Positions 1 through 64,000 of a DNA stretch of 64,000 nt are shown piece by piece. The position numbers and the translations under genes were made by a program. The notes beneath the pieces were generated by a model that did no database searches, had not been told where the DNA came from, and was given only the letters and a program-made list of their open reading frames with translations. The DNA is taken from positions 13,729,463-13,793,462 of the forward strand of contig NC_036456.1 of assembly GCF_002775205.1 (NCBI RefSeq), read 5' to 3'. Position 1 is the stretch's first letter; every line of letters begins with the position of its first letter. The DNA comes from Xiphophorus maculatus. Lineage: Eukaryota > Chordata > Actinopteri > Cyprinodontiformes > Poeciliidae.

Positions 1-249
1 TTCTGCATTTGAGGTTAGATTTCTTCACTGTAACTGTTCTATTTGGATTTGGTTTGTTTAATAAAACATGGCATCTTCACAACTGAATCTAGAGTTTGAC
101 CAATAGTCAGTGAGCGTATGTAGCCTGAATTCATAACAGGATGGAATTTGGTATTTTTTTAATATGGCTCAAACACAGAATTATTCCTTTGCCCTGTCTT
201 TCCCTACTGACACATGTGATGCTTTGTTTTCCTCCTCTCCTCTGTCTAG

Positions 250-384
250 GAAGTTGATGGGATGGGGGGAACCTTTGGCCTAAAAATGTGGACCTACCGC
301 GTGCTGTTGGAGCTCATCCACTGGGCTGACCAAGCTGCAAAGACCCTGCATGTTTTACACACTGAGAGAGAAGGAACAAAGTAG
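250..384 (+). CDS. Terminal coding exon of an unidentified gene (partial)
   Basis: A polypyrimidine-rich acceptor (ctgtctag) precedes an open stretch of 44 codons ending in TAG at 382-384. The peptide begins EVDGMGGTFGLKMWTYRVLL and is hydrophobic/aromatic in the middle (MWTYRVLLELIHWADQAA), with a charged tail ending EREGTK. The other two frames stop quickly, which supports this phase, and the exon is GC-richer than its flanks. I do not recognise the protein. The earlier exons lie left of the window. The sequence after the stop is AT-rich and contains AATAAA at 1009-1014, which could end the transcript. Confidence 0.55.
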   Translation, partial: EVDGMGGTFGLKMWTYRVLLELIHWADQAAKTLHVLHTEREGTK

Positions 385-2469
385 ATCTGACCCCTTTTCG
401 TTTCACTCCAACAACATTAAACAAACCTAATCAACACTACGAACCAGCTTCTTCTTCAAAATATTCCTATTTAAACATGTAAACAGTAGATCACGTTATA
501 CACTTGATGTTGAAAAATTACATAACAAAACCATGTAAACAGCTTTTCCCAGGCACTGGCATTTCCACAGCAAGTGTTAAAGTGATCCTTGGTTTGCCAT
601 GTTGGTATTTCCTTTGACAAAGAAAATTCTTGCAAGTTTGCTCCAAGAGGTGACTAAATTAGATTTTCTCTTTTTCTTCGAATGCTGTATAAATGTATTC
701 TGGTAAAAACCGTCCCCTTGTAATACACTTTGCTTCGTAGAGGGTTTGGCTGTTGAGAAACAATTGCTTTCCTGGAGTCTTGGACTGTGTTGAGGTTTTA
801 AATTTTACCCAATTGTCTATGTTTGCCCGTGACGTATGTAATGTGCCAGGCACCCCGTAGACATCTGCACAGCTGAAATATTGGCTCATATTTATACTGA
901 TCTTCTTCGGCTTTTTCTGCATACATACAACTCAGACTAAGAACTTGATGAGTATTCAATTGTTTGTAAAATCTGTTACATATTGTACACAAAATGAACA
1001 TCAACACAAATAAACAATGATTAACTTAAATGGATGTTTATAGCTGTCAGCAGACAAAATGTGAACAAAGGCACTGAATCTCAATCAGTATAAAATCTGT
1101 ACTCCTAAAAAAAAGCTTCTATGTGCAAAGACCTCCTTTTGAGTTATTTTCTGTTTATATTTTTCATTTTTAAGATTTACGGAGGGAACTAAAGCAGAGA
1201 GGTGGCCAACTTTCCTCATGAGAGATTTTAAGCATTCATATAATTTAAATTAGCCAGTGTAACCCAAGCGTATTGCTTTCTTCACCACTGAAACCAAGTG
1301 CGATCAAAATCAGGTTACAGTGTCCACCAGCACCCAACATAGTTTGATTTTGCTTCTTCATGTGATTGCATAGTGTTTTTCTTTTTCTCTGATTTTATAA
1401 ATCAATATATTTGAGCAAAACACAGAGCAAAACAATATAGAAGAGTAAGTACAGTTGGCGCGCTTACTGTTTTAACAAGAACAAGTAAATGTTCAAAAAA
1501 CTTGCGAGTCTCAGTTCAAACTGTGCATCATGTTTCGGAGCACTCTGACCATGCTGGATGAGCTCCACATTGGTCCCCGATTTATCCTGCATCTACATGT
1601 ACACAACAACTTTTTGCCCTCTTTCTTAGCTAGACTTTACTTGATTCAGAGTGTTTGCCAGTGCAATTGGATACCACCTCAATATTTGTTGGGTGGTCAT
1701 AGCAAGGAGAGTCCAGATTCTGTTCAGGGACAGTCCTATTTGCGGCATATTATTTAACCTATTTCGTACTCTTTCAGGCCACTGGAAAAGATTTAATTGT
1801 ATTTCTTTATCCTACATGTGAAAGCAAAAAAGTCCAGCAACATTTTGCCAGCTGACTCTCAGCTTTCCCAGAGTATGTACAGTATATGTACACAAATTCA
1901 CACTGTGAGTGAACTTTTTCAGTATGGAACAGCTTACTTCAAAATAATAGGCAGGCATGTTTAGTAGTAGATTAGTAGATTTTTATTTTCAGTCCCATGT
2001 ATTCATTTCAGTGCGTAAATTTTAAATCGGAAGGGTTTTTTAATGTCATATTGTCCCTTCATTCTCTTCTCATTTAATGCTTGGGGTTTAATTCTCAGAT
2101 CAAGGTACGCCTGGCACAGGTCTCTAGTTCATCACAGTGCAATGCATATTTAGATTTCTTTTTCAGTATTATTTCATAGATGTGATATTATTTCCTATTA
2201 TTAGTAGTAAAAGTATTGCGACTATTACTTATTTTCAATAGGATGAGATCTTATGGTGATAATTGTTTTGTTTGTTTGGGTTTTTTTTTTTTTTTACAAA
2301 TGTTGTGTTTAAATTATTATTATTATTATCATTATTATTATTATTATTTCCACATTTTAAAGGGGGTGGTTGGCTGCACCCCATTTTACCAGCGGAACCT
2401 CAAGGATGTTGTGCACATGCGCGCTGCGTGCAATCTACCGGAGCGCCAGAGGTAGTGAAGGCAGTCCTA
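385..2469. other. Intergenic region, no gene recognised
   Basis: AT-rich sequence between the terminal exon at 250-384 and the next start codon at 2470. It probably contains the 3' UTR of the first gene (AATAAA at 1009-1014). A run of TTA/ATT triplets lies at about 2316-2347. The last 60-70 bases before 2470 become CpG-rich and contain an NRF1-like sequence around 2417-2427, in keeping with a housekeeping-type promoter for the following gene. The short ORFs here have no recognisable motifs. Confidence 0.5.
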
Positions 2470-5400
2470 ATGGCGGAGAGCGTACGGTCGCCTTTTGACT
2501 ACCGGGAGCCACCGACCCTCGACAGCGACGGGGATGGGAGCAAACCGCCGCCACCACGGGGGTGAGTGAGCGCGGCGGTGGAAACCGGTTGGTCGTCGCG
2601 AGTCGTTTTCATCGCATTAAACGCCAGAGCCACATGCGCACGCGCTGGGAGCGTGCGCGTATTTGTAGTTAACGTTAGGACCCAGTGTTCGCGTGCATGA
2701 TTTCGGTGTTGTGTTGCAGAAAACGGAGCAGGGAAAGTGTGTTTTATCTGTTTATTTGCTGCAGACGGTGAAGGTTAAAGGTTGGCGTCTGCCGCCCAGA
2801 CGGCTGGGTCTGCACTGAAAAGGAAACCCGTTTTAATTCAGATGTTTGTACGTCGGAGAAGTCCTCGCTAGCTGCTGCTGGAAGCTAACAGGCTAGCGGT
2901 GGTTTAGCATTCATGTTAGCATTATCCCCGCAGAAAACAGTCGCTCTTAAAACCCCTAAATCAGAAGTCGTCTTCATCCACCAGATTTTAAGAACTGCAT
3001 GTTTTCGAACACATTTCTCCTCAGCTTTGAGCCAACGGCTCACAAATGGCAGGCGTGTTTTTGTGTTGAGTAAACAAAGTTGCTGACCACCAGGAAAAAA
3101 AATGCATCCTAAAACATTTAACTGTCACTGGGCTCAGAGATAAGGGACACGTTGTTGCGCTAATCAGCCTTTTCAAAAGGCAAGTCGCACAGTCTGAGTG
3201 ATTGAATGAAGGGGTGGGGCTACTATTGACGTTGTGATTAGAGAAATCACGACCATTAGCAGCAATTAGCTGGGTTACTCGTTGCATCCTGTTTACCATA
3301 TCAATACCCTGAATTGTCTCCAAAATAAGGCAAGATTTTTGATCAAGCTACTCTTAGATGCATTTTATTTGAACAACAATAGCCGTTAACTAAAAATTTT
3401 ATTGCATTTATTAACCAGCAGCTATGTAAATAAACCTTGTTTTTACTGGGAAGTTTTCATTTCAAGCATAAAAAGGAAAAAAGCCACAACATCCTGGATG
3501 TCCCCATTGACAAACAATATGGGTCATTTGTATTTATCTATTTATGTCCCTTTGCTGTTTTATGCAGTACGGTTAAAAATGGAGTATAATTTACTCCATT
3601 TGCACCACAGATTGGATTCCAATCCCCAGGGCAATATTGTGTGTAATATCTTAATTGCAAAATGAAGAAGCATGGAGAGGTGGCTTAATACAGTTTGATT
3701 GGTTCCAAATCTTTTAAAGTTATCAGTTACAAATAAAGGAATAATGGATGTTATTTTGGCCTATATTTCTTACTTCAAAATATCTTTCTTCTTTTGACAG
3801 GCTATATGGTTTGAGTGCTTTTACTTTTAAAACTTACTGGTTGACCTTTTGCTGTCTGTTATGTCAAGAACTGATATAGACTTGTCTATCATGTTCAGAG
3901 ATCTCCAGAATATGAAAAAGAGAGAGAGAAAGAAACCTTTAAGGGTAAAAAGGTGTACAATAGACGTTGTGTTGTAAATGGATGAGTATTTACCAGCATT
4001 ACTGCTGATACATGGAAAGTTTAATAATCATTTCTCTAGCAGGGGTTTGAAATTCCAATCCTTCACTCCAGTGCCACTTTCCTGCAACTTTTGGATGGAT
4101 TCCTGCTGCAACACATCTGAAACTAAAGGCTGACTTTCCTCCTTGGCAAGTCAGGCCTGTTCATGGACCATTAGAGTCTGAAAATGCATGAACAAACACA
4201 TTTGCTTTGTTTAAGTCTTAGTAAAAAAAATCAAACAATCAAAAATACACTGTGATTTTTGTTCAAATTTTTCATGACATATGACAGTTTTTGCAGTCAG
4301 GCTGAGTCACAGCCTAATTGTGTTTCGTGGATAGTAGTATACATGGGATAACGAGAAGCGCCTCACAACCAGCTCCCAATCAAAATTCACACAGTCGCTC
4401 GAAAATCAAACCTGTTGGAAATACTGGCCGCGCCTTGTGAGAGTGTCGCACTGTTGAAGCAAATTTACCTGAAACTCTTACATTCACTGTGTAAGCAGTA
4501 TAACACTGTTATATATAGTGTTATGTTAACACTATAATGAAATGTTACTTTCATTAAAGTGGACATGTCTCTAAAAAAGACTGAAATTCTGATATTGGAG
4601 TTTGTGAGCTTCAAAGCCACATAAAAATATTGTCCCCCAACCATTTCTTCTTGCTTATTGAATTGAGGGTTCACTCATTTCTCTCACATTAGCACACATT
4701 AATATGATTGTAAATACAAAACTACTTCAGTAAAAGTGTGTTGTTGACTGTAGTGAAGTTAAGACTGCAGTTTTTTTGCACAGAATGCCAAGGATTACTA
4801 AGGTTAGTGTCCTTCTCTGGCGAGGGTCTCATCGCTTCCGGGTTTTCTATTTCTTCTTCTTTTGTAGTTCCAGACATAAGGCTACACGTAAAGTGTATGT
4901 TCGTATGCAGCACATTCCCAAACTTGTACGACACGTGTCACATCACATGTATGTCACTTCCAAGCGTCTGGTCGTACTGTGCGAAAACAAAGTTTGTAAG
5001 CTGTGAATTATAGAAAGTGCCGATGTAGTGGTACAGTACATCGGCACAATATTTACAGAAAATATTGTAGTGTAGTCCCAGCTTAAACATCAATCCTGTA
5101 ATCTTTTCATTTTCAGTTGGAGTCGAAGTTTCTGTCAAGAAATGCGCAGCACATTTTTTCTGTGATGATTGATAACTGTTTGTTTTATTGTTGAATTAAG
5201 TCAATGCTTTCAAAATCAGTTATAGTCTGTTAGTAATATGGGGATTTGCTAAAATTAGAATAAATAAATACATAAATAAAAATCAGTTTGGACCAGTAAA
5301 AACCTGATTGGTTCATATAGTTGAAATAAATTCTTAAAGATGATCTCTTGTTTTTGCTTTGCTCCAGGTGTCTCCTGCACACCTTAATGTGTCTGCTAGC

Positions 5401-8400
5401 TCTGCCAATATTTACAGTAAAAATGCTTTTTATATAATCTTGACTGTACGTTGAACAAAGGCTTTTCTCTTTACAGCCGCGTGTGTGGGAGAAAAAGGAA
5501 GGGCACACCTGTGAAGGTGTGTGATCGAGCGTATGTAACAGAAGATGAGGAGGAGGAGAGCATGTCAGAGCACAGCTACAGCCCGGGTATATATACAAAT
5601 ACAACTTGCCATCTGGTACCACTGTGTATATTCATTGTGCTGTGTTATACCTTCCATTCCAAACATAGCTTCTATAATGAAACCGTTACTTGATCGCAGG
5701 TGACGGCCAGTACCCAGAAGGCGCCGAAGACCGCCTTCCTCCTCCTGGTAGTCCCTACTACCTGCCTGACCCCACTCAGCTCTGGTAAAGAAGACCCTGA
5801 CCACTTTTCTCCGATGCTGACGGAAGCTGTCTCGTTGCTAAACCCACTTCGTGTTTTTCCAGCGTTCCTGAGCTGGGGGAAGAGGGAGCGAGCGGTGTTC
5901 GAGGACCCGTGCTCTTCCACCCGCCTCCCAATTGCCGGATTCGAGAAGTCCACTGTGGTACTCAGGTCCGATTGGTTGTCATAGCAATCCGCGACATTGC
6001 GAAAGGGGAGGAGATAACTGTGGACTACAGCCTGACGGACTGGGGGGAGAACGCAATGGTGAGCAGCTGATAGCATTTTACAGTATTTTCTGTTAAAGAA
6101 GTGATAAGTCCAAGCGAACAGTGAAATATTAGGGATAAAATGGTAATAAAGAATACAATGGTAAAACAATGATTCTCTCACTGAATGTACTCTTATTCAA
6201 AATTGCAGTTATTTTTTACACCCAGAACTTTGGTACTGTTTTACAGTGTGAATATTTAGAATTGACTATTTTAATTACATATAAACAGTCCACTTAAAAG
6301 TTCGCTACATGTTCTAATTTCTATGTACTGTATTCTGTATTTAAATATTTTAGACATTTTAAAGAAGTTGATCCTTTCTGCTTCTCCCGAGTGCATTGTG
6401 TGTTCAGTCTCAGACTCTTACTAGTCTGTGAGATAATTTAATAAATGGCAGCTGTCAAGCATTGTAAATCCGCACATAACAGTAATTATCTATCAATTTC
6501 TGCTGCATGAAGTGAATAATGCTAGTGGCATTATTAAGGCTATGAATTAGGGCTGTGAAAAGCCCTAATTTCAGCTTTTCATCGCTTTTGCATATTTCTA
6601 ACAAATGTTTTGTAAATTGCAATGATCTTGATAACTTTTTGCAAACGGTCATTGGACTAGACATTCATATAAATTACATTTACTTCTTAATGAAATCACC
6701 AGTCCAGTGCAATATAGTGTAGAGCCGTTTTAATAATAGCTAGATGTTTTTTTGAAGGAGCCAAAGAACAACAACAGACGAGTAAAAGAGGAGAATGTAC
6801 AAGGGCACTCGTCAGAATGATTTCCTAAATTACTAAAGACAATCACAACAGATGCTAACTTCATCCTGATGTGTTTTACTCCTGACCACAGGACAGTTGT
6901 AATCTACACCAGTTAATTGTTCTTCTGTTGTGTAACCAGGAGGAAGAGGCTGGCCCTCACCCGCTGTCCCTCTCTGTGTCCGATTACCTCACCCCCTCCT
7001 GGTCACTGTCACCCTCCTCCTCCCCACTCACCCACTCTGAGGCCAGCGACTCAGACCGGGAAGAAGACGAAGAGGAGGAGGATGACGATGATGACGACGA
7101 CGATGAAGAAGAAGAAATTGAGGAGATAAGGGGTCGGATGCTTCGGCGCCGCAAGAAGCGCAAGCTGCCTGCGGCCGTTAATTCCAAGAAGAAGAGCGCG
7201 CCCCCTTCCTCCAGGGGTCCTGGGCGCCCCTGCTCCTCCTTCTCCCGGCCGGGGCCCGTGGCCCCGCCAGCTCGGCCGCTGGCGCCCCCAACAACCAACA
7301 TAAACAATAACATCAACATAAACATCGGCAGCTCCAGCGGCGCCGCTGTGAACCGGCGGCAGCATTGCCCGTACTGTGGCCGCCACTACCGCTCGCTGGC
7401 ACGCCACCTGGAGAAATACCACGGCAACCAGCCAGATGTCCGAACGGCCATGGAGCTGGCACACCTGCACACACACAGCTCCTCGAACGGCAACACGCCA
7501 CACCCCTCCTCGTCCTCCACCTCCGCTCCTCACAGCCACTCCTTCGCCATCCCACAGTCCTCCGCCTCCAACCCGGCTCCGCCTTCGCTCTTCTCCAGGG
7601 AGAGGGAGTCGCCGGCTACGCGCTCGAGCACGGGCAGCGTTTCCTTCTCCCTCTCGCTTTCACCTCCTGCGTCTGCACAGCCCACAGCTGCAAAGAAGGG
7701 GCCCAGCTTACCGCTTCCCGCTGCCAAACTCTCCTCGCCGCCGCTGGTTTCTCGAGTAAAGAGTCCGTCGCCACCTCCGACCCCGGCTTTGAAAAGAGGA
7801 AGGCGGATGAAGAAGGAGAAGCACGAGGAGCAGCAGAAGGTGGAGGTAGAGAAGAATCAAGAGGAGCTGCTGCCGCCTCCCACTCCGGAGCCTAATATTG
7901 ATCCTGATGAAGATCTGGAGCTCAGTGGAGTGGAGGAGGATGCACCAGAGAAGAATGGAGAAGTTGTAAGGTGTGGTTAGATTTTCTGTCTGCCTAGAAA
8001 CATTTATTTATTATGTCATCGATTAATCCACAGGTTTTTCATTTGTCTGTTTATTCCTTTTTACACAGTATTAGACATACATTCAAAGTTGTAAATAAAC
8101 GGTTACATTCTTTTTTAAATAAGAAAAACTACATTTTATCACCTAAAACAATTACTACTCTGAATATGTTTTCTTTTTCCCACCAACTGAACTTTTTTCA
8201 ATCGGTATACTCTAGTTAACAGCTAATTGATTTCTAAATTAGTTGATGATTATTTCAATAATCGATTTAATGTTTCTCAATTTTTCTCTCCAGCACACAC
8301 AGGCATCACATGTCTCCCCTGCTCTCCTCCCTGTCGTGTTTGATCATCTACCTCCGCCGCCAGCAGCATTCCTCCTCCCTCGCTCTGACTCGCTCTCCTC

Positions 8401-10674
8401 ACTCTGCCGAGGCGTGGCGGCTGCTCTGCCACTCCAGCCTCTCGCTGCTCATCCTCTACAACCGACACCGGGAATGCGAGGTGGCCAAGCTCACAATTCA
8501 GGACTACCGCAACCGGATCACGCCGCAGTCCGCCCCCAGCGCCTCCTCTGCCATGGAGTCTTTCTTGTCCCCCTTCGAGCATCAGGTCTTATGCCACCTC
8601 CCACGGGCGGGGGTCCTGGGCAAGCGCGGCCGCGTCCAGCCGCTCATCCTCCCGCCTCACTGCGAGTCCTGCCTGGACCTGCTGCTCCGCACCAGCCCCA
8701 ACGTGGGCGTGGACCCCGAGAGCCCCTACGTCTTCTCCCGGCCCTACCACTCGCCTGCCACTCCGCTCCGCGGCACAGACCTGCTGAGGAACTTGGCTCG
8801 GGCCAGTGGGGCCAAAAACGCCGGGGCGCTGACGGCGACACGAGTGCGGCGGCAGGTGGCCATCCTCACCCAGCTGCTGCTGCTGGAGGACGGAGAAGGT
8901 CCGGGTGGAGCCATCAAACGGCTGGAGGACTTCCTGGAACGGGAGTACCACGTGACGCAGAACTGCTCCTCCATCATACGAGATCCAGCGCTGATGAGTC
9001 GAGTTGGACGCGTCGTTCTCTACGGAGAGAGGGAGGGCGTGCTTTTCAGGGGCATGAGCCTCCAGGACATTTGCCTCGAGTTAGACGGTAAGAAATGCAT
9101 CTAACAGTTTTCTTTTTCTATTTCCAACCCTGTCTGTATGTCGTTTCAGCCAATGATGTAGCTGCACCCAAATCAATAGACACAATGTTAGAAGTTTGTT
9201 TTTGTCAAAATCAGAAAGATTTATGGTGATTCTTTTTTTTTCATTCAGTAAAAAGTGAATAAGTTCTGTAAAGAGAACATTGCAGTACTGCAGTTCTTAT
9301 AAATGAAGATGTTTTACATCTTCTGAGGAAAACTGTTCCTTTAATCAAACACGATTAAGAATGCTTTTCTTTGAATTACACAGGATGCTATTCTTGAACT
9401 TTGATAAATGACTTAAAATGTCAGAAAAATTTCATAAACATTCTGAGACTATTGTATTATAGAGTAAAATAGCACTAATTTCTCTTTCCCTAATCTTTTT
9501 TACTTTCAATTCATTTCTTGAAAAGCATCATTTGAAGTATTTTGATTCATGTCTTGTTCAAAACACTGACTCACTTCTCAGGTCTTAATTTCACTGGAAC
9601 TCCTTTTCTCCCCCAGAAGTACTGGGCAGCTCTGACCTCTTTTGACAAATGGCATGAAAGTGCTATAGTTTTTATCAGGATTTTTCTTTTGTTTGTTTTT
9701 TTTCTTAGAACATTTGAAGTGTGTGTTTTATTTATTTTTTTTGCCTAATTCTTGCTGGTACGCCAAAATGAAATGCAGTCTTTAGAAGTCACCTAAATGG
9801 TACATGGAGTCCATTTCTGGATATCTAATCTCCAGCTGTTTTGTGAAGGCCTCTGATGTTTCTCAGAAAACAATCTGCCTCATACAAACCTAGAAACACA
9901 GCAGATGGGTCAGAGATAAGGATGGGGAGGAGTTTTAAAGCAGAGTTTAGGTAGCGACTAAAGCATTAATCAGAGAAGCAAGCAATGGTGACAGACAAGG
10001 AGCAGGTGAAGACGCTTTTTGAACCGCACATCATCCTAAACGCATAAGTCTCCTGCATTATGCTTTGGGGATGCACATCTTCAGCAGGATCATGTAAGCA
10101 AAGTGTTAAGCATTCAGTCACATTGAAATTTGTCTTCAAACAGTGATGTCTGGCAACTCCGGAGATTCATTTTCAGAAGATTCGGATGCAGATGAAGAGA
10201 AGGAAGACGTAAAGGAGAAGACGGAGGTGATCGTAAAGAAGAAAGGACCGGGACGACCCCCACGGAAGAAACCTGCACCCCTTCCTCCAACCACTGTCAC
10301 CCCACCTGTAGCAAACCCCCAAAAAAGGAGACCTGCTCCAGTTAAATCAGGTAGGTTTGTCAACGGCGACCTTGTGACCTGAAAGGATCTTATACGTGTG
10401 CTCATGGCCTTCATTACACCTTCCCACAGGAAAACGCGGCGTCCTGAAGCGACCCTGGTCCGAGGCGGAGCGCGTAGCTGTGGAGACGCACCTCAAGAAG
10501 AACCTCTTGGACCTGCGTGTCCCAGCCAAGGCGGACTGTGAACGCTGCCTGGAACTCTGCCCCCTGCTGGTGAGCAACCAGCGAGACTGGAGAGCCATCA
10601 AGTTTTATGTCCACAACCGGATTCAGCTGCTGAAGAAGCAGGGGAGGAGAGAAAGTGCTGCTGCAGTTAGCTAG
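2470..10674 (+). CDS. SET-tail / C2H2 / Crypton-recombinase-like nuclear protein
   Basis: Model of eight exons: 2470-2561, 5477-5586, 5700-5784, 5863-6058, 6940-7970, 8294-9087, 10144-10350 and 10430-10674. All phases agree, giving 919 codons plus stop. Seen in order: exon 2 basic GRKRKG; residues about 110-161 resemble the C-terminal half of a SET domain (PNCRI, GEEITVDYSLTDWGEN); a Ser/acidic tract (eight Asp in a row) followed by a basic NLS-like RRRKKRKL; a C2H2 finger starting CPYCGRHY at Cys304; Pro/Ser-rich linker; residues about 510-769 resemble a Crypton-type tyrosine recombinase (NRHRECEVAKLTIQDY, LTATRVRRQVAIL); AT-hook KKKGPGRPPRKK in exon 7; C-terminal KRPWSEAE module. The SET part lacks the upstream half and the NHxC motif, and the recombinase lacks its expected His and Tyr, so a DNA/chromatin-binding role is inferred, not catalysis. 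The frame requires the weaker donor GTGTGG at 7971. AATAAA lies at 10970-10975. Confidence 0.82.
2562..5476 (+). other. Intron 1 of the SET/Crypton-like gene
   Basis: Bounded by donor GGTGAGTG and acceptor TTTACAG. The first 100-150 bases after exon 1 are CpG-rich, so the promoter island probably extends into the intron. It contains a half-MITE-like repeat at about 4031-4170, a small inverted repeat (TATAGTGTTA and its complement around 4514-4536) and a hairpin with 11-bp arms at 5017-5027 and 5037-5047. I see no coding exon in it. Confidence 0.6.
4031..4170. repeat. Fragment of a short interspersed MITE-like repeat
   Basis: The text reading 'ccaatccttcactccagtgcc' followed by 'tcctgcaactttt' and 'tgctgcaacacatctgaa' resembles the outer part of a very common fish non-autonomous DNA repeat. 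A related but better preserved copy lies at 12610-12815 in this window. Family assignment is from memory. Only one end is clear here. Confidence 0.45.
9088..10143 (+). other. Intron 6 of the SET/Crypton-like gene
   Basis: Starts with donor GTAAGA after the recombinase-like exon and ends at acceptor AAACAG. It is AT-rich. I see no gene, no clear repeat and no structured element in it. Confidence 0.6.
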
Positions 10675-11819
10675 AGCGAAGGGAATCTGTGAAAGAAGGT
10701 AAAGTACCATGATGTATAAACCACCAGCAGTCGGGACGAACTGTGGAACAAGCTGAGAGGAGCAGCACCTGAAGTTTTGGGGTTTTCCAGGTCATCGCCC
10801 TGGTTATAAGGGAGTAGTGTAATAAAAGTGATTAAGCTATGAGGACAGACTGGATGAAGAAAAAATATTCTTTTGCTCCGTTTTGGAAACTTTTTGACAA
10901 ATGAGGTGGAGCACAGTGAACACTTTTTATTAGGTTTTTTAAAATGTCCTGTTTACTTTCTGCCAGTAAAATAAAAGTAGAGAACGTATGGGGGGAAAGT
11001 GGGTCACTAGCAACAAGTCTGTGGAGTTTTATGCAGAAAGCAGACAGACCTCTGTCACGTCGCTGTTGACCAAACATGAATGTGTAAAGCTTTGGGAGAA
11101 CAAACTAAACTACATGGACTCGTATGAATCTGTACAGTATGTGTTTGATGCTCATGTGTGCTCCAACAGGTGTGTGTGTGTGTGTGTGTTGGAAAAAAGT
11201 ATTCTTCAGTGTCCCAGACCATGATGCACCTGTTTTTAAGTGTTTCTTGCATACCTCCATACCATCATTATAGGTTAGTGTGTCAAGGCACATCTACTTG
11301 AATTCACTGAGTATAATTTTTAATAAAAATTATGTATTTCAGAATCAACATATGACCTTATCCACACTGTAAATAGTTCCTAATCTATAAAAGTATGAGG
11401 TTGTGATAGCAAAGTTGGCAGTTTCTCTTTGTGTATATAAACTGTAAATATTACCTGTACTTATTAAAGTGTATGACATTTTGTTGTGTTTTCCTAAACT
11501 GGATTGTAAAGTGAATTTTGCCTTGTGAAAACAACTGAGCAACATAGAAATGACAAACTTGTTTTTTGGGGGGTTCTTTTGTGTTTTTTTTGGTATTTAT
11601 TAAAAAGTAAACATTTGTTTTATACAATTTTCAGGTGTGGATAAGAATGGCAATATGTTGAGTTTCAAGATTTGATTCCTTAGTCAGCAGGTGCATAAAA
11701 ATAAATCACTATCAACAAATTAGTGTAGTTTAGTAATTTATTTCAAAATGAATAATCTAAAGTAATTATTTCTGTAAATTTTCATAAGCAATGACATCTA
11801 ATGAATATTTCTGTTTGAC

Positions 11820-12510
11820 AAACATAATATTACAGGCATTAATAATGCATTAATTAATACAGGCATTAGGAACATTTTTCTGTTCCTGCATGGACAATCA
11901 TGAAAGACTACAGTTGTCCAGTAGACACTAACCAAAACCCTCCACAAGGGGGAGCAATCTACCAAGGCACAATCCTGAAGAATCTGGCTGTACTCGGAGA
12001 AGAAATTTACAAAAGGTTGAGTGGAAGGGAAAATACCTCCACAAGCAACAGAGATAATCATAGCCTGTTAAGAGTTTGAAGGAAATGTACATGAACTTCA
12101 GCTGAAGTCTGAGTGTGAGTCGCCACATGGACAAATCCAGAACATGAGCTTCAAAATTATTACATTCCTTGTGTGAAACTCCTCCTGGACCAAAGATGTC
12201 AGAATCATCTGCTGCACAATGGCCCAATGTCTTTTCATACGTTAATTTCCCAGATCCTGAAGGAAGAGTGAAATTTCCACAGTCAGTGATGACTTGGGGT
12301 TGCATTTCATCTGCTAGTGTTGTTCCACTTTATTTTAGTCCAAAGTCAGATCAGCTGTCTACAAGGACCTATTAGAGTACATCAGGCTTCTCTCTGCTGC
12401 CAAGCTGTGCAGAGATGCTGATTTAATTTTCCAGCAGGACTCAGCATCTGACCGCACTGGTGCCAAAAGTTCAAATGCTAGCTTTAATGTTCATGGTGTT
12501 ACTGTGTTTG
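11820..12510 (+). mobile_element. Decayed Tc1-like transposon (copy 1 of a family)
   Basis: In several broken frames the plus strand reads as the middle to late part of a Tc1/mariner-type transposase. At 12271-12340 the peptide FPQSVMTWGCISSASVVP resembles the conserved SVMVWGxMSSxGVGP region of Tc1-like elements. Near 12415-12445 DADLIFQQD resembles the block holding the second catalytic Asp. Earlier parts (KLSGR..ILEEF-like text around 12015-12060) also fit. Stops and frameshifts break the frame, so it is a fossil. Related pieces lie near 31.0-31.6 kb and 47.6-48.0 kb. Exact ends are not resolved. Confidence 0.75.
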
Positions 12511-12609
12511 GGTCACTCTGTCTCAAGAGTTTAACATTTCACATTGAGTTGATGAAATAAACTTTTGGATGATATTTAGACTTTTGAGATGCACCTTTAT
12601 GATCTAAAC

Positions 12610-12815
12610 AAGAGCAATGTTTCCTAACCCTGGTCCTTGAGACACAACGCCCTGTATGTTTTATGCGTTTCTCTGCCTCAGGACAATTGATGTCAACTGG
12701 TGGCTGATTAACTGATGCTGTAATTATCTGAGTCAGGTGTGTTGAAGAAAGGAAGCACCTAAACCCATGCAGGAGGGTGACCCTTAAGGACAAGGGTTGG
12801 GACATACTGATCAAG
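12610..12815. repeat. MITE-like repeat with imperfect terminal inverted repeats
   Basis: The left end reads 'taaccctggtccttgaga' and the right end reads 'ttaaggacaagggttggg', which are imperfect inverted repeats of roughly 35 bp. The internal part has the 'caggtgtgttga' motif typical of a widespread teleost non-autonomous DNA repeat. It has no coding capacity. Family placement is from memory and should be checked against a repeat library. Confidence 0.6.
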
Positions 12816-13282
12816 TGGATTTCAATATCAATGACTTTCTTTTTGTGTCGATACATAGCTAGATTAGATTAGTTCACCACATCAAAATGTACAGTTTTGT
12901 CAAATATTGATGAGAACACAAGCAGTAAATAAACTGTATTTAGATCAAGACACTTCAGTTCAGATTTGAGAACTCGGGTATGTTGAGGTATCCAAGTTGG
13001 TTCAGATGCTAGAAAATAATTGACATAGTCCTTGAACACACCACAAATCAAAAACCAGCTTCAGCATTGTGGTGTTCAATTATTTAACAGTGATTTTAAA
13101 AAAAAATGTGAATGTTCTCAAATGTCTAGGATACTATGACAACTACTGTAGAATCTGAACCTGCAGAAGAATGGACATTTGAACAAAAATTACCAACAAA
13201 ACAGGATTTTTAAAAATCATACAATGTGGTTTGTCTTGTTTTTCTTCTTCTTTTTTAAGGAGCAAAACATCCAGTTCTCTGC

Positions 13283-13318
13283 GATCATCCAGTTGCAGAG
13301 GATTGCAACTGGATGATC
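13283..13318. other. Perfect 15-bp hairpin overlapping a stop codon
   Basis: Arms 13283-13297 (GATCATCCAGTTGCA) and 13304-13318 are exact reverse complements, separated by a six-base loop GAGGAT. On the minus strand the structure starts within the TGA stop codon (13317-13319) of the first butyrophilin-like gene and continues into its 3' UTR. The paralogue at 22939 has no such hairpin at its stop. Confidence 0.9.
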
Positions 13319-16300
13319 AGTCCTCCTGCTCCTTCTGTAATTTCGCCACAGGTTCAGTGTTATTTGACTGATCCTGCGCAGGTCTAGGTGATATCGCCAT
13401 CTTTTCTGCGTCACCTTTTCCAGGGTTAAAAAGTGGGAACACTTCACCTGTGAACTTTGCTGCCAGAGATCCAATCAGACATTTTTCTTCCACATTAAAG
13501 AAGGAGAGCTTTCTGTTGTCAAAGTCCAAATACACACCGACTGTTTTTAGTTTTGACTGGACATGAATGAATGTCTCTGGTTCAGTGCTAAACTGAAGAG
13601 TTTTCCCCTGTTTGGTGAAAGAAGACAAGAACCAGAAACCATTTTTTGTGGTTGGAGGGAAACTGGCATCACGAGGGATTTCATGTTTATCTGTAACTCC
13701 GATCCACCAAGACGTCTTGAGGTCTACATTTTCAGTTTGTAAGGAAACCTCCCAGTAGTGTCGTCCAGAAGAGAAGCCAGGTGATCCTCTGACTGCAGTG
13801 AGACAGGTGACTCTGTCTCCATCAGGAAACTTTGCATGAATATTTTCTCTCAGTGTAGAACCCTGTATTGTTATTAGCGGATTGCCTGTGTCCACCAGTT
13901 GAACATTTTCTGTTAAAAATGGAAAATTAGATTATAATCAATAATGTCACAAAGAAAAATGCTAAATAACAATAATATTAACTAAATGTAAAATTACCAT
14001 AATGCTTGGAGGCTTCCGATGGAGTTGCTGGCTGCCATGTTGCTGGACAGAAAAGCAATAGGAAAAAAAACATCTCAGAAATTAGATTTTTCCATTATAA
14101 AGGTTTTGTTTTGACTCTATTAACGCTGGCAGCTTCAAATACTGGGTCCTACCTGCAGACAGAAGTGGTTCATTGTCTAAGGGAAAAATGCAAAATTAAA
14201 TGAATTTTTATTAATTAATGTCACGAAAATAAACAGAGCTTTAAAACCATCTACACTTTTACAGACATTTCTAGTTTGAAGGTGAGATTGCTGAAAGCCT
14301 AACCCACTGTAAAATATGTAATAAGTTAATGTTTTTAATGTGTCCATTTCAAGCCTTCATTCATTTAGAGCAAATCAAAATAACTTGAGTCCTTAAATGT
14401 GCCTTGAGTGGACATGCTGTGAAATAAATAGAAATATACTATACTATATAAATAAATTCTGTTGAACTGAAATTAATTAAACTGACTCAGACATAGAGAA
14501 AGAAATGAATTATGTCTCCTTTCTTACCTTCAGTACTGCTCATTAGTTCAGCAGTTGAAAGATAAAAATACAAACTTTAGGAATTGTAAATCCAGTGTGA
14601 CTTGCTGTTGTAACTGTTTTATATTTGTGGATGTTACACAGTGACTTCTAGGATGGTCTGATCGATAAAGAGGTTCGTATTTTGATATCTAGATGGACGA
14701 TTTGGATTTAATGTACTGAAAGAAAATGTTCTTATTTATTTATTTAGTTATTCTTAGACATTTAAAGGAATTTGATTATTGAATTACCAGTTTCCTCATG
14801 ACATTATGGAAAACTACTCTGGGAAAAACAGATCTAAACTTTTTTCTTAATTCAGGTCTTACATGGTCAAGAGATGAGATTTTAAATCCCAGTGTCAAAG
14901 CAGACTTATTGTGGTAAACTGTTCTTGTCTCAAAATCCTAAATAAACTATACTATAAAGCACATTTGTGGCGGTTAAGTCTGTACAGTATGATGACAAGG
15001 TTGTGGACTATATCTACAATATTATTTCATAATATTTTCAAACCTTCAATGTGTTTATCAATGTTCTAATTAGATGACTTCTAAATGTATTAAGTTGCAA
15101 CAGCTTTTATTTAGGCACTCGATAAAGATAAATCTCATCAATCTTATCAATCTGTTCAAATAGTTATTATTTCAAAGATGTAAATTTTGTTACATTTGTA
15201 CTTAAGTCTGATAACTACTAAACAAAAGTACATGATTGAACCTTTAATAGAAAAACAATGACATTTTGAGTCTGTTGTGTTTTATTTACCACCAGTTGTG
15301 TCATCTCCAGATTTTGACTTGTTAGCTGAAATTAAAATAAATATAATAAGGTTTGAAGTTATTGCTCAATAAAATGTCAGCATTTTTTACATTTCAGATA
15401 TGCATCCTCTCTGGCTTAAATGAAACATTTACCTTTCTTTCTGAAATACAGGAAGTACAAAACTCCGGAAACAACTACAGCTGCCAGAAGTATCCCAAAG
15501 GCCACCCATCCAGCTAACGGCAATGCTGTCTCTAAATAAAGAGCAAATATTGTTCTAATAAACTTCTTTTACATAAAAGACTAATAAAAGAAACTTGAGG
15601 GTAAAACCATGTACCTTCTTGTAATGGTGGAGGATTTTTCAGACACATTCTGGCCTCTTTTGGTGCTTCATTGAAAAGTCCAACAGAGCAGGAGACCTCA
15701 GAAGAACTGGAGACCAGAACCCAACTATGGACTGAATAAAAACCAGCAGAGTTTTTGCTAAACGACACATTAGAAGGGATTAGAGCTTTTTTGCTGTCTG
15801 ACCAGCTCAGCTCAGGCTTTGGATGCCAGCCGTCAGATTGGCAGCTCATATTAACTTTGTTATCGTCTTTCATCACTGCTGACAGGAGAGGGGAGCGTCC
15901 AGTTTCTGGAAGAAGAAGAGGATGATCATTTGATGTAGACATCATTCTGTTTGGTTTTGTTCTTGTTCTGTTTCATGGTTCTCACCTGTCACACTCAGAC
16001 TAATATATTTAAAGTCATAACCGTCAGAGCTCCTGACAAAGCATTTATATTTTCCTGCATCTTCAATTGTGACGTTTTCCAGCTTCAGGCTGACATCACC
16101 TGCCTTTAATCCACCTGATGTTTCTTCCTTTAAGCCGAATGAGACTCGGCCAGCGTACGAAGCTTTCTGGGATGAGTAGTTGAAAGCCTTTTCCTTAGAA
16201 AGGAGGGGAGGAGTATCAAACTCATCATTCCAGTGATTCCAGCGTACCTCCATATCTTCTGCACTCTCAGAGAAAGTGAGCCAGCAGGGTAAGATGGCTG

Positions 16301-17516
16301 TCTGGCCTCGCTGGACTGAGACATGAGACTTTACTGATACAGTGAACATCTCTGAAACTGAAAAGAAAAGAAAATCATAATCAGAGTCATCTTTTCATTT
16401 TGCTGTGGTATTAGATTAAATATGTTAAGTGTTTCAAAGTAAAACATTCCCTTGATTTCAAGTCTGTCTTAGGTTTTTCAGTAGACCAAATGCTTTATAT
16501 TAAATAATTTCCCAAACAATAAATAATGATAGTTGCGGTTCAATGCATGGTAAACATAAAAAAAAGAAAACATCAAAATGTTTTTGTAAACCAGTAACAT
16601 TTACAATGTGGTTGTGAATGGATATTTTTGCTGTTTGTAATACATTTTTCTATACTGCTGGTTTCAAAAGATCACAATAGTTTTATTTAGTAATGATTTC
16701 TATGTTATTATGTTAACAAAAACACACAATTTCATTATAACAATCTGATTCAGTTATTTATTTAAATTAAAAGGTGTGTCCAAACTTTTGGTCTGTACTG
16801 TATGTCAATTAATATTTGTGTGTGTGTATTCCATCTTAAGTCCAGTGTACACTAGTTTATTTTTTTTTGCTTTTTACTACCAATAGATGATACATGGATA
16901 TATGATAAAATTTAACCATCACTATGAGAAATGTATTGATTTATGACAGGTGTGTGAATGAGCTAATCTTCTCACTATTGATTGCAGCAATCCACACTAT
17001 TACCAGAAATTCAGGGCCCCAAAACCATATTTCGCTTAGGGCCCCATGGAGGCTTTGGCCGGCTCTGATTAGGATCAGAATCCAGTTTGAGTGTACATAC
17101 AAAGAATTTGACTTTAGTCCTATAAATGCTCTATAAAAATTTTAAGATCTGGTGATCAAACCAAGGATTTGTCAGGAGAAGCAAGTCACTTTAAACCGAT
17201 AAGTGAAGACGTCATGCAGACAAGGACTTTTAGGGGAATACTGCGCTATAAATAACGATGTCGGGACTTACCGGGAGCAGCGTATCCAGGTGAAGAAAGA
17301 AGACCCAGAAACCAAAAACAAATCATCCGATTACCTGGGATAGAAAAAAATATCAATAAGAAACTGTCCGAGCTATAAGAGGACTGTGTGTCAATCCTCT
17401 TTGTAAGAGAAAAACAAACAGGATGGACAACTCATGACATGAGACCAGCTTTACAGAATGAAATCTAGGCCATATTTACCTGTTAAAGCAGCGATTGTAA
17501 CTCTCGGTTTACCCAT
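13317..17516 (-). CDS. Butyrophilin-like receptor with B30.2 domain, copy A
   Basis: Exons in transcript order: 17516-17480, 17334-17272, 16357-15986, 15905-15615, 15531-15433, 15325-15290, 14176-14153, 14042-13998, 13909-13317. Apart from the 37-bp first exon and the last, all exon lengths are multiples of three and all junctions are phase 1, giving 519 residues. Order: signal peptide around MICFWFLGLLSSPGYA (an internal ATG could be the true start), IgV exon (Cys in LPCW and GKYKC, DxGxYxC signature), IgC exon (GWHPKPELSW), membrane helix in the exon starting ETALPLAGW, three small cytoplasmic exons, then PRY-SPRY (GRHYWEVSL, LDFDNRKLSF, PLFNPGKGD). Family knowledge: butyrophilins and BTN-like proteins are surface receptors that modulate T cells. 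A 27-bp exon present in copy B has a mutated acceptor here (14555-14556). Which BTN-like member this is cannot be told. Confidence 0.88.
14528..14554 (-). pseudogene. Relict cassette exon of butyrophilin-like copy A
   Basis: The equivalent of copy B exon 24107-24133 (27 bp). Its length, frame (AAELMSSTE) and the donor GTAAGA are intact, but the acceptor dinucleotide on the minus strand is AA instead of AG (plus-strand TT at 14555-14556). Normal inclusion should therefore fail. Skipping keeps the frame because the exon is nine codons. An in-exon AG at the ATGAG triplet could be a cryptic acceptor. Confidence 0.7.
16765..16810. mobile_element. Solo end of a Tc1-like transposon
   Basis: The text 'aggtgtgtccaaacttttgg' followed by 'tctgtactgtat' matches the characteristic outer terminus of common fish Tc1-like elements. 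I did not find the matching opposite terminus nearby, so this appears to be a truncated or solo end inside the first introns of butyrophilin-like copy A. Identification is from memory. Confidence 0.55.
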
Positions 17517-17702
17517 TGGGTTCCAGTGAATCAAAAGTTGACTTAAATATAGCCACTAAAAAACGGTGATGATTCCTCCTGACGAGGCGAGTTTTAGACG
17601 TGATTCAAGTCCAGGAGGGACGATCTGATACCTGCTCGCTTCTGTGGCTTGGCTATAATAAAACAAGACGTGAAACAGACGTAAAGAGAACGCTATGTCT
17701 AC

Positions 17703-17712
17703 TTTCTATTTC
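17703..17712 (-). promoter_or_regulatory. ISRE-like motif upstream of butyrophilin-like copy A
   Basis: On the minus strand this reads GAAATAGAAA, matching the GAAANNGAAA core of interferon-stimulated response elements/IRF sites. It is 187 bp upstream of the first ATG. The paralogue has the same type of motif at an almost identical distance (27759-27768). Confidence 0.5.
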
Positions 17713-19756
17713 CGTATGCAAATGTGGTGGGATGGTGTTCTACACTCCCAACTATGTGCACCAGGTGTAGCAAGAAGCGCGCAGTTGATTGGTGGGCGGG
17801 GCAGATAGGTTTATAGCTGAGCAGGTGTGTGTGTCTTTGTTTCCCCTACTACATGTCGGCTGCCCAAGTGGCTGGTGTGCTTGATCCGCTCATCTGAATC
17901 GTAAGTGCCATTTGTACCATCTGTAGTAGGCCTGAAGCAATGTTTTTAAAAGAGAAATGTTTTAATGAAATTGTTTAAATAAAATAATGTGGACTATTCT
18001 GTGTTCTGGTGCATCTTGTTTTAAAAAGATCTCCCCCTCCCCCTCCCCCCCTTCCTGGTCACACAAATATGTAACCAAACTTGTTAAGCCACTATTCATA
18101 AAAAATCCCTTAAAAAAGAAAATGATGCTTGGATGCCTATGACTGAAAAAACTTTCAATAAGGTTTACAGCTTCATTACAATTCCAGTAGCTTATTTAAA
18201 AGGTTACAAATGATAAATGTTATTTAAAAAAAAAAAAAAGTAAGATATCGTCAGTTAATTGAATCACAAACAGAAGAAAAAAAACTGAAGATTTCACAAA
18301 AATATTTTTCTTACACAGATTTAACTGTGTAGTAGTTTATAAAAACGTTGCTCTATAGACAAGATGTCCCAGAAAAAAACCAAAAGACACGCCTACTCAA
18401 AACAAATAGAAATCAACAACAAAAACAAACACAATGGATAAATAAAAGGGTCCTATGCAGAAATCTTTATTCAAGTAAGAACAGGACTACTTCAAAAATT
18501 ATTTTAACTTAGAAGAAAGAAAAAAATCAGTAATCTAAAAAAATACTGGAGGAGGGAGACTTTACAACTGAGAACTAAAATTGGTACTTTAAAAGATAAA
18601 GTAAAAAATTTGTGAGACTAACTAAAAATATCACCACAAAAAAATTTATGCAGGCAGAAGAAACTGCCTGAATCCATATTTCTTTTGAAACCAAGACTCA
18701 CAGAAGTTAATGTGTACATAAAATACTGTGCAAACTACTGACAGTGATAAATAAGTGTTTTACAGCATATCCACTTGACCTCTAAATGGGTCAAAAGGCT
18801 CTGCAGACTGAGTAACATTATAAACAGGAAGCCTGTGTGCAAACCAAAAGTCTGACTTTACTGTAAGCAGCAGGTGTGTTTCTGTGTTTGATGCATTTTT
18901 AGTTAAACTATGTTTCTTCTTCATTCGTGAAGTTACTACAGGCAAGTAGAGTAGTCAGAAACTGTACTCAGACAAGAGCAGCTTTACTCCAAATTAAAAT
19001 TTCTGAAGTAGAAGAAAAGTGTTGAAAAACTATTGAAGTGTCTTTTTAAGTCCTTTGTTCTAGAGAGTCTCTTGAAATCAATGCTATCGGCCGCAAATTT
19101 GGGATTCCAGGGATGAGAAGGTTTTACAAACTTTCATTATGTTTTGTTTACTGGAGTGAACAAAACATAATGAAGAAACATGACATATTGTCAATTTTAA
19201 AATGTACATTTCACAAACCAAAGCCTCGGCAACCAAAAACAACCTGGAACCTCCTGCCGGTGACCAGTTTGGTCACACAATGCTGTCAAATGGCTCCCAT
19301 TCTTAACATGCATGTAGATCTTCCTCATAAATGTGACACCATTTCACAGGGAAAAAAATGGTTTTCCAAGAGTATAATTTTTGTTGCCAACAAGCATTTT
19401 TACAACAAAGAAATAGACATTCTCATACAACATTTCGTTTCTTTTTGTGATGAATACTTAATTATTACTTTTCTCATAACGAGGAATCTTAAAGTTGTAG
19501 AACCCGACTACAAATATCAAGTCTATTGCAAAATGTGCTCCAGTCAACAGAGAGCAACGTTCCTCTGCAAAGACTCTTTATTGTAACTCACAACTACATA
19601 TTTGGAGTTAATTTACAGGCTTAAACAAGAACAAAACATTTTTCATTTTATTTATTGTTGTTTTCCTTCATACTTCTACACTCAGTAAAAATATCCTGCT
19701 TGTTTGTAAATATGCTAAACTTTGACACATTATTCTAAAACCTTTGACTGTCAGGA

Positions 19757-19830
19757 GCTGAAATTACTGACAGTGATCTGTCTGCTGTTCCTTGGTCCTC
19801 ATGATGCTGTTTGTTCTCCAACAAAACTCT
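19757..19830. mobile_element. Scrap of a Tc1-like transposon
   Basis: The text 'ccttggtcctcatgatgctg' followed by 'tttgttctccaacaaaactct' closely resembles the 5' leader of a widespread fish Tc1-like element just upstream of its transposase start (antisense here). Only this short piece is recognisable. The assignment is from memory. Confidence 0.5.
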
Positions 19831-19954
19831 AAGACCTTGTTGGAAAAACTGCATTTAAAGTATTTAGATTGTTTTATTCAACAGACTCATGGTCCACGTA
19901 GATATATATAAAAAAGAACAAAGACATGACACACGACAACACATAAAAAAGCAA

Positions 19955-20640
19955 AGATTAACCTTCTGCATGCTAGCTTTTTAAAATGTGCACCAGAAAG
20001 GGGCTGTGTACAGGGATGTACAATAAGCTTTGAACAGACTTATTTTTATCTCGTCGGTACACATATGAAATTTTCTCCCCGGAATTTGCATGGGCGTACA
20101 ATATCTGACACTGCCGATAAATTTCATCATCATCACAGAACTAGTCTGTGATGTAGTGACCCAGATATTTAGTTCCTGAACAAACATTTAACTTTCGTCC
20201 CAACAGAAAAAAAATCAGGAAAACAAAGTTTTTTGTCTGCCTTAGTCCTTCATTACAGTTTTTTTAGCATCAAACTGCACATCAAACCTTAACCCATAAT
20301 CAGAGCAGATATTCAGTAACTGCTGAAAGTCAGCACTGCTGGTGAGAGAACAGCTGGTCATCAGCATACATAAAGTGATTGACCAGAGTATCACCGAGCA
20401 AACATCCAGTTTTAGAGGTTCATTTCTTTTGACACGTCATCAAGTTAAACAGGGAAAGTGAAAGAAGCCCATCCTGACTCACCATTACTCTGCCAAAACA
20501 GGCAGAGATGTTATTGAACCTCTTTACCTGCATTTTCTGGTTAGAATACCAGTAAACTAGAAATGCTATAATACTATCTGCAATCTCCAGTCTCTTGATG
20601 TTTTCTGTGTTGATTCATTGTTTTTGTCTTAAAAAAAAAA
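19955..20640 (-). mobile_element. Non-LTR retrotransposon fragment (reverse transcriptase)
   Basis: On the minus strand, allowing for stops and frameshifts, the sequence reads as a LINE reverse transcriptase. The text FLVYWYSNQKMQVK lies near 20520-20570. CLLGDTLVNHFMYADD, with the catalytic-type YADD box, lies around 20360-20410. YGLRFDVQFDAKKT follows, and then KFHMCTDEIKISLFKAYCTS at 20020-20090. The frame is interrupted repeatedly, so the copy is dead. The layout suits a Rex-type element, but the family is not certain. Confidence 0.75.
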
Positions 20641-22938
20641 AACAAACTTCATAGATTCATAAAATTCTGCATTGAAAAGAAATTTTGCCATCCACTTTTT
20701 AAAATGATCCAGCCACCATTTTAGCAAATAAATGTCTAGTTTGACCTTTTTTCCATGTAATAAATCATTTTCACCGTCAGCATTTGGAGTAAAAAACTCA
20801 GACCATATAAATCGATACCAATTATCAAGTAATACAAATCAAACATTTTAACATTTTTAATGTGTTAGTTTCTGTTTGTTGTGCTATTGGTCTTCTTAAA
20901 CTGCTTATATTTTAACAATCTGATCAATCTTCTGGGCTCCAATAATATAGAGGAATATTCTTCCTCTCTTCAACTGAACTCTGAACAAGAATCCACAAAT
21001 AAAATTATCGAAACTTAGTTTAATTAATCATAATTTGTAATAAGTAAATTGCATCCTTAATAAAATATATTTTCGATTAGCCTTCAATAATTTGAACACA
21101 GAAACCATGTCTGAAGGCAAATAGGTCTATATCTGGTCTATTTCAGTTAATTCTAATTTTTATATTGTTATCCCAGATTTATTTTTGGAATCATGTTATA
21201 GAATCTAAATTATAATCTATTTTATCCACATTAAAAAAGCTCCTGAAAGTAAGTAAGAAATTTTGATGACTTTTCTTGATTGTAAGGTAAAATTTATGTA
21301 AAACAAAAAAAGATGGCAGACAGATTATAATATTTTTCTTTATTTTAAAAAAATTAAACCTGGTGAATATGTCTCATACAATGTTCTGAAATCTTCAGTT
21401 AGAAACACAAAACATTTACAACAAGAGGTGGTAAAAAAGTGAAGGGACATAGAGTGCACACATATTTACAGTATCTTCTATTGTTCCTTCAAATTTTAAT
21501 CTAGTTATTATCTAAAATTAAAAATCAGCACAATCTGAGTACAGACTGACACAAAAAGCTTGCAGAATATTCCACCTCAGTGTCACATTTTTAAATGTAT
21601 TTTGTGCTAATTATGGTAATTAACAGTTTTCAAACATTTCATGCAAGTTTGATTGATTGATTATAAAAAGTCAATTTTTCAACAAGCTGTAAAAAGGTTT
21701 TTACATTTGTGATTGATGTATCATGGCCTGTAAATAGTTAAAGTTGAGACTCGAAGGAACTTTTCATGATACTGAGCTGCCATAAAATAAATAATTCATG
21801 CTTTTCCATTCTTGTGGCTAAAATGTTTCAGGTATTAAAGTGTATACATGTTCTCCCAATGCTTTGAGGCCCCAACAGGCTCTAAAGAAGTGATAAAATC
21901 TATTAGAATGGCTTCTGAGTCGCCCCTGAAATATGTATATCCATTAAACATCATATACAGACATATAAAACAAATTAGTTCAAGTTAAAGTCAAATTAGC
22001 TTCCAAAACATCACTTTGACAGCTACTCCAAAGAACATACATTTTATAGATGGTAAAATGTGAGAATAGGCAGCTTTGCATAGCCTCAAAATATAATAAC
22101 ATAACAAAAATATTTATAACAACCCATATAAAAGGTTGTATTAGTGTCTGTTGACAAAAAGAACATTTTACAATAGTCAGGTTTACAATAGGTATCAAAG
22201 TCAGTTAATATGAACTTAGAAAAATGACTTGTAACACATTAGAGGACCAGGTTAACGATGAGTAAATATTCACTGAGCGTTACAACACATTTAAACATTG
22301 TTTATGAATCTACACATGTACCAAAGACAACACACGAATGTACATTTATTTTACTGATCCAGTAAAGTTAATATTCAGAGAAAGCAACATGTGACTCTAG
22401 TGATTAGTTCACCGATTGATTCTCAGTTATGAATCCAGGATTTAAAGACGTGCAAATTTAGGGTTAGACAGTTGGTGCTAATTGAGAATTCATGACTTAT
22501 ATTTGTAAAAACATCAAGGAAATAATAAAACTTTCTTTGGAGCGAGAAGTTTTATTTTCTTTGGTTGGGTTTATCAGAGTTGCCTTTAACTGCAGACGCA
22601 ACAGAAACTGTATGTGAAATGATGGAAGATATTTAATTAAACATTTTCTTGTTGTGTGAATCACTCACTGATGAAAGCTCCAGCATCAGTGAGTTCAGAC
22701 ATAAACACAACTTGCATTTTGTGAAGACATTTAATGTTTCTCAAGAGAAACTGTTACCATTGATGTTGATCTTAAATTTCAGAAAATCTAAGTGTTCAGC
22801 TTATACAACTTTTTTGTACTTTCTTAAACTTTGAGTGCAACAGGTGCATTTTAATCAAAATAAATTTTTCTACTGATTATTAACTTTTACTTTGGACTTT
22901 GCTGCATGCAGGACAACATTACACTTTACACAACACTT

Positions 22939-25900
22939 TTAAATTTCTTCCTCTGGATTCTCAGTCATATCTGATTGGTCCTTCTCTGCCTTTTGTAATT
23001 TCGCCACAGGTTCAGTGTTATTTGACTGATCCTGCGCAGGTCTCTGTAATATCTTCATAGTTCCTTGATCACCTTTTCCAGGGTTAAAAAGTGGGAACAC
23101 TTCACCTGTGAATTTTGCTGCCAGAGATCCAATCAGACATTTTTCTTCCACATTATAGAAGGAGAGATTTCTGTTGTCAAAGTCCAAATACACACCGACT
23201 GTTTTTGGTTTTGACTGGACATAAATGAATGTCTCTGGTTCAGTGCTAAAATGAAGAGTATCCTCCTGTTTGGGGCAAGAAGACAAGAACCAGAAACCAT
23301 TTTTTGTGGTTGGAGGGAAACTTTCATCATGAGGGATTTTATGTTTATCTGTAACTCCGATCCACCAAGACGTCTTGAGGTCTACATTTGCACTTTGTAA
23401 AGAAACCTCCCAGTAGTGTCGTCCAGAAGAGAAACCAGGTGATCCTCTGACTGCAGTGAGACAGGTGACTCTGTCTCCATCAGGAAACTTTGCATTAATA
23501 TTATCTCTCAGTAGAGAATCCTTCATATCGTCTGAAGGATTCTTCATTTTTATTAGCTCATTTCCTGTGTCCACCAGTTGAACATTCTCTGTTAAAAATG
23601 GAAATTTGATTATAATCAATATAATAATGAAGAAAAATGCTAAGTAATAATAATATTAAATAAATGTAAAATTACCATAATTCTTGGATGCTTCCAATAG
23701 AGCTGCTGGCTGCCATGTTGCTGGATAGAAAAGCAAGAAGAGAAAATATCTTAGAAATATGATTTTGTATTATAAAGGTTTCGTTTTGATTATATTAATA
23801 TGTGCAGCTTCAAATACTGTGTCCTACTTGTTGATAGAAGTGGTTCATTTTCTGAAAGAAAACACAAAAATACATGATATTATAGTTGTTTTATGCAGTG
23901 AATACAACAAGAGCTTTAAAATTATCTCTATGAGACTGAGGTTCATCAAACATGCTGTTTTTTGACTGAAAATCTGAACAACACTATAAAGATATGTAAT
24001 AAATGTATGTTTCCATTGCTCTCCTCTCATGTCTTCAAACATCTAGAGAAATCAAAAACAATAAGCGTCCTTCATAAGTAAATATGAATTACTCCTTCGG
24101 TTTTACCTTCAGGATTGCTTGTGATTTCGGCCCCTGGAAGATAAAAAATAAAACTTTAGGAAGTGATTCTGACCAGTCCTTTATTCTCATATCTGTTTTG
24201 TGTGTGATGACGCTACACAGTGACGTTTTCGGTCCAGTTTTGACAGCTATATGGACAATTTAGATTTCATTGTTTAAATTTAAAATTTCTTATTTCTAGA
24301 CTTTAAAAAGAATTTGATCATTGAAATACCAGTTTCAACATTATGTTATGAAAGACTTACTAATTAGATGACTTCCAAATGTATTTGTACCATTTTTGGG
24401 GGAATAATAGCATAAACTTTATGCTATTATGCTGTAAAGGCAGCTCCATAAGTTTTACAATTTTGTCAGATATTTGAAAACCATGTATTATTTTTCTTAA
24501 TATTTCCAGTGATGGACTACACAATATTGTTTTATAATATCAAATCTTCTCCCATAACACACATTCAGTCATGTGATAAAATGTGAAAGAGGGATGCAAA
24601 TAATTTTGCAAGGGGCTGTATGTGTCTCTATTGCCTTATATGTGGACATATTTCATGTTTTATAACTGTGTTAATAAACATCACAAGGGTTTTGCTCCGT
24701 ATTAAATTCACAAAACTATTAATTAAGTCTGAAAACTGCACGAAAGGTAAAACTACATGATTGTTCCTTTAGTATAAGGAAAGTGACATTGAGCAGAAAG
24801 TTTGTAAAACTGTTCTAAATAAATATGTTTAAGGTGCCTGAAGTGTTTCTTACCATCAGTTGCATCATTTCCTGATTTTGATTTGTTGGCTGAAATGAAA
24901 ACATATTACAAAGTATGAAATTAGTACTCATTAAAATCTCAGCATCTTTAAATGTTGTCATCAATGCATGCTCTCTGATGTAAATCAAACATTTACCTTT
25001 CTTCCTGAAGTACAGAAAGTACAAGGCTCCGAGTGCAGCTAAAACAGCTACCAGAAGTAACCCAAAGGCCACCCATCCAGCTGAGGATCCTGACTCAGAA
25101 TAATATATAACAAACATGTTTTAGTAAATTTCTTCCTCATAGAAAACTAAAGAATACATGGTGATAAGGCTGAACAAGATCAGAAAGCCTTGCAGTGGCT
25201 ATAATAATGGCAAATATTTTGATGACATATCAGGTTCTATATGTGCCTGTTTTTTCTTTTGACTCTTTTCTGTCCTTCTTTCTCTGTGTGACCTTTAGCA
25301 TTTTTGGTAAAGTCAAGTGTGTCAATATATTTGACACACATCACAATATAATTGTGATATATTGTGCAGCCCCAGAAGTGAAACCATGTACCTTCTTGCA
25401 ATGGTGGAGAATTTTCCTGGCGCATTCTGGCCTCTTTTGGTGCTTCATTGAAGAGTCCAACAGAGCAGGAGACCTCAGAAGAACTGGAGACCAGAACCCA
25501 ACTATGGACTGAATAAAAACCAGCAGAGTTTTTGCTAAACGACACATTAGAAGAGATTAGAGCCTTTTTGCTGTCTGACCAGCTCAGCTCAGGCTTTGGA
25601 TGCCAGCCGTCAGATTGGCAGCTCATATTAACTTTGTTATCATCTTTCATCACTGCTGACAGGAGAGGGGAGCGTCCAGTTTCTGGAAGAAGAAGAAGAA
25701 GAGGATGATCATTTGATGTAGACATCATTCTGTTTGGTTTTGTTCTTGTTCTGTTTCATGGTTCTCACCTGTCACACTCAGACTAATAGATGCACTGTCA
25801 TAATCATCAGAGCTGCTGACATAGCATATATATTTTCCTACATCTTCAATTGTGACGTTTTCCAGCTTCAGGCTGACATCACCTGCCTTTAATCCACCTG

Positions 25901-27562
25901 ATGTTTCTTCCTTTAAGCCGAATGAGACTCGGCCAGCGTACGAAGCTTTCTGAGATGAGTAGTGGAAAGCTCTTGCCTGATAAAGCAGGACTGGAGTATC
26001 AAACTCATCACTCCCTTGATACCAGCGTACCTCCATATCTTCTGCACTCTGAGAGGGGGTGAGCCAGCAGGGTAAGGTGGCTGTCTGGCCTCGCTGGACT
26101 GAGACAGGAGACTTTACTGAAACTGTGAAAGTCTCTGAAACTGAAAAGAAAATCTTGATCTGTCGTCTTTTATTTTGTAGCACAATTATATTGAATACAA
26201 GAAGTGTTCAAAGTAAAAAGTTTTCTTGTGGTTATGTCTTAAGTTTTCTAAACCAAATGATTTATATTAAGTTAAGTTCCAGGTGATTATTAATGACAAT
26301 TTGCAGCACCAGGTATTTATAAATGTATAAAAAGTCTCTTACAAACTTAGAAACCAGCATTAACATTTGCTATTTCAACATTTTCCTCTGCTGGTTCCAA
26401 AAGAGCTTTAATAAAAATCAGAGTCAGTTTTATGGACTAACTTTGTGCACGTAAACAAAGACTTTACATTTCTTTCCATTTTACCTTCAGTGCACAAATT
26501 TGGTGGGGACTAAAACAGTGTTTTTCAAATAAGTATGCATACAGACATTATTTTTAAAACAGAACAAGTTGAATTAGTTCATGGTTTCATTCTGGGAAAT
26601 CTGACTGTTGAGTTCAACAAATAGTTTGGGGGAAGAAACTGTCTTTGTAGCGGCTGCTTTTTGTAAACACTGCTCTGTACCACCGACCTGAAGGTAATAG
26701 ACTGGACAGTTTGTGTCCAGGATGTGTGGAGTCTGCTGAAATGTTAGCTGTCCTGCTTTATCTAGGACTGTACAAGTCCTGGATCAAGGGAAAGTTATGA
26801 CTAAAGTTTTAATTCAATCATTGTGTGCTGTTCAGAGATACTAAAAGTACTTGAAGTAAAAAATTATACATTTGGGTTTATAGATTTATGGATCTTTGAT
26901 GCTGCAGGTCTGGTGTTCTTTATTTTCTTACGCCTCGAAGCCATTCAGTCCAGCCAAAGAGGTGTTAATATACAATTAATCAGGAAAGGAAAGGCACTCA
27001 AGATATTTTATCTAAAGATAGCACAAAGTGAATAAACAGTAAGTTTACCAATAATAATGTACAGAAAAATAACACCTTATTTTAATAATATCAAATAAAC
27101 ATACTTAAATTAAAGTTTTTTTGCTTTTTCATTGTGAGTTCATGGTACTCCAATACTAGATTAATTAATTTATTTTTGTTAAGCTGGAGTCCAATAAATT
27201 TTGCAAACTGTATGAGTTTTAAGATTTGCTGAGCAAACCAAGAGTTAATGGGGGGAGCAAATCACATAAACAGATCAGTTAATGATTATTTTTCGTAGTA
27301 ATGACTCAGATAAGAGTGGGAGGAGGTTTACAGATGAAAGAAACTTACCGGGAGCAAGACAGCAAGGCGAGGAAAGAAGCGCCAGAAAATAAAAGTGAAT
27401 CATCCGATTATCTGGGATGAGAAAAAAAACCAATAATAAATTACAGCAGCAATTATAGGAAGACAAACCAGATTTTTCCCCATAGCCTGGAGGTGAGAGC
27501 AGATTTAAATCTAGGTCATATTTACAAACTAAAGCAGCACATGTGTAACTCGACCTACCCAT
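22939..27562 (-). CDS. Butyrophilin-like receptor with B30.2 domain, copy B
   Basis: Exons in transcript order: 27562-27526, 27411-27349, 26140-25769, 25682-25392, 25089-24997, 24889-24854, 24133-24107, 23851-23828, 23720-23676, 23588-22939. Phases agree and give 545 residues. Order: signal peptide around MIHFYFLALLSSPCCLA, IgV (LPCW, DVGKYICY), IgC (GWHPKPELSW), membrane helix (AGWVAFGLLLVAVLAALGAL), four short cytoplasmic exons, PRY-SPRY (GRHYWEVSL, LDFDNRNLSF, PLFNPGKGD). It is a close tandem paralogue of the gene at 13317-17516, with exon lengths equal except exon 5 (93 against 99 bp), the retained 27-bp exon, and the last exon. That last exon has a seven-residue insertion near KNPSDDMKD and a longer acidic tail ending TENPEEEI. 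Inferred role: an immune surface receptor or ligand with an intracellular B30.2 sensor domain. IgV differs most in the membrane-distal loop segments. Confidence 0.88.
24404..24430. repeat. AT-rich perfect inverted repeat in a copy B intron
   Basis: Arms 24404-24416 (ATAATAGCATAAA) and 24418-24430 are exact complements around a single base. The sequence lies in the intron between the 36-bp and 27-bp exons. A transposon-tail-like text ('aattttgcaaggggctgtat') lies close by at 24590-24612, so this may be part of transposon debris. Confidence 0.7.
25130..25380. repeat. Insertion in intron 4 of butyrophilin-like copy B
   Basis: The intron between the IgC and membrane exons is 302 bp here but only 83 bp in copy A. 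The extra material contains two inverted repeats: GTGTCAA..TTGACAC near 25317-25337, and CACAATATA with its complement near 25342-25367. It ends in 'gatatattgtgcagcccc', a motif common in fish MITE-type repeats. It is therefore probably a MITE inserted after the duplication. Confidence 0.55.
26600..26790. repeat. Probable LINE-derived fragment
   Basis: The text 'gggggaagaaactgtctttg', 'cagtttgtgtccaggatgtg' and 'tacaagtcctggatcaaggg' resembles the 3' part of a common fish non-LTR element (antisense). There is no coding potential left. Assignment is from memory only. Confidence 0.4.
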
Positions 27563-27758
27563 TGTGTCTTTTTAGTGAATCCAAGGTGACGTAATAACTA
27601 CACACACAAAAGCGGCGGTGGATTCTTTCTGACGAGGCTGGTTTTGGGCGTGATTCAAGTCGAGGAGGTCAGTCTGGCCTGAAATCCGTCTTCACAGTCT
27701 TTAGTGGCCTAAATATGTCGAAGATGTAAAATGGACGCCCAGAATGAGGTCTGTCTAC

Positions 27759-27768
27759 TTTCACTTTC
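27759..27768 (-). promoter_or_regulatory. ISRE-like motif upstream of butyrophilin-like copy B
   Basis: On the minus strand this reads GAAAGTGAAA, a perfect GAAANNGAAA interferon-response core, 197 bp upstream of the first ATG. The surrounding promoter block, including 'gtgattcaagtc' at about 27650-27661, is shared with copy A (about 17600-17612), which shows that the promoter was duplicated with the gene. Confidence 0.55.
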
Positions 27769-29371
27769 GACTCTGAAAAAAATGCCGCCCAATTTGGTTC
27801 GGCTGGGTGGAGACACAGTCGCTATTTATATGAAAACGTCTTAAAGGAAAAGGGTCTCTGATGCCTAACAACACCCTTCGCTCGGAGTAGTTCTTATATC
27901 ATGTATTCAAAACATTTAATTCATTTCGCAAATGTTATTGAAGGCGCTATTATACAATGTGATGTTCACGGTCAGGTTTTAATGAGCTGAAAAATATAAA
28001 TATTGCAATATACCAGCAATATGTCTGTTTAGTCACTAATGTGCTGCAGAAAATTAATTATATTTTTGTGGTATAAAAACATATTAGAGCTGACCATTCA
28101 CCCACTAGAACCACTTTTCATTATATTCCTTGAATAAATCATTGATGTATTTAGATTGTAGTAACAATCTCTATATTGTTATTATTTTTATTATTAAGAT
28201 TCTTGTCTGAATGCATGTCAAAAAATGTCTTATGTTTCATAATTTAGGAATTTAAATAGTTTTTTCAAATGATTTAGGATTAAAAGACTTTAAATGGTGA
28301 TTATTATGTTAAACTTGTGTATTTACTCAGTAGAATCATAACGTGTTGTAAAAGTTAGAGGATAAACAACTTCAGCCTGGAGATTGCATTTTATCTACAA
28401 TGATATTGTTTACATTCTTTTTCTCCATCTTATATATCTTATATATTATCTCTAAAGAACATGACAGAAAATAAAATAAAAAGAATTCACGTCACATAGG
28501 ATAAACACAAGATACACATTTAGTCAAGTCTGCTTTTTATTGGCTGATTGAGGACTGGTGATGGCTCTTTATCCCTGACCCGTTAGAGTCAGAATTAATT
28601 TGACCAACACTGTATTAAATGAATGATTATCTTAACAGAAATTATTCTAAAGTCAGCACAAATTTCCTAGAAAGTTTTATTTTGCTTTTCCTTCTTATTT
28701 CTGGTGCTCTTGGAATCAGCTGTAACTTCGATCAAGACCAGGTTACTTGCTTTGTTTATGTTTCTGGAGCGGTCCAAAGTAGGGAGAACATTTAAACATT
28801 CAACAAAACCACAGAATGGTTTGAATACCTGTTGTGACAAAGTTGATCCCTGCATCAGCCAAGCTTGAAAAAAGAACAGCTTCAGAGATCCAGTTCAGTT
28901 CATCAGGTGTTGGCACAACAAGATCCTGACCATCATAACACATTATGGTTCTTCAGTTTAAGTGATTTTCTGATGCTGAAGAAATGTATGTTTTAAATGT
29001 TTGGGCAATTTAAATTCTTCTGTCTCCCAAATTCTCCCATTTACAATATTTCTAGGTCTCATAACTTGTGTTTCTTTAAACTCCTGAGAAAATGGTGAAC
29101 TTCTGAGAAAACCTTGATATTTTATCAGTTTAGATAATATATTTTGAACGTTCATTCCTGTAAGCACATCATATAAATAGAATTAATCGTTGTTTAATCT
29201 TGTTTGTTGCTGTTTTTTACTCAATAAAATTGTTACTAAATTGACCTTAGAGTCACTAATAAGTATAAGCCATGATTTGTTTTCATAAATGATCGTTTGA
29301 AAACTGCATTTTGCTTTTAGGTTCATCTTATTTTTGTATGATATTAAAATTGATAATGATCCGAACCATCT

Positions 29372-29401
29372 AAGTGTGTGAGTGTATGCACTCACACACT
29401 T
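29372..29401. repeat. 13-bp perfect hairpin
   Basis: Arms 29372-29384 (AAGTGTGTGAGTG) and 29389-29401 are exact complements around the loop TATG. The arms are a short TG-rich run and its mirror. There is no gene context beyond lying about 1 kb upstream of mfsd8. Confidence 0.85.
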
Positions 29402-29811
29402 TTCCCCCCCCTTTTTTTTCACACTCTTAATAATTTACACGTTTCACATAGAGAACTTTTTTTTTCTACAATCAACATGTTTAGCACCAGTTTTCCTCCT
29501 GTTGATATAAAAATAAAGAGGAAAATTATGTATTTTTAAGCCATCCTCAATCCAGGTATAATGTTATTAATGTTACGTAAGAGTTTAATGTCAGTGTACA
29601 AATCTCTCGGATTCTTAAACAATATTTTGAACAGCTGAAATCTAATTAAATGCACATATATTGAACTGCTGCACTGTTTTGTTCTTCACATTAGGCTTGG
29701 TAGTATAACCGCGGACTCCTTCGAGGTTTCTGCTGTGAAATCTGGTGCTTCACCTTTGAACTTGACACAAAACTGTCAGCTGGGACAGACCGCAAAGTTC
29801 GTGTTCGCGTC

Positions 29812-29821
29812 CTCACGTGAG
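29812..29821 (+). promoter_or_regulatory. Palindromic E-box resembling a CLEAR element, upstream of mfsd8
   Basis: CTCACGTGAG is a ten-base palindrome whose TCACGTGA core matches the CLEAR consensus bound by TFEB/MITF-family factors. It sits 577 bp before the mfsd8 start codon, in the CpG-richer region. Because mfsd8 encodes a lysosomal membrane protein, regulation by the lysosomal biogenesis programme is a reasonable inference but is not shown by the sequence alone. Confidence 0.45.
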
Positions 29822-30397
29822 CGAGCTGCGACAAGTTAAAAGTATTTCAGCGGAAATGACACAAGCGTAACGTAGTGTTGGTTTCAAAACAAAAGCAGAC
29901 ACTTGTTAAAGACAAAGAAATTAAAATTCAAACATAAGCAGGTTATTCAGTATATTCATTTAAATGGATATTTAACTGTTTAAATAACTTATAAATGCTG
30001 CATTTAAAATAAAATTCAATAAAGTTTATATTTTGCGTCTTATTTTGTAAGATGTAACCGGACGTTATAGTTTGTTTACTGGACCTAAATTAAGATGCGC
30101 TGCCATGGTATCATAGTCCAGTTCGGTCAGGTTTTGTGTTACGTGCTGCTTTTTATGGGCTTTAACAGCTGTTAGAAATGCCTCTTCTCAACAATATGTG
30201 AAGTATTTGTTAAGCTTATTAATGTCTGCAGCTGACGTGTTATTTTGTGCGCCTGGGGTTACCTGCAAGTGTAGCTAGCTGCTAGAAGCTTTCCGGAAGA
30301 GCAGTCTACTGTGAGCCCCGGCTAGTTCACTGACCCTCGTCTACATGGCGACTTAGGACACCATCGGGACTTCCTCTAGATTACTGAATTAGTTAAA

Positions 30398-33300
30398 ATG
30401 TCACATCTTGACCCAGACGACACCACTCCGTTGCTCCGGGACGATGCAAGCAGGTGAGTGCAGACTAGTTCACAGGGTGAATTTTTACCACCAAGAATGC
30501 GTGAAGCCAGATTTAAAATGTGTTTGTATCATAACTGTATTAAATAAATTTAAACCACAAATCGTTGTTCCTGTCTGTATGCAGTGATGACTCCCAAGAT
30601 GAGGACTACAGAGGCCGGTGGAGGTCCATCCGGGTCATGTACTTCACAATGTTTCTCAGCAGTGTAGGTGAGGAGGACTGCCATGACTTTTGTCCCCTTT
30701 TGTATGGACACACCTTGTCTGTCTAGTTCAACAAGACGACTGATCTGAAAACTGGTGACAAATGTGCTGGATAAAGTAAATACGAAGTCTCCCTGTTGAA
30801 AGAGGTTTGGTGATAAAGGGATGGAAAATTAACAAAAAGGAGCAAAACATTTTTACAGAACTATGCAAGTGGATCTCAATACAAGAAGATAATCAAAAAG
30901 ATAACGTATTTCAGTAGTTCAGTTGAAAAGCTAAAGTTCCTGTTCTGGAAATAACCAGATTACTCTTTAAACCAGTGCAACAAAGGGCTTTTAACACATA
31001 CATGTGAACTACTAAAAAGCTCTCATCATTCTCACAATACAGTCTCATCTCTGTCTTTGCAGTCCTGTATGGAAATTCTGTGGGGTTTAGCTCTGGCCAA
31101 CTTGCAGATGAAGCACAATGATACCATGGGTCTGAAAGCTGGTATCAGTAGTGTTGGCGTAGCATGGACTCAAGTTCAGAATTTACTTTCTTATGAAAAG
31201 AGGACTTTAGACCACTGAGCAACCATCCGGTCCCTGAAAGGAGTTCACGTCACAATCCTGCTAGGGGATTTTGATCACATTTTCTCTTCCACTAACTTTC
31301 ATAATTTTGGATACAGGACTCTGAACAACCAGTTTCTTAACCCAACGCAGCTCACCGTATTTGTGGATGCTGTCCAGGTCTGATGGATGTCATGTTAGCA
31401 GTCTTCCTCAAGATTGTGTGTGCCGTAACACCATTAATTCAGCTATTCATGTAGAAAGGTTCTCAATCTTTCCGAGTTCATACACTTTCTTCACTGCAAA
31501 GACACAAAATATTATTTGCATGCAGAATTTGCATGGAATATCCTTCCAAATTGAATGTTAAAGCAATACAATATTCTAAACATTGACATTGAGGGGATGA
31601 GTGCTATTTTACAGTCTCTGCAGCTTTGGTCCATGGAGATACATTTTATCAGACTGACTTTTATGTTTTATTGGTCTTGTGCATCATCCTACATTCCTGA
31701 AAAACTGAATATTGGATTTCCATTGGATTTAAATCATATTTATCAAAATTGCCAGAGATAAACACTTGAAATACATCGCTCTGCGTGTAATAAATCTGTA
31801 TGGATTCACATTTTGAAAGAAATTCTAGGAACTTTTTAATGCCAGTTTTTTGAGATCCATGTAAAACAAAAGTTACATTTTAAACCACTATAAAGTGACA
31901 GAATATTAAATTTGCTTTAGGCATATTACTGTTAATCAGATAAATTACATTTACTATCCAAGTTGAATTGGTCAAAGTTCTTTATTTTCCACTAAAAGAG
32001 CTGAGATTGACCAAAAATACTCCACCTTCAAACCAAACTGGAAGATAACTAACTGTAATGTAAAATAATTAAATACAATAAATACAAATAAAGGAACACA
32101 AACAGTACCTAGATCTGGCTCTATAAATTAAAGGTGATCAGTTGCAACAGTGCCTCCAGTTAAAACCAGTTTAACCAGAAATACCAGAGCTCCAGAGCAT
32201 CACATCCATCAGGCTGGACCAGTTGAAGAAAAAAATCTTTGTGAGCAACTAAATATCTGCCTGGGATGCCATTCAATCCATCTACCATTAAGTTATCAAA
32301 TGTGTTATGCAGTGATCTTTTAATCTATAACAAATCACTATATTTGACAATATTTAACAACTGCGGCAAGATAATTATAAACCGTCCTTCAATTATTTTT
32401 TGGTACACCTACTAACTTTGTTTACAAGTTGTTTTAGTTCTAATCATTAACTGGACTGCAGGTGCTGTGCAGAAAAATGTGTTGGTATAAAGTTAAACTT
32501 TTTATAGCAACTTAAAATGCAACATTTGCTATCATTTGCCTGATAAGTAAACACAGGAGGAAATAACATTTGTTTTGCATTTCAACATGCATGAAGTTTC
32601 CCAACCCCAGTGTTGTATATTTTATGATTTAACCCCCCAGAAAATGTATGTGTTCAGTTTGATCTTCAGAGTTCCTGCAACGTCTTAAAAAGTCTTAAAT
32701 CTGATTTTATGATTTTCTCAGTCTGAAAGTATGAGGAGAAAAATAGTTTGATTACGCTGACATATTTTCTGTCTGAAAACATAAAGGCTAAAAAACATTA
32801 GTTTGTCAAACGCCATCATCAACTATACATCAAATATACAGATGTTCCAGTTATTATTAATTAAAAGCAGCTCTAATCAGCTGTGCTACTAACTTTGATT
32901 TAAAGGAACTCTGTGTTTCAGCTGTTCTTTTGTTTTCTGGAAGTTTGTTCCAGATTTGTGGAGCGTAGAACCTGAATGCTGCCAGTATAAGGACTTTAGA
33001 ACTATTAGCGGTGTTCTGAATCAGCTGCAGCTGTCTGTATTTTTTTTTTATATGGCAGACTTGTAAAGACACTATTGCAGTAATCAATACCACTAAATAG
33101 CAATGCATGGAAGAGTTTCGAAAGATCTTGTTGGGACATTAATTCTTTAAACCTGGAAATGTTCTTCAGTTGATAGAAGGCCAACTTTCTAACTGTCTTT
33201 ATGTATCTATGACGATTCATGTCTGAGTCCATCACTACATCCGACAGTGGGCCTGATCACTAGTTTCTGTCCCTAACAGCTGAGAGTTTTAACTTCTGTC

Positions 33301-36300
33301 TCCATTCTTGTGGTTCTTTCAGACAAATCCATATTCAACCTCATTGACAGCTTGTGGATCATTTCTGTTTCTTGTTTCTGCTCAGGTTTCACCATCGTCA
33401 TCACATCACTATGGCCCTATTTGCAGAAGGTATGGCTTGCTTTCAATTTTTAGTTTGGTAGAAGTGTGTTTTTTTGGTAAGGTTGAGAGAAAGTGTTCGC
33501 TTTCTGCATAAAACCACAGTGACCACAAATAAATGAAAAAGGGGAAATGAAAGCAGTAGTAAAGAACATCTTGGAAAATCTGTTGTGACCAAAAATAGCA
33601 TATTTTGTATTTGAATTCCCTTTTGAAGAATCATCGTTTAGATATGAGGCACCATTTACAACAAAGCAGGCAAAATAAAGATAGATCGCTTACTTTATGT
33701 CAAGAAACTAAATTTAAGTATAAATTGAAAGGTAAATTGTGGTTAGTTACTCTATTTTTTAAACACATACTTTTGAAGTTACTTGCTTGACGTGGAGTCA
33801 GACTGTGTTGTGTTTTAGTAAATCGGTCTCATCCCTGGACCTGGTTGTCTCGTGTTGCAGATCGACAGCAGTGCAGACGCCAGCTTCCTGGGTTGGATGG
33901 TTGCAGCCTACAGTCTGGGTCAGATGGTGGCCTCACCTCTGTTTGGGCTGTGGTCTAATCACCGGCCGCGCAGGGAGCCGCTGGTGTGCTCCATCTTCAT
34001 CAACCTGGCTGCCAATATCTACTATGCCTACGCGTGTCTGCCCAAAACCAATAATAAGTACCACATGCTCATGTCCAGAGCATTTGTTGGCTTCGGAGCA
34101 GGTGGGAATCCGTTCTTCTGGCTCCTGTTTCCTACAACGCTGAAAATCTGACCTGGTGTTAAATAGAGATGTCTCTGCCCCATTTCATACGCAGTAATAT
34201 TCGATTTGTTGCCTTCAGGTAATGTTGCTGTTGTGAGGTCGTATGTCGCTGGGGCTACGTCTCTGAACGAAAGGACTGGAGCCATGGCAAACATGAGCGC
34301 CTGTCAGGCTCTGGGCTTCATCCTTGGACCAGGTGCTTCATGCGGAGCTGCTCTGGGTGTGGAGAATAACTCTGAAGAAGAAAGACGTGTTCATGTTCGT
34401 CTCTGTGTTTGTGGGCTTCAGCTTTGCAGGCATGCCTGTCTTTCATCGGAGAAAACGGCGTCATGGTGAAGTTCCTAGACCTGCAGCTCAACATGTACAC
34501 CACGCCGGCTTTACTGGCTGCGGTTTTCGGACTCATCAACATCCTGCTGGTTCTGCTGGTGCTCAAGTCAGTTTATTAATACACAGCGTGCCTGTTTATT
34601 TCATGTGTGTGTTGCTATTTCAAAATGTGAGAACAACAAATTCAGATCACATCACTGTTTTCTCCAGTGAACCGTTTAAAAATTGATAGACTTTGCTCCA
34701 CTCATGTCAGCTCATGCAGAGTGTCTTATTATTTTGATCTGCTCTTTTTTTAAATTGACTCATTTCCTGATCTAAAAGCATAGTCCATAAAACACACTCA
34801 ATATATTTTAGCTCAGGATTTTCCAAAAGCTTAATGTTAGACTACATCATCTATTCTATAACCAGCTTTGTTATGGGTTGGGATTATTATCCTTCTTGAA
34901 CAACCAGTTCAGTCCAAGTTTCAACCTTGTTATTCATCTATAAGCTCTTATATTCTTATGCTTTTTGCCATCAGAGAGCACTGTGTAAATGAAGATGGAA
35001 AGCACATCAGATCTATCAACTACATCTCAGAAGGTATTAGTTGTCAGAGGTCTTTGTTGCTTATTTTATTGTTTTATTTAAGATTTGAACAAAAAAATGT
35101 GCATGGGATTTGATACAACGAGATCTGAATAATTGAATCTTCTGGAATGAGATTGTTGCCTTCAGCTAAAAAACAGTAAGAACTGGTTAGTTTTTTTTTT
35201 GCAACATCCTGCAACTTTTCTAAAGTTGCTTTTAAATACTGGTAGCTGAGATTACCAGTAATAAGGGTTCCAACTCTGTCTCTAAATGTATGGAAACAGC
35301 CATTACATGTAAGATTTTAAATGCATCATAATTCCATTAAAACCTGCAGCTTAACTTAGATTGGTACACAAGGTAATAGAGTTAAGGAAAAAATCCAGAT
35401 AAGTTTAAAAAGTGTCTGTTACAGGATGGTAGCCTTCTGCTTTTATTTTTAATTATTTAAGTGTTCTTCTTTGTTCAGATACAGTTGATATCCTGGATGA
35501 ATCTGTGGAAGCCATCGACCAGGTGGCTGTTGTGACCTCCAACGTTTTGTTCTTCATCGTCATGTTCATCTTCGCTGTGTTTGAAACGTAAGTATTGGAC
35601 TGAAATACTGAAATGTTTACCTGAAATACTTGCGCAGGTAAACACACAGCACACACCTGCTGGGTTGGAGGAAAGTCCTAATGGTTGTTATTTTTCTCCA
35701 GAATTGCCACTCCTCTGTCCATGGACATGTTCGCCTGGACGAGGAAAGAAGCCGTTCTGTACAACGGTATTATTATGGTCGGCATCGGATTTCAATCAAT
35801 CCTGGTGTTTCTTTTGGTAAAAGCAGCCGCTACAAGGTAATGTCTAAAATGCATGTCTAAAAAGAAGATATATTTTAGTTTGACTGAATTTGGGTCATGA
35901 AGAAGTTACTTTCTATTCTTTCAGGTTTGGGGATCGCCCCGTGTTGCTTGCAGGTTTTGGTATCATATTCTGTGGCTTCATTATTCTGCTTCCCTGGGGA
36001 AATCATTTCCCTAAAATCCAGTGGGCAGGTAATCTGTGGGAAAACATTAGGTGAAATATTGAGGAACAAATCTGGATTTGAACTTGAGTTTTTCTTCCTT
36101 TCACCAAAATGCAGACCTGAAAAACAACTCTTTGGTCAGTCAAATGTCTGAGGGCAACGGCACCGTGGAGCCCACAGGCTGCCCTTACGAGCAGACCTGG
36201 TGTCAGACCACCCCGGCTATTTACCTCGCTCAGTACATCTCATCAGACTTCCTCATTGGGGTGGGCTACCCGGCCTGCAACGTGATGTCCTACACGCTTT

Positions 36301-36618
36301 ATTCCAAAATCCTCGGACCAAAACCTCAGGTGAAAAGTTTAGGCTTGTTTTCAATAAGTTGAAGTAGTAATGATGCGTTCAGTGAGGCTCAGTGTGTCTT
36401 CATGTCTCCAGGGTGTGTACATGGGCTGGCTGACCGCTTCTGGGAGCGGGGCGCGAACACTCGGCCCCATCTTCGTCTCCCACGTCTACACCCTCCTGGG
36501 ACCTCGCTGGGCCTTCGGCCTCATCTGCGGTATGGTGGTGTTGGGCGTCATCCTCCTCCTCTCAGCCTACCACAGACTCATCGCCTTTTCTGTTCGCCAC
36601 GGAAGGATCGTGGAGTAA
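30398..36618 (+). CDS. mfsd8: MFSD8 (CLN7), lysosomal major facilitator protein
   Basis: Twelve exons: 30398-30453, 30585-30667, 33386-33429, 33861-34101, 34219-34332, 34422-34566, 34975-35033, 35479-35587, 35702-35836, 35925-36028, 36115-36329, 36412-36618. All phases agree, giving 503 residues, close to the mammalian protein (about 518). The N-terminus carries an acidic dileucine lysosome-sorting signal (DTTPLL). MFS features follow: helix 1 [19 protein letters not shown], the loop-2/3 region [15 protein letters not shown], and [20 protein letters not shown] with [14 protein letters not shown]-type helices. A lumenal loop holds NNS and NGT glycosylation sites and the paired Cys text GCPYEQTWC. 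The end is [19 protein letters not shown] and an FSVR-type tail. Family knowledge: an endolysosomal membrane protein implicated in chloride transport; loss of the human gene causes neuronal ceroid lipofuscinosis type 7. Exon 6 starts at 34422; a second AG eight bases inside gives the wrong frame. Confidence 0.96.
31030..31580 (-). mobile_element. Decayed Tc1-like transposon in mfsd8 intron 2
   Basis: The text 'gaatttactttcttatgaaa' followed by 'agaggactttagaccactga', and 'actctgaacaaccagtttct' with 'agcagtcttcctcaagattg', matches the antisense strand of the same Tc1-like family as the copies at 11.8-12.5 and 47.6-48.0 kb. Fragments of transposase are recognisable but no open frame remains. 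Ends are approximate. The insertion is inside the 2.7-kb second intron of mfsd8, antisense to the gene. Confidence 0.7.
32857..33260 (-). mobile_element. LINE (L2-type) reverse transcriptase C-terminal fragment
   Basis: On the minus strand, 33235-33005 reads [19 protein letters not shown] and [20 protein letters not shown]. 33108-32857 reads [26 protein letters not shown] and [15 protein letters not shown]. These are hallmark blocks of the end of the ORF of fish L2-like non-LTR elements (LDYCN, QLQxIQNxAAR, APxLWNxLP, FKxxLKTxLF). The two frames overlap and the part between RQLQLIQN and AAFRFYAP is largely deleted, so the copy is 5'-truncated and dead. It lies in mfsd8 intron 2. Confidence 0.82.
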
Positions 36619-38606
36619 CAGATTCTCACCACGGAAACTAGCAGGAGTACATGGCTACTAATGGTACATTTGTCCAGACTTTCTGCTGTGACAGAATCAT
36701 TGTGCTGCTTCTTATTTTAAATGTGGGGACTGATCAATTACTAGTTTTTAACTCAGGGTTTTAGTCCTAAACCTTAATGGCAAAGAGATTTTGATTGATT
36801 ATTTTGCTGGAACTGCAACTGACTTTTCACTCACTTTAAAGGACTGCGAGAGAAGTTAACAAACAAAATAATAATGTTTTGCTGTTTCAGGATTGCAAGA
36901 AATTGGTTACATAGTTTATATTAAGAATTACCAGTGAAACACTTTAAATTAATGCACTGCAAGAAAAATACTGATGTTATTTTCCCTAATTATCTGAATA
37001 GCTTTACCCGTAGTTGTTTGAAACTATGGGAGTTTTCTCATTCCTAAATTATTCAGAAAGTGATTTCTGTGTGTGTGTGTGTGTGTACAGAGATAATGAA
37101 GTGAATGAAGCATAAAGTTTTTATTCTGAAATTAACTTTCTCTGCTTTACTTCATTATAATGCCATGGTCACCTGTTTTACATTTTATTCAAAGATTATT
37201 AGTATTTGGAAACTGCTTAAGGGCATTGATCAGTCAAACACAAAGTTTGGTTAGTAGTAGAACAGTTAAATATTCCAACTTCTCATAGAATAATGTGGAT
37301 AATAACCTTTTTTAGAAGGTTAAACTTAATATCATGCACCAAACCAAGGCTGGATTACTGTCACAGAAGAACAATCAAGAAATCACTTAAGTAGAACCTG
37401 ATAGCATGAAGTAGTCTAAAGGTCCTAAGAAAAGAAAAAAATAAAACTTGATGCTCCAGTCTAAAGATAATCAAGTACACGTGAGAAGCTGACCTCTATC
37501 TGTCTGGAAAGGATTTGATTCACCTGTAAAATTGTGAGAATTCACCAAATGATAGGAAGAGCCATTATCCACAAAGAAGAAAAACATGCAACATGGATGA
37601 ACCAGTATAGCCTACCAAAATTAACCCAAAAGAAGTTTCAGGAGATCAAAATAATAATAAAAAACAACACTTTAAATCTCCACAGGCTTCACTAATGAGT
37701 TTTCATAAATCAACAATAACAAACAGCCTCCATAACAGAATGATGTACTTTATCGTGTGACATTTGTGAGGTAACTAGTGAGGTGTTGGAAAAAAGTTAA
37801 ATAAGCAATAAACTTCACTCATTACTTGTTTTGCTTTTAGTTTTCTTTTTGTAAGACTTGATGTTTTTTTTCGTGATCAATACTGAAATAGATTCTACTG
37901 CTACTTGTCCGGTTTTGCCTACAATACTGAAGTTTAGAGTAAAGCGGAAAATAAAGGGGGTAAACACAGGTGGTAATTACTCAAATAACCAGAAGGGGGC
38001 GGAATGATAAGTTTCGTCTGTAAACAATGCCTTAAATGATGGGTCGGTGGTGACAGAGTCAATTTAATCTGCGGTTTCGTTTTGGAAAGGAACAGACCTC
38101 TGACTCAAACCTACTTGTTTGGATTTTAAAGCAACGAAAAACAGGCAGACACTTACCGGTCATTTTTAAGTGTGCTTTAACATTTGTAATACATATAATA
38201 ATACAAACTTGTGTTACGCTTACTAAACGTGAAGTTGTAGTGGTTACTTACAAAACCGAAGCGGGTCTCTGTGTATCCAGTCTTATCAATTAAATATTAA
38301 ACGTAATAATTAAATACAAAAAATTAAATATAACGTTAGAACCGCCCAGGATCCGAAAGAACCGACTGATGTAGAGCCAAACGACCCGAATCCTGAAACG
38401 CCACCGAAACGCCCATTGGCAGAATCCATGACGTCGTGCTTCTCTTCCCTCTTCTTCCTCACCGGATGCTGAGAAGAGTTCAGAGAGCGCCGAGACGACA
38501 ACGCAGCTCAAGCTGGAAGCTGCTGAAATTGGCGCTTGCTATATATATTTTTTTAGAAGCTCATTAGTTGATTAGAAGTGTATGAGGCGTCGATCTCCGA
38601 CGTGTG
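36619..38606. other. Intergenic region between mfsd8 and the TTC31-like gene
   Basis: AT-rich 3' flank of mfsd8 with a (TG)n run at about 37069-37086 and several AATAAA signals (for example near 37805 and 37948). From about 38040 the CpG content rises, and 38340-38560 looks like the promoter of the next gene. No coding exon or clear transposon is recognised here. Confidence 0.5.
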
Positions 38607-38629
38607 ATGCTAAACATGCAGGTATTTAA
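38582..38629 (+). other. Possible upstream ORF overlapping the TTC31-like start
   Basis: ATG at 38582 opens a 15-codon frame ending in TAA at 38627-38629. It is out of frame with, and overlaps, the candidate start codons at 38607 and 38616. If transcription begins upstream of 38582, scanning ribosomes would meet it first, so it could reduce translation of the main frame. The transcription start is unknown. Confidence 0.4.
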
Positions 38630-41600
38630 CGATGAAACCGGTAAGAAAATGCTCATTTGGACTTGTGTAGAAGTTGGTGGCTAGTGCAGCTAGCATGCTA
38701 GTTGACTCGAATAGATTGGAATAACACCTAACTTAAATGTAGATAAATGGCTTTACCATTGAAACCTAACAGTTAAAATGCATCGTCTCTCCTGCTTTTC
38801 AGAGTTTACGGACATTCATATGATCGTAAGTAATATTTTTATTGTTTTGGTCGTAGTTGAAGTTAATGGAATGTGTTGCATTGAGCGAACGGCCTTGAAA
38901 GTTGCAGCTGCTGTTAACAATTGAACCTAAAATCTGGCCTCGTGTTCATCCCTATAAACTTTTTCAAAAGACAAAATGCGCCTACTTATTTTGATCATAC
39001 CTAAGTTTAGCTGTCATTTGTTTTGAACCTAAAACATAAATGGAAAGTGCGACTAAATCGATTCTTTGTTCTTTACATTATTTGTATTTTACGAGTTAAA
39101 CACTTCTGATCTGAGTTTGCATTAAAAAAAATCAAAACCGATTCACAGCTTAGGCAGTTTAACACTTCATATATACATTTTTTTTTTTTTTTTAGCTAAT
39201 TCAAAACTACATTTGAGGGGAAAATCCAGCTTACTTTATGTTGGCATATTTAAGTATTGAGAGAGAAATTGGTGGGAGGTGAAATATGGTAGATGTGGTT
39301 TTTGTAAACATTTGAGGTGCCAATATTTATTTTGGATTATTCAGACTTCTGTTTAAAAACTCTTAATATGTATTGTGATTCAAAAGCAACATTCAAAATA
39401 TTTTTATCATTAATCACTTGTTAGAAACACGGCTTTATGAACTGCTGACTTGTAGTCAAAATTGTTTCTTTTTTTAAAAAAAAAATAGTTAATTACACTT
39501 AAATGAATCTGAAAATTACTACTGTTGAGCAATTTTCACTCAGCAACAACTTTTTCAGTGCAAGATGGTAGCTGCGTAAAATGATGCCTTCACTGTTTTG
39601 AAATAGTGGGATTCTTGAGCTTAGTCATCTGATTTTGGTAACCGGCTTATTTGCAGGCGTATCTATAGTTGTTTTATGCAATAGATGAACAAAAATAAGC
39701 CTAAAAAATTAAACGGCCTTTCTTTTTCCCCATAAGATTACTACTACTTCCTAAAAATAAACTAATGTCACCATTTCCCCAGAACTGATGAGTAACTATG
39801 TAAAAAAACTTGGCAAGTTGTCTTTTCTTTACTCGGTGCTGGAGTTCGCAACTGGCTGCTTCCATATTTTTTTTTTTTTTAAATATGCTGGCATTGTTTT
39901 GTAGTTGCTGCTTTCTGGTTGTTGTTGGTGTACATATTTCAGCAGAAGCCTTTGTAAGCACAATCTCTGATGTATTGTTTTGCTGAAAGATTGGTTTGTG
40001 TGACCTAGATAACAAACAATAATCATGCATTTTATAGGGACACAATAGTATCCCTGTTCTGCTGTTAAAAATAGTTCTCTTGATTAGGAATTAGTCATAG
40101 AGTGATAATGATATTATTACTGTGTTTCTACTGTTACTTTGTTGTTCAAGCTACTTTTCACGACTGTTTGACATAATTGATGTTGAGAAGTCAGCTTTTT
40201 TTTTTTTTTAGAATAGATTTAATGTATTCTTTTCCCTACAGTATGGAAAATTTTTCTGTACATGCGGTAAGTCAACGGTTTATGTAAGCATGTACATTCA
40301 ACTGCAATAAAAATATAAAAACTGAATAGTAGGAGTAAAAGCCTGTACAGTCATTATAAATGTCACAGGGAAAATATTTGTTAAAGATGGCATACATGGA
40401 TCAAATGTGCAATTGAGTGGGATAATTAAAAAAAATCAATATGCCTATATTTGTGTGTAGAAAAAATGGCAATAGACTATTAAGAATAAATGAAGACTGA
40501 AATAATAGGAATGTTATTTAAAATTAGAAACTCTTCAGATTAAAGTAATGCCAAAATTCTGGAGCAATATTTTTGATGTTGATTGTCTTCCGTACTATAT
40601 TTCTAGTTAGAAATACTGTTGAAATCACATCGTTTTCTCTTAGATCATCGTCTGAAAAGCTACATGAATCTATAATTTGTGGCTTTTTTCCCCCTGCATG
40701 TGGCAGTGATTTATTTAGTTTCTCCTGTGAATTTAAAGATGGTCGGCACATGAATTCCAGGTTTGCTTTCTTCCTTGGGTTCGTGAGTCACACGCCATAA
40801 AACGAGCTCATCTGTTGAGTTCGGTTTTCCTGGATAATGGAAAGTGAAACCTTGGAAAGCTCAGCGTCAGAATCATGTTTACAAATACAGACTGAGGCAG
40901 AGCTTCAGCCGGCCTTGAAAACTGGATTTAGTTTGACTGTCGAGAAGTTTTACATTTTTAGATGTTGACCTAACCTGTGTGTCCTTCTCTCTCCTGTCAT
41001 TTAGCAAAAAGTTGTGGGCTTATTTGGTCACCAGCCTCAAATGCAGAGGATAATAACATGTGGCCTTCTCGGTAAGGGAATATACGAGCAAAGAGATGTT
41101 TCCGTCTTATTCGTCAGTATTTTAGTGTGTAAATGAAACGTTCTTGCTCCCCCCAGGTATTGAATATGATGCAGAGCTAGATGTGGATGACGTGGTTGAT
41201 TATGACAGTTGGGCTCACCGTCGTCACAGCTTTAATCAATATTTCGATTGCGACACATTAAGTGAAAACCGTACGGGAGCGTCCAGCTCTACTTATCGGC
41301 CCCCTCTACATTACTACTCTTCAGTTCGCGGCAAATCCAGCCCGCCGTCTTATAAAGTTCAGACGAAGGAGAGCGTGAGTGCACTTTTACTCTGTGTTTG
41401 AAATGTTCAATGAAATCCCTCGAATCTGCTTTGAATCGGGTGTTTCTGCTCTGCCGCGTTAGGATTCTGAACGAAAAGCCCGTTTATTACAAGAAACTAA
41501 AAAGAGCAAAGAAAAAGCAGAGAAAAAGCGGCTTAAGAAACAGGTGAGTGACGAGTTTTTCAGCGTGAGCCGTGAACGAGGGGGTGAAACGCTAAGCGAC

Positions 41601-42413
41601 GTTGCCTTTATTTCTGTCCGACAGAAACGGAAGCAAAGAAAACAAATGGAGAAGGTGAAACAAAATCCTGGAGAACCTCAAGAGGTGAGCACAGCATCAA
41701 CACAACATGGCATGAAAAATATTACTCTGGTTCTTGAATCCTTCAAACGTGTTTCTATTGTTGCGCAGGGAGACGCTGCAGAAGAATCAGAGGAGAGTAA
41801 ATCTGTTAATGATGACGAGAAGAAGAAGAACTTGGCTGCAGCTAAAAACACAGACAGCGACAGCAGCAGCAGCGAACTGGAATCCAGCGACGACGATGAA
41901 GACGCCAAAAATGACTCGCACGATTTCGAGGTACAACTTGAAGTATCTGTAAACTCTTTGCATTTTAGCTGCTAAATCCATTTTAGGAATGAAAATTTGA
42001 ACAAGTTTCCGTAAGCTTCAGAAACGAACTTTCACATTCATGCAAGTTTTTTTTTTTTTTACTTTTCATGTTACTTATCTTTAGGAACTGGATATGGCGA
42101 GTTCCTTTGTGACCAAAGCGGCTCTTATAGCGCAGCGTAAATTGGAGCAAAAGCCCAAATCGGATAAAAAGGACAAAAAGAAGACTCCAGAGAAGGAGAA
42201 GTCTAAAAGTGTTCCTGTTAAAACGTCTGAGAATAAAGAGGACGTGAAGGGGGCGCAGCAAAAGGTAGGGAGTCTCTCAGGAGAAAAATAAAATGTTACA
42301 TTCTTTAAATGCAGATTTAGGGACATGAATAATTTGTGGTGATGTTTATTTTTTAAACAGGATTCTGTCGTCCTCAGCGCTCCTTTTATAGTAGATAATA
42401 TAAAAATAAGTAC
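38607..42413 (+). CDS. TTC31-like protein, 3' end lost in an assembly gap
   Basis: Exons: 38607-38640, 38803-38825, 41005-41071, 41157-41374, 41463-41543, 41625-41684, 41769-41930, 42085-42264, and 42361 onward into the gap. Phases agree through the last visible exon. The start could be 38607 or the better-context ATG at 38616 (MQVFNDETEF). The protein has an acidic stretch (YDAELDVDDVVDYDSW), a Lys/Arg/Glu coiled-coil-like region (KAEKKRLKKQKRKQRKQMEK), a Ser/Asp-rich run, LDMASSFVTKAALIAQRKL, and a Lys-rich segment. The AEKKRLKK...RKxRQ block followed by an LDLxSxFV block is the order I recall in tetratricopeptide-repeat protein 31. TPR motifs would come later and are not visible. No enzymatic motif is seen. 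The assignment is tentative; the gene itself is well supported. Confidence 0.7.
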
Positions 42414-42513
42414 NNNNNNNNNNNNNNNNNNNNNNNNNNNNNNNNNNNNNNNNNNNNNNNNNNNNNNNNNNNNNNNNNNNNNNNNNNNNNNNNNNNNNNN
42501 NNNNNNNNNNNNN
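42414..42513. other. Assembly gap of exactly 100 N
   Basis: The run of N is 100 bases long, a length commonly used as a placeholder for a gap of unknown size. It interrupts the ninth exon of the TTC31-like gene. The flanks share no obvious sequence. The real distance and even the adjacency of the two sides cannot be judged from the window. Confidence 0.95.
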
Positions 42514-44820
42514 TTGCATCGTCCTTCAGCTTTCCAGGAATCCATCTTTTAGTGTCAGACTGCATTATAGTCTATGTGCCATTTTTCAGTTTCGAGTAAA
42601 GAAAAGGGAAATGAATAAAATTCTCTTTGCTCACCCCTCAACTCTGAGGCTTCAGTCTCTTTTCACATAACATTTCAGCCATACACAAAGACGAGCCGCC
42701 TTTGAGTGCCCTCTGGTCAATTGTAAGGTGATGACAGTGATATCACTAACAGCTGTGAGTTTACAAAAACCCAGCCAGCAATATGAGACCACAGTCGTGT
42801 GCCATCGATGTCAGCACTAGACAAAACCTGCATCAGGAGTCTCCGTATGTCTTTCTTTTCCAAAATACAATGGCGGACAAACTCAGGGTAGTGATCCAGT
42901 TATTGGCAGAGCAAGTGCTTCAAATTTAAATGACAAATCTCAGTGTCTTACTCTTCTTGCTGGAATAGTATTCCTGTCTTTTATACATAAATCCTGCCAG
43001 TGAATAGTGGCAAAAACCATATATTATCATGGAATCAAAATTTGAAGAACTGAAGGACATGATTTCCTTTGGCCAAGGTGCTCTGGGTAAACTTGAGGTT
43101 CACTTGCTTGCAGAATGTTTTGTTAAAATTAAAAAAAAGACAAGCCTTCAATGGATTTTAATTTAAAAGGTAAATTACACGTTTACCCTCAGTAAACAAT
43201 GTAATATTTGCATTGAAGTCAATGGATAATAATTTATGTTGGCTACTTGCAGTCCTTGATCCTAAAGGCACCATCACGTCTACGCTGGCCTCCTACCATC
43301 TCTACAGTACAAACATTGCTTCTCTTGTAACGTCATACAGCAATGCACGAACTTAAGGTCAAATCCAAAATGACATACCTTGCCACTATTAAGTACTAGC
43401 CTTCACGCGATTAAATATTTCTTTTACAACAATTTGCACATCTTAGTAAAAAGTCTAATTTTCTGAGAATTTGAATCCCAAAATATAATGTAACCATGAC
43501 TTGCTTTCAGCACAGGAAAGATTACCTCCAACTCAATTTTGAAGGACAGAGTCTCATCTGAACCTTTATTATCTTTTAGGACCAATTCTTTCGTCAGTCA
43601 TCTATGAAAGTAGGACGTCAAGCAATTCAAGCGATGACAGGATGCATTAAACCTCACGGTGATTGGTAATAGAGAGATTAGAATTTCTATCATTTCAGCC
43701 CTTCAGTAATCCTCAACATCATTATCAAGCCCACAAATTTAATAACAAAGACACATTATCCAACTCCTCATGTGCATTTAACAGTAGTACAGCTCGGCAG
43801 ATGATAACTTTTCTTAGCCTTCCAAAAGAGATAAAAGTCAACTCTGCACAAAGATGGAGCAGAAACTATAAAATGGCTCCAACCGTTCAGTGTATCTTCA
43901 GAGCAAACACAAAGATCAGACACTTCAGTACCAATGATCTCACTCTAATGATTACTCCTGCTGACAGATAACAAGTAAGGCAGCAAACAAGATGTGCTAC
44001 TAATATTTAATCTTCTAAGAAATACAAACTTTATTTCATAGCCAAAATACACATGTATTTAGCCAAAACTGTGAGAAGTTAAACTATTCCAAAACAGTAG
44101 GAGAGCAGTGTGAACAAATGTTGCAGCCCTTGTAGTCATCTTTATCTTTGTAATGAACTTGTCAAACTCGTGTGGAAACAGCAGCAACGTCCTGAAAACT
44201 GCTTGGATCAATCAAAGAGCTGCAAAATGTATTTTCACCCTAAATGGAGGAGAGTTTCTGCAGTCAAGTGATATATTTGAAGGAACAGACCTATTATTGT
44301 GGACCGAGCAGTTTTCATTTTATTGCAATTTATAACTGGGGCTGTGTGAAGTACTTAGCCGGAGACAGTGTTAAATCTGTAATAGACAGATGTCACAACT
44401 GTTTTACTTTGCATTTTCACCATTGGGGATTTCTGATTATTATACATTTTTTCTACTTTGCCAATATATCAAAACTACAATATTCAAGCTATCAATACAC
44501 AGGGGGTAGATGAGCTTCATCACCAAAGAAACTAAATGAATAGAACAAAAATAATTGCAGACCAAATGCTGATCTGAACTCTAAACAAAAGTTGAACTGT
44601 ATTAATATAAACTTCAATTAAATTTGATGACATACAGAATTTTTTTTTTTTGCAAACTTGTTTAAAGTACTTATCATTTCATAATCTAAAGAAATGCCTC
44701 TATTTGAAGGACATGTTATTGGTTAAAATTGCATTTCCTGACAGTGTGTAGCAGAGCAGTAAAACATGTGACTCATGCACAAAGACTATTAGTCCTTCTC
44801 TTGGCCAATAGAAATACATA

Positions 44821-44870
44821 AATATGAGTAAATAAATATGAGTAAATAAAATACATATGAGTAAATAAAA
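44821..44870. repeat. Short tandem repeat, about 14-18-bp unit
   Basis: About three copies of 'atatgagtaaataa' with slightly varying spacers ('aat', 'aaatac') occur head to tail. This is a small minisatellite-like array in AT-rich intergenic DNA. No function is suggested. Confidence 0.75.
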
Positions 44871-45279
44871 AGACTTTGCTTCTTAAAGTTGAACAAGCTG
44901 CTAGGGCCTATTAGCTTGTTCACATTTATTCAACATTTGGGAGCAGATTTTCCAAGTTCCAAAAGGAAAAATATGACCCTTTCCCTGTCAATCTTCATAA
45001 TAAAGATGACATCAAAAATCTGATTTCTTTATTGCATTTCTTTAATTTAATCAATGCAACAAAATAAAATACATTAATATTGTAACGGAAGGTAAACTTA
45101 AAGCACCATTGTACAACAGAGTCACGTGGTGCGTCATTCCTTCCAGGACGCACAGCAGGGAAAATAAACATTTAATCATGAATGCTAATTATGTATAAAA
45201 CTTAGTCATTTTGATAATAAGCTAATATAAACACTTAAAGTCTGTTTTGCCTTCATTACAAGCCTTATGTAAGGCTTTA

Positions 45280-45360
45280 ATTTTTTTGCGGCTCCAGACA
45301 GATTAGTTTTTCTGGTCCAATATGGCTCTTTCAACATTTTGGGTTACCGACCCCTGTCCT
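45280..45360. repeat. Probable dispersed DNA-repeat fragment
   Basis: The text 'tttgcggctccagacagatt' and 'ggtccaatatggctctttca', ending 'gggttaccgacccctg', resembles a dispersed fish repeat seen in many genomes (possibly hAT-derived). Recognition is from memory and the family is not certain. Confidence 0.4.
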
Positions 45361-47639
45361 GGACTGTGAACCTAGTTCAGAAGGATTAAATGGTGAATAG
45401 TTATTATAGCAACCCATTTCCTTAGTGCCAGCATCTATAACCAAGGATCAGCCCACTAATGGATGGAGATAATTATTTAATTTTTAAAACACAGCTTTCT
45501 TGTGTGAACTGAATTCAGAACAAGCTCTTGGTAAGGATGAAGTGGTACAACACAGGGAAAAAAAATATTTCCATGGTACTGTACATTTATGGTGTTCAAA
45601 AGGTTTTTTGTTCCAGCTTCAAATCACAGGAAAAACACATTGCAGCAGTTACTGTATCTTACAATGTGTGTTTTGTTTACACATGATGCAAAATGGTTTA
45701 TTTTATGATTCCTATTAGCAGAAAACCTGATAAATATGAAATATGAAAACCTGATAGTAAGAAATTACCATCCTTATCACATGACCACACACACACACAC
45801 ACAGGGCCAGTCCCCTTCCTCTCCCATCCAGAAATAAAAACCTAAGCCTATTTTTACTTTTTGGGACAGACACCAATAAATAAAAAAAAAAAAAAGACGA
45901 ACATTGGCCAATGCCGATATATTGTGCATTCCTACAGAGCTGTGTGGGTTACCATTTAAACAGACACACAAAAACATCACAGCTATACGATGCCGTCTGC
46001 AGTGTCCTTGCTATCGTTGTATTCAAGACATAGTTGAATTTGGCAACACAAACTTGAAAGTGGAGACATTCATGACTGATAGCAAAGTGTGTTTTCAGAC
46101 TGACATAAAACCTCTCAATATAGTGCAGCTATATTACCTTGATTTCATGTATGGAAACCATTTAAAATAAAAGCCCGTTTTGTGCAACTGCTGAATGTTT
46201 AATAACTCAGTCAACCTCTCTTTCTGACCTAAAAGTTTTAATACTTTCAGATTCCATTTTTTCTAAACCTTGTGCAGCTCACGTATTTCTTGTTTTCCCT
46301 CACCTGTCATCTATCCTCTTGTAGGGTGCAGCTGCAAGAGATGGCTGAAGTAAACACTGAAAACAACATTTGTACAGCAACTTTAAAACATTTTGAGCTA
46401 CATGATTAAATGTCAGCCGGATTACCAAAGTTATTAAGATGGCAACAAACAGAGACTGGGCTGAGTGCCAGCGTACACACATTCACTGCTGAGGGGGGTG
46501 AGCAGGTGCTTCAAAGAGATGGAAGATCTCAGGTGAGTTTCTTTGATTTTGTCTTTGCTCTATCCTCTCCTCGATTACCATTGGCTGGCATGAAAATGAA
46601 ACGTATCTCAAACAGATTGATCTTTCTTTTAAAGATGAGGAATATGATGACAAGGATGTGAGCCAACACAGATGGTATTAGATTCAAATGAACACCCAGT
46701 CATGTCGTCCTTTTAAGCAGAGAAAAGCCTAGAATCTGCAATGTGCAGGAACCAAATCTAACTTATATACTAGCATTTCCAAACTCTTCAGAGCTCGCAG
46801 TTTAAAGTCTAACGTCAGCAGGAGAAAATTGAAAAATAGTGGCAAAGGACGTTTTGAGTTTGTGTGTGTATTTGAATTTTTCCTTGCTTTTAAAGAGTTG
46901 TTCTGTGTGATGTTGTCATGCTGACGAATTAGAGGTACAAGTGTAATCAATCTAAAGCCTTTTCCAGTTTATGATTTATGCCTTGCTTTGCTGTCATTAG
47001 TATGAGGGACTGCAGACTTTCTGCAACTTAAGGACAGCTCAGTCTGAGGGCCAAGCTATTCTAGGAAACAGCAGCTGGTCTAAATGAGCACAGCTTAAAT
47101 CACTGTTTGCTTTGTTAGTGACTAAGGAGTAGGAGGGTGGTAAGAAACTAACGGTTAGACTCTAACCGAATGGTAAGCCTGCATGAAATACAGTATTTAA
47201 AAACAAAAAATCTTATTCCTGTTGCTGCTAAAATTTGTATTATGCTAACAATGTTTACTGTTATTTTGATTTCTTTGCATCGCTAGCTTGTTTTTTTTGC
47301 AAAAAAGTAATCCTGCTGAGTTAGGAAAAGCTACGGTAGCTTTCTTTGAGTCAGCTGACTGGCAGTGCACATTGACAGGTTGGGGAGATGCTGCTCTGCT
47401 TGACTTCATGCTTTAAACAGCTACAGAAAAATATTGTTACTCTGCCACTCAATAAAATGACATCAAGCAGCAGGAGGAATGTAGTAAAAATATGGACTAT
47501 TTTGAAATAGTTGTTTAAAAACTTATCCAGCAGATAATATGGCTCCAGAATTTATTACAAATGTATTGCTGCAGTATTTGTATGCACAATATCTATATCA
47601 CAAAGAACTTGTAAATAATATAAGGTTATCATATTCACA

Positions 47640-47990
47640 AAGAGGGCCAGTCACAAAAGGTAATTGCTAAAGACCACAGCTGTTCACAGAATGCCGTCTC
47701 CAAATACTTTAATGGGAAATTGAGTGGAAGGAAAACAATTAGAAAAAGAAACTGGAATAAATCCAACCTTGAAAGGATTGTGAAGCAAAATGCATTCAAA
47801 GGTTTAAGGGAGATTCATAACACCATCACATGATGTTGTTCAGTGGATTAACAACTTCTTTTCATATCAAAATAAATTTTGTATTTCCCAGAATCTGGAG
47901 GAAAAGTAGTGAGGCAGAGAATCCAAGTTGCTTGAAGCCCATTTTATAGTTTCAGAGTCAGTGATGACTTGGGGACCCATCTGCTGGTGT
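47640..47990 (+). mobile_element. Decayed Tc1-like transposon (same family as 11.8 kb copy)
   Basis: Plus-strand text 'gaatgccgtctccaaatact', 'ttgagtggaaggaaaacaat', 'ccttgaaaggattgtgaagc', then 'gagaatccaagttgcttgaa' and 'gtcagtgatgacttgggga', follows the order of the N-terminal and middle transposase parts of this Tc1-like family. Large internal deletions (around 47830-47880) and frameshifts leave no usable frame. Ends are approximate. Confidence 0.7.
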
Positions 47991-48829
47991 TTACTGCCAG
48001 TTACTATAAATATGCGTTTGTTTGGTCATTTAAAATCATCTGGACATTCTCATCCCGGGTGAAGGGAACCAGTGACAAATTACTAAGGTGTGAGTGGATT
48101 CATCACCCAGAAACATTGAAATGTGTCCAGATAAGAATTCCTAACCTCAGTTTTATTAATTAAGTTTATGCTTATTAATTTTTATTATTCATTTATTTAC
48201 ATGGTATTAAAATTACAGTAGCTTTCACAGGATGTTGGCTTTGCATTGTGCATTCATATAAATTAATTATAGCCTCCTGAGGGTTTTTTTTGTAGATATT
48301 TTATATTTTGGTTTAATACTCGGTTTTTACTGTTTCTAAAAAAACATCTATTATATCCTAAGTAATGAGGGCAGTTTGGCCTTGTTGTAATTATTCTGTT
48401 CAGCTTTTGTGCACAGTTCAATTACTGAATGAATTGGCCAGTGCACAAAAGCCTCGTTAGACTTAAATTCATGTCATTAATAGCCTTTAATATACAGTTT
48501 GTCTTGCGCTGCTTTTCAAATGCTTCTGTAAAGGAAAATGTGTGTCTATACGATTCCAGGAAACACATTTAATTCAAAGAAAAGCAGAATAATAGACAGT
48601 ACGGCTAGTCGATTTCAAAAGTGTTTTCAGTGATTCATTATTGGAAAAAGACCGTAATTTTCACCTTCAAGTATATTTTTACATTCTTGGAAAATATTTC
48701 AGTTATTTTTCAAGGAAATAAATAATGTTACAAATGTTTGTGATAGAAAAAAATCAAATAAAAGAGTCTTGTGTTGGCCATCTCCTGTTTTACTGCCCCT
48801 CATTGAGACTGCAATCACTTTGCAGATGG

Positions 48830-49135
48830 TCACCCCCGAGCTGAGCCCATCTCTCTCTCTCTCCGTGTGTGTGGATGTGTGTATGGCTTGAAAATGAAAA
48901 CCATCAGTATTCCTCTCACTCCGGAGGAATTAGCTGCCAGAACAGTGCTTTTTCTGTCAACTTTGATCCCAGCTCTCCTCTCCGGACCAGTAAGGTAGAC
49001 AACAAACTGCACTCCTGATAGCTCGTTAATGGAGTGACGAGGGGCTCGCAGCCTCAGGCTGGGTTCGGTGGGGATCACATGCACAAGGGGAGAGAAGGAG
49101 CGCAGCACATAGCTCAACCTTTCACACTTTCTCAA
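48830..49135. other. GC-richer block of unknown nature
   Basis: Compared with its AT-rich surroundings this block is GC-rich and carries a 101-codon open frame on the minus strand (complement 48830-49135) containing PTEPSLRLRAPRHS. It does not continue the sgcz phase, lacks a convincing acceptor and donor pair, and has no family resemblance I trust. It could be a conserved non-coding element or an unrecognised exon. A CT/TG-rich simple stretch lies at 48850-48880. Confidence 0.3.
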
Positions 49136-49469
49136 TGTTTTCTCACCGCTTTAATCAATTCCTGTCTGCTATAGAGAAAAACTAATAAATTAGCTCGCCC
49201 TTCGGCTGTGAAATTAATATAGTGGTCAAATCCAGTTGTTGTAGTAACCAGTAGATGCCCGAGTCTACAATACGGTGTTTGAGATAATGATAGTGGTGAC
49301 TAATGGTTCCTGTCACAGATTTTTTTTTTTTTTTTTTTTCCCCAAAGCCCGGCCATCGACTTTGAAATGCCACAGAGCATTAATCTTTAATATTTAAGAA
49401 TCTTAATTTTAATTTAACAGGATATTAACAGATGACATTAAGCTTTAATGACACCAAACATCAACTCAC

Positions 49470-52400
49470 CTCAGATCCTCAGACGTCGGCGCCTGGATCA
49501 GCGGAGTCTCCACCGAGTGTCCAAACACGGCACCTTCAGAACCTGCCGATAAAGTTCGATCTTAGAATTTAATTCAGAAAATTTGACTGTTTTTGCAGAG
49601 CTTATCTTTGCTTTACCAGGTGTAGGCCTTTCAAAAGATACCAAAAACTGACTAAATTTTTTAGACTATCACCTTTCAGTTTTATTATGTTTCACTGAAT
49701 ATAGAGCATAAACCTGGAGGCAACTAAAATTGGATCTGTGTCTCATATTCCTGTTGTGTTAGAGCTGCAAATGAAGTCACAGAGGGTGGAGAGTATTCTG
49801 GTTGTAAGTCTGAAATCTGTGGGATTTGCACTTTGCTCTGTATTTCTATTTTATGCTTTAAAAACGTAGATATTTTGCAGTGTTTTACAGCAACTGGTTC
49901 AATTACATCACAACCATCAGAAATCGATCTTATTGTACCTAAACAGAAGATACCATTGTTTCTGATATCAAACTGATAATAAATGCATCTCTTTGCAGGG
50001 ATGACGAGACAAAAACGATAATTTGTAGTGCTAAATTGTCTCCCTAAAGTGCAAGAAGAAGTTTCCACAGAGGCATGTTGTCAGTGACATAATGACTTTG
50101 CTCCATTGTGCACTTTTGCACAAAAAATGAATCTGTGTAAAGAACAAGTCCTTGCACTGTGACATAAGATGCTTAAAATATCTTTGTGTGCATATACCAA
50201 AATAGTTTTCAAATTTACATTTATAGTAGCTGTAAAATGTTGTCAACTGCTTCATCAGGTTTGAGAAATTTGAAGAACGAATCATGTCCAAAACATCAAT
50301 TTTCTACTCAAAGAATCCAACTAAATCAGTTCTTTTTTAATTCAATGAAAACACATAAGGGCTTCTTGTTGGAAATTCAGATGAGACTGCTTCAAAGTTT
50401 ACCTGTGACAGTAAACTTTTCTGTTGTCATTGTGACTTCTTCCTCATCTGCAGAGAACAGGAGTTTGCCACCATCTCTGCTTCGCACCTCCAGCCTCTGA
50501 CATTGAGCCTCCACACCTTCAGGACCTACACAGAAAAATTTACATTTTAACTCTGGGTGATAGCAAGCTACAATTTTATTTTTATGTACTGATTGTACTT
50601 CAACAGTAAAGTTTGTAGTTTGAACAATTTCTTTTACATTAATTAAAATTTTAAATTTTTTAAATTTTTTCAAACCCTTCCAGCAAGACAATGGTCCAAA
50701 AAAAGTTAATCAAAACTTGTTTTGAAATGACTAAAACAGAATATGAAACTCCAAAGCACTGATCCCAACCCCACTGAAAAGTAATTTATACCAAACAGCA
50801 GAATGAGCAGAGAAACGCAATCACTGAAATGGATTTTGTCCAACAAAAATTCTGAAATATGTAGTCACAATAAATCCAAAAGCTTGATAAACTGTGTAGC
50901 TGTAGGAACATTTTAATCAATAAATTAGTAGACAAATGCATTAATTTGAAGCTGTATCTATAGTTACTGTGACATCTATGTTCATAATAAGAATGTAAAC
51001 ATCTCACAGTGGCCCCACAGAAGGTGATGGACTATATACTTTTACAATGATTACACAAATCAGTAAATAACTCTGCTCATATCACCTTGTCTCCTGTTCT
51101 TCAGAGTTTTACATTCTTCCACATGTGGATGAATATATTTCTAATGGCTACATTGTTGTACCATCTACCGACTTTCAGAGGGAAAACATGATTTTTAAAG
51201 AAAGGTCAAGCTTGACCACAATGTGTCATATCAACAGTCTTATCAAATTAGCATCAACGTTCTACTTATGCTGACAAAGATCAATAGCTATTAATGTTAA
51301 GAAGCAGGTCATTTGTTCTCCAGTGGTCATTAATCACTGTAATTGGTAATTTGGTCATTTAGGCTGACTGATGGCTGAACTTAATGGTAAGACGAATCTA
51401 CTGCCCTTTCAATAAATGGCTTAGGGGTTATTTGTAAAGAAAAAGGGAGAATAATACAACAAAACTAAAAGGGAGACTTCTGAATAAACATTGATTAAAA
51501 ATACTAATAAGAAATGGACACCAAGAAATCTGTGTTTAACCTCAATCTGAAACTTAAACAGCGAATCAGTTTTTTTAAATCAGTGAAAGCAGAATTATTA
51601 AGCGCTTTCAGATTATGCAGAACACAATATTTGGTGAGGAAGCATTTACTGTGGCTGGGAGTCAATAAGTCAGCTCTTTCATGATCAATTAGGTGTTTAA
51701 AACTGAAGTCACAGAAGCACAGAGTTCCAAGAAGCTCTTTAAAAAGGAAACAACAATTTTCTACAACATGCAGACACATATCGAGGTTCCTTCAGACTAA
51801 TTGAGTAAACTATTGTTGGTCTGTTTTATAATTTTCAGCTTTAAAACTGTCATACAATATACTGAATTTAAACATGTTTGCAACCTTTTGTTAAATCTCA
51901 AAGTTAAGGTAATGATCTACATTTTCTGGGAAATACAGACAAAAGTGCTGTTTCTGCAGAACTAGACACATAAACCAAGCTAGTCATCAATATAAAAGAC
52001 AAAATAAAATAAAAAATGTCAACACCATAATACTGTTCTTTTAGCTGCGTTTAAAGCTTTACAAAAATCGGATATAAGAAATGGCCACAAAACTCTGATC
52101 AATGCATCTCTTATTAAAATACAGCCATATTCAATAAATTAGAATATATCTTTTGACCAGGCTTGTTTGTCAGATTAAAAATACCTTTAAAACAGGAATA
52201 ATGCATACTCTTCATTACGACCACATTTCTGGATCAAAACTCAGTTTTACCAGTTTGCTGCAATATCTTAATCTAAGAAGTTTAATTGTGTTTTAATTAG
52301 CTGTAAAAAAAAATAAAATAAAAAATCACAAACAAAAATTAAATAAATATGGGGTTTCAGTTGGTGAATTGAGTTACTGAAATCAATGGACATTTTAACA

Positions 52401-55400
52401 TTAATTCTAATTTATTGAACGTGACTATATTAATATTCAGTCAGGTACTGCTGGAATAATAATTAGCTGAAACTGGAAACTCACCCACTGTAAGCTGACC
52501 GGTCAACTGGCCTTGGTGGTTTCTGGCATTCAGTGTTACATTCTTTTCTGAACGCAAGACCAACAAACTGTCCTGGATGGGTATAAAATGGAGACACAAC
52601 ACAAAATGTATTTATTTTAAAGTACTTGAAATGCTCTTAACATACGGTGTGCATTAACAGCGTTTTGGGCTATTGGAAGTAAAAGTAGCAATTAGAGTGA
52701 ACAAGTTATAAAGCAAACGTTTAAAGTCACTTGGAGTGCACGATAAAAACATCTCACACTTTCTTAGATTTTGAGGTTTCAGGATAAAAGAAGTTGGTGG
52801 GGGAGCCAAAGATGTGACAAGTGTAGGCGTCTACGTCTTTTAACTAAAGACATTTAAGCTGCAGACCTGTTCTGCTTCCTGGCAGCTTTGTATTTAGTAA
52901 TTTTCTGGCTTTTTGACATTTGAATGATGGCAAATTCCTGTTTCACTGTGTGAATACTGATCAGCCTCCGAGTCCAGGCAAATGTTTTATCCCAGACATT
53001 TCTGCAAAAAGGAGCTCACAGTGCAGGGAATAATTTCAGGTTCTGAGATTTTGTTTTGCAAACTTTTCCTTTTTAGCCACTTTTATAGAATCTCTAACAA
53101 TACAGAGATTGTTATTCTCTATATTCTCATGAAATAGAGAGTAAGACGGCAAAAATAAATGATTTACATTTTGACTTAATATTCATGTTAGTGAAACTAA
53201 AGGCATCTAATCATATTTGTGTATGTTAAAAGATGCGCAATAATTAAAAATATCATTGCAGTCTGCTCTTTTGTTAATAATGTGAGGGTCCTGTATGGAT
53301 ACGCTTAACTCAGCAACATTGTTTAAATTACTCTGTCTGAAAAGACTGTTGTATCGAAAGTCAAACTCTTTGATACCATTGAGATTTGATGATATTGTCA
53401 AGACAAAAAATTATTTATGTAAAAAACAGAAATCTCATCGACAGAGCGACTAATTTTACTCTGGTTTCCAAACATGTGAAGGCTACTCTATCGATTTTCA
53501 AGCATCTGCAGGCAGCAACGCAAACAGAAACACAAAAGCCTGTCACAGTATCATAAAAAAAGTTACTATTTCACCACACAGACAAGACAGAGAGTCTATT
53601 GCAACAGGACATAAAAACGATGGTGGCAAAGAAAAATAGAAAAACTGAAGGCTGCAAAAACAAATCCGTTGGAAACTCCTCAGCAAGTGTACAAAAATAT
53701 TTTCCACAGCATATAGCTTAAATTAGACAAGCAGCACTCGTTTCAGGTTTAATTCAAGGCGTCTCACATTGATGGATTCCAACCAGGGGCTAAAACAAGT
53801 GGTGATAAGGAAATGATCATTTTCAGGAATTAAACTGGTATGAATCTAATCCATTTATATTCCTGTTTATTTGTCTTAAATCTTCCTTTACATATTGAAT
53901 GAACTCATACAGTCCCAAAGCTTAGACTTTCAATTTGATGGAGGCCTTTTTTCTTAAACAGTAAAGTAGGTTTAAAAAAGACTGAAGAAACTAAGTTCTA
54001 AATTAAGTCCAATTATTATTATGACAGTGAAAAGCCTTTGCTTTTATTGTGAAAGGGAACAAACAATCAAACATGAAAATGGGTGTTTTAATTTATCATA
54101 CAATTAATTGATGTATTGCTTATTGTTACAGGCCCAATTAATATTAATACATTCATTAAGATAGTTTAAATAAAATCTATATGTTTAATTTGATTTTGAA
54201 GCACAAACTTATAAAAATGTGTTCAATTTACTCATAGTTTTGAAGTTCTTATTGGAGAGTATTTCTTTTTGTACTTTTCTATTCTTTGAGTTCTTTCTTT
54301 ATTTCCATAAATATGATTTGGACTAAAGTTAGAAATTTTACATATTGTAACTGAAAGCTCACAACAAAAGGAAATGCATTGACCTATGGCATAAATAAGC
54401 ATAAAGAAATTATGTTGGTGTATTTGAAACCCTGCTCAGCTTTCTGACAATAAGTTATTCTGACTTTAGAGGAAACGTGGAGGGATTTTAAAACACTGAC
54501 ATCCTTATAATTTGACAAAATTCACCTCTTTATCCACAGATTTAGTTCCAAATATTGCTACCTGATGCTATGTGAGGCGTGAGAAAAAGTTTAGCAAATG
54601 CTAATGTTATGTGGCAACCTTAAAGGTTCATCTAATGGTGTCCTAGGGGTGCTAATTATTGCCTCAACTGGGTCATTATCTCAGCTTTGAGCTGCATAAA
54701 ACTTTGCAAAGGTCATTTGGTTCATGATTATTATCTGCTTGCTTCTTTAAAACAAAATAAAAAAAATACTAGAAAATACACGATTCAATACAAACAACTT
54801 TAGCATTCTTGATTTATGGTGCTCCTTTAAAGAGTTTACAGGCATTAAACGGTTTCCTCAGGGGTTTGTTGGAGAGGTACTTGCTCTTCCAAACTCTAAG
54901 ATCACATAAACGGATCTTCAGTCACCGTTTATGTTCCAGAAGGTCAACTTGGGATCAAAGAGAAAGCACATAAATGGGGAGCGTGTAGGTGCACAGTGAC
55001 TGAATCAGACTGAAAATTTACTTGAGCAAAGGATGCTTCCCCGCATATAAATAACAACATCTCAGCCAAAAGCAAAAGTGTGGCACGCCACTTCAAGAAG
55101 TCAGTTTAAAAGAAAGCAGTTGCATGTGATGCTGTTAATTCAGACAGTGAATATTAAATTAAACACAGGGATTCAAAGGGGAGAAAGATTGCCACTCAGG
55201 ATTTAACAGCATTAATTTGTGCAGAAATTCATTTGTATTTTAATTATTTTCTGTCAAAACAAAAAACATTTCCTATTTTTACAAAGATTGTTTACATTTT
55301 AATTTCTTAATTTAAATCACTTTTGTATCCAGGACGCTTAAAAGGTTTGCAAACACACAGTGGGTAAAATAAATATTCAACATTTCACATGTTTCTTATG

Positions 55401-58400
55401 AGGTAATTGAAATAATTCAGAACAGAAGTGCATTTAATAGTTTGCAGAAAAAGCAGTTTTGTGGTGATGACATCAAAACCTCTTATTTATGAAGAAACTA
55501 ATTAAATGCTGAACCTAGGTTTAATTCTGACTCGTTCTTCCACACAAACCCTTCAAAACCTTCCAGAGTCTTTGACTCTGGAAGGTTTTGAAGGTAATTT
55601 CTCTGCAATCTTAAGTTCTTTCCATAGATTTTGTTTAGTTGGATACAAGTCAGATGGCTGACCTGGCTTTTCAAGTCATAGTACATGATGAAGGATGTTT
55701 CCTAAGTTCCCCCAGTGATGTCTTTGGGATTTATTGTCACTCAGCTTCTTATAAAGAATGTCCCAGTACATTTCTCTGTATAGCGTCTACCATATGTTGT
55801 AAGACAGCCCACAACATGATGTTCGACCTGTTAGCATTGTGTTTGTATGCTAAAGATTCTTCCTTCCAAAAGACCAGGCGACATTCTCCTAGTATTTCTA
55901 AAGCGTGTCCAAATCTACTACAGCAAACTTTAAACAAACCAAACATGCTTTATCTTCAGCAGTGGAGACCTGCGCAGTGATTTTGCACAGAGGTAATTAC
56001 AGTAGAGTGCATTACTTATTGCTCCCAACTTCACCTGCCATCTCTGGGTCTTTTTTATGCTCTATGAGAGTGAATTTTCACTCTTGTACAGCTCGTTTGA
56101 TTATTCTTCTGAATCCTGTCAGAAATCTAACAAGCGGCACTAAGCCACAGCTATTTTATAGTGAAATTTTCTTCCTTTTACTTTTGGATTATGTTTCCCA
56201 TACTACTCATTGGAATATTAAGAAGTTTAGAAATGAAGCACTAACCACTGCCATTCCCAATTGTACCACTCTGTCCCATTTGTAATGACAAGCCTTTATG
56301 TAGGCCATTACTTTTTATTAAATAAGCTGATAAATAAACTGATTCTTCATTTGTGGAGTAGGTTGCTTTGATTTCTTTGTAAGTGTGGATAACTTTGGTT
56401 TTGGCTGACATTTGATGGGACTTTTATGTCAATGACCTCATTAAAATTATTCAAACCGAGACAAGCATTGATATGTTCAATACTTCTGTCACTCACTTTC
56501 TCTGCAGCCTAATATAAAACTCTTCCTTGCAGTGAAACGTAACTGTGTTAGCCAGCTCAAACCGATTCCAGAATGAAGGCTTTTCAGCTTGGAGACTTTA
56601 ACAAGCCTGTATTTTAAACAGACTTGTTATCTTTTCTAGCAGGAAAATTAGGAATACAGCTCACCATCTTCTCTGACAGCTGTCAAACAAGCAAGGCGAG
56701 AATGTCTGAAGTAGAAAAAAAGTTACACCTGCAGCTATTCTCAGATCAGTCAGACTCTCTAGAGGCAATAATAAGAGCCAGCAACTTCAACATCAAAAAC
56801 TTGATCAACTATTTGGGCAAAGTGTTGCCTCATTTTACCATTTTTCAAAACAATAATCTGGTTTTAAAACAATGAAGTTATTTATAAACTCATCTGCGTT
56901 TTAAATTGTAATTAAAATTTGTTGGAGAAGGGGATGAATGTTAAAATATGTTTTTATTCCAGGCAATGAACACAAAATCAAACCTAAAGACAGAAATATT
57001 TCATATGTGCATAGTGAAAAACTGCAAAGGTAAAATATTAAATAAAGCGCCTGGATCTCTGCTGCTGCCTTCCTAATAAAAGTTTTAAAAAATACATAAA
57101 ATTTCCTGACTGGAGAAATTCAAGCATAAGTATTTAATTGTAACATGGTACCAGAACATTCCATTTTCCCCTTCAGCTTCAACTAGAAGGGTTTATAAGG
57201 TACAACTCAATTAAAAGTTAAAACTTTATACCCATTCAATTTAACATAAATTATTGTGCTGACTGAAATTTATAAACCTGTTAATTAAAACTAGAACGGC
57301 AATGAAACAAAATCAAACGGAACACCCTCAGCAGTCTGCAGAATAGTGTTTTTCAAAGTAGTATTTCATATTTTGTCGCATCCTAATCAAACATTCATGT
57401 ACTTTCTTGGGATTTTACATGATAGACCAACACAAAGTGGTGCATAATCATACAGAGATTTTCAATATGTTACTTCAGTCTAGTTTTTCTCCACCTTGTT
57501 TTGTTCAGTCACATAAAATCCTAATTCATTATAGTTTGTGGTTGTAATGTGAAAAACCTCAAGTGTTAATACCTTTGCAGGGCACTCCATCATAAAAGCT
57601 CTTGAAATCTAATTTTCTTTGTGAAATGCTTTTGCATAAACATTGCTAGGCTGAAACAAAGACAAAACTACTTGCTCTGACATTGGTAACTAAATCTAGT
57701 CAACTAAGACTAAGACTCATTTTCTCTTTGCTCTCAAATGTTTAAGGAAAATCTGGTAAAAAAAAGAAAAGAAAAATCTAAATGGTAGCATTTTACTTTA
57801 TTAGTCGAGTAGCTTCAAGAATTGTTTCTTACTTGGTTTATTTTGGATATTAAAAGATCTTAATATTTCAAATCGTAAAGTTTCATTTGTTCTCTGGTCC
57901 TTAGAAAAACACAGGCTTTCAGAGAGGACAGGTTTCCTGTTTTGTTCCTCTTCATGTTTATGCACCACTAACACAGTTGAACACATGGATTTCATATTTC
58001 AGTTATACAAATACTTAAAAATGCAAGTAAACTAAACACCTAAAATGTAGGACAACATAATGTCTTAAAAAGTGTTGTGAGAGGACAGTTTAAAAATTAA
58101 ACTGCAATTAAAACAATGCATGTTCAGAAATAATTAGGAGAACTCCACATTTATTCTCACCTAAAAAAATAAATAAATAAAATTACACACAGATGTACCA
58201 GAACAAAGGACATACAATATTTGCTGTAAGCAAAACAGCATCCTAAGAAAAGAAAAAAAAAAGAAAATTCATGCAAACTTATGCATGAAGGAGGAAATGA
58301 TCTCATGATCTGGGGATATTTTACTGCAGCAGAACTTTGACACCTCAAAAATCTGGAAGCTGCAACTTGGTATTTTACATTTCTTTTACACTGCACAACT

Positions 58401-61400
58401 ATGTTCCCTGCCGCTTTTGCTATTGGTTTTCTATTTTGAGGATGATTACTACAGTAAAACAAATCAGGGAATTGATCTCTTCGGTGTGATTGACCCGAGT
58501 TACTCATTGAGTTTCTTGTGCAAATACCTGCTGGTGGAAGACGAGAGAGCAACTCAGAGCATCATTTGTAAAATAAGACAGTAAAAATGCCCGCAGGTTG
58601 TTCTGCAACAGGAGTAGACCACTGGGACTGCCCTCTAAACGTTAGGTGGAGGCTGCGCTCTCATCCGTTACTAAAAAATATAAACGAGCAAGTCATTTGA
58701 CTCAAACTGGCATAATCTAACTCATTTCTAACTCTGCTGTGGCAAATTGGAGCCACGACTGAGCAACTTCCCCAATCGACGTCCCTAAAATTCAAATTAG
58801 CAGGGAAGCCCCGGCTTCCAGAGCTTGAAATTGCTTGCAGCGCCATGTCTAATCACTGAAAAGGAGGATGATCCAACAGAGAGTCTGATTTGCGTGGGAG
58901 CAGGAAATGTGGATCAACTTTTATGTGGAAACTGAGCTGGATATTCTTACTAAGCATCAAAGAAGAAAAAAATGGGGAGTAGGAACTGGAAGCAAAAGGA
59001 TTTACTGCAGGGGCTTGATTGGAAATCCAGTAAGCAGCTTCATGTCCACCCCCCATTCTATAGTTCCTATAGTGTCCTGGTGATGGGAGGAGGGGTGTCT
59101 GCTGGAGGACGGTAGGACGTGAGTGGACAAAGGTAAGGAGAATGTCTCCAGCATAAGCTAACATCAAAGGGCTACTTGATTTGGCCTTTGCTGATCATGG
59201 ATTGATTGAAATTCATCCACTCTAAAACACCAAACAATCAATGCCTGTCTTCTGCTTTGGGAAAAGTCTTTTCATGTTTGTTTCAGAGAAGTGATTAAAG
59301 AGATCTTCACATTGCTGAGTAACGACAGCTACTTACCCTTCTGGACTGGATCTCGCTCACGTACAGAGGCATCTGAAACTCGCCGACTCCCTCCAGGTGC
59401 AGGCTGTCCTGGTTCAGCTGCAGGTTTCCCATTCCGTCCTGAAACACAATCAATGACTCTGGGATGGGCTGTGCTGATTGTACCGTTTTGATTCAAGCAG
59501 TCATAGCTTTGTAGAAAGCAACTGTATTATGATTGAGAACAAACTGAGTGACACATTTTCACATTTTTTAAGTTTGATGCAAACATTTCCATGTTTATTT
59601 TATTGTTGGCAGCTTTAGTTGAGATAACAATCCATAAACGTACAAGTGTTTAGCATCAGTCGATTTTAAGAGTTTTATTGAGGGAATTATTATTTTTTTC
59701 AGTGAAACTATGACTGGACAGTCGGGTTTGGGTTTCAATACACTTATTAAAGTTAGACTCTGAAAAGCAGGAGAGGATGATGAGGAAATAGAGAGCAGAA
59801 CAGCTCGTTAGGCAAAAGAAGACAATAACCAGAAATCTGCCATGGCAGCATTCAGACTGCAAACTTTCCTACCACTGCTTGATATTCGTCATTATCCTTG
59901 ATTGAGAGGACTTAATTAGCAGCATGAATGTTGGTCAAGCCAGACAAACCAGCAACAGTCTCCATGTTCAAGGTTTCCAGGTCTTGTCCCAGGATATTAA
60001 AAGACTTTTTAGAATATTTAGAACCATCTTAATGGGCATTTTTTTATGTCCTTAAATAATGTCAATTTTCTCCAGTACAGTCTGCTCAAATTCTCCAATT
60101 TTGATTCACAGGCAAAAGGTCACAGTCTATAGATCTTCTTGCAGTCTGGTTTTCTAGTTAGCACGGATCATTAAGACTCAGTGTTCTCAGTTAACACGAA
60201 CTCAGCAATGAACAGGAATGTTTTTTTTTTTATATTATTTTGTAACCTAATTTAACAACTCTCATTAAAACTTATTTCAGCTTCACTTGTATATTCAGAT
60301 AAAATTCAAACAAATAAGCAAGAGTCTTCATACATGCAACAACCGGATGCTAGAACTATATAAAGATAATGGTGGAAAGTGTTTCCCCTAATACTGATTT
60401 CCTAATTTTTTCCCCACACATTTGGGTTTGAAAAACATAAAACCAATGTAAAGATAAATCAAAGACAACAAAAGTAACCAAAAATATATTTCTTAAATAA
60501 AGGCATTTATTAAGAGAGAAAAAAAAATCTAAACTTACAATTCTGGCTAACTAATCTTAGCAGAATTGTTCCAATTCAGCAACATTTCAAAGTTTTCAAC
60601 CATGAACAGCCCGTTTAAGTTCACGCCAAAGCATCTCAACAGGATTCAGATCAGAACTTTGATCAGAAGTAGACATGCTATTGTGTTTTGGATCATTGTC
60701 CTGCTGCAGAACCAAAGTTCATTTCAGCTTGAGGTCTCGGACAGATGGCCGGACATTCTCCTTCACAATTTTTAGTAGAGAACAGAAATCATGGTTCCAT
60801 TTATCATAGCAAGACTTCCAGGTCCTGAACCAGTAAACCAACCCCAGACCCTCACAATACCACCATCATATTTTACTGTTGGTATGATGATATTATGATG
60901 CTATTTTTCTGAAATGCAGTGTTACTTTTTTCACCAGATGTAAAAGGACACACTTTATACAGTAGAGAGTTTAGCTTTTGTCTCGTCAGTCCAAAGACCG
61001 TTTTCTTAAACGTATTGGGGATCGTCAAGAAGTGTTCTGGGAACATTGAGACGAGTCTTAATGGGTTTTTTTCTCTGCAGTGGTTTTCATCCTGGAACCA
61101 TGCCATGCAGGCCATTTTTGCGCAGTCTCTTTTTTAAGGTTTACAGACTGATGGATTTCAATTACTTTCTTTCGCATTTGTTCCTGAATTTGTATGGATG
61201 TAAGCATGATGCCAAGCTTTAGAAGCTTTTGGTGTAATTCACTTTATCAGACAGGTCCTACGATTGAGAACAGGTGTGGCAGTAATCAGGCCTGAAAGTG
61301 AACTCAGGTGTGATAAATCACATTTTAACATGCAGGCTATCACTCTTTTACACAGGTCAGTGTAAGTTTGGATTATTTTCCTCCCTTATTAACAAACATT

Positions 61401-63944
61401 ATTTAAAAACTGCATTTTGTGTTTATGTTATCTTTGACTAACATTTGAATTGGCTTGATGTTCTGAAACACTGAAGTGTGACAAGCATGCAAAAAAAGGA
61501 AATAAGGAAGGGGGCAAACACTGTTTCACACCACTGTATACACAAAACCCATCCATAAAAGTTGCAAATTTTCAGCAACCCAGCTGTTCAGCTTATTCTG
61601 ACAGATGAGGCAGACTTTTCCCTGTTCAGCTGAAAGGTTTACAAATAAATTGGCTCCATGCTGTTTTTTTTTTTTTTAAACATCCAGTCAAAGGGGATAT
61701 AAAGCTGCAAAAATAGCTGAAGATAAATGTTAGTTTTGCATCACATCAATTCAGGAAATTATTTTGGTCACAGATAATTCAGCTGAAATTGGACAAGATT
61801 ACGTCCAGCCCTAGCACAATAAGCAAAGTGTTGAGAGAGGACAGCTTTTGTGAGCTTGTGTATGATGAGATTGGCCCTGAGGGATGTGCTGAAAGGGTAT
61901 ATAGAGCTGTCAGCAGAAATGGATAGAGACAGAAGAATATAGAAGCAGAGCAACAGCAGGGAGAGCTTTATCATATATGAGAGCAGGGAGTGAGGACAGA
62001 CACCAGAACAGAAATCAAAGGAGTGCAGGAGGAGGGTTTGGGTCTTTGCATGTCAGCAGACAGATGCTAAAGTCACTGGAGTGGATGTGAATGCTCCATA
62101 GGCAGCATGGGAGTGAAAATAGGACATTGCTCAAAGAGGCATTACAAGAGAGAAAAAAGAAATCTTTAAATTGTCAGGTTGAGAACAAAAATCTACCACA
62201 CTAAAATGGACATTGTAGACTTTAACAAATATGAATAAAACGGAATGTTTTTGATTATCCAGAAAAGCCTTAGGAGACCGTCCCCATTTTATTTAGATTT
62301 CAGAGAAGAACAGATGCTAAAGATCCATTCGATTGCAGCCCAGGTTAGAAGTTTACAGGCTTTTATCATCACATAGGACTATGATTTTAATTTTACACAT
62401 TAAATATTTGAATGTTTTGAGGATTTTTAGAGTAGGATTGTACTATAAACATCAACCAATGATGAAACATTTACTGTGGATTTTCTCTAGTTCAAACATG
62501 TCAAAAGTGTAACAGTGGTCGAGAAAATAATTTACCCCTTCACAATTTTTTAAAATCAATTCTAAATCTTTTATATAATGCCAAAAATAACCAGAGGAAA
62601 AAAAAACAAAAAAACTGGAGTTTTTAATTTTTTTTTGTTGTTGAGTGAAAAACATATTCAAGGCAACATGCTGAAAAGTAATTGCCCCCTACACCTAATC
62701 GCTGGCTGTGCCGCCCCAACAATTGCAGTCAAGCTTTTGTGATAATTAGAAAGGAAACTGTTTTAACGCTGAAAAAAAAAAAAAAAATTCCTAATACATT
62801 GTGAAATGCCCCAAATTAAAAAGAAATTCCTGTTCATAATCAAGTTCTGACTCAATATGGGCAAGAGTACATTTATCTCACCTTAATGTCCTTTGAGATC
62901 ATTTTGATTCTCAGTTCATAAAGACAAAATCAATGCCAAGATGCCAGAATGAAACAAACAAACTCAACACCTAAAAGAAGGAATTTAATTTTTTATTTCT
63001 ACATTTATGGCATTAGACCCACAGAGATCTGAAATGTTCACTGAAAAGGTATTTTACTCATGGCACAGATTGATGGAAATAGCAGAGGCAGTGACATTAG
63101 TCAGGAAAAGTCCCGTCACAGGAAAGGAAACTGCTGCCGTTGGGACATTGTTGACAAAATAGTTAATAGTGTGCATTGTCCCTGAAAATGTCACTGGAGC
63201 CCAGAGGAGCTGCTGGGTTTGGTTTTGTCTCAGATTAACAGTCTCCGTGTCGGCAGGTCCAGCTGCCAAGTGTTTTCAACTCTTTATAAAACAAAGATTG
63301 GCCAAAACCCAAAACATAATATGCAATGTTTAGAATCATTGTGTTTGGCTTTAACAGTGTTTTGGACATAATGAAAAAAAATATCCTCGCTACATTTAGA
63401 TTGCATGTTTTTTGCATCAAGACAAATATCACAAGGGATTGAAAAACTGTGGTCTAACCAATTTTCAGAGGCTGGTACAAAACTTCCAATTCCACCCCTG
63501 AGTAACATGAATGTAGCCATGATAGTTAAAATAGCATCCACATTAACCACCAACACATTTTCCAGAATGCAGTTGCATTTGGCTCTGCTTTGACTAGTTG
63601 TTAGCTGCAAAACAGAAAAGTGAAATTCTGACAACTGAAAACCTTAACAGAGCTCCTATGTAAAAAGAAACTCAATGCTGTCTGTGAGAAATGTTTGAAA
63701 ATTACAAACCAAAGCAAAAACCTTTCTCCGAAGGACATGCTGAACTCACCGTTGAAAAATTCATGACCTTAATAATCCAGACAGTGAGGGCCAGGTTTAC
63801 TATCATGGTGACCAGGAGCAGCAGCAGGAAGAAATAGAGGCATCTCTTTCTCCAGCCATACAGCCCCACTGGATATACGGCTTCACAGCCCGGACGCTGG
63901 AGGTGCAGGGACTGCGAGGCCAGGATAAACTGCTCCTGGGTAAT
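49470..63944 (-). CDS. sgcz: Zeta-sarcoglycan, five internal exons (partial)
   Basis: Exons in transcript order: 63944-63750, 59438-59337, 52572-52485, 50525-50403, 49542-49470. Phases 0,0,1,1,2 join cleanly. The first visible exon holds [16 protein letters not shown] and a single membrane helix ([19 protein letters not shown]), as in type II sarcoglycans. Next come DGMGNLQL...[10 protein letters not shown], then [20 protein letters not shown] with an NVT glycosylation site, then [12 protein letters not shown]...[10 protein letters not shown], then [32 protein letters not shown] and MIVNLALT favour the zeta over the gamma or delta paralogues. Role: a dystrophin-glycoprotein-complex membrane subunit in muscle and other tissues. 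The initiating exon must lie beyond 64000. The C-terminal exons (LESPTRSL onward, Cys-rich end) were not found between 42514 and 49469. Confidence 0.92.
50526..52484 (-). other. sgcz intron, no other gene seen
   Basis: AT-rich intron between the VEAQC-encoding exon and the NVT-encoding exon. Text near 52125-52165 ('attcaataaattagaatata') looks like the end of a transposon-type repeat, but it is too short to classify. No coding or RNA gene is recognised. Confidence 0.5.
55335..56340 (-). mobile_element. Decayed Tc1-like transposon in an sgcz intron
   Basis: The terminus text 'cagtgggtaaaataaatatt' followed by 'caacatttcacatg' is the hallmark end of a fish Tc1-like family. On the minus strand 55620-55670 reads [19 protein letters not shown], a decayed form of the SPDLNPIENLWxxLK block next to the third catalytic acid. 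Antisense text continues to about 56340. Stops and frameshifts make it inactive. The right end is approximate. Confidence 0.72.
55550..55594. repeat. Perfect 21-bp hairpin with 3-base loop
   Basis: Arms 55550-55570 (starting CCTTCAAAACCTTCCAGAG) and 55574-55594 are exact reverse complements around TTT. The hairpin lies within the Tc1-like remnant, at a place where related elements have only one of the two arms. This points to a local inverted duplication. Confidence 0.92.
57340..57595. mobile_element. Remnant or internal-deletion form of a Tc1-like element
   Basis: The text 'gggattttacatgatagacc' and 'aacacaaagtggtgcataat' at 57411-57450, and 'ggttgtaatgtgaaaaacct' with 'taatacctttgcagggcact' at 57541-57590, matches the terminal parts of a widespread fish Tc1-like transposon. 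The transposase region between is missing. This is either a MITE-like derivative or a truncated copy. Confidence 0.6.
60371..61540 (-). mobile_element. Tc1-like transposon with degenerate long TIRs
   Basis: The left end ('gaaagtgtttcccctaatac', 'tgatttcctaattttttcc') and the complement of the right end ('gaaacagtgtttgccccct', 'tccttatttccttttttt') are imperfect inverted repeats of about 80 bp. On the minus strand 60610-60665 reads [19 protein letters not shown], the DLNPIExLWxxLK block of Tc1-like transposases, and upstream antisense text covers the rest of the gene. Several stops break it. At about 1.17 kb it is nearly full length but dead. Confidence 0.75.
62480..62760 (-). mobile_element. 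Terminal fragment of a Tc1-like transposon
   Basis: The text 'aagtaattgccccctacacc' followed by 'tggctgtgccgccccaacaa' and 'ttgcagtcaagcttttgtga' resembles the C-terminal coding end plus terminus of the same general type of element as 60371-61540, on the minus strand. Only one end is present. Confidence 0.6.
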
Positions 63945-64000
63945 CTAGAAAAGAAACACGCAGAGTAGCCTTTTGTTAGGTGGCTGTCAAGTACATGGTC

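Follow-up and report, generated by a model that had tools for sequence, protein, structure and literature searches.

The Xiphophorus maculatus gene at 2470-10674 of the stretch analysed here (the window, 64,000 nucleotides) combines part of a SET domain, a zinc finger, a domain resembling a tyrosine recombinase and a helical tail, and it raises the question of how these parts came together. An earlier note, made from the sequence alone, read the SET domain and the finger as chromatin modules fused to a domesticated Crypton. We favor another reading, namely that one SET-bearing element of the Crypton type was domesticated as a unit, rather than a host SET domain and finger being fused to a recombinase, and we would put its probability at roughly 0.7.

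Gene model, second copy and constraint

The gene lies on the forward strand, and its eight GT-AG exons (Table 1) form an intact open frame, which bears out the 919 codons first read for it. The boundary scan, which covered only ±6 bases around exon boundaries set by eye, returned exactly two open solutions, of 919 and 918 codons, and these differ solely by a tandem AG acceptor of exon 5. The CpG o/e ratio is 1.1-1.26 in the 400-base windows covering the island at the first exon, compared with 0.45 for the whole window.

Table 1. Positions of the gene's exons and of the associated CpG island within the window.
Feature	Position	Strand	Basis
CpG island, likely promoter, covers first exon	2201..3000	.	
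Exon 1, start codon, aa 1-31	2470..2561	+	gene model
Exon 2	5477..5586	+	gene model
Exon 3	5700..5784	+	gene model
Exon 4, C-terminal part of SET	5863..6058	+	gene model, Pfam, PDB
Exon 5, acidic and Ser/Pro-rich linkers, one C2H2-type finger	6940..7970	+	gene model
Exon 6, tyrosine-recombinase-like domain	8294..9087	+	alignment with element proteins; hhalign against XerC/XerD/FimB/FimE
Exon 7, acidic stretch and AT-hook-like KKKGPGRPPRKKP (about 10235-10275)	10144..10350	+	sequence
Exon 8, helical tail module of about 80 aa, stop codon	10430..10674	+	gene model

The earlier note had missed both a second copy of the gene, on contig C5, and many mobile relatives. The C5 copy has its modules in the same order, and its exons 2-8 agree with the gene's in phase; no counterpart of exon 1 was identified in it, exon 2 is 74% identical over 31 codons with equal phases, and exon 3 is of similar length and equal phases with little sequence likeness by eye. 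The SET stub (89% identity), the recombinase-like domain (73%) and the tail module (81%) are constrained between the copies, and the long linkers are not (exon 5, 38%; exon 7, 48%). With dN/dS of about 0.15 for the recombinase and 0.11 for the tail, and a dN of 0.05 for the SET stub, where dS is saturated, both copies are under purifying selection. In the tree the gene and the C5 copy form one group (support 100/100), and the gene, which has a long stem, falls within no element family.

We have dropped the reading of the gene as a decaying pseudogene, which is very unlikely given that both copies have an open frame and splice sites, that dN is well below dS in the three modules and that a CpG island lies at the gene. 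Even harder to credit is the view that the recombinase is still active or that the gene is a transposon copy of recent origin. The relatives have moved recently, as the element copies compared are 98.6-99.3% identical to each other, but the gene is without the catalytic tyrosine, the histidine and the second finger, and the sequence nearest to it is a single diverged copy whose exon phases are equal. Few loci, an intact frame, purifying selection and the loss of residues used for transposition are all found here, as in a domesticated transposon.

The recombinase-like exon and its mobile relatives

Searching the fish's own genome with exon 6 gave 27 places, namely the gene, the C5 copy at 73% identity and 25 others at 20-40%, two of which are parts of one element; open frames of at least 600 aa are present at 19 of these 25. 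Thirteen element loci, chosen via this search, were examined for the other modules. A finger query derived from one of them (L031) matched 13/13, the gene's recombinase 12/13, its tail 11/13 and its own finger 11/13 at E 0.05. In multi-copy relatives the finger and the recombinase share one open frame, and the tail is found 3′ of the recombinase on the same strand, within 5 kb, at 21 of the 27 places (gene and copy counted).

The residues R-K-R-H-Y are aligned in this order in the 630-, 689-, 703- and 719-aa element families, within the motifs NRRR.GEV, GKRGRK, STKLRKH or STQLRKH, GHDI, and VHREFYRL or similar, the box-II His being Thr or Ser. These motifs are altered in three diverged frames (L027, L028 and L031), and L033 is partial. 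Exon 6 of the gene retains the box-I Arg (8469-8471), the Lys and the box-II Arg; the histidine and the tyrosine are lost in both gene copies, with GH changed to ER, and Tyr to Ser in the gene and to Thr in the C5 copy.

It is improbable, in our view, that exon 6 encodes instead a domain unrelated to tyrosine recombinases, from another mobile element. Such a domain would fit the database searches, in which neither exon 6 nor the elements had a Pfam match, exon 6 had nothing significant among PDB sequences (best E 0.022, an unrelated synthase), and in which neither the gene nor the elements gave a significant PDB (hmmsearch) or PHROG match. It would also fit the low quality (pLDDT 38) of the single-sequence AlphaFold model of exon 6, from which no fold can be read, and the hhalign probabilities against known recombinases of 0.9-19% (best single comparison E 0.0012, probability 19%). 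A 9-row profile that includes the gene and its copy, however, scored 32.1 and 29.1 against XerC/XerD and exceeded all 300 shuffles (maxima 25.7 and 24.0, 0/150 each). This evidence is weakened by the control with a 5-row profile of elements only, in which 7/150 and 1/150 shuffles scored as high against the Xer proteins, so that 292 of 300 were exceeded. One hhalign alignment places K, the box-II R, H and Y precisely at K172, R247, H270 and Y279 of XerD, and two others shift H and Y by one column; the H-to-Y spacing is 9 in both the elements and XerD. For the recombinase fold the outcome is mixed, with negative Pfam and PDB-sequence searches, an uninformative model and a weak Xer profile match; on these motifs and a profile match with mixed controls exon 6 may be kin to the tyrosine recombinases. 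An intact multi-exon gene whose core resembles a domesticated Crypton-type recombinase is, as a whole, supported.

Origin of the SET exon

Of the partial SET domain claimed for the gene, the C-terminal part, in exon 4, is confirmed by a match to positions 71-105 of the 105 in PF00856 (E 5.5e-8, at 5927-6031). This is the last third of the domain; SET-N, the cofactor-binding part, and SET-I are absent from the gene, and the SET-N exon of element L033, used as a query, had no match within the window at E 0.01.

With the element SET exon as query, 26 places were found in the genome, and 11 of these are followed on the same strand by a recombinase or tail, where 0.03 would be expected; a twelfth was found by further search. 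Near-identical copies are counted repeatedly among these places, which therefore represent about five families, and 8 equal-scoring places have no recombinase or tail nearby. In L026 the SET exon lies upstream, at C20:29170165. Several relatives thus have a phase-matched SET exon upstream and, as noted above, the finger within the recombinase frame, which speaks against host chromatin modules having been fused to a Crypton.

A narrower form of fusion, in part the view of the earlier note, seems to us unlikely; here finger, Crypton-type recombinase and tail would have been domesticated together, and a host methyltransferase gene would have supplied the SET exon independently. The SET stub has KMT2B as its best PDB match (E 1.1e-4), with KMT5A (SET8) far weaker (0.13), whereas the L033 element SET exon matches KMT5A best (E 3.2e-10). 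Just 16/44 residues are identical between the two, and the gene's exon is absent from the 26 places of the element search (E 0.01). Nor did one copy of the 689-aa family show any SET over the roughly 8 kb that precede its finger, and none was found upstream of L027 and L028 in the stretches examined. On the other hand, the SET exon has acceptor phase 2 and donor phase 0 in the gene and in three element SET exons, and in all four the PNC-to-donor distance is 41 residues, a length imposed by the search pattern, with the donors themselves read separately by eye. The 11-12 of 26 places with SET upstream of a recombinase or tail also provide a ready-made source for the gene's SET exon. The phases agree further downstream as well, with a phase 1 donor of the recombinase exon in the gene, the C5 copy, L023, L024, L029, L031 and L033, and a phase 1 acceptor of the tail in the gene, the C5 copy and L023-L026 (splice sites in the elements were read by eye).

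The remaining modules of the gene are a single C2H2-type finger, read from the sequence at 7351-7422, with no second finger at aa 336-505 since this stretch is without Cys, and the tail, whose structure model is helical (mean pLDDT 69). In exon 7, which has no Pfam match, the AT-hook was recognised by eye as a motif, and exon 7 of the C5 copy also has a GRP core. Exon 7 is additional and has phase 1 at either end, so we do not use the AT-hook as evidence of a fusion.

If the gene descended as a unit, its ancestor would have been a Crypton-type (tyrosine-recombinase) mobile element that already encoded SET, finger, recombinase and tail on several exons, and it would have been captured with its introns. 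It would then have lost the exon for the N-terminal part of SET, a second finger and the segment separating finger from recombinase, along with the histidine and the tyrosine that strand transfer requires. The gene now exists in two copies, both under purifying selection. The protein is probably nuclear and could bind DNA via its finger, recombinase fold, AT-hook and tail, and the SET stub may serve as a non-catalytic contact surface in a regulator of chromatin or transcription. More speculatively, fish tyrosine-recombinase transposons might bear their own KMT5A-type exon, and one of them might have been domesticated whole, introns included, as a duplicated gene whose SET stub, the most constrained part, recruits chromatin factors, perhaps silencing living relatives still recognised through its finger and recombinase fold.

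Relation to known systems

Crypton-derived DUF3504 genes comprise KCTD1, KIAA1958, ZMYM2/3/4, QRICH1 and WOC; those in human have all lost the second arginine, and Crypton-derived genes share only the recombinase domain with Cryptons, with no similarity expected beyond it (Kojima and Jurka, 2011; PMC3212892). The gene has likewise what appears to be a dead Crypton-type recombinase, without its catalytic tyrosine, beside other modules. Unlike these genes it keeps the second arginine, and the tail module, apparently also the SET exon, came along with the recombinase. The proposed kinship with the ZMYM2/QRICH1/KCTD1 group is rejected, as DUF3504 (PF12012) matched neither the gene nor the six relatives' frames scanned, and none of its 17 matches in the fish's own genome lies at the gene or at the listed element places.

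CryptonV are recombinase-encoding DNA transposons, some families of which insert in microsatellites, and the parts of their descriptions available to us mention no SET exon, unlike the elements found here (PMC8869645, PMC5753468). The 689-aa family, which may resemble CryptonV in this, has its right end in (TG)n in three of three examined copies and its left end in one; the 630-aa family showed no microsatellite insertion at its right end.

SETMAR is a host SET gene joined to a mariner DDE transposase. It has been listed as a SET and mariner transposase fusion gene (PMC2200798), and the present gene similarly combines SET with transposon-derived sequence, but its SET exon seems to be the element's own and is a stub. 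The portion of the open-access PMC literature covered contained no report of SET-bearing elements or of such a unit domestication with living relatives. An exon of the histone-methyltransferase type, which the elements themselves appear to possess, is unusual equipment for a DNA transposon. The donor's relatives persist alongside the gene in this genome, where they have long open frames and near-identical copies, and this allows a direct comparison of the ancestral type of protein, the target sites and the tamed protein.

The gene and its second copy

The window corresponds to C14:13729463-13793462 in a 704-Mb genome of 101 contigs. The eight-exon chain proposed for the gene in the earlier note holds: when the splice borders were scanned, two open frames came out, one of 919 codons and one of 918, whose sole difference is a tandem acceptor at exon 5. 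Exon 1 is covered by a CpG island, exon 4 encodes the final third of a SET domain (Pfam, E 5.5e-8), and no Pfam match was found for exons 6-8.

When exon 6 was used as query against the gene's own genome, at least 27 places were found: the gene itself, one place on contig C5 with 73% identity, and at least 25 others with 20-40% identity. Read by eye, the C5 locus has counterparts of all of exons 2-8 in the same order and phases as the gene; a counterpart of exon 1 was not identified there. The two copies are 89% identical over 46 codons of SET (dN 0.05, dS saturated) and 81% identical in exon 8 (dN 0.14, dS 1.28), with dN 0.19 and dS 1.26 for exon 6, and only 38% and 48% identical in exons 5 and 7. 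Both have a GT donor and an AG acceptor of equal phase at the exon 5-6 junction, the one for which the earlier note had asked for a check.

Mobile relatives with shared modules

Of the at least 25 further exon 6 places, among which two belong to a single element, 19 have open frames of at least 600 aa. Copies of one family, with an open frame of 689 aa, lie on C11, C22 and C4 and are 99.1-99.3% identical across 8.9-9.7 kb; the right ends of all three pass into (TG)n repeats, and on C11 so does the left end. In a 630-aa family, the C8 and C7 copies are 98.7-99.1% identical over about 7 kb, a stretch that includes a broken SET. Among 13 element loci, which had been chosen by an exon 6 match, a finger query from one of them matched in all 13 and the finger of the gene itself in 11; the gene's recombinase-like domain matched in 12 and its tail, the exon 8 module, in 11. 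With gene and copy counted, a tail lies at most 5 kb downstream on the same strand at 21/27 recombinase places, and a recombinase lies upstream at 23/32 tail places. At L027, one recombinase frame is followed by three tail modules in succession.

The SET exon of element L033 is KMT5A-like, and as a query it found 26 places in the genome, one of them on C100. Eleven are followed, on the same strand, by a recombinase or tail (chance expectation 0.03), and a further search added a twelfth; these twelve represent about five families, near-identical copies being counted several times. In four pairs, SET and recombinase or tail lie within 20 kb but in a different arrangement. Five other places may be host SET genes. 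Eight places of equal score, on eight contigs and with 67% identity to the L033 SET, have no recombinase or tail found near them, and are perhaps another element with a KMT5A-like exon.

Exon 4 of the gene and three element SET exons agree in their phases (acceptor 2, donor 0), in having a PNC motif and in the 41 residues that separate this motif from the donor; their lengths are one codon apart. By eye, the end of the recombinase exon is in phase 1 and at a corresponding position in the gene, the copy, L023, L024, L029, L031 and L033. The tail exon starts in phase 1 in the gene, the copy, L023, L024, L025 and L026. Against this likeness of the SET exons, however, only 16/44 residues are identical, in PDB the gene's SET stub resembles KMT2B more closely than KMT5A, the element SET query at E 0.01 failed to recover the gene's SET exon, and no SET was found in the examined stretch of the 689-aa family, L027 and L028.

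Recombinase kinship and probable function

The earlier note had read exon 6 as a Crypton-type tyrosine-recombinase-like region, to be checked by profile search. Pfam, PHROGs and PDB sequences gave no significant match. A nine-row profile (seven elements, gene and copy) scored 32.1 against a profile of E. coli XerD, XerC, FimB and FimE and 29.1 against 84 Xer-type sequences (maxima of 150 column shuffles 25.7 and 24.0), but the scores of a five-row, elements-only profile (29.0 and 20.3) were equalled by 1/150 and 7/150 shuffles, which makes the profile evidence weak. What favours kinship is the register of K, R, H and Y: in one alignment, the element K in GKRG, the box-II R, the H in GH and the Y coincide with XerD K172, R247, H270 and Y279, while in two others H and Y are shifted by one column. 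The box I R-x-x-E was matched by eye, beyond the aligned stretch. R, K and R are retained in the gene, where GH has become ER and Y has become S, and the C5 copy has ER and T at the places of GH and Y; if the residue assignment is right, the gene product cannot be a working recombinase. DUF3504 is the hallmark of known Crypton genes; the genome has 17 matches to it, and none is at the gene or any listed element place. On C13, SET, finger and recombinase frames (L031) are flanked by two DUF3504 loci, and on C7 a DUF3504 locus lies within about 50 kb of a recombinase frame.

Four modules are likely to meet DNA, namely the finger, the recombinase-like domain, the AT-hook-like motif and the helical tail, whose likeness to homeodomains is below significance. 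Together with a SET stub that is without the cofactor-binding part, they suggest that the product is a nuclear DNA- or chromatin-binding regulator, to which we give a probability of roughly 0.55. Of all parts of the gene, the stub is under the strongest constraint, which suggests protein contact instead of decay. Kojima and Jurka argued that DUF3504 domains bind DNA or protein (PMC3212892).

The domestication of Cryptons is already known. The gene is not among the Crypton-derived genes named in the part of PMC3212892 considered here, and unlike those it retains several element modules together with intron phases. Neither a SET-bearing Crypton nor such a gene was found in the partly covered literature (PMC2200798, PMC5753468 and PMC8869645 included), and because this coverage is partial, the gene may be annotated elsewhere.

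Other features of the window

In the butyrophilin-like set, the Ig exons were recognized by Pfam on one copy and by eye on the other, and SPRY by Pfam on both. The second frame of the transporter exons had no Pfam match; we take this transporter to be MFSD8-like.

Locations of features in the window and of selected loci elsewhere in the genome
Feature	Location	Strand	Basis or content
Butyrophilin-like set, two copies	window 13320-26207	-	Ig V-set, Ig C-set, SPRY exons
Major-facilitator transporter exons	window 33822-36359	+	PF07690 on first frame
Run of 100 N, sole one in window	window 42414-42513	.	sequence
SET place of equal score	C19:10699256		
SET place of equal score	C22:1675627		
SET place of equal score	C4:17457134		
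SET place of equal score	C5:1239046		
SET place of equal score	C9:19484873		
SET place of equal score	C14:25519910		
SET place of equal score	C18:32307371		
SET place of equal score	C8:26956299		
L027	C12:6105000-6114999		
L031	C13:13561000-13570999		
DUF3504 loci flanking L031	C13:13536718-13575125		
Recombinase frame and DUF3504 locus	C7, 6.46 and 6.51 Mb
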